From: Verrucomicrobiota bacterium
Lineage (GTDB): Bacteria > Verrucomicrobiota > Verrucomicrobiia > Limisphaerales > UBA1100
Assembly (NCBI GenBank): GCA_030747505.1
Contig: JASLKQ010000034.1
Location: 1-33,076, forward strand
Length of the DNA stretch: 33,076 bases
Reading direction: 5' to 3'
Each line of letters starts with the position of its first letter. The stretch's first letter is position 1. Under the pieces are notes generated by a model. That model had not been told where the DNA came from and ran no database searches. It saw nothing but the letters and a program-made list of their open reading frames with translations. The translations under genes were made by a program, and so were the position numbers. This document shows, one piece after another, positions 1 to 33,076 of the stretch.

Positions 1-1
1 G

Positions 2-1300
2 CCCGGCTTCCTGCAGGCGGAAAAAGTTCTGGGTTCAGGTGGTCCGGCCAAGTCCTGTATCTTCATTCATCAGTATGGTGGACTGAGCCAGCTCGATTCA
101 TGGGACATGAAACCCCATGGACCGCAGGAGATTCGTGGCCCTTATAAGCCGATCAAGACTGCCACGCCAGGGTTCCAGATTTGTGAACTGATGCCGCGTC
201 TGGCCAAGCTGTCTGAAGAGTACGCAGTCATCCGTTCGATGACACACAAGGAGTCCGAGCATAAAAGGGCCAACTCAATGTTGCTGGCCGGCCGTGATCA
301 GCCCGCAGTCGATGATCCGTCCTTTGGTGCCATGGTTACCAAGTTGCGCCCCTCAAGTGCCAGTATTCCTGATCACGTGTGGTTGCAGAAATTTGGTGGT
401 GGAGCGGCTCCTCCCGATCATACCTATCTCACGGGCGGGCGTTTGGGAATGGCCTATGCCCCTATGTTGATTGGCGAGAAGCACGATGATAACCCTGCTT
501 CTCCTGATTTCCGTGTGCGCGCATTTGATACACCCGATGAAGTCACAAAGGAGCAGCTGCAAAACCGCAAGGACCTGCTGCAATCAACCCAAGGCCTTTC
601 GCTTATAGGAGGAACATCTGAATTTGAATCATTTGAAACCCACCAAAAAAGATCCTTTGATCTGTTGTATGGAAAAGCGGCCAAACAGGCTTTTACCATT
701 GAGAAGGAAGGTGAAAAGACAAGGGACCGCTACGGGAGAAACCCCCTGGGCCAGAATTTGCTTCTCGCCCGACGACTTGTCGAATCGGGTGTGAGACTGG
801 TCAATGTCGCTGCGTGGACCGGGCTCGCTAAAGGTGAGAAATTTGTCAGTGTGGAAACCTGGGATATGCACGGCAATGCTGATGTGGGCATTTTTGAAAA
901 TGGATGGAATGGACTGCCCTTTGCTTTGCCTCGCACCGATCAGGCGGTCGCAACATTGCTTGAGGATCTCAAGGATAGGGGTTTGCTCGATACCACGCTT
1001 GTTGTATTGGTGGGTGAATTTGGTCGCACTCCAAAAATCAGTAAGGGTGCCAAGCGCATCGGCCGCAACCACTGGCCCAACTGCTATTCAGCAATGCTGG
1101 CAGGTGCTGGGATCAGGGGCGGCAGTGTTTACGGGGAATCAGACAAACAGGCGGCTTATGTGAAATCCAATCCGGTAACCCTGGAGGATTTCACTGCCAC
1201 ACTCTTTACTGCAATGAACATCAACCCGGCTTCACCCCTTGGGCTCGATGGCTTTACCGCTCCAGCCAGCAGTGGTAACCCTATTAAAGCACTGTTTTAG
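2..1300 (+). CDS. DUF1501 family protein, 5'-truncated by window edge
   Basis: The frame is open from base 2 (PGFLQAEKVLGSGGPAKSCIFIHQYGGLSQLDSWDMKPHGPQEIRGPYKPI...), so the listed ORF start at 107 is internal. 'GGLSQLDSWDMKP', 'VIRSMTH' and 'LVVLVGEFGRTPKI...GRNHWPNCYSAMLAGAGIRGGSVYGESD' are hallmarks of DUF1501. Confidence 0.93.
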   Translation, partial: PGFLQAEKVLGSGGPAKSCIFIHQYGGLSQLDSWDMKPHGPQEIRGPYKPIKTATPGFQICELMPRLAKLSEEYAVIRSMTHKESEHKRANSMLLAGRDQPAVDDPSFGAMVTKLRPSSASIPDHVWLQKFGGGAAPPDHTYLTGGRLGMAYAPMLIGEKHDDNPASPDFRVRAFDTPDEVTKEQLQNRKDLLQSTQGLSLIGGTSEFESFETHQKRSFDLLYGKAAKQAFTIEKEGEKTRDRYGRNPLGQNLLLARRLVESGVRLVNVAAWTGLAKGEKFVSVETWDMHGNADVGIFENGWNGLPFALPRTDQAVATLLEDLKDRGLLDTTLVVLVGEFGRTPKISKGAKRIGRNHWPNCYSAMLAGAGIRGGSVYGESDKQAAYVKSNPVTLEDFTATLFTAMNINPASPLGLDGFTAPASSGNPIKALF

Positions 1301-1395
1301 GTGAGGTTTATTATACCTGTTTCATTACCGCTGCGATCATAGCCTTATCCCGACTGGCATTTTCAGAATCGTGTGCCACAATTTTTCGCGAGTCC

Positions 1396-3234
1396 ATGAA
1401 GCCTTGTATTCTGCTGTTATTGACCTTGTTCTGGTCGGGTTGCCAATCGGCCCCAGCACGCCCCCTCGAGCTGAACACCATGATCGCGCACTGGGCAAAC
1501 TATGCCCACGAGGACTATCTGTCCTTCGTGAAGGAAGCCCGGCCTGACCTGGTCCAGGTCGGTTTTTATGGCGGACACTACTGGAGCCTATCCCACGCTC
1601 GGCATGGCGGCGGATACCCGGCACATTTCCCCAGGGTGGGCCTCAAGGAAAACCGTGACTGGCTTATCCAACGCAACAAACAACTACATAAACTCAACAC
1701 ATTGGTCATCGGCCATTTCAATATCGAATTCCTGGTGGGCGATCCGACCAGCAAGGAGGGACCACGGGGTTTCTTTAAGTTCTACCGAGAGCTCTGGGAT
1801 GAATCTCAACTAGGGCCCAGGCCGGTGAAGGATCCACTGGAATTACTGGAAAAAAATGCCGACGGCTCCCCGCGCATCAATAACAACTATTCCATCGGAG
1901 GCATGAAGGAATATTGGGCCTGCCTCAACAACCCGCACTGGCGCACAGTGCTCAAGGCGTGGGTGCGCCACGGCATCAACGGCGGCGTGGACGGGTTCAT
2001 GATCAATTATTTTTACCGGCACAACTGCCTGTGCGAACATTGCCAGCGGGAATTTCGCGAATACCTCGGCGGACGCTTCACGGCGGCGGAATTGATGTCG
2101 CAATTTCAAATCAACCAACTGGCCACGCACAAGTTCAAGGAAATCGGCGCGTGGCATAAGCCGGCTGAAACCAATCCCTTTAAACTGGAACAGTTGCGCT
2201 TTTCACAGATGGCCACCAAGGCCTGCTTTGATGAGGTGTTTGTAAAGTATGGCCGTTCATTAAAACCTGACTTAATTGTTGGCCAATGGAACCACATCGG
2301 CAGGTTCAACCAGATTAACAGTGATGAGCGATGTTTATTGCCCAGAGAACTTTGGGCCAAGGATGAGGATTACCTATGGTACAGCACCGGTAACTCTGCT
2401 TTTTACACCGACCTCAAGAACGGCTATCTCGGCGAAGGCACCCTCCTCGCGCGATATATCCGGGGTGCCTCCGGAGGGAAACCCTTCACACTGGGCAAAT
2501 ACGAGGGCACCCGAATTCGCGCTGCCATTGCTGAGCTGGCCGCAAATGGGGGTGTCCCCATGGGTTTCTATACCCGCTTCACTGATGCCCAGGCCAGGAA
2601 GATCATCACTCAATACTACCGGTTCCTCCGGACGCACCGGGATATATACCTGGACAATCAATCTGCTGCACGCAGCGTTTTACTTTACCCAAGACAAGCA
2701 GTACATGGCGGAGAAGTGGAGCCGGTAAAACAATTCCTGAAGCTGGGTGATTCCCTCCTTAATCGACACGTCCTGTTTGATATTCTGCCTGATGACCTCG
2801 CCACCCCCGAGCGCCTGACAGCATACCGGGCCGTCTACCGGGTGGGAGAGAAGGAGCCCGAGCCGGTGAACCATTTTGAAATAGAGGCACCAGCGACCGT
2901 ACGGGCTTCACTCAGTCAACCGGCAAAGGGCAAATCTTTGCACCTGCATCTGGTTAACTACAACCGTACAGAACCCAAAAAACCCAAGAGTGCAGGACGG
3001 GGTATCCAGGATGAAAAACCCATTCAGGCTGAAAATATCCGCATTACGCTTCGCCTTTCTGAAGGTGCTGATCTAAAGCAGGTCAATTTTATTACTCCGG
3101 AAAACAATTCAAAGATTGTGCTTCAAGCAACCCGTTTGGATTCTGGAAAGTTCCAGATTACAGTCCCGCCATTCCTTGTCTATGCGGTGCTCGAACTAGC
3201 CATCCCTGTAAACCCAAAAACACAAACTCCCTGA
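1396..3234 (+). CDS. Exported lipoprotein, putative TIM-barrel glycoside-hydrolase-like protein
   Basis: Lipobox-type signal MKPCILLLLTLFWSGC. Barrel-like segments 'DLVQVGFYGGHYWS', 'GVDGFMINYFYRHNCLCEHCQREFREYL' resemble hypothetical glycosyl hydrolase-like families. Confidence 0.7.
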   Translation: MKPCILLLLTLFWSGCQSAPARPLELNTMIAHWANYAHEDYLSFVKEARPDLVQVGFYGGHYWSLSHARHGGGYPAHFPRVGLKENRDWLIQRNKQLHKLNTLVIGHFNIEFLVGDPTSKEGPRGFFKFYRELWDESQLGPRPVKDPLELLEKNADGSPRINNNYSIGGMKEYWACLNNPHWRTVLKAWVRHGINGGVDGFMINYFYRHNCLCEHCQREFREYLGGRFTAAELMSQFQINQLATHKFKEIGAWHKPAETNPFKLEQLRFSQMATKACFDEVFVKYGRSLKPDLIVGQWNHIGRFNQINSDERCLLPRELWAKDEDYLWYSTGNSAFYTDLKNGYLGEGTLLARYIRGASGGKPFTLGKYEGTRIRAAIAELAANGGVPMGFYTRFTDAQARKIITQYYRFLRTHRDIYLDNQSAARSVLLYPRQAVHGGEVEPVKQFLKLGDSLLNRHVLFDILPDDLATPERLTAYRAVYRVGEKEPEPVNHFEIEAPATVRASLSQPAKGKSLHLHLVNYNRTEPKKPKSAGRGIQDEKPIQAENIRITLRLSEGADLKQVNFITPENNSKIVLQATRLDSGKFQITVPPFLVYAVLELAIPVNPKTQTP

Positions 3235-3243
3235 AGAAAATTC

Positions 3244-6219
3244 ATGCCTAAAATTTTCAGCTATATACTTCTGGTTCATTTCACGATTGGCTGCACCGCT
3301 GTACAACCGAGCCTTCGTATCGACCCGGAAACTTTCCGGAAAGATCAACCCGTGGAAGCCATGCCTGATGGAAACCTGCTGGTCGAGGCGGAGGAGTTTC
3401 AGCCACTTAAGCCTGGATGGGAGGCAAGAAAATGGGGCGAAAACTATTACGCAGCGACTTTTGCCAATTCGTTTCTTAGCCGAAAAGCCTATCTCGGTGC
3501 AGATGAACAGACCGAAGGGCAAGCCGCCATTCAGATCCGTGTGCCCAAGGCCGGACGTTATCTTGTGCTGGTACGCTACGAGGCAGCCTATCGGTTTGAA
3601 ACACAGTTTCGAGTTCGCGTAGAGCAGAAAGGCCGACGCGTCCTGGATCGGCTTTATGGCGCACGTAAAAACCTGAAGATTTGGGCGTTTAGCCAGAAGC
3701 TCAAGACCGAACACGCCTGGAGTTGGGGGGCATCGGAGAATATCGTATGGGAAGGTCACGATGCCTTTGCCGATTTAAAGCCAGGCGTAGCAACAATTAC
3801 ACTTAGTGCCTCCAAGCAACCGGAGCCGGGGGCCAAGCGCAATGTCGATTGCCTCCTGCTCACCACCGACGAGGAACAGGTGAAGATGCGTATCGAGAAG
3901 GAAAAATATTTGCCGCTGGATGGCATGCTCACCCAGGCAGGTGATGTGTTCGTGAAGGTGTCCAATCGTGGCCGCACGGAACTGACTTTTGGTGGTGCGA
4001 ACGCGATTGGCGGTGGCAACTGGCAGCAGCATTCACCCTACTGGGTGCACTTGCGCAACTGGCCAAAAGTAAACGTGAAAGTCGCTCCCGGCAAAAGCAC
4101 CGACTGGGTGGAAGTCGGAGGTGCGATGGATACACTCAATGACGGCCAATGGAACTTCACCGGTAATGGCAAATACCATGCGGAATTTGCGGTGAAGGAA
4201 TCTAATGGAAAACTCACTCCAATCGCTGCCTTCGATGGCGAAGGGGCTCTTAAGCTCGCCGCCGATGCCGACACGCGCTACTCGCGTCGCCTACGCCAGC
4301 AGGAGGACGTGCTTTTCGATTTACTCACCGAGGTGAAGAAAGAACCCCTGCGTGGAAGTGCACCCAGAGAAACCTTGATCTATGGTCACACTTTCTCGCC
4401 TGGGATGGGGGCAAAATACGATAAGGCAGTAACTGAGTTCCGGCAGATGTTCAGTCTGCAGGAAGCTTCGGGCAAAGATAAGGCTAGTACTTACATTGAT
4501 GTGCGCAGCGTTCCCACCGCAAAGCTGGCCGAGTACTGCCTTAACCTCGGGCCACGTGCGAAGCGTATCCGTTGTGTTAGTCTAGGTGATGAGATTCGTC
4601 TGCCCGACCCCAAGAATCCAGTCGCCACTGAAGACATGATTAATTGGCTGAAATCGCTGGGCCTGAATCCTGCAGATATCCTCCCGGGTACGAGCAAGTG
4701 GAGTACAATTCAATATAATCCCGGGACTGAGGCGATGACATCACAACCGGGCATCTACTATTGGTCACGGCGCTACCGGCATCACTATGGAATTCAAGCC
4801 ACCAAGAAACGTACCGATATCCTACGCAAGCATCTACCCAATGCCGGCATCGGTGCCAATTATTCCCCACATTATCCAGCAGAGCATCGTTACCTTGGTG
4901 AAGTCCACAAATGGGTGAGAATCTTTCGTGAGGAAGGTATGACCATGCCGTGGAGTGAGGACTATATTTTCCAGATGCCAGTCGCAACACAACAGATGAA
5001 TAACATCAACCTTGATCTTTTGCGGGCCGGCGTGCGGGATAAACCAAAACAAAAAATCCACTACTACTGCATGCCTCATTGGCCTGGGCAGATCCCGGAA
5101 AACTGGCGGCGGCTTTTTTATGGTGCGCTCGGTCACGGCATGCAGGTGGTGAACCTCTTTGAGTTTCGCCCTGTTCACGCCGCCTATACTGAGAACCACT
5201 GCAGTAATCCTGAAACCTATCGTACAATACTCCGCAGCTTCCGCGAACTGGGATTGTTTGAAGACATCATTCAGTCTGGTCGCAAACGCCCGGCCAAGGC
5301 CGCACTATGGTTCAGTGAGACAGGCGATATATGGTCTGATAATAAAGGTTCCTTCGGAGCCGGAAAACGAACCCTTTATGCGGCAGTAATCCACCAGGAT
5401 ATTCCACTGGATTTTATTATTAAGGGCGAGTCATTGAACGAGTACCACGTTTTATTTCTTACTGACGCGCACGTGTCACGCCGGGATTCTGATGCCATTG
5501 CCAAATGGGTTGGGACTGGCGGCACTCTCTTTGCCACTGCTGGGGCAGGCATGTTTGATGAACTGAACCAACCCAATACCTTGTTGCGCAATGTGCTGGG
5601 AGTGAAACCCATTGCGCTGGACTCACCGGAAAATTCTCAGGTGGAAATGGTGAAACAGGATCTACCTTTCGCTTCACCCATTGATGAAATTACCGACACG
5701 GGCGAACCGACTCCGATATTTGGGGTGCGCAGTCGCGTGAAAGCTGATGGAGCAAAAATGCAGCTCAAATTCAAAAACAACACTCCCGCCCTCACGCTTA
5801 ACGCTCAAGGTCAGGGGCAGGCATACTACGCGGCATTTCTACCGGGATTAACCTATTTTCTTCCCGGCACCCCCAAGGTGCCGGTTGACCGCGGCACACA
5901 CGCGAATGCCTCGGCACACCTCATCCCCAATCAGTTTCACGTAACGATTGAAAAATTACTGCAAGTGGGTAGGAAGTCTGCATTCAATCCTATTAGGTGC
6001 TCCAACAAACTGGTTGAGGCCAACATCATCGATTCACCCAAGGGTAGTGTCGTTATTCTAACCAATTGGAGCAGTAGGCCAATCAAGGAGCTTGAAATAC
6101 AGCTGCCGCCTGATCTAGCAAAGAGGAAGCTGTCGGTTGCTTCAGGGGTAAATCACCAAAGGGAAGGTAACGTAATCAGAATGGATCTTAAGGTGGCCGA
6201 TGCATTAATTCTAAGATGA
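3244..6219 (+). CDS. Large exported lipoprotein: N-terminal CBM6/35-like domain, central TIM-barrel-like glycosidase domain, C-terminal GATase-like (beta-galactosidase trimerisation-like) domain
   Basis: Signal peptide ending in Cys (MPKIFSYILLVHFTIGC). 'LLVEAEEFQPL...AGRYLVLVRY' is CBM-like. 'CVSLGDEIRLP' and 'MPWSEDYIFQ' are plausible catalytic-Glu segments. 'YHVLFLTDAHVSRRDSDAIAKWVGTGGTLFATAGAGMFDE' is GATase-like. Confidence 0.65.
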   Translation: MPKIFSYILLVHFTIGCTAVQPSLRIDPETFRKDQPVEAMPDGNLLVEAEEFQPLKPGWEARKWGENYYAATFANSFLSRKAYLGADEQTEGQAAIQIRVPKAGRYLVLVRYEAAYRFETQFRVRVEQKGRRVLDRLYGARKNLKIWAFSQKLKTEHAWSWGASENIVWEGHDAFADLKPGVATITLSASKQPEPGAKRNVDCLLLTTDEEQVKMRIEKEKYLPLDGMLTQAGDVFVKVSNRGRTELTFGGANAIGGGNWQQHSPYWVHLRNWPKVNVKVAPGKSTDWVEVGGAMDTLNDGQWNFTGNGKYHAEFAVKESNGKLTPIAAFDGEGALKLAADADTRYSRRLRQQEDVLFDLLTEVKKEPLRGSAPRETLIYGHTFSPGMGAKYDKAVTEFRQMFSLQEASGKDKASTYIDVRSVPTAKLAEYCLNLGPRAKRIRCVSLGDEIRLPDPKNPVATEDMINWLKSLGLNPADILPGTSKWSTIQYNPGTEAMTSQPGIYYWSRRYRHHYGIQATKKRTDILRKHLPNAGIGANYSPHYPAEHRYLGEVHKWVRIFREEGMTMPWSEDYIFQMPVATQQMNNINLDLLRAGVRDKPKQKIHYYCMPHWPGQIPENWRRLFYGALGHGMQVVNLFEFRPVHAAYTENHCSNPETYRTILRSFRELGLFEDIIQSGRKRPAKAALWFSETGDIWSDNKGSFGAGKRTLYAAVIHQDIPLDFIIKGESLNEYHVLFLTDAHVSRRDSDAIAKWVGTGGTLFATAGAGMFDELNQPNTLLRNVLGVKPIALDSPENSQVEMVKQDLPFASPIDEITDTGEPTPIFGVRSRVKADGAKMQLKFKNNTPALTLNAQGQGQAYYAAFLPGLTYFLPGTPKVPVDRGTHANASAHLIPNQFHVTIEKLLQVGRKSAFNPIRCSNKLVEANIIDSPKGSVVILTNWSSRPIKELEIQLPPDLAKRKLSVASGVNHQREGNVIRMDLKVADALILR

Positions 6220-7445
6220 AATATTTTCTCACCTTATTAACGATTTGTGTTTTTGGCTGTGCGGCGCCACCCAAACGGATCGCTGCAGTCGTTACTGAGT
6301 ACCGCCACAACTCACACGCCGATGTTATCGTCAGTCGCCTGCTGCTGACCCACGCTCTGGATGGAAAGGGAGAACGTCCAAACCTGAAGCTGGTTTCACT
6401 CTATACCGACCAGGTTCCCGGCAACGATACCAGTCGCAAATGGGCCAAAAAGTTTAACGTTCCCATTTATCAGACCGTAGAACAAACCCTCACCCACGGC
6501 ACCGGCAAGCTGGCTGTTGATGGCGTGTTGCTGGTGGCCGAACACGGCAAGTACCCAAAGAACGCAACAGGAAACACCATTTATCCCAAACGACGGCTTT
6601 TTAATGAGGTGCAGAAGGTCTTTCGCAAGACGGGGCAAACCGCCCCTGTATTCGTGGACAAACACCTGGCAGATAACTGGACTGATGCCAAGTGGCTGCA
6701 TGATACGGCCAGAGAACTTAAAGTGCCGTTGATGGCCGGCTCATCACTTCCGGTGCTCTGGCGTTATCCTCCGGTAGATGTGAAGCGCGGGGCCAAGCTA
6801 AACGAAATCGTAGCCGTTTCCTATCACTCCCTTGATGCTTATGGATATCATGCTTTGGAAATGGTCCAATGCCTGAGTGAACGCCGTGCTGGAGGAGAGA
6901 CCGGTGTCAGGCAGGTCCAAACCTTGACCGGGGATGCCGTTTGGAAAGCCATGGATAACAGGCTTTTTGATCAAGCGCTGCTTCAAGACGCCCTCAAATG
7001 TCTCACGCGCAGCCCGGTTACCGCCCAGCCAAATAAATCCTTAAAAGAGCTGGTGAAAGACCCCGTTCTTTTCGTTATCGAGTATCTTGATGGACTGAAG
7101 GCCTACATCCTCACGTTGAATGGTGCGGTCAGCGAATGGGGGGTGGCGTGGAAAACTCTCAACGGACAGAAGAAATCCACCACCTTCTGGACGCAGGAAG
7201 CCCGGCCTTACATGCATTTCACTTACCTCGTGAAAGGCACCGAAAAGATGTTTCACACCGGCCAACCCACATGGCCTGCTGAGCGGACCCTGATGACCAG
7301 TGCCTTGCTCGATGCCCTGCTTATTTCAAAGAGTAAAAATGGAGTATCCATTCCCACCCCTTACCTAAACTTTAAATACACCACCGAATGGGGGTGGAAG
7401 CAGCCTCCACCTCCACCTCCCGGCCGGCCTTGGAACCAACAGTGA
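6216..7445 (+). CDS. Exported lipoprotein with Gfo/Idh/MocA-like (Rossmann oxidoreductase-like) sequence
   Basis: MKYFLTLLTICVFGC lipobox. 'IAAVVTEYRHNSHADVIVSRLL...LVSLYTDQ...KFNVPIYQTVEQTL...AVDGVLLVAEHGKYPKN...PVFVDKHLA' resembles Gfo/Idh-type proteins. Start overlaps the upstream stop by 4 nt (ATGA). Confidence 0.6.
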   Translation: MKYFLTLLTICVFGCAAPPKRIAAVVTEYRHNSHADVIVSRLLLTHALDGKGERPNLKLVSLYTDQVPGNDTSRKWAKKFNVPIYQTVEQTLTHGTGKLAVDGVLLVAEHGKYPKNATGNTIYPKRRLFNEVQKVFRKTGQTAPVFVDKHLADNWTDAKWLHDTARELKVPLMAGSSLPVLWRYPPVDVKRGAKLNEIVAVSYHSLDAYGYHALEMVQCLSERRAGGETGVRQVQTLTGDAVWKAMDNRLFDQALLQDALKCLTRSPVTAQPNKSLKELVKDPVLFVIEYLDGLKAYILTLNGAVSEWGVAWKTLNGQKKSTTFWTQEARPYMHFTYLVKGTEKMFHTGQPTWPAERTLMTSALLDALLISKSKNGVSIPTPYLNFKYTTEWGWKQPPPPPPGRPWNQQ

Positions 7446-7447
7446 AA

Positions 7448-8305
7448 ATGCTCATGAAATCCATCATGCTACTGTTGGGGTTCGTCTCACTATTTGTCCG
7501 TGGAGCCAACCCTTCCTCAAAAGTCATCCTCATTTCACGTGCTGTTTCTGCCCCCATGATAGACGGCAGGTTAAACGATGCCTGTTGGAAACAGGCTAAA
7601 CCAATCCCGGTAATATATCCTCATGGCAAATCCGGCAAAACACCGGATCCTGTTCCTATGACTACGTGGATGACTTGGGATAAGCACTATCTCTATTTGG
7701 CTTATGAAGTGAATGATACAAATTTAGTTGCGTTGGGTACCGGACAAAAGACTGGACCGCCAAAAAACCGTCGGCCCCAGAGTCTGGAATATGCGCCGGA
7801 GAAGAATCTTGATCTCGCCGAATTCTTCATTTCCTTTGGGAGCAGGCAGTTCTTCTGGGAGATTCATCATAATGCCGCCAACCATCTGAATACCTTGTGG
7901 ATTGAAATCCCGAGCCTCGATCAACTCGCCAAGATTGAGAAGCCAGCTTACCAGCATGTCACTTTTCATCGGGACCGATATCTGCCGGATCAGGGGACCC
8001 GTACCCTTAAGCAGGCGGTCCAGCTAAAAAAGAAAGCCAACAATCAGTTCTCTACCCTTAATGAGTCCAGTGATCGTGACAGCGGTTATAGCGGAGAATT
8101 ACGCCTGCCCTGGGCTGGTCTCCTGTTTGATCAGTCGAAGAAAAAGGGCATACCTCAAATAAAAGACCTAAGGCTGTCGCTTTTGGCTGTGAACCTCAAC
8201 GGTAACAAAGGTAGGGCTCTATATTACTCAAGCGGTTCAGGTATGCCTAAATTAATGTATCATTTCAGCTCCCATAAATGGCCGGTTTATAGGTTTGTAG
8301 ATTAA
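7448..8305 (+). CDS. Exported CBM9-like (carbohydrate-binding family 9-like) domain protein
   Basis: ORF track start 7388 is probably too early; MLMKSIMLLLGFVSLFVRGA (7448 or 7454) is a signal peptide. 'APMIDGRLNDACWKQAKPI...TTWMTWDKHYLYLAYEVNDTNL...ELRLPWAGL' matches the CBM9 pattern. Confidence 0.75.
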   Translation: MLMKSIMLLLGFVSLFVRGANPSSKVILISRAVSAPMIDGRLNDACWKQAKPIPVIYPHGKSGKTPDPVPMTTWMTWDKHYLYLAYEVNDTNLVALGTGQKTGPPKNRRPQSLEYAPEKNLDLAEFFISFGSRQFFWEIHHNAANHLNTLWIEIPSLDQLAKIEKPAYQHVTFHRDRYLPDQGTRTLKQAVQLKKKANNQFSTLNESSDRDSGYSGELRLPWAGLLFDQSKKKGIPQIKDLRLSLLAVNLNGNKGRALYYSSGSGMPKLMYHFSSHKWPVYRFVD

Positions 8306-8401
8306 TGAAATGAGTTGCCTATGGTCGGTCAGTTTAATCGTGCGGTAATATATATTTGAAGGATTAGTTTGCTGCTTGAGTCTAAAAATCACTGACGTTT
8401 C

Positions 8402-8421
8402 AATGCTATTGAGTTAGCATT
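8402..8421. repeat. Perfect 7-bp inverted repeat (AATGCTA-TTGAGT-TAGCATT)
   Basis: Read directly: aatgcta (8402-8408) and tagcatt (8415-8421) are exact reverse complements with a 6-nt loop, 12 bp before the GTG start at 8433. Confidence 0.6.
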
Positions 8422-8432
8422 TCAATTGCTCC

Positions 8433-10856
8433 GTGAAACTAATCCCCACATTTCTGCTCCTGTCCGTTACCGCATCGACGTTGTTGTCGGCTGCCCTGTT
8501 TCCCAAGGGGACTGAGACGTTTTTGGAGATGCACTGTTTTGACTGTCATGGTGAAGACAAAAAGAAGGGTGGGTTGGATTTGGAAAATCTGGGTAATGAT
8601 TTGACCGAGGCGGCAGTGTTTACAAAATGGGAACGGGTCTTTGATCGGGTGGACAAGGGCGAGATGCCGCCAGCTAAGGTTAAGGATCGTCCTGCGGCTA
8701 AAGAGCTGGCCGGCTTCCGCGCGTCTCTCGAGTCGCAACTGATGAAAGCGCATGCGGCGGCGAAGGGAACCGTGTTACGCCGACTTAACCAGCGCGAATA
8801 TGCGAATACTATGAACGATCTCTTCGGCACCTCATTGGAATTGGAAGGCATGCTGCCAGAAGATGGTCGTTCACATGAGTTCGATAATGTCGGGCACGCA
8901 CTGGGTATTTCGATGCAGCACATGCAAATGTATCTGAGGGCTGCCGGAGTGGTGCTAAATGAGGCCGTTGCCAAGACGGTTCAGGCGCCCAAGCCGGAAA
9001 AGATCGTGGGGCGGTATACGGACGACAAGGGCGCAAGAAAATTCGTCGGCGACCAGTGGCTGAAGCTCAAGGATGATTCCATCGTTCGATTTGCGCGTAC
9101 GGGTTATCCTACCGGCATGATTCGTTCTGCGCGTACAAGGCAGGAGGGCTTTTACCGGATTAAGGTGCATGGGTTTGCCTATCAATCTGATAAACCGATC
9201 ACATTTTCTGTGGGCCTCACCACCTTTCAGCGGGGTGTGCCGAAGCCGGTGCTCGACTACTTTTCTTTTCCCCCCGGCGGACCAAACAAAATGCACACGG
9301 TTGAACTAACCGCAAAGATCGGCGCAAACTACATGATTAGTATTGAGCCTTACGGCATCATTGATCCGGATTTAGGTATTCGGCGCCGGGATAAAACTCC
9401 CATAACTACTGTGAAAACACCCGGTCTAGGCATTCACTCTGTGGAGATAGAGGGTCCGTTGATTAGCGAATATCCCTCTGCAGGCCATAAGCTACTTTTA
9501 GCCGGTATAAAACGAATAGAGATTCCACCACGCAACCCACATGACCGTGAAAAGAAGTGGTACAAGCCACAGTTTGAAATCAAATCGACCAATGAAAAGG
9601 CCGATGCCGAACAGGCGCTCGGCCGCTTGACCAACGCCGCCTTTCGCCGGTCGGTAGACGCCCGTGAGATCGCGCCTTACATAAAACTCTTTGAAGCCGA
9701 ACGAGCCAAGGGCGAGGCATTTGAATCCGCATTGCGTACGGCGGCTACGGCGGTATTGAGTTCACCTCATTTCCTTTTCCTGCGTGAATCGGCCGGAGCC
9801 CTTGATGACTACGCGCTGGCTAGCCGCCTTTCATATTTCCTTAACCGAACCGCACCCGATGATGAGTTGCTGGCGCTCGCCCACGAAGACAAACTGCGCA
9901 ACAATCTTCGTGCGCAAACCGAACGGTTACTTAAAGACAAACGTTTCGGACGTTTCATCACGGATTTCACTGAGGCATGGCTAAATCTACGCGACATGGA
10001 TTTTACTATACCCGACCGTTCTCTGTATCCGGAGTATGAACCATATCTGCGTTTCTCCATGCCGCTCGAGACAGAGGCGTTTTTGCGCGAACTGATCGAA
10101 GCTAATCATCCCGTCGCCAATATCGTTAAGAGCGATTTTGCCATGATCAATGATCGCATGGCTGAACACTATGGTATCAACGGTGTAACCGGATCACATT
10201 TTCGCAAGGTAAAGCTCCCTGAGGATAGTTGGCGGGGTGGGGTCCTTAGCCAGGGCAGCGTGCTGAAGGTGTCCGCCAATGGTTCGGCCACCTCGCCCGT
10301 GGTACGCGGTGTGTATGTAATGGAGCGCATCCTTGGCATCACCCCCACGCCACCGCCGCCGAATATCCCCGGCGTGGAGCCGGACATCCGCGGTGCATCT
10401 GCCTTGCGCGAGCTATTGGAGAAACACCGCAATGTTGCCAGCTGCGCTTCCTGTCATAACCACATCGATCCACTTGGGTTTGCCTTGGAGAGCTTCGACG
10501 TGACTGGAATGCGTCGCGACCGCTTCCGTAGTAAGGGCGGCGATAAGGTGAACGCCATCGTTCGCGGCCGCAAGGTGGTATACCGCCTTGGGCCTGAGGT
10601 GGATAGTTCCGGCAAGTTTATCGATGGCACACGCTATCAGGATTTCCGCGCCTACCGCGATTATCTTGCCAAGCACGATGACCGTCTGGCCCGAGCCTTC
10701 GCTGGTAAACTGCTCATCTTTGCTACTGGTCGTGAGCTGGGCTTCTCTGATCGTGCCGAGCTCGACCGCATTGTTGCCGATACCGCCCGAAACAAACATC
10801 GCCTTCGCGACCTGCTTCATCGTATCATTCGATCTGAGATTTTTCTCAACAAGTGA
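8433..10856 (+). CDS. PSD1-type planctomycete cytochrome c domain protein (DUF1587/DUF1592/DUF1588/DUF1585)
   Basis: GTG start with signal peptide. 'MHCFDCHGEDKKKGGLDLE' haem-c motif, 'VLRRLNQREYANTMNDLFG', 'FLFLRES...ALASRLSYFLNRTAPDDELL', 'CASCHNHIDPLGFALESFD', C-terminal 'GRELGFSDRAELDRIV'. Confidence 0.93.
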   Translation: MKLIPTFLLLSVTASTLLSAALFPKGTETFLEMHCFDCHGEDKKKGGLDLENLGNDLTEAAVFTKWERVFDRVDKGEMPPAKVKDRPAAKELAGFRASLESQLMKAHAAAKGTVLRRLNQREYANTMNDLFGTSLELEGMLPEDGRSHEFDNVGHALGISMQHMQMYLRAAGVVLNEAVAKTVQAPKPEKIVGRYTDDKGARKFVGDQWLKLKDDSIVRFARTGYPTGMIRSARTRQEGFYRIKVHGFAYQSDKPITFSVGLTTFQRGVPKPVLDYFSFPPGGPNKMHTVELTAKIGANYMISIEPYGIIDPDLGIRRRDKTPITTVKTPGLGIHSVEIEGPLISEYPSAGHKLLLAGIKRIEIPPRNPHDREKKWYKPQFEIKSTNEKADAEQALGRLTNAAFRRSVDAREIAPYIKLFEAERAKGEAFESALRTAATAVLSSPHFLFLRESAGALDDYALASRLSYFLNRTAPDDELLALAHEDKLRNNLRAQTERLLKDKRFGRFITDFTEAWLNLRDMDFTIPDRSLYPEYEPYLRFSMPLETEAFLRELIEANHPVANIVKSDFAMINDRMAEHYGINGVTGSHFRKVKLPEDSWRGGVLSQGSVLKVSANGSATSPVVRGVYVMERILGITPTPPPPNIPGVEPDIRGASALRELLEKHRNVASCASCHNHIDPLGFALESFDVTGMRRDRFRSKGGDKVNAIVRGRKVVYRLGPEVDSSGKFIDGTRYQDFRAYRDYLAKHDDRLARAFAGKLLIFATGRELGFSDRAELDRIVADTARNKHRLRDLLHRIIRSEIFLNK

Positions 10857-10857
10857 G

Positions 10858-12141
10858 ATGAGTCATATCGCTAAAAAACATTCGCTTAATCGCCGTGCCT
10901 TTCTCAAGGGTGCCGGTGCGACTGTAGCTCTGCCGTTCCTGAGTGCCATGACCCCTGCCTTTACCGCGGAACCGACTGCGCCCAAACGATTTGTGGCGAT
11001 GAATGGGGGTCTTGGCTTTCACGCACCCCACTTCATTCCCTCGGAAACCGGTGCGAATTATAAGACGTCCCTTTACCTGCAAAAGCTCGAGAAGCATCGG
11101 AAAGATTTCACGGTGTTTTCAGGCTTGTCCCATCCTAATTCCAATGGAAATAGTGGCCACGCCAGCGAATTGACCTGGCTCACCAGTGCTCCCCGCCCTG
11201 GCTTGGCTGGCTTCAAGAACACCATTTCGCTCGATCAGTTGATGGCCAAGCATATCGGTGCGGCTACGCGGTTTCCTTCGCTTACTGTTGGTGCACGTGG
11301 CCAGTCGCTATCATGGACCGCCAATGGCGTACAGATTCCCGCACAGATGCATCCGGCCAAAATCTTTCGCTCACTCTTTGTAAACGGCACCGAGAGAGAG
11401 GTGGCTGAGGAAATCAAGAACCTTGAACGCGGCCGTAGTATTCTTGATACGGTGCTTAATGATGCTAGAACGCTCAACCTGACCCTTGGCGCACGCGATC
11501 GTGAGAAACTCGATGAGTACTTTACCTCGGTCCGCGAATTGGAAATCCGTTTACAGCAAAACAAACAGTGGGCCAATCGCCCCAAGCCTAAGGTCAACTA
11601 CAAGGAGCCACAGGACGTTGCTGACCGTAACGACATCCTCGCCAAACAACGCCTGATGTACGATCTCATCCTGCTGGCGTTGCAGACTGACTCAACGCGT
11701 GTGATCGCTTTCTCCATCGGCGGTATGAATGCCGTGCCCAGCAATATTCCCGGCGTACACACCGACTGGCACATGCTCTCCCACCATGGACGCGACGAGG
11801 ACAAGATCGAGGAATTGGCCCGCATTGAAGCTGCTGAGTTTGAGGTATTTGGCGAATTCCTCACCAAGTTGAAAAAGGTAAAGGAGTCCGGCGGCCATTT
11901 GCTTGACCACACCGCCATACTGTTCGGCTCCAATCTCGGCAACGCCTCTTCACACAGTTGGCGCAACCTGCCCATCCTGCTCGCTGGTGGGGGTTATAAA
12001 CACGGCCACCACGTTGCCCATGATTCAAACGACAACACCCCCTTCGCCAACCTCTTCGTCCCGCTTGCCCAACGCATGGGCGTGGAAACCGATAAGTTCG
12101 GCAGTAGTACCGCCAGCACCATCCGCGGGCTGGAGTGCTAA
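10858..12141 (+). CDS. DUF1552 family protein
   Basis: Listed ORF starts at 10588 but ATG at 10858 begins MSHIAKKHSLNRRAFLKGAGATVALPFLSAM (Tat-like signal), 1 nt after the upstream stop. 'SGLSHP', 'ISLDQLMAKHIG', 'REKLDEYFTSVRELEIRL' are typical of DUF1552. Confidence 0.92.
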   Translation: MSHIAKKHSLNRRAFLKGAGATVALPFLSAMTPAFTAEPTAPKRFVAMNGGLGFHAPHFIPSETGANYKTSLYLQKLEKHRKDFTVFSGLSHPNSNGNSGHASELTWLTSAPRPGLAGFKNTISLDQLMAKHIGAATRFPSLTVGARGQSLSWTANGVQIPAQMHPAKIFRSLFVNGTEREVAEEIKNLERGRSILDTVLNDARTLNLTLGARDREKLDEYFTSVRELEIRLQQNKQWANRPKPKVNYKEPQDVADRNDILAKQRLMYDLILLALQTDSTRVIAFSIGGMNAVPSNIPGVHTDWHMLSHHGRDEDKIEELARIEAAEFEVFGEFLTKLKKVKESGGHLLDHTAILFGSNLGNASSHSWRNLPILLAGGGYKHGHHVAHDSNDNTPFANLFVPLAQRMGVETDKFGSSTASTIRGLEC

Positions 12142-12190
12142 CGTTTTTGCGTGTTCTTATTTTGCATCCAGTTTATCTTTTCACGCACCG

Positions 12191-13561
12191 ATGAAAGTGC
12201 ATGCCTATCTTTTTTTTCTTTTGGCTCACCTGTCCGTTTTAGCGGTGGATAAACCGAATGTCATTTATATCCTCACAGACGACTTGGGCTACGGAGATCT
12301 CTCGTGTTATGGACAGAAAAAGTTCCAGACACCCAATATTGATCGGCTGGCCAAGGAAGGACTCAAGTTCACCGCTCATTACTCGGGCAATACCGTGTGT
12401 TCACCCAGTCGGGCGGTTTTGATGACCGGTCAACATTCGGGGCACTGCTATATCCGGGGAAACCTGAGTGGCGAGAAGGGGGCAGCACTCAATCCCAGGA
12501 TGACAGTGCTGCCTGAGGTTTTTAAGTCTGCAGGTTATCGTACCGGAGCCTTTGGTAAATGGGGGCTGGGGCACACGCACTTGCAAGGGGATGCTAATCC
12601 TTTAAGTCATGGTTTTGATGAATTTTACGGATGGAAGAGTCAGAGCATTGCCCATACCTACTATCCCTCTACTGCTGTGCATAATGGTAAAGAGGTGCCC
12701 TTGAAAAAAGGCACCTATCTGCATATTCCGATGATGGAGCATGCGCGCGGTTTTATTCGAAGCAGTGTGAAGGCCAAGAAACCCTTCTTCTGCTATATCC
12801 CAACGGCCATTCCCCACGCGGCCATGCATGCGCCCAAGGAACTGCATGAAAAATGGCGCAAAAAGTTTTCGCAGTATGATACCAAGGTGGGCAAGTACCG
12901 TGCGGGTGAAGAAGAATGCCCGGATGTACAAAACCCCATCGCCGGTTTTGCCGCGATGATGGAACATCTGGATAATGAAGTGGGGGCAATACTGGCCTTG
13001 CTCCAAGAGTTGAAGGTGGATGAAAATACACTTGTGATGTTTGCCAGTGATAATGGTGCCCATAAGGAGGGTGGTCATAACCCGACCTTTTGGAATTCCA
13101 CCGGCAGTCTGCGTGGGTACAAGCGCGATATGCACGAAGGCGGTATCCGCACGCCGATGTTGGCCCGCTGGCCGGGTGTGATTTCGCAAGGCACCACCAC
13201 CGCTCACATCAGCGGTTTTCAGGATGTATTACCCACAATTTGTGAGCTGATTGATCGACCGGTGCCAAGGCAGAATGATGGCATCTCTTTTCTGCCCACC
13301 TTGCGGGGTGAAAAGCAGAAGCAGCAAGCCCACGGCTACCTTTACTTTGAATTCTGCAAAAGTCCGCAACAGAAAATATTTTCGCAGGCTGTCCGGATGG
13401 GCGACTGGAAGGCTTATCGGCAGGCAGGCCAACCATTGGAGTTATTTAACCTCGCAAAGGATCCTTATGAAAAAAACGATCTTGCCCGTGCCAATCCCGA
13501 TCTGGTTGCCAAGATGAAAGCGGTGATCAAGGAGGCACATAAACCGCTTCCCACACAGTAG
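12191..13561 (+). CDS. Type I sulfatase (alkaline-phosphatase superfamily), exported
   Basis: Start moved from 11903 to ATG 12191 (MKVHAYLFFLLAHLSVLA signal). 'PNVIYILTDDLGYGDLSCYG', FGly motif CSPSRAVLMTG (Cys codon 12398-12400), 'GKWGLGH', 'FASDNGAHKEGGH'. Confidence 0.96.
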   Translation: MKVHAYLFFLLAHLSVLAVDKPNVIYILTDDLGYGDLSCYGQKKFQTPNIDRLAKEGLKFTAHYSGNTVCSPSRAVLMTGQHSGHCYIRGNLSGEKGAALNPRMTVLPEVFKSAGYRTGAFGKWGLGHTHLQGDANPLSHGFDEFYGWKSQSIAHTYYPSTAVHNGKEVPLKKGTYLHIPMMEHARGFIRSSVKAKKPFFCYIPTAIPHAAMHAPKELHEKWRKKFSQYDTKVGKYRAGEEECPDVQNPIAGFAAMMEHLDNEVGAILALLQELKVDENTLVMFASDNGAHKEGGHNPTFWNSTGSLRGYKRDMHEGGIRTPMLARWPGVISQGTTTAHISGFQDVLPTICELIDRPVPRQNDGISFLPTLRGEKQKQQAHGYLYFEFCKSPQQKIFSQAVRMGDWKAYRQAGQPLELFNLAKDPYEKNDLARANPDLVAKMKAVIKEAHKPLPTQ

Positions 13562-13563
13562 AA

Positions 13564-14910
13564 ATGTTTCGGTTCGTTAAGCTGTTTTTTATTAGTCTGG
13601 TGCTGAATCCTTTTCTGGAGGCGGCAGATCTTGAGAAACCGGCCGATGGACTTTCGATTATCCGGCCGGCTTCTTCTCCAGGCCCCCTGGATAACCCACT
13701 CAAGGGATATTGCCTTTATACGACCGCCGGGAAAATCCACCGGCCTTACTCAATGGTTTTTCAATATGTTTCATGGAAAGAACTCGAACCGGTTGAAGGC
13801 AGGTATGCCTTTGAGGATTGGGAGAAAATAAAATGGTCGCACCCCCGGGCAAGCGGCAAGCACGTTGTGCTCCGGGTTTATGTGGATTATCCGAGTAAAT
13901 CTTCAGGGGTGCCTGACTGGTTGCGTGCCAAGGGAGTGACTGAAAAGGATTACCGTGCGCATGGAGGAGGCAAGAGCCCCGACTATAATCACCCCCAAAT
14001 GGTGCTGGCACTGGAACGATTAATTGCTGCAATGGGTAAACGCTACAACACGCATCCGCGTGTGGCCTTTATTCAACTGGGTCTTCTGGGCTTTTGGGGT
14101 GAGTGGCACACTTATCCACGCGGGGAATTGTTTGCTTCTGAGGCTACTCAACATCGGATTATTCGAGCTTACTTGAAAGCGTTTCCCAACAAGCAACTTA
14201 TGGCTCGATATGCTGATGGGGTTCTATCCAAGTATCATGCCATCGGTTTTCATGACGACATGTTTCCGGAGGATACCGATAACGGAAAGGATTGGTCTTT
14301 TCTGGCACGCATGCGCAGAGGTGGACACATTGATAGTTGGAAACACAACGTGGTGGGTGGTGAAATGGTTCCCAATGCCGCCGGAAAATGGATGGGTAAT
14401 CAATGGGCCCACACACAAGAAATGGTTAAGCGTTCACATTTTTCCTGGGTGGGGCCATATGGCCCAGCTCTGGATGCGAAAGTTTCAGTTGATTTGGTTG
14501 CTAACAGCGATGAGCTAGTCCGTAAAATGGGGTATCAGTTCCGCTTAACTGAAATCCGTCACCCAAAGAGTGTCTTTGCAGGAGGTGAATGCTCGGTTGT
14601 GTTGCAGGGGGTCAATGAGGGAGTGGCTCCATTTTATTATCCGTGGCCAGTTAAGCTGGTTTGGCTGGATGCCAAAGGAGATATTTTATCCACGGTAAAA
14701 ATTCGGGATGATATACGAAAATGGCTGCCGGGTAAGTTTGAGATCAAGACAACTTTTACTGCTCCAACAACATCAGGAATCTATCATTTGGGTTTTGGGA
14801 TTGAAGATCCCTGGAAAAATAAACCGGCGATTCGTTTGGCTAATAGGCTGCCTCTAATGGGAGGCTGGACCGTGCTGGGTCTGGTTCAAGTAAAATCAAA
14901 ACTCAAATAG
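13564..14910 (+). CDS. DUF4832/DUF4874-type exported glycosidase-like protein
   Basis: Signal peptide MFRFVKLFFISLVLNPFLEA. 'NPLKGY', 'FQYVSWKELEPVEGRYAFEDWE', 'VAFIQLGLLGFWGEWHTYP' are typical of DUF4832-type TIM-barrel proteins. Confidence 0.75.
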   Translation: MFRFVKLFFISLVLNPFLEAADLEKPADGLSIIRPASSPGPLDNPLKGYCLYTTAGKIHRPYSMVFQYVSWKELEPVEGRYAFEDWEKIKWSHPRASGKHVVLRVYVDYPSKSSGVPDWLRAKGVTEKDYRAHGGGKSPDYNHPQMVLALERLIAAMGKRYNTHPRVAFIQLGLLGFWGEWHTYPRGELFASEATQHRIIRAYLKAFPNKQLMARYADGVLSKYHAIGFHDDMFPEDTDNGKDWSFLARMRRGGHIDSWKHNVVGGEMVPNAAGKWMGNQWAHTQEMVKRSHFSWVGPYGPALDAKVSVDLVANSDELVRKMGYQFRLTEIRHPKSVFAGGECSVVLQGVNEGVAPFYYPWPVKLVWLDAKGDILSTVKIRDDIRKWLPGKFEIKTTFTAPTTSGIYHLGFGIEDPWKNKPAIRLANRLPLMGGWTVLGLVQVKSKLK

Positions 14911-14971
14911 TCTTTGTTCCCTTTTCAGTCGTGACCTGAGGAGAAGTTTTCTGTTACCTTCTCTCTCTCAA

Positions 14972-17380
14972 ATGAGACGTTTGGTTTTCATTTTATTTCT
15001 GCTGGTGGTGCTTGTGGCCCGGGCCGATGAAGTCTTTAAAAAGGACGTGTTGCCTGTTTTGCATAAGCATTGTTTTGGCTGTCACGGAGAGAAGAAGCAG
15101 AAAGGGGATCTTAGGCTGGATACACTTGATCCGGATATTGTCCAAGGCACTTCGGCGGAGCGGTGGCATGATGCTTTAAATAAAATTAACCTTGGAGAAA
15201 TGCCCCCTGAAAAAGAGCCTCCCTTAACGGTCTCTGAAAGGAGGAAGTTAACCGGCTGGATTACCCAGCGCCTTAAGATGGCAACTGACATCCGTCGCAA
15301 TGCAGGTGGACAGGCGGTATTAAGACGCCTTAACCGTACTGAGTACCAATATACCATGACCGACCTCCTGGGTTTCGAAATGGATTATAGCGAGAATTTG
15401 CCCTCCGATTCCCGTTCACCTGAAGGCTTCAAGAACAACGGTGCTTCCCTGGGCATGGCTGCCCTGCAAATTGAAAGCAGCCTAAAGACCGCAAGGAAAG
15501 CGTTGGACTTCATCCTCGTGGAAGGGGGGCAGGGCAAGAGGGAAGTCACCCAAATCAACCGAAACAATGGTGCCATGAAAGGCCCCAATAGCAGGCGTTT
15601 CAGTGGCCTTTCCTCGGATCGTCTGGGGCGTGTGAACTTTTGGCATGGGTCCTTCAAGGGTCTGCCCCGGACAGGCAGGTTTACTATTCGGGTGAAGGCC
15701 TACACGGACCGGAAGCCGAATCAGCCCGTACCCATCCTCTATGCTCAATACGGGTATTTCGTTTCCGGATTAACCCTCAATATAATGAGTGATGCTGGAG
15801 AAATTGCGATTACCTCAAGCACTCCCCGGTATTATGAAATTTCCGGTTGGCCCGAGTTCTTTCCCCAACCAGAGGCTCGTGTGCCCGATGGCAAATTGAG
15901 TGGAATTATCGCCTTGCAAAATGCCCTCCATGACGGTGAATCACCACCCAAGGCAATCAACAAGGTAATTGAGGAGAAAGATAAGAAAGGCAAGATTAGG
16001 AAAAAGAAAGTAAAGGTCTACCCCGAGGACCCTGATTTTCCCCGGATTATCATCGAGTCCGTAGAGTTTGTTCGCAATGACTACCCGTCTTGGCCTCCTC
16101 CTTTACACCGGGGAATCATTCGTGAAGGCGAGGACTTGAGCGACTCGAAGGTGGTTAAGGATATATTGAGCCGATTCCTGCGTCGAGCCTGGAGGCGCCC
16201 TGTCAGCGAGGAAGAAAAAGGTAAATGGTTGGCTCACTACGAGGTTATACGGAAGCAGTCGGACACATCTGTCGCAGCCCTCAAGGAAACCTTGTCTGCC
16301 GCCTTAGCTTCCCCTCACTTCCTGTACCTGAGCGAACCTTTCAAGTCCGACAAGCCAAGGAAGCTTAACGCCCATGAGTTGGCCGCCAGGCTGTCCTATT
16401 TTATTTGGAGCTCGATGCCTGATGAGGAGCTATCGGTCCTGGCTGATTCCGGCCGTATTCTGGAAGACTCCGTATTGCAAGGACAGTTTGAACGGATGTT
16501 AAAGGATTCGAGGTCCGATCGATTCGCCAAGGAGTTTTGTGACCAGTGGCTGGATCTTGAAGGGGTTGATCGGGTGGCTGTTAACCCCCAGTACTACAAG
16601 AATTTCGATAATCGCTTGAAGCCCTACATGGCCGGAGAAACCCGGGCATTTTTCAGGGAAATCCTCCGGAGCAATACATCCGCACTGCAATTTCTTGATG
16701 CGGACTTCACCATGCTTAACGCGCCCTTGGCCAAACATTACGGGTTGGAGGGACCTAGATCCCAAAACTTTGAGCGCGTTTCTCTTCGAGGTACCGGTAG
16801 GCCCGGAGGTGTGCTTGGCCATGCCTCCACTCACTTGGCAGGATCGGATGGAGCGGACTCTCACCCAATCAAGCGGGCGGTTTGGATCAGAGAACGCCTG
16901 CTTCATGACCCCCCCAATCCTCCTCCACCTGATGTTCCCGGTGTGGAAAAAAGTGTACCTAACTTTGAGAAGCTTTCGGTTCGGGAACAGCTTGCTGTTC
17001 ATCGGAAAAAAGAGGCCTGTGCAGATTGTCACCGTAGTATTGACCCATGGGGGATTGCTCTTGAGAGATATGACGTGATTGGACTGCAAAGGGAAAAGAC
17101 CGCCCGCCGAAAGAAACCCGTTTCCGCTGAAACCATTCTGCCGGGAAATCATGAAATCTCTGGACTGGGTGATCTCCAGAAATACCTGATCAATGAAAGG
17201 CGCGAGCAATTTACAAAGGCATTGGTAACCAAATTACTGACCTATGCCCTGGGCCGCTCCTTGAGGCTGGCCGATGAACCCTTGATTGAAGAGCTGAACG
17301 CTGAATTTTCAAAGGACGACTACCGGCTTTCAGGATTAATGAAAAATATTGTCACGAGTCGGCCTTTTTTATCGCGATAA
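14972..17380 (+). CDS. Second PSD1-type planctomycete cytochrome c domain protein (DUF1587/1592/1588/1585)
   Basis: Signal peptide. 'KHCFGCHGEKKQKGDLRLDTLD', 'VLRRLNRTEYQYTMTDLLG', 'LAARLSYFIWSSMPDEEL', 'CADCHRSIDPWGIALERYDVIG', C-terminal 'LLTYALGRSLRLAD'. Confidence 0.93.
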   Translation: MRRLVFILFLLVVLVARADEVFKKDVLPVLHKHCFGCHGEKKQKGDLRLDTLDPDIVQGTSAERWHDALNKINLGEMPPEKEPPLTVSERRKLTGWITQRLKMATDIRRNAGGQAVLRRLNRTEYQYTMTDLLGFEMDYSENLPSDSRSPEGFKNNGASLGMAALQIESSLKTARKALDFILVEGGQGKREVTQINRNNGAMKGPNSRRFSGLSSDRLGRVNFWHGSFKGLPRTGRFTIRVKAYTDRKPNQPVPILYAQYGYFVSGLTLNIMSDAGEIAITSSTPRYYEISGWPEFFPQPEARVPDGKLSGIIALQNALHDGESPPKAINKVIEEKDKKGKIRKKKVKVYPEDPDFPRIIIESVEFVRNDYPSWPPPLHRGIIREGEDLSDSKVVKDILSRFLRRAWRRPVSEEEKGKWLAHYEVIRKQSDTSVAALKETLSAALASPHFLYLSEPFKSDKPRKLNAHELAARLSYFIWSSMPDEELSVLADSGRILEDSVLQGQFERMLKDSRSDRFAKEFCDQWLDLEGVDRVAVNPQYYKNFDNRLKPYMAGETRAFFREILRSNTSALQFLDADFTMLNAPLAKHYGLEGPRSQNFERVSLRGTGRPGGVLGHASTHLAGSDGADSHPIKRAVWIRERLLHDPPNPPPPDVPGVEKSVPNFEKLSVREQLAVHRKKEACADCHRSIDPWGIALERYDVIGLQREKTARRKKPVSAETILPGNHEISGLGDLQKYLINERREQFTKALVTKLLTYALGRSLRLADEPLIEELNAEFSKDDYRLSGLMKNIVTSRPFLSR

Positions 17381-17426
17381 CAACCATTAATATGTATTTT
17401 CCAATGAGCACGTGCGGGGGGCTTTT

Positions 17427-18767
17427 ATGAATCAAAACGCATTTCAAATGAACCGAAGAACCATGCTCAAGGCAGCGGGCATATCTCTCGCATTGCCATG
17501 GATGGAATCTCTGATGGGGGCTCAAGTCAAATCACCGCCGAAGAGATTCTGTTCAATCTATTTTCCCTATGGTGTGAGTTTGCCCAAACAAGACGGGGAA
17601 TACGGCCAGTGGAACTGGTTTCCCAAAGGTTCGGGGAGGAACTTTACTTTCAATAAATCCCTTGATGTGCTCGAGCCTTTTCGCGAGCAGGTTACAGTTC
17701 TGGGAGGACTTTCTCATCCCAAGGTGCGACGAATTGGAGGCCATGACAGTGGGGATACATTTCTCACTGGAGAGGAGTTGAGCCTTGCAACTACCGGGCT
17801 GAAAAATTCGATTTCACTCGATCAGTTTATGGCTCGAACCCACAGGCTCGGTGCGACCACCCGCTTTACCAGCCTGACGCTTTCTTCTGACGGGGGCGTT
17901 GGTATGCCGACCCGTGCCAATACCCTTTCTTACTCACGTACGGGGCAGCCCATACCATCCTTCAACCGTCCGGCTCTTGTGTTTGAACGTTTGTTTGGAT
18001 TAAAGGGGGACTCCATTGAAGCCCAGAGAAAAGGCCTGACCCGTACCGGGAGCCATTTGGACTTGTTACTTGATGAAGCCAAAAGCCTGCACCGCAAATT
18101 GGGCAAGGCAGATCAGGGCAAGCTGGATCAGTACCTGACATCCGTTCGTGAGATTGAGCAGGATGTTGAGCGTTCGACACAGTGGTTAAACGTACCCCGT
18201 CCGAAAGTGAGTGCCGAGGGGCTTAGCTTGGATGCAGACAACGAAACACCGGATAAACTCATCCATACGATGCTCGACTTGATTGCCCTTGCTTTCCAAA
18301 CCGATTCCACACGCTTTATTACTTATCAGCTTGCGAGTATGCATGGTGCTATCTCTATTGCGAATAAGTTCCCAACGCTACTGGGTTTCAGTAAAGATGC
18401 TCACGGATTGGCCCATGGTGCCGGTAAGGGAAAGGGAGCAGAGAACCGAGGTAAGTGGGACCGCTATCAGGCCGAATGTCTGGCTTACTTGATGAAGCGA
18501 CTCAGCCATATGAAAGAGGGAGAGGGTTCTGTTTTGGATAATACCTGTCTTTTTTATGGAAGCAGCAACAGTAAGACCCATAACAACAATAACTATCCCC
18601 TGATTCTAGCTGGCGGTAAAAACATGGGCTATCAACACGGCCAATATCTGACTTTCGGCAAGGAAGTTCCCCTCGCCAACCTGTTTGTCACCATACAAAA
18701 ACGATTGGGCGTAAAAGCTGACTCCTTCGCTGATAGCACCGGCGACCTCGACATGTTAGTTGCATAG
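17427..18767 (+). CDS. Second DUF1552 family protein
   Basis: ATG 17427 (MNQNAFQMNRRTMLKAAGISLALPWMESLMGA, Tat-like) is preferred over GTG 17412; G-rich run upstream. 'LGGLSHPKVRRIGGHDSGDTFLTG', 'ISLDQFMART', 'QGKLDQYLTSVREIEQDVERS'. Confidence 0.9.
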   Translation: MNQNAFQMNRRTMLKAAGISLALPWMESLMGAQVKSPPKRFCSIYFPYGVSLPKQDGEYGQWNWFPKGSGRNFTFNKSLDVLEPFREQVTVLGGLSHPKVRRIGGHDSGDTFLTGEELSLATTGLKNSISLDQFMARTHRLGATTRFTSLTLSSDGGVGMPTRANTLSYSRTGQPIPSFNRPALVFERLFGLKGDSIEAQRKGLTRTGSHLDLLLDEAKSLHRKLGKADQGKLDQYLTSVREIEQDVERSTQWLNVPRPKVSAEGLSLDADNETPDKLIHTMLDLIALAFQTDSTRFITYQLASMHGAISIANKFPTLLGFSKDAHGLAHGAGKGKGAENRGKWDRYQAECLAYLMKRLSHMKEGEGSVLDNTCLFYGSSNSKTHNNNNYPLILAGGKNMGYQHGQYLTFGKEVPLANLFVTIQKRLGVKADSFADSTGDLDMLVA

Positions 18768-18772
18768 CGCTG

Positions 18773-20689
18773 ATGATTACCCTTAGTGGTGTCGAAAAAT
18801 CCCATGGCGGACGCACGCTTTTTGGCGATGTTTCTCTTCAGTTAAATCGTGGCGACCGATTGGGTTTGGTGGGGCCCAATGGCGCAGGTAAAACGACCCT
18901 TTTTAATCTCATTCTGGGAGAGGAATCCACTGACGCCGGGAAGGTGGATTTACAACGTAATCTTGATTTGGGCTTTTTGCCTCAGGAGAGTCTTCCTGTA
19001 AAAAATGAAACAGTTCTGGAGTTGGCTATCTCCATTGCTCCGGGGTTTCTTGAGGCTCGCTCAAAAATCCTGAATGACGAACATGTGGAGCCGGAAGTTT
19101 ATGAGTTCTACAATGAAAAAGGCGGCCCTCAACTTGAAGCCAAGGCCAAACGTATCCTATCGGGGTTAAGCTTTCGGGAAACTGATTTCAACCGTCCGGC
19201 CGCGGAAATGAGTGGTGGCTGGATCATGCGTGCCCACTTGGGAAGATTGTTGGTTCAGGAACCGGATCTCTTGATGCTGGATGAACCCACCAACCATTTG
19301 GATTTGGAAGCCCTGATTTGGGTGCAGGCTTATTTGAAGAATTATCCTGGGGCGATCCTGATGATTTCACATGATCGCGAGTTCCTTAATCAGCTGGTGA
19401 AGGGGATATTGGAAATCAGGCGTGAGCGTCTCTTTCGCTGGACAGGTAACTATGATTCTTTTCTGCAGCAGCGTGATGCACATGAACAACAGCAACTTTC
19501 AGCTCACAAAAACCAGCAACGGCAAATCGAGCATCTTCAAACTTTTGTTGATCGTTTTGGTGCCAAAAACACCAAGGCTACTCAAGCCAAGAGCAAGCAG
19601 AAGCAAATCGACCGGATGAAGGCGGATCTGGCTGAGGCCCCTCAGGGTCAAGACCGGCAAATGAAAGGTTTTCGATTTCCTCAGCCTGAACGTAGTGGGC
19701 AGCGGGTTCTGAGCTTGAAAAAGGTCGATTTTGCCTATGGAAATAACGTTGTTTACGCGGGCATGGAATGTGAAGTGGAACGGGGTCAACGCACTGTTTT
19801 GGTGGGGCCAAATGGGGCGGGTAAATCAACCCTGCTCAAACTTATGGCTGGTGTGCTTAAGCCTCAATCAGGGGTTCGTAATCTGGGTCATAATGTGAAG
19901 AGTGGATATTTTTCACAGAATCGCGTGGATGTATTGAATCCAGAGCATACCGCATTGGAAGAGGCAATGGACTGTCCGCAGGCGCTTACCGAGGAACGGG
20001 CCCGTACGGTTCTGGGTTCATTTCTCTTTCGCGGTGATGATGTATTCAAGCGCGTGAGTGTTTTGAGTGGCGGGGAAAAAAGCCGCTTGGCCTTGGTGAA
20101 GCTCCTTTTGGACCCACCCAATTTTTTACTGATGGACGAGCCGACCACGCATCTTGATATGGCCAGTATCGATGCGCTGATTGCCGCCTTGAAGCAGTAT
20201 GAAGGAACCCTGGTATTTATCAGTCACGACGTTCATTTTATTCGCAAGATATCTGAACATACCATTCATGTGAATGCCGGGAAACTGAGAAACTTTCCCG
20301 GTGGCTACGATTATTATCTTCAGAAGACAGAGGCGGAAAATGCACGTGCAGGCCTTACAAGTGGAGGTAAATCATCACTTGCCAAATCAACTGGAGCCTC
20401 CGGTAAAGAAGATAAAAAAGCTCGAAAACGCGCGGAGGCAGAGGCAAGAAATACGCGTTCGCGGGAGAGAAAAGGTTTCGAGAAAGAGGTTAAACGCCTC
20501 GAGGGGGAAATTCAAATCGCCGAGGCGAAAATTGCCGAGTTAACTCAGGAGCTCGAGAAGCCTGAAACCTATGACAACCCCGGCCTCGCCATGAACATCA
20601 ACCGTGAGTTAACCACGGTTCAATCCACCTTGGATTGCCTGACTCCGGAATGGGAAGAGGCGGTCCAAAAGCTGGAAAAGATCGGTTAA
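18773..20689 (+). CDS. ABC-F family ATPase (tandem NBDs, Uup/EttA-like)
   Basis: Two Walker A motifs (GPNGAGKTT, GPNGAGKST), signatures 'MSGGW' and 'LSGGEKSRLALVKLLL', 'LMLDEPTNHLD' and 'LMDEPTTHLD', no TM segments, basic/coiled-coil C-terminal extension. Confidence 0.95.
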   Translation: MITLSGVEKSHGGRTLFGDVSLQLNRGDRLGLVGPNGAGKTTLFNLILGEESTDAGKVDLQRNLDLGFLPQESLPVKNETVLELAISIAPGFLEARSKILNDEHVEPEVYEFYNEKGGPQLEAKAKRILSGLSFRETDFNRPAAEMSGGWIMRAHLGRLLVQEPDLLMLDEPTNHLDLEALIWVQAYLKNYPGAILMISHDREFLNQLVKGILEIRRERLFRWTGNYDSFLQQRDAHEQQQLSAHKNQQRQIEHLQTFVDRFGAKNTKATQAKSKQKQIDRMKADLAEAPQGQDRQMKGFRFPQPERSGQRVLSLKKVDFAYGNNVVYAGMECEVERGQRTVLVGPNGAGKSTLLKLMAGVLKPQSGVRNLGHNVKSGYFSQNRVDVLNPEHTALEEAMDCPQALTEERARTVLGSFLFRGDDVFKRVSVLSGGEKSRLALVKLLLDPPNFLLMDEPTTHLDMASIDALIAALKQYEGTLVFISHDVHFIRKISEHTIHVNAGKLRNFPGGYDYYLQKTEAENARAGLTSGGKSSLAKSTGASGKEDKKARKRAEAEARNTRSRERKGFEKEVKRLEGEIQIAEAKIAELTQELEKPETYDNPGLAMNINRELTTVQSTLDCLTPEWEEAVQKLEKIG

Positions 20690-21306
20690 AGTTCTTTGAT
20701 TTTAATGTTTCGGAAATGGAGATTGTTGGGTTCGCCGTGGTCCTGCAGGCCGATGTGTCCCTCCAGGGGCCGGTCCTTCATGGGCGTCTTGTCCAGCTGG
20801 ATGTCCACGATTCCTTCGCCGTTAAGCTGCACCTTCAGGTGGTGGCCCTTGCAGGTCACAATCATGGTGTTCCACTGACCGGGTTTCCTGGACATGTTTT
20901 TGGATGCACCCACCGTGCGAATGATGCCGCCGTGATCGTGCGGCCCGACTTTCTTTTTGCCAAATGAATCTAGCACCTGTGCCTCTATGCCGGTATTGAC
21001 CGGATTCTTCAGGTCACCCACACGGAAGTGAATACCACTGTTACCCTTGGGCGGGTACTTGTATTCCACGTGCAGTACAAAGTCCTTGTATTTCTTATTG
21101 CTCCAGAGATAGGCGCTGTAGCGTTGCCAGCCTTTTTCCCCTTTGCGTGGCTGGATGAGCAGTGAACCATCCTTTTGCGGAATCCAATTTCCGGTGGTCT
21201 GCCAACCGGTGAGGTCCTTGCCGTTGTAGAGCGTTACCCAGTCTTTGTCTTCGGCAGGCAGTAGTGGAGCGAGTGCGATGAGAGTGATCAGGAGTGTTTT
21301 CTTCAT
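20686..21306 (-). CDS. DUF1080 domain protein (3-keto-disaccharide hydrolase-like), exported
   Basis: MKKTLLITLIALAPLLPA signal. 'DWVTLYNGKDLTGWQ...GNSGIHFRV...GQWNTMIVTCKGHHLKVQLNGEGIVDI...PLEGHIGLQDHG...LHFRNIKIKEL' is diagnostic. Confidence 0.95.
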   Translation of the reverse strand: MKKTLLITLIALAPLLPAEDKDWVTLYNGKDLTGWQTTGNWIPQKDGSLLIQPRKGEKGWQRYSAYLWSNKKYKDFVLHVEYKYPPKGNSGIHFRVGDLKNPVNTGIEAQVLDSFGKKKVGPHDHGGIIRTVGASKNMSRKPGQWNTMIVTCKGHHLKVQLNGEGIVDIQLDKTPMKDRPLEGHIGLQDHGEPNNLHFRNIKIKEL

Positions 21307-21314
21307 GATGGCTT

Positions 21315-21971
21315 CTACTTCAGCTCGATGATTTTGAGATTGCGCCAGCTAACCTCAAAGGGGCCAGATCCCTTGCGGATACCGTGTACCTGAAGGCCGA
21401 TGAATCCCTTTGGATGGCTTTTGAATTTTTCTTCGTGAACTAGATCTGATATTTGATGATCGTTGATCCATACCTGAATGCGTGGTCCCTGCGCCAGCAC
21501 GCGATAGGCGTTCCATTGCTCGTCCTTAAAATGTTTGTGTGGCTTACGTTTGTCTTTGGGGGTCATCCAGCCACCGGCCGCCTCACCATAGATGTAGCCT
21601 GACTCCGCCCCGTTCTTGCCGCTCATCTCAATCTCCACCTGGGGTCCGTTTACGCGGCCCTTGGGGCCATCTTTTGTTTGTGATCGAATCTGAACACCAC
21701 TGTTGAGCCCATTATCCACTTTGACTTCAAATTTTAGGTCAAAATTGCCATACAATTTATCAGAGCAAAGAAATGAGTTCGGGCTGCCTTCCTTTGTTTT
21801 CCCCACAATCGCATTATTTACCACGCGATAAGTTGCGGTTCCATTGCGCTGGGTCCATCCTTTGAGCGTTTTACCATCAAAAATTGTTTTGTATGTTTTG
21901 TCCTTTGCTTGGCCGTCTAAGACGATCAAAGACAAGATCACCATTGAAAGAATGTGCTTGGTCATGCGCAA
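21315..21971 (-). CDS. DUF1080 domain protein (second, tandem), exported
   Basis: 'YKTIFDGKTLKGWTQRNG...NGLNSGVQIRS...QWNAYRVLAQGPRIQVWINDHQISDL...HPKGFIGLQVHG...VSWRNLKIIELK'. Start may be 21965. Confidence 0.94.
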   Translation of the reverse strand: MRMTKHILSMVILSLIVLDGQAKDKTYKTIFDGKTLKGWTQRNGTATYRVVNNAIVGKTKEGSPNSFLCSDKLYGNFDLKFEVKVDNGLNSGVQIRSQTKDGPKGRVNGPQVEIEMSGKNGAESGYIYGEAAGGWMTPKDKRKPHKHFKDEQWNAYRVLAQGPRIQVWINDHQISDLVHEEKFKSHPKGFIGLQVHGIRKGSGPFEVSWRNLKIIELK

Positions 21972-22080
21972 ACTCTTCCTCTGTCGACCTACAATGTCAA
22001 TGGCTGAACAGATAAAAAGGCATCAATGCAATATCGACAAAACCAGTGGCTCAATCTAATAGTCCCCCACGGATATAATC

Positions 22081-23019
22081 ATGGATAGCTCAATTTTTTG
22101 CGGCGGTATTCCCGCCATTATGACCCCCTGCAACGCTGACCGTACTCCGAACGTGGAGGCTTTGGTTGAAAAGGCTCAGGAGCTCATTGGAACCGGCATG
22201 AATGCAGTGGTTTATTGTGGTTCGATGGGCGATTGGCCGTTGGTTACTGATGCAGATCGCCAGAAGGGAGTGGCTGCATTAGCTGAAGCGGGTGTGCCGG
22301 TTATTGTCGGGACTGGGGCAGTAAATACAAAGACTGCCGTGACCCATGCAAAGCACGCGCAAGAGGTTGGAGCCAGGGGATTAATGGTGATTCCGCGATT
22401 ACTTTCCCGTGGCACATCTCCCGCTGCGCAGCGAAATCATTTTGCGGCGATTTTAGAGGCGGCACCCAAACTGCCGGCAGTCATCTACAACAGTCCCTAC
22501 TATGGCTTTGAAACCAAGGCGGATTTATTTTTTGATTTACAGACTGAATACCCAAACCTGGTCGGGTTTAAAGAGTTTGGTGGGGCTGATGCACTGAGTT
22601 ATGCCGCTGAACATATCACCAATAAGGATGATAATTTGGTTCTGATGGCCGGTGTGGATACACAGGTCCTCCATGGTTTTGTTAATTGTGGTGCCCGCGG
22701 GGCCATCACCGGAATAGGAAACTGTCTGCCCGTGGAAGTTCTGCATTACATTAAACTTTGTGAAAAAGCTGCTGAGGGTTGTGCGCAGAGCCGCGTCTAT
22801 GCCAGGGAGTTGGAGCAGGCACTTTTGGTTTTATCCACCTTTGATGAAGGCCCGGATCTGGTGCTCTATTACAAATATCTGCTGGTACTTCTAGGCGACT
22901 CAAATTACGAATACCATTTCAACGACTCCGATGGACTCAGCGAAAGTCAGAGCCGCTATGCAGAGTCGCAGCTGAGGCTTTTTCAAAACTGGTGGGCCAG
23001 CTGGAACGGGAAACCCTGA
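22081..23019 (+). CDS. DHDPS/NAL family class I aldolase-type protein
   Basis: 'FCGGIPAIMTPCNADRTPN', 'VIYNSPYYGF' (Tyr motif) and 'LVGFKEFGG' (Schiff-base Lys) follow the DHDPS family layout. Confidence 0.92.
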   Translation: MDSSIFCGGIPAIMTPCNADRTPNVEALVEKAQELIGTGMNAVVYCGSMGDWPLVTDADRQKGVAALAEAGVPVIVGTGAVNTKTAVTHAKHAQEVGARGLMVIPRLLSRGTSPAAQRNHFAAILEAAPKLPAVIYNSPYYGFETKADLFFDLQTEYPNLVGFKEFGGADALSYAAEHITNKDDNLVLMAGVDTQVLHGFVNCGARGAITGIGNCLPVEVLHYIKLCEKAAEGCAQSRVYARELEQALLVLSTFDEGPDLVLYYKYLLVLLGDSNYEYHFNDSDGLSESQSRYAESQLRLFQNWWASWNGKP

Positions 23020-23022
23020 GCT

Positions 23023-23490
23023 ATGGGTGATCTATTGACCGGGTCAGAATGGTGGTTTCTGGAGCGACTCGAATATGAAGGGGCGCTGCTCAAGGTGGAC
23101 ATCGCTGAAGGCATTATTTCCTCCAATGCCGAAGATGTGACAATTGATGAGGGGTTGTCCATTGAGGGGGCATCACCCATCGAGATCACTGAGAAAAGCA
23201 AACATGTTCGGATACAGTTTCCACATGTCTTGGCGCATCAAATAACCGATGAATCTTACTGGGCTGCGGAGGTCGGGGCGACTAAGGAAATTGATGGTCT
23301 TATACTTTGCCAACACACCGATTCAGCTTATATGAGATTTGTCATCAAAAACTCGCTGATTGATGATCTGGTGGATGATCCCCCATGCCACTATTCCCTG
23401 AATCTGGCCGACGACATTATCGATGTTATCACCACCGCCAAGCCCTCAATCGAGTTGATCTTAAATTCCAATACCGAATCATCGTTTTAA
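23023..23490 (+). CDS. Hypothetical 155-aa acidic protein
   Basis: Starts 3 nt after the DHDPS-like stop and ends 6 nt before the next start. Asp/Glu-rich, no signal peptide, no family recognised. Confidence 0.75.
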   Translation: MGDLLTGSEWWFLERLEYEGALLKVDIAEGIISSNAEDVTIDEGLSIEGASPIEITEKSKHVRIQFPHVLAHQITDESYWAAEVGATKEIDGLILCQHTDSAYMRFVIKNSLIDDLVDDPPCHYSLNLADDIIDVITTAKPSIELILNSNTESSF

Positions 23491-23496
23491 CTTAAT

Positions 23497-24324
23497 ATGA
23501 AGCTGTCTCTGTCCGTACGCATTGTGGAAGCGGCCTGTAAAAAACGGTTAAAAGTATCCTTTGAAGAACTTGTATCCATCGCGGCTGAAACCAAATACGA
23601 TGCGGTATGTATGCGAGCCAGTGCCGGAGGCGTGCAGACTCCCTTCGATGAACTACGTCGCATGCGCGAAACGATAGAAAACAACAACCTGCATGTGTCG
23701 ATGGTCACAGCCGATTCCAAGGTTCCTTTGAACGGAGATGATGGGCCTGATAGCCTGCGTGATATAGGGCCCAGCCTTGATGTTGCCGAGGCGCTCGGCT
23801 GTAAGCTCATCCGCGTGTGTCTCAAAAATGATGAAGATATCCCCCATGCGCGTGAGGCAGCAAAACAGGCTGCTGATCGGGGGATGTGCCTTGCTCACCA
23901 GTGCCATACGACTTCCATCTTTGAGCGGGTGGAACAAATTATTGCCAATCTTGAGGCGATTGGTCAGCCGAACTTTGGGCTGATCTATGAACCGGCTAAC
24001 CTGATGCTCTGCGGGGAAAGTTATGGAACTGATACATTGTGCCAGTTGGCTCCCCACATGATGAATGTGTATATCCAGAATCACCAACTTGATCAGGAAG
24101 GGCCTGTCTCTTTACCCACCTTTTGCCGCGGAGAAGTGCGTTTTCACCATCTGCCGATATGGGAAAGCGGGGGCATAGATACATCGAAGGTGTTCTCCGG
24201 TCTGCATGAGATCGAGTGGGAGGGCCACTTCACAATCCATCAGGCTGAAGGGATCGAAACGATTGATGAAGCGCGTTCCTATGCTCTTCGTTGTGCGAAG
24301 TTTGTAAGAGGAAACGAAGTTTAA
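23497..24324 (+). CDS. Xylose isomerase-like TIM-barrel (sugar phosphate isomerase/epimerase) family protein
   Basis: 'MKLSLSVRIVEAA...FEELVSIAAETKYDAVCMRASAGG', 'AADRGMCLAHQCHTTSIF', 'NFGLIYEPANLMLCGE', 'EWEGHFTIHQAEG' pattern of the AP_endonuc_2 family. Confidence 0.82.
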   Translation: MKLSLSVRIVEAACKKRLKVSFEELVSIAAETKYDAVCMRASAGGVQTPFDELRRMRETIENNNLHVSMVTADSKVPLNGDDGPDSLRDIGPSLDVAEALGCKLIRVCLKNDEDIPHAREAAKQAADRGMCLAHQCHTTSIFERVEQIIANLEAIGQPNFGLIYEPANLMLCGESYGTDTLCQLAPHMMNVYIQNHQLDQEGPVSLPTFCRGEVRFHHLPIWESGGIDTSKVFSGLHEIEWEGHFTIHQAEGIETIDEARSYALRCAKFVRGNEV

Positions 24325-24975
24325 CTAGTCCTCCTGCAGGAATTCAACATTGCCTGTTTCAATGGAGTACTCAGCCCCCACAATTTGTAGGCCATCTTTA
24401 TTGATCAAATCCTCTAGAATAGTTGAGCCTGTTTGGAGCTTGTTAACCGAGGCGCGCACGTTGGCTCGCACAGCCTCTTTCATTAGGGATTCTTCATCAG
24501 AAAACTCGTTGTTCCTTAGCAAGGGCTCAACAGCCGGGCTAATCCGATCAACAATTGAGGCGAGATTAGGGGAGCGGCTCGTGCCGGGCTGTTTAAGTTC
24601 ATCCAATGTGGCAGCAACTGCCCCACAATGGGAATGACCCATTACAACAACCAGACGTGTTCCAAATTCTGAAGCAGCAAACTCGACGCTTCCGATCTGC
24701 GAAGGAGCGACTATGTTGCCGGCAACTCGTATAACAAACAGATCACCCAAGCCCTGATCAAAGACAATTTCCAAGGGCACGCGAGCATCAGAGCATCCCA
24801 GTAAAATGGCAAAGGGTTCTTGCTTGGGGACGGTTTTCTCACGATCAGGTTTTGAGGCTGCTCTAGACGTGTCAGACCATGCCGACCTCTTTTTTCCGCT
24901 AACTAATTTTGATTCCGGGAGAAAACGGTTGTTTCCTTTCCTTAAACGATCCAATGCTTCGGTTGCTGATATCAT
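24325..24975 (-). CDS. Beta-class carbonic anhydrase
   Basis: 'ILLGCSDARVPLEIVFDQGLGDLFVIRVAGNI' and 'VVMGHSHCGAV' contain the Cys/Asp/His/Cys zinc-site motifs. Confidence 0.95.
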   Translation of the reverse strand: MISATEALDRLRKGNNRFLPESKLVSGKKRSAWSDTSRAASKPDREKTVPKQEPFAILLGCSDARVPLEIVFDQGLGDLFVIRVAGNIVAPSQIGSVEFAASEFGTRLVVVMGHSHCGAVAATLDELKQPGTSRSPNLASIVDRISPAVEPLLRNNEFSDEESLMKEAVRANVRASVNKLQTGSTILEDLINKDGLQIVGAEYSIETGNVEFLQED

Positions 24976-25055
24976 GATTTCAGTCCTGAGCTGAGGTTAA
25001 GGGAGTTTTGTTGAATACCTTCAGTTGGTCAACCTGGGGATATTTACATCAAAAC

Positions 25056-26483
25056 TTATTGGGAGGAACGTTTTTTACGGGTTCGGCGCTTATGGTGGTT
25101 GAAACGATTATTAGACCGCCTTCCACGGGAAGATGTACCCGGTCCGCCGTTGCGCCTTCTGCCAAAGTTCTTTGAGGCAGGCAGGCTTGAGTGGCAGGAT
25201 TCATTGCAGTGAAAAGGATGATCTATTTCGGCAGGGACGGGTTTTCCCAACAGTTTCTCGATTTCGCGCAAGAGAGAACGATCTTCGGCGCTGCAAAACG
25301 AAATGGCATGGCCGGCCATGCCGGCACGACCTGTGCGGCCGATTCGGTGTACATACGTTTCGGCTTCCATCGGGAGATCATAATTAACCACGTGGGTTAT
25401 GTCCTCTACGTCCAAGCCGCGGGCAGCCACATCAGTTGCAACCAGCACTTTATAACGTCCAATTTTAAATCCATCCAGCGCCTTGGTGCGGGCGCCCTGG
25501 GATTTATTGCCGTGAATGGCGACGGCCTTGATTCCAGATTGCTCGAGCTTCTCTGCTACCCGGTTTGCCTGATGCTTCATCTGGGTAAAGATGATAACCT
25601 TATCCATTCCCGGTTGATCCCAGAGTGTTAGCAGCAGTTTGTTTTTATTTTTCTGGCCGACAAATAAAACAGTTTGATCAATGCGCTCTACGGCGGGGGC
25701 TTCTGGCTCAATGGCGACCCGGACGGGATTTGTGACCATGGTGCGGGCCAGTTTTTCCATTTTTGCGTTCATTGTCGCCGAGTAGAACAGTGTTTGACGT
25801 TCGGCGGGCAATTTGGTCAGCACCTTTTCGATATCTGGAATGAATCCCATATCAAGCATGCGGTCAACCTCATCAAGAACGAAGAATTGCACGTCCTGTA
25901 GTTGAACGTGCCCCTGATTCATAAGGTCCAGCAAACGGCCCGGGGTGGCTACCAGCATATCAACCCCGCGATGCATGGCTTTCACCTGATGAAACTGGTT
26001 TACGCCGCCGAAAATCACCGTATGAGTGAGGTGAAGGAAGCGTCCATAGGTTTCGATACTGTCCCCAATTTGGGCAGCTAATTCCCGGGTGGGAGCGAGT
26101 ATCAACGTACGCGGAGAGCGACTCCGTGGTCGTCTGGTTTCAAAGGAAAGCTGTTGCAATAAGGGGAGAATGAAGGCGGCGGTTTTACCGGTGCCGGTTT
26201 GAGCGGTGCCGATCAAATCCCGTCCGTCAATCAAGTGCGGAATACATTCTGCCTGGATCGGAGTGGGATCACTGTAGCCATTGGCTGCGATAGCTCTTTG
26301 CAGTTCGGGTATTAACATGCCGAACTCACCACGAGGACGACCACGGGGGCGTGTTTGCTCCGGTTTGGAGGCTGTTCGGGCTTTAAAACGATCTCCAGAT
26401 CGTTTCAGTTTTCCCCTTTTTGAATGAGGTTTGGAGACACTCCGTGCCTTGCGCGCACGTGGCGTCCGTTCTTTGGTTTTCAT
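25056..26483 (-). CDS. DEAD-box ATP-dependent RNA helicase (RhlE-like)
   Basis: Q motif 'GYSDPTPIQAECIP', 'AQTGTGKT', 'PTRELA', 'VLDEVDRMLD', 'YSATM', 'VATDVAARGLD', 'HRIGRTGRAG'; basic N- and C-terminal tails. Confidence 0.96.
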   Translation of the reverse strand: MKTKERTPRARKARSVSKPHSKRGKLKRSGDRFKARTASKPEQTRPRGRPRGEFGMLIPELQRAIAANGYSDPTPIQAECIPHLIDGRDLIGTAQTGTGKTAAFILPLLQQLSFETRRPRSRSPRTLILAPTRELAAQIGDSIETYGRFLHLTHTVIFGGVNQFHQVKAMHRGVDMLVATPGRLLDLMNQGHVQLQDVQFFVLDEVDRMLDMGFIPDIEKVLTKLPAERQTLFYSATMNAKMEKLARTMVTNPVRVAIEPEAPAVERIDQTVLFVGQKNKNKLLLTLWDQPGMDKVIIFTQMKHQANRVAEKLEQSGIKAVAIHGNKSQGARTKALDGFKIGRYKVLVATDVAARGLDVEDITHVVNYDLPMEAETYVHRIGRTGRAGMAGHAISFCSAEDRSLLREIEKLLGKPVPAEIDHPFHCNESCHSSLPASKNFGRRRNGGPGTSSRGRRSNNRFNHHKRRTRKKRSSQ

Positions 26484-26510
26484 CTATTCTCGGTCCGGTC
26501 AGTTATTACT

Positions 26511-26555
26511 CGATGCCAATCGGACGCTTGCATCGAATAAGCCGATTATTTCGGC
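26511..26555 (-). promoter_or_regulatory. Possible structured 5' leader of the DEAD-box helicase (overlapping alternative stems)
   Basis: CGATGC (26511-26516)/GCATCG (26530-26535), AATCGG (26518-26523)/CCGATT (26542-26547), GCCGA (26541-26545)/TCGGC (26551-26555), all 28-72 nt upstream of the helicase start. Confidence 0.35.
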
Positions 26556-26750
26556 AAAGGCCATGCCGACAAGCAGGCCTTTAACCTGGATCGGAATGTA
26601 TTCGCATTAGTGGAGTTAAGATTACTCCGCGAAAACCTCGTGGGCCGAATTGTCTATAGGAGGGAGGAGCCGAATACAAGGCAAATTGTGAATAACTTTA
26701 AGCATGCAAATCTGAGCGCGACAGAAAAGAGGAATGTTCTATAGTGCGGC

Positions 26751-27884
26751 ATGCAGTTTCAAACCAGTCGACGCAGGTTCCTGAGTGGGTTGGCGGCGAG
26801 CATGTTGGCTTCTCCATTGGCGGCAGCGCAGCGGCAGGCTTGGGGTGAAATTGCCCCGTACTTCAATCCGCCGAAGGAGTGGCGGGGCAAACTGGGGAAG
26901 TACCGATCACCGTTGCGCTTCAAAGACGGCTCTAGAGTGAAGACAGCGGTCGATTGGGCCAGACGCCGTAGCGAAATCCTGAAGGACTGGCAGGATTTAT
27001 TGGGTCAATGGCCGGCTTTAATCACGAAACCCAAAGTGCAGGTGCTTCAGGAAAAACGGCGGGAGAATTTTCGGCAGCTCAAAGTGCGTTTTAAGTGGAC
27101 GCCGGTGGAGTTTACCACGGGTTACCTTTTAATTCCTGATGGCCAAGGCAAGCGACCGGCGGTGGTAACCGCATTCTATGAACCGGAAACCGCCGTTGGG
27201 TTGGGGAAGAATCCACATCGTGATTTTGCGCTGCAACTGGCGCGGCGTGGATTTGTGACGCTTTCCATTGGCAGTACAGAGACAACCAATAACCGGACCT
27301 ATGCCACCTATTATCCCTCAATAAGGAAAGCAACCGTCCAGCCGCTTTCAATGTTGGGCTGTGCGGCGGCCAATGCCTGGCATGCATTGGCCCAACGCCC
27401 GGAGGTGGATGACAAACGTATTGGGATCGTTGGCCATTCTTATGGTGGTAAATGGGCAATGTTTGCCTCGTGCTTGTTTGATAAATTTGCCGCTGCGGCA
27501 TGGTCAGATCCTGGCATTGTTTTTGATACGCGCCCGAGTGTGAATTATTGGGAACCGTGGTATCTGGGCTATCATCCCAAGCCCTGGCGCAAACGCGGTG
27601 TGCCCAAGCCCGACAATCCCGCCCGCGGCCTGTACCCGCGCCTGCTGAAAGCCGGCTACGACCTGCACGAGCTGCATGCTCTGATGGCACCGCGCCCCTT
27701 CCTGGTAAGTGGTGGCTCAGAGGATGGCCCACACCGCTGGGAAGCTTTAAACCACACCATCGCCGTCAACGATCTGCTCGGCGCAAAGAACCGCGTGGCC
27801 ATGACCAATCGCCCCGATCATTCACCGACTGTTGAGAGTAATTCTGTGATCTATAAATTTTTTGAGTATTTCCTGAAAGATTAA
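26751..27884 (+). CDS. Exported alpha/beta hydrolase (dienelactone hydrolase / acetyl-xylan-esterase-like)
   Basis: Twin-Arg signal 'SRRRFLSGLAASMLASPLAAA'. 'RIGIVGHSYGGKWAMFASCL' nucleophile elbow, 'MAPRPFLVSGGSEDGPH', 'NRPDHSPT' putative catalytic His. Confidence 0.85.
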   Translation: MQFQTSRRRFLSGLAASMLASPLAAAQRQAWGEIAPYFNPPKEWRGKLGKYRSPLRFKDGSRVKTAVDWARRRSEILKDWQDLLGQWPALITKPKVQVLQEKRRENFRQLKVRFKWTPVEFTTGYLLIPDGQGKRPAVVTAFYEPETAVGLGKNPHRDFALQLARRGFVTLSIGSTETTNNRTYATYYPSIRKATVQPLSMLGCAAANAWHALAQRPEVDDKRIGIVGHSYGGKWAMFASCLFDKFAAAAWSDPGIVFDTRPSVNYWEPWYLGYHPKPWRKRGVPKPDNPARGLYPRLLKAGYDLHELHALMAPRPFLVSGGSEDGPHRWEALNHTIAVNDLLGAKNRVAMTNRPDHSPTVESNSVIYKFFEYFLKD

Positions 27885-29035
27885 TGAGTAATTCAATAGC
27901 CAAAGTACTGGCCGGAGTACCGGCCGTAAACATGACCTTGTTCCACCGGATTCAGTTTTCAGTGGGAGACTCGGCCTTCTTTACCCAATTGCCCAATGGG
28001 AAAACCATCCTTCTGGTTCGTGATATCGAGATGGACCGGGCAAAACGCTTGGCCAGAGCTGATGAGATTGGTTGTGCCTCCGATTTCGCCCCCGAGGGGG
28101 GTCTGGATGGCGACCGGGATACGGCATTGGCTCAAGCCGGTGCTGAATGTTTGAGGCACGCGGGGGTAAAAGAGGTGCAGGTTGACCGAACATTACCTTT
28201 TTTATTCGCCAATGAGATCCAGAAAAGCGGCATCCAATTGGAATACGATTCAGATTTTGGGATGTTGGAAAGGCGCGTAAAAAGCGACGAAGAACTGAAA
28301 CATCTGCGTGAGGCTCAAAAGGCTACTGAAGGTGCCATGGAAATGGCCTGCTCACTCATTGCCAGGGCGCCGGCCGACTCCGGTGGCGTATTACAACATG
28401 ATGGCATGCCGCTAACTTCTGAGCGGGTACGTCAACTTATCAGCCGGTTTGTGCTGGATCATGACTGCACTACTTTGCATGACTCAATCGTGGTAACAAT
28501 TCCTCATGTTGCCGATTGCCATCACTTTGGCACCGGTCCCCTGCACAAGGATCTGCCGGTGATTGTGGATATTTTCCCAACGCATAATCACACACATTAT
28601 TGTGGTGATTGCACGCGAACGGTGGTTAACGGGGATCCTTCTGATGTAATTCGCGACATGCATGCCTGCGTGCTAAAGGCACACCAAGCCGGCTGTGAGG
28701 CATTACGACCGGAAACCACGGGGCAGGCAGTGCATGAAGCAGTGGGAGAGATTATCCGGGCAGGGGGCTATCACATGGGTCAACCGCCTGATGATGCCGA
28801 TGAGGAATATATTGGGATGCGACACGGGACCGGGCACGGTATTGGCCTGAATGTACATGAGCCAATTTTATTGGCCAATGGCGGAGAAAAAATAATGGTT
28901 AACGAGGTTTTTACGGTGGAGCCTGGCCTTTATTCAGCCAAGTATGGTGGAGTGCGTGTGGAGGACATGGTGGCAGTAACCGCCACAGGCCGTGAGAATT
29001 TCAATACGCTTCACTCGGGGCTGGACTGGAAGTAG
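27884..29035 (+). CDS. M24 family metallopeptidase (Xaa-Pro aminopeptidase-like)
   Basis: 'VIVDIFPTHNHTHYCGDCTRTVV', 'HGTGHGIGLNVHEP', 'NEVFTVEPGLYSAKYGGVRVEDMVAVT' metal-binding motifs. Start overlaps the upstream stop by 1 nt (TAATG). Confidence 0.9.
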   Translation: MSNSIAKVLAGVPAVNMTLFHRIQFSVGDSAFFTQLPNGKTILLVRDIEMDRAKRLARADEIGCASDFAPEGGLDGDRDTALAQAGAECLRHAGVKEVQVDRTLPFLFANEIQKSGIQLEYDSDFGMLERRVKSDEELKHLREAQKATEGAMEMACSLIARAPADSGGVLQHDGMPLTSERVRQLISRFVLDHDCTTLHDSIVVTIPHVADCHHFGTGPLHKDLPVIVDIFPTHNHTHYCGDCTRTVVNGDPSDVIRDMHACVLKAHQAGCEALRPETTGQAVHEAVGEIIRAGGYHMGQPPDDADEEYIGMRHGTGHGIGLNVHEPILLANGGEKIMVNEVFTVEPGLYSAKYGGVRVEDMVAVTATGRENFNTLHSGLDWK

Positions 29036-29062
29036 TTCAAAATGAAATAGTCAGTCTGTCTC

Positions 29063-30739
29063 ATGAATAGTTTCTACCGCCAGCTTCTTGTCATCCTGAT
29101 TCTTTTTTCCTGTCCACTCAAGTCAGCGCCTGGAGGTGCAGTCGCCACGGTCGATCCGATCGCGACTGATGCGGCCATTCACGCCCTGAAAAACGGCGGC
29201 AACGCCTTTGACGCAGCCGTGGCTGCCGGACTGACATTGGGCGTTGTTAACGGATACAATTCAGGAATCGGCGGGGGATGTTTTGTGGTGGCGCGATTAG
29301 CCAATGGAAAGGTGATGACGCTCAATGGGCGGGAACAAGCTCCAGCCAAGGCCCACCGCGACATGTATCTGCGCAATGGCAAGGCTGATACAAATCTCAG
29401 CCAAACCGGAGCCTTGGCCATCGGAGTGCCTGGTGCACTAAAGGCTTATGCTGAACTGAGCAGGAATCATGGCAAACTCTCCTTTAGTACACATCTGGAG
29501 AATGCAGCCAAGATTGCCGAGAATGGGTTTGCTATTCCCACCGCATATGCCGGGCGGATTCGTGTTAAAGCCCGCGATATAAGAAAGTTTCCTGCTGCTG
29601 CAGAAATCCTATTGGATCAAAATGGAAACCCAAAGCGGGCCGGACAAATTCTCAAACAGCCGGATTTGGCCAACACCTACCGCCAGGTGGCCAAACATGG
29701 GACCGATTGGTTTTACAAGGGGCCTTTTGCAGAGAAGACCGCCGCCTGGATGAAGAGTAACGGTGGCATTATGTCCGTTGGAGATTTTGCCAGGTATCAT
29801 ACGACCGATCTGGATCCGGTACGCACGACCTATCGGGGTTATACCATCCTGGGAATGCCTCCACCCAGTTCAGGCGGAGTGCATGTGGCTCAGATCCTGA
29901 ACATGTTGGAGGGTTATGATTTACAGAAGATCGATCCCAAGTCATCTGACTTTTATCATCTCATTACTGAATCCATGAAACTGGCTTTTGCTGACCGGGC
30001 ACATTGGTTGGGTGATCCTGCTTTTGCCAGAGTTCCCAAGGGACTGGTGGATAAGGGGTACGCCAAGCAATTGGCCGGGAGGATTAATCTCAAGAAGGCT
30101 TCGGTCGTAAAAACCCATGGGACCCCGCCTCGATCCAATGAAGATGTTTTTAGCAAGCACACCACCCATTTTTCCTGCGCGGACAGTGAAGGTAATTGGG
30201 TGGCCATTACCGCCACCATTAACACTTCCTTTGGGTCCAAGGTCGTTATCCCCGGCACCGGGGTGATGATGAATAATGAAATGGACGATTTTGCAGCTGC
30301 CCCCGGGGTGCCTAATGCCTTTGGCCTGTTGGGAACCGAGGCAAACTCAGTGGCCCCGGGTAAACGCCCCTTATCGAGTATGAGCCCTACAATTGTGCTG
30401 AAGGATAATAAACCCATCCTGGCGGTGGGTGCAGCCGGTGGGCCTACAATCATTACCCAGACTCTCCTGGCTCTTATTCATACCCTGGACTACGGCTTAC
30501 CGGTCAGGGAAGCGTTGGCTCAACCGCACTTTCATCATCAATGGAAACCCGACTCAATTCGGATTGAAAGAAAAGCCGGGGAGACCATCTTGAAAGACTT
30601 GAAACAGCGGGGTCACCAGCTAAAGGTTTATAGCAGCATGGGGGCGACTCAAGCAGTGGGCTTTTTTAATGGTCAATTTCAGGCGGCTCATGATCCAAGG
30701 CTTAAAGGAAAGGCGGTAGTCATTCGCCCTACAAGATAA
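29063..30739 (+). CDS. ggt: Gamma-glutamyltransferase, exported
   Basis: Signal peptide. 'GGNAFDAAVAAGLTLGVVNGYNSGIGGGCFVV', 'LNGREQAPAKA', autoprocessing motif 'HTTHFSCADSEGNWVAITATIN' (Thr codon 30161-30163), 'GTGVMMNNEMDDF', 'KRPLSSMSPTIV'. Confidence 0.95.
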   Translation: MNSFYRQLLVILILFSCPLKSAPGGAVATVDPIATDAAIHALKNGGNAFDAAVAAGLTLGVVNGYNSGIGGGCFVVARLANGKVMTLNGREQAPAKAHRDMYLRNGKADTNLSQTGALAIGVPGALKAYAELSRNHGKLSFSTHLENAAKIAENGFAIPTAYAGRIRVKARDIRKFPAAAEILLDQNGNPKRAGQILKQPDLANTYRQVAKHGTDWFYKGPFAEKTAAWMKSNGGIMSVGDFARYHTTDLDPVRTTYRGYTILGMPPPSSGGVHVAQILNMLEGYDLQKIDPKSSDFYHLITESMKLAFADRAHWLGDPAFARVPKGLVDKGYAKQLAGRINLKKASVVKTHGTPPRSNEDVFSKHTTHFSCADSEGNWVAITATINTSFGSKVVIPGTGVMMNNEMDDFAAAPGVPNAFGLLGTEANSVAPGKRPLSSMSPTIVLKDNKPILAVGAAGGPTIITQTLLALIHTLDYGLPVREALAQPHFHHQWKPDSIRIERKAGETILKDLKQRGHQLKVYSSMGATQAVGFFNGQFQAAHDPRLKGKAVVIRPTR

Positions 30740-30745
30740 AAACGT

Positions 30746-31627
30746 ATGTTATCAGCACTAAAGAAAGTTATTAATGTTTCCGGGTGCACAATCACCATCG
30801 AAACCGAATTCCCTGAATTTCGCCAGGGCGATTATATTTTCTGTAAGGTTCAGGTGGTTGGCGGGGAATATGAACAACACGCGACAAGTATTACCGTATC
30901 ATTGGAAGAAGCTTATTGGCAGTCACGGAGAAATCATGACGGGTCATCACATCAGAGTTATTTAGAACGCAAAAAAATAGAGTCAAAAATTGTTGCTTCA
31001 GATTTAATTATAAAAACGGGAGAAAATCACAGTTTTCGTTATTCCGGTAAATTAGCCCAAAACAGTTGTCTCTCGGCCTTGGATAGCAACGAAAATCATC
31101 CACATCATCTGGAACACCATACGGCAGGTTGGTTTCTGGTTGTGAATATAGATGTTCCAAAAGCCAAGGACCCCGAAGAGCGTATAAAAATTCAGGTTAA
31201 TTTATGCAAGGAAGTTTCCACTATTCTGGACGCATTGAAGCAGGAGATCGGCTTTATCCCGGCCTTCCGGCATTCCTTTTTAGGATTAGGTAACAAGGGG
31301 GATCCGCATTCGACTTATAATCTTAACGGTAGAAGGGGTAACAAATTCCGTTTTAATCCTCCGCAAAGACTTAAACCTCACCTTGATTTTCTGGATCTTG
31401 AATTGGTGATGCGGAGTGATAAGACCGTTCAGTGCAAACTGGTGTTTGATAAAACCACGGAGAAATCGGTGGGAGGGTTTTTCAAGTCTTTGGTTAATGA
31501 AGATAAGGCCCGCAAACATGTTATTTTTTCAAAAGAGGACTTGTTTGATGAAAGTGGGGATCCTCGATATCAGCATATTGCAGAAATAATAGACAAGGAA
31601 ATCCAAGCGGTAATCTCAGGCAGTTAA
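30746..31627 (+). CDS. Putative Spo0M-like / arrestin-fold protein
   Basis: N-terminal 'INVSGCTITIETEFPEFRQGDYIFCKVQVVGGEYEQHATSITVSLEEAYW' follows the SpoOM pattern (edge strand, pro-hydrophobic 'G.V..KGG..EQ' strand). No signal peptide. Confidence 0.5.
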   Translation: MLSALKKVINVSGCTITIETEFPEFRQGDYIFCKVQVVGGEYEQHATSITVSLEEAYWQSRRNHDGSSHQSYLERKKIESKIVASDLIIKTGENHSFRYSGKLAQNSCLSALDSNENHPHHLEHHTAGWFLVVNIDVPKAKDPEERIKIQVNLCKEVSTILDALKQEIGFIPAFRHSFLGLGNKGDPHSTYNLNGRRGNKFRFNPPQRLKPHLDFLDLELVMRSDKTVQCKLVFDKTTEKSVGGFFKSLVNEDKARKHVIFSKEDLFDESGDPRYQHIAEIIDKEIQAVISGS

Positions 31628-31702
31628 GGAAAGCGTTTCCTGGGAAGTTTTATCTCTTAGTATTGTCTTTTATCCGGATTCCTTCACAGTTCGTTCCGCT
31701 CC

Positions 31703-33076
31703 ATGAAACGCTTTCTACTCATTTGTTTTTTTGGCGGGCTACTGCCCCTGCAGTCTGCACCTCTGTTTGATATGGCCAAAATATTGGACGCGAGCACTCT
31801 GGAAGTAAAGGTGCTCAAGGATTGGCATGAAGTAGGGGGTGAAGTAGCCACACGGCAGAAGCTTATTAGTATTCGTGTAGGTGAACTGGTGCCGGGAAAG
31901 GAATACCGGGTGCCGGTGCGAATGGTTGTACCGGCCAATCGCAAGGCCAGGGGCTTCCACCTGACTGGAGGCCATAACCCGGCTCAGTTCCAACAGGATT
32001 TACAGCCGCGCGGTGTGGATCGGACCCTGCTCGCGGGAGGAGTGGGGCTGGTGCAAACGGTGGTGCAGGTGCTGCAGGTGTCGGGACAACGGGAACTGGG
32101 CAGGCTTGCTGACCGGCGTTTTGTGGAGACCTTGAATCCGCATTATTCCATCCAGTACTGGGGGTGGCCGGCTACGCTAATGCGGGCAACGACTGCGGCT
32201 TATGCTGAGAAGAATCATTTTGAGAAAGGCAAGGTTGCTGCATCAGGCGGCTCCAAGAATGGGGCATCGCCTTCGGTGGCCCTGATTGAAGATGAGCGAT
32301 TGACCGCCCTGCATGCGAGCGTGTCGCCCATTTGGGATTCGCCCTTGCGCCTTTGTGACCGCAAGGCCTGGGATGAGTTGCGCAGGGCCAATGAGGCATA
32401 TGGAGCGAAGTTGAAGGAGCGCGGGCAACGGGTAAACATGGAGCGGATCATGAATCATTTCTTTTTGGGCGGCACCTTTGGGCCGGTTTATAACCGCCAG
32501 GCCCTGGCTGCGGGAAACAAATGGGAGGATTTGCAGAAGATTGCCGGCGAGATGGCCGATCACGTTTTTGTTTCCCGGCACCTGAAAACTCTAAAAGAGC
32601 GAAATGTGGATTTACTTTTTCATCCGGGCACGCACGACTTTGTGGCCTTTGACCTGGCATGGGGAGGGAAACATTACCCGCAAATCCCCATTTACCTGAA
32701 AGCCAATACCGGCCACGGGGTTCGTGGGCCTCATCCGGCTGCTGAACGTGATGAACAGAATAAATCGGCGTTTTTACTTCACCACTTCTTTGGGGGACAA
32801 GGGCTGTTACCTCCCCCAACGGTAAAGAGCAAGGCTGATAAGGATAAGGTTATGATTACGGTTACATTCCCCAAGGGCGCGAAAGCTGAAAGTAGTCGCA
32901 TTTGGTGGATGTATGACCGCGGCCCTGATGGCAGTGCGGCCTATATTGCAGAACTATTTCCTGAGGATAAGGCTGCGCCCATGAAATATAACCCCAAAGA
33001 AAATTCATGGAATGCGACTTTGACCCTGGAGGTGGGTAAGAAGCATATAGATTTTTTCAGCAACCACCGCAAAACC
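31703..33076 (+). CDS. Exported alpha/beta-hydrolase-like protein, 3'-truncated by window edge (PhoPQ-activated protein-like)
   Basis: Manually translated: ATG 31703, 458 open codons to the window end, absent from the ORF track because no stop is reached. Signal MKRFLLICFFGGLLPLQSA, 'KVAASGGSKNGASPSVAL' nucleophile-elbow-like, 'LFHPGTHDFVAFD', 'GHGVRGPHP'. Confidence 0.75.
   Translation, partial: MKRFLLICFFGGLLPLQSAPLFDMAKILDASTLEVKVLKDWHEVGGEVATRQKLISIRVGELVPGKEYRVPVRMVVPANRKARGFHLTGGHNPAQFQQDLQPRGVDRTLLAGGVGLVQTVVQVLQVSGQRELGRLADRRFVETLNPHYSIQYWGWPATLMRATTAAYAEKNHFEKGKVAASGGSKNGASPSVALIEDERLTALHASVSPIWDSPLRLCDRKAWDELRRANEAYGAKLKERGQRVNMERIMNHFFLGGTFGPVYNRQALAAGNKWEDLQKIAGEMADHVFVSRHLKTLKERNVDLLFHPGTHDFVAFDLAWGGKHYPQIPIYLKANTGHGVRGPHPAAERDEQNKSAFLLHHFFGGQGLLPPPTVKSKADKDKVMITVTFPKGAKAESSRIWWMYDRGPDGSAAYIAELFPEDKAAPMKYNPKENSWNATLTLEVGKKHIDFFSNHRKT

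Follow-up and report, generated by a model that had tools for sequence, protein, structure and literature searches.

An exported four-gene block from a Verrucomicrobiota genome and an unnamed Gfo/Idh-fold family that may act on oxidised sugars

The window analyzed here, a stretch of 33,076 nucleotides, belongs to a marine-type Verrucomicrobiota MAG of 3.46 Mb (91% complete). Four consecutive genes for exported proteins, g1 to g4, lie on its forward strand. The first, g1 (1396..3234, +), encodes a 612-aa predicted lipoprotein with a glycosidase-type (beta/alpha)8 barrel, and g2 (3244..6219, +) a 991-aa predicted lipoprotein with a CBM-like N-terminus, a GH42-like barrel and a GH42M domain. A 409-aa predicted lipoprotein with a Gfo/Idh/MocA fold is encoded by g3 (6216..7445, +), and a 285-aa exported, stand-alone CBM9-like protein by g4 (7448..8305, +). 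The gap between g1 and g2 is 9 nt; g2 and g3 share 4 nt (ATGA), an overlap kept in sister genomes G014, G015 and G018; and g3 and g4 are 2 nt apart, given the ATG at 7448 that was taken as the g4 start (7388 is merely the first start codon in this frame). Open reading frames, order, strand and spacing (9, -4 and 2 nt) are thus as described in the initial annotation, and its lipobox signals for g1-g3 and plain signal peptide for g4 were also recovered. The window copies of all three genes show a weak lipobox Cys; in sister species it is clear, e.g., 'LFTGC' in g1 and 'LTGC' in g2 of G001, and 'IGCAAPPKR' or 'SCAAPPKR' in g3 of several genomes. A promoter/terminator scan found no promoter- or terminator-like site above shuffle background between the genes, and g1-g4 are likely carried on a single transcript, as had been proposed. 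The block was also said not to be a standard PUL, which agrees with the absence of a SusC/SusD pair among the main window genes scanned for domains, i.e., those other than short ORFs, the DUF1552-like ORF at 17412-18767 and the DEAD-helicase ORF.

Structure prediction, suggested as a check on the proposed folds, gave a glycosidase-type fold for g1. Its AlphaFold2 model (pLDDT 89.6) matched the alpha-agarase 9m0b (GH96) in Foldseek with an E-value of 7.9e-20, and GH66, GH151 and GH42 barrels were also matched; GH96 alpha-agarase, GH66 dextranase and GH151 fucosidase are closest in structure to this barrel. Sequence profiles were less informative. No Pfam family matched g1 above cut-off (PF02449 scored 14.5 bits against a cut-off of 21), its profile reached GH42 structures in PDB only weakly (3e-4), and NCBIfam/Pfam scans of g1, g2 and g3 returned nothing decisive except GH42M in g2. 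Like GH42 beta-galactosidases, g1 has a CxCxxC motif and a glutamate after beta-7 (E370, at the nucleophile site; Glu in 26 of 27 homologues and Asp in one), and E311 is invariant among these homologues. Unlike them, it has neither a confident PF02449 match nor the acid/base Glu after beta-4: the NE of GH42 is NY in nearly all 27 homologues and Glu in none, and the strand ends in INYFYRH, with an acid there in 0/27. The catalytic beta-4 Asp of the GH96/GH66/GH151 group, which forms the pairs Asp994/Glu1129 in GH96 (PMC11311870) and Asp154/Glu235 in GH151 (PMC10154630), apparently is replaced by Asn/Thr in 27/27 homologues, the position having been mapped by motif and strand rather than by superposition. 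Since g1 lacks the carboxylate at beta-4 that serves catalysis in GH42, GH66, GH96 and GH151, its function as a hydrolase is unproven, and the barrel may belong to a binding protein or to a glycosidase of a non-standard type.

Among the four proteins, g2 is the most credible hydrolase. Its GH42M domain (PF08532, trimerisation-like; residues 710-865) scored 38.7 bits against a cut-off of 25.8 (E 9.7e-10), and its profile matched PDB beta-galactosidases at 1.5e-10. The GH42 catalytic barrel (PF02449) gave no Pfam match in g2, and the profile match to GH42 barrels in PDB was weak. In the homologue alignment, GDE450 is invariant and SED573 conserved within the middle region. Like GH42 beta-galactosidases, g2 has conserved carboxylates at two sites as well as the GH42M domain; it differs from them in having no confident PF02449 match. 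Its N-terminal region is CBM35-like, below threshold. Of the two barrel hydrolases initially annotated, g1 keeps a glycosidase-type barrel that lacks the beta-4 carboxylate, and g2, which is GH42-like, is the likely hydrolase. The CBM9-like assignment of g4 held: CBM9_1 (PF06452) matched residues 58-115 (ORF numbered from 7388) with 29.9 bits against a cut-off of 23.4 (E 6.1e-7). Single-sequence phmmer searches of PDB with g3 or g4 gave noise or nothing.

The AlphaFold2 model of g3 (pLDDT 97) has an N-terminal Rossmann domain and a C-terminal alpha/beta domain in the Gfo/Idh/MocA layout. The best 50 PDB matches listed by Foldseek all belong to this superfamily (best E 1.5e-13; TM 0.45-0.56), and GFOR itself is among the matches listed. 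A profile built from 95 homologues placed Gfo/Idh proteins in all of the top five PDB positions at marginal E-values, 0.02 and above, and a profile-profile comparison by hhalign aligned g3 with canonical Gfo/Idh proteins of the same genome (E 5.5e-5), placing TEYRHNSHA of g3 opposite the GxGxxG loop and its DKHLA opposite EKPLA. Hence, the Gfo/Idh-like fold initially annotated was borne out. The dinucleotide-binding loop was not found: Gly occurs at positions 27, 29 or 32 in 0/95 homologues, whereas GxG is present in 11 of 12 canonical paralogues of the same genome. Since the loop is absent in 95/95 homologues, g3 does not appear, from its sequence, to be an ordinary NAD(P) oxidoreductase. K149, at the EKP position, is invariant in a motif that itself reads D-K-H; H34, E109, H110, D148, K149, Y209, H212, R224 and E228 are fully or almost fully conserved, and Q66 is counted among the invariant residues.

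Compared with Gfo/Idh/MocA proteins such as Zymomonas glucose-fructose oxidoreductase and RgNanOx, g3 is alike in whole-chain fold, in the lysine at the EKP position and in a distal conserved histidine, and many members of its family share Tat-like export signals. It differs in having no GxGxxG, a DKH in place of EKP, no PF01408 match at E-values up to 1, and its own invariant set (EHGxY, AGSSxP, YGFHxLE and GGExG). No Pfam or NCBIfam entry was found for the family. Most PVC members are predicted to be exported; a simple pattern found Tat-like signals in 34 standalone proteins, in place of which the clade of the window has a lipobox Cys. Homologues reach Acidobacteriota, Bacteroidota and Bacillota. 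In addition, tandem paralogues occur in many planctomycetal and verrucomicrobial genomes (G100:C46, G047:C172, G108:C76 and G022:C286).

Domain fusions were examined in 110 g3 loci, which came from 146 relatives together with 80 named contigs. As the C-terminal partner, the g3 domain is joined to a GSDH-type dehydrogenase (PF07995, E 1e-33) with a cytochrome c domain in four loci (L093, L104, L105 and L112), to g1 in L052 and L102, to a GHL10-like barrel in L051 (sub-threshold, 4e-5), and to a beta-propeller in 10 loci, some of which run off contig ends; the fused frames of L103 and L105 also end at contig ends. A C-terminal DUF1080 domain (PF06439, 3-keto-disaccharide hydrolase; 1.6e-41) follows g3 in L068 and L069. 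The propeller-like domain (420-460 aa) has a mean column identity of 71% among six sequences (L080, L088, L090, L094, L100 and L113); it was identified weakly, with SGL/Reg_prop below or near cut-off, and a profile search found no relative in PDB. Long frames in L057, L070, L101 and L138 were rejected as over-extended ORFs because no domain matched their upstream part and g3 was directly preceded by a signal peptide.

Five planctomycetal or verrucomicrobial loci share a trio of g1, a PQQ-type dehydrogenase and g3. In L098, both junctions between the three genes are 4-nt overlaps; a g1+g3 fusion is followed by the dehydrogenase in L052 and L102; and g1 is followed by a dehydrogenase+g3 fusion in L104 and L112. 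L052 belongs to the window's own taxonomic order, and the other four loci to Planctomycetota, Akkermansiaceae and Roseibacillus. On the g3 tree, the g1, dehydrogenase and propeller fusions fall inside one supported clade that includes the window, with at least two origins of g1 fusions and four changes in PQQ adjacency. For g1, g2 and the dehydrogenase, 9-10 loci each were observed against a rough chance expectation of 0.15-0.3 loci, an estimate that assumes a gene number and ignores kinship. Thus g3 acts as a hub of varied fusions and partners. The recurrent partner of g1 and g3 resembles soluble aldose dehydrogenase/quinoprotein glucose dehydrogenase (GSDH, PF07995) and comes with haem c; PQQ use by these dehydrogenases is putative.

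The window has g2 where the trio of its relatives has the dehydrogenase, and no PQQ-type dehydrogenase adjoins g1-g4 or lies elsewhere in the window. A close homologue of the enzyme is present in the source genome (G000) on another contig (C217), and PqqE was not detected above cut-off in that genome. The congeneric G001 has the dehydrogenase gene immediately before g1-g2, with g2-g3 on another contig. The initial annotation had proposed a search for co-occurrence of all four genes in other genomes, and wide co-occurrence was not observed: g4 was found in 8 of 146 relatives and was seen beside g3 only in the window and in G006 (L035), and g1 is often apart from g2-g3. Carriers of g1 usually also have g3 (23 of 25, against a g3 base rate of 60/146; hypergeometric 9e-9, kinship uncorrected), often on different contigs. 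Because g4 is rare and the g3 of g1 carriers is often on a different contig, the block is a mosaic of parts that loosely travel together, and a fixed four-gene system across the phylum, with g4 so rare and g1 often alone, was rejected.

The 3-keto-glycoside breakdown of glycans in Bacteroides proceeds by oxidation, elimination and hydration and uses DUF1080 and Gfo/Idh proteins. The systems described here are similar in their g3-DUF1080 fusions, which point to keto-sugar chemistry as a potential function, and in the abundance of both domains in the source genome (33 DUF1080 and 41 Gfo/Idh domains). They differ in that the recurrent oxidant would be a PQQ-type dehydrogenase/cytochrome c, that GH42-like barrels are included, and that the Gfo/Idh-like part has no NAD loop. 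Two adjacent exported DUF1080 genes occur in the window itself (20686-21971, -), 12.4 kb away and on the strand opposite g1-g4. Planctomycetes are reported to be enriched in DUF1080 proteins, for which xanthan was proposed as a substrate (PMC5673643).

From the folds, export signals, co-localisation, fusions and motif loss, which were computed directly, we infer a class of substrate, an order of steps and a chemistry for g3. With moderate confidence, g1-g4 can be read as one arrangement of a modular exported glycan cassette of Verrucomicrobiota and Planctomycetota, in which g3 works on a sugar oxidised by a PQQ-type dehydrogenase; together, the four proteins would probably take a polysaccharide apart. 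The lipoproteins g1-g3 would be anchored to a membrane and exposed to either the periplasm or the medium. Binding would fall to g4, as a carbohydrate-binding accessory, and to parts of g2, and hydrolysis is likely due to g2; the g1 barrel, which is of the GH42/GH66/GH96/GH151 kind, might use a non-standard mechanism to bind or cleave the glycan. The oxidised sugar on which g3 would act (a lactone, keto-sugar or aldonic end) would come from a separate PQQ-type dehydrogenase/cytochrome c, which is fused or adjacent to g3 in related genomes. As g3 has lost the dinucleotide loop but still has the EKP-type lysine and the distal histidine, its step is probably non-redox or non-classical (elimination, hydration, isomerisation or epimerisation), or else a cofactor is held another way. 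The oxidative step initially suggested for the block is supported for the family by the PQQ-type dehydrogenase/cytochrome c fusions and operons and by the DUF1080 fusions, although it is probably the dehydrogenase, and not g3, that does the oxidising. Fucoidan, named earlier as a candidate glycan, received no support.

More tentatively, and with considerable doubt, g3 could represent a large, unnamed and mostly exported Gfo/Idh-fold family that has dropped nicotinamide binding for a new step on oxidised sugars, and that, in Planctomycetota and Verrucomicrobiota, forms the exchangeable core of an oxidative pathway for polysaccharides coupled to PQQ and cytochrome c. A true NAD(P) sugar oxidoreductase, with its cofactor permanently bound as in Tat-exported GFOR and working with DUF1080 in a 3-keto-glycoside pathway, would explain the fold, the GFOR match, the invariant lysine, a conserved Asp65 after beta-2, the many Tat-like signals and the DUF1080 fusions. 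We nevertheless consider it unlikely: the glycines retained by nearly all canonical paralogues are missing from all 95 homologues, their replacements (Thr and Tyr/Trp) are themselves conserved, and PF01408 does not match. It is less likely still that g3 is a non-catalytic domain, serving either to bind sugar ligands or as a scaffold for the enzymes fused to it. Loss of the cofactor loop and recurrent fusion to different catalytic domains would fit such a role; however, the invariant ionisable residues E109, H110, D148, K149, H212, R224 and E228 look more like an active site than like the surface of a lectin, and the domain is standalone in most loci.

The remaining alternative places the cassette outside glycan metabolism, with g3 acting on other small molecules and its neighbors varying by chance. 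Many g3 genes have no recurrent neighbor, and homologues in Firmicutes and Bacteroidota have genes for creatininase, MlrC-like, aminotransferase and GGT proteins nearby. Against this, glycosidase-like, sugar-dehydrogenase, CBM9 and DUF1080 partners recur far above the rough chance expectation, and most partners cluster inside one supported clade of the g3 tree, so we regard this reading as improbable for the cassette. The homologues of Paenibacillus and Cohnella (L142 and L151; 38-42% identity) apparently have no signal peptides and are found near creatininase and SDR genes, and L151 also near an FAD oxidoreductase gene. Because of these homologues, the g3 family as a whole is not glycan-specific.

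DUF1080 and Gfo/Idh genes are very numerous in Planctomycetota and Verrucomicrobiota, and little is known of what they do. The trio of a glycosidase-like barrel, a quinoprotein-type sugar dehydrogenase with haem c and a Gfo/Idh protein without the NAD loop, joined in several fusion orders, offers a concrete, testable unit for a potential periplasmic oxidative breakdown of glycans, and the g3 family, nameless in Pfam and NCBIfam, offers an assayable chemistry.

Several other gene groups were noted near the block and its homologues. Sulfatases adjoin g2-g3 in sister genomes. Two separate pairs of PSD/PSCyt cytochrome and DUF1552 genes occur in the window at 8433-12141 and 14972-18767, flanking a sulfatase gene and a DUF4832 (GH42-like) gene. 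In addition, genes for a DHDPS-type aldolase, a 155-aa protein (23023-23490) with no Pfam match and a xylose-isomerase-like TIM barrel stand in a row at 22081-24324, possibly forming a sugar-acid catabolic operon.
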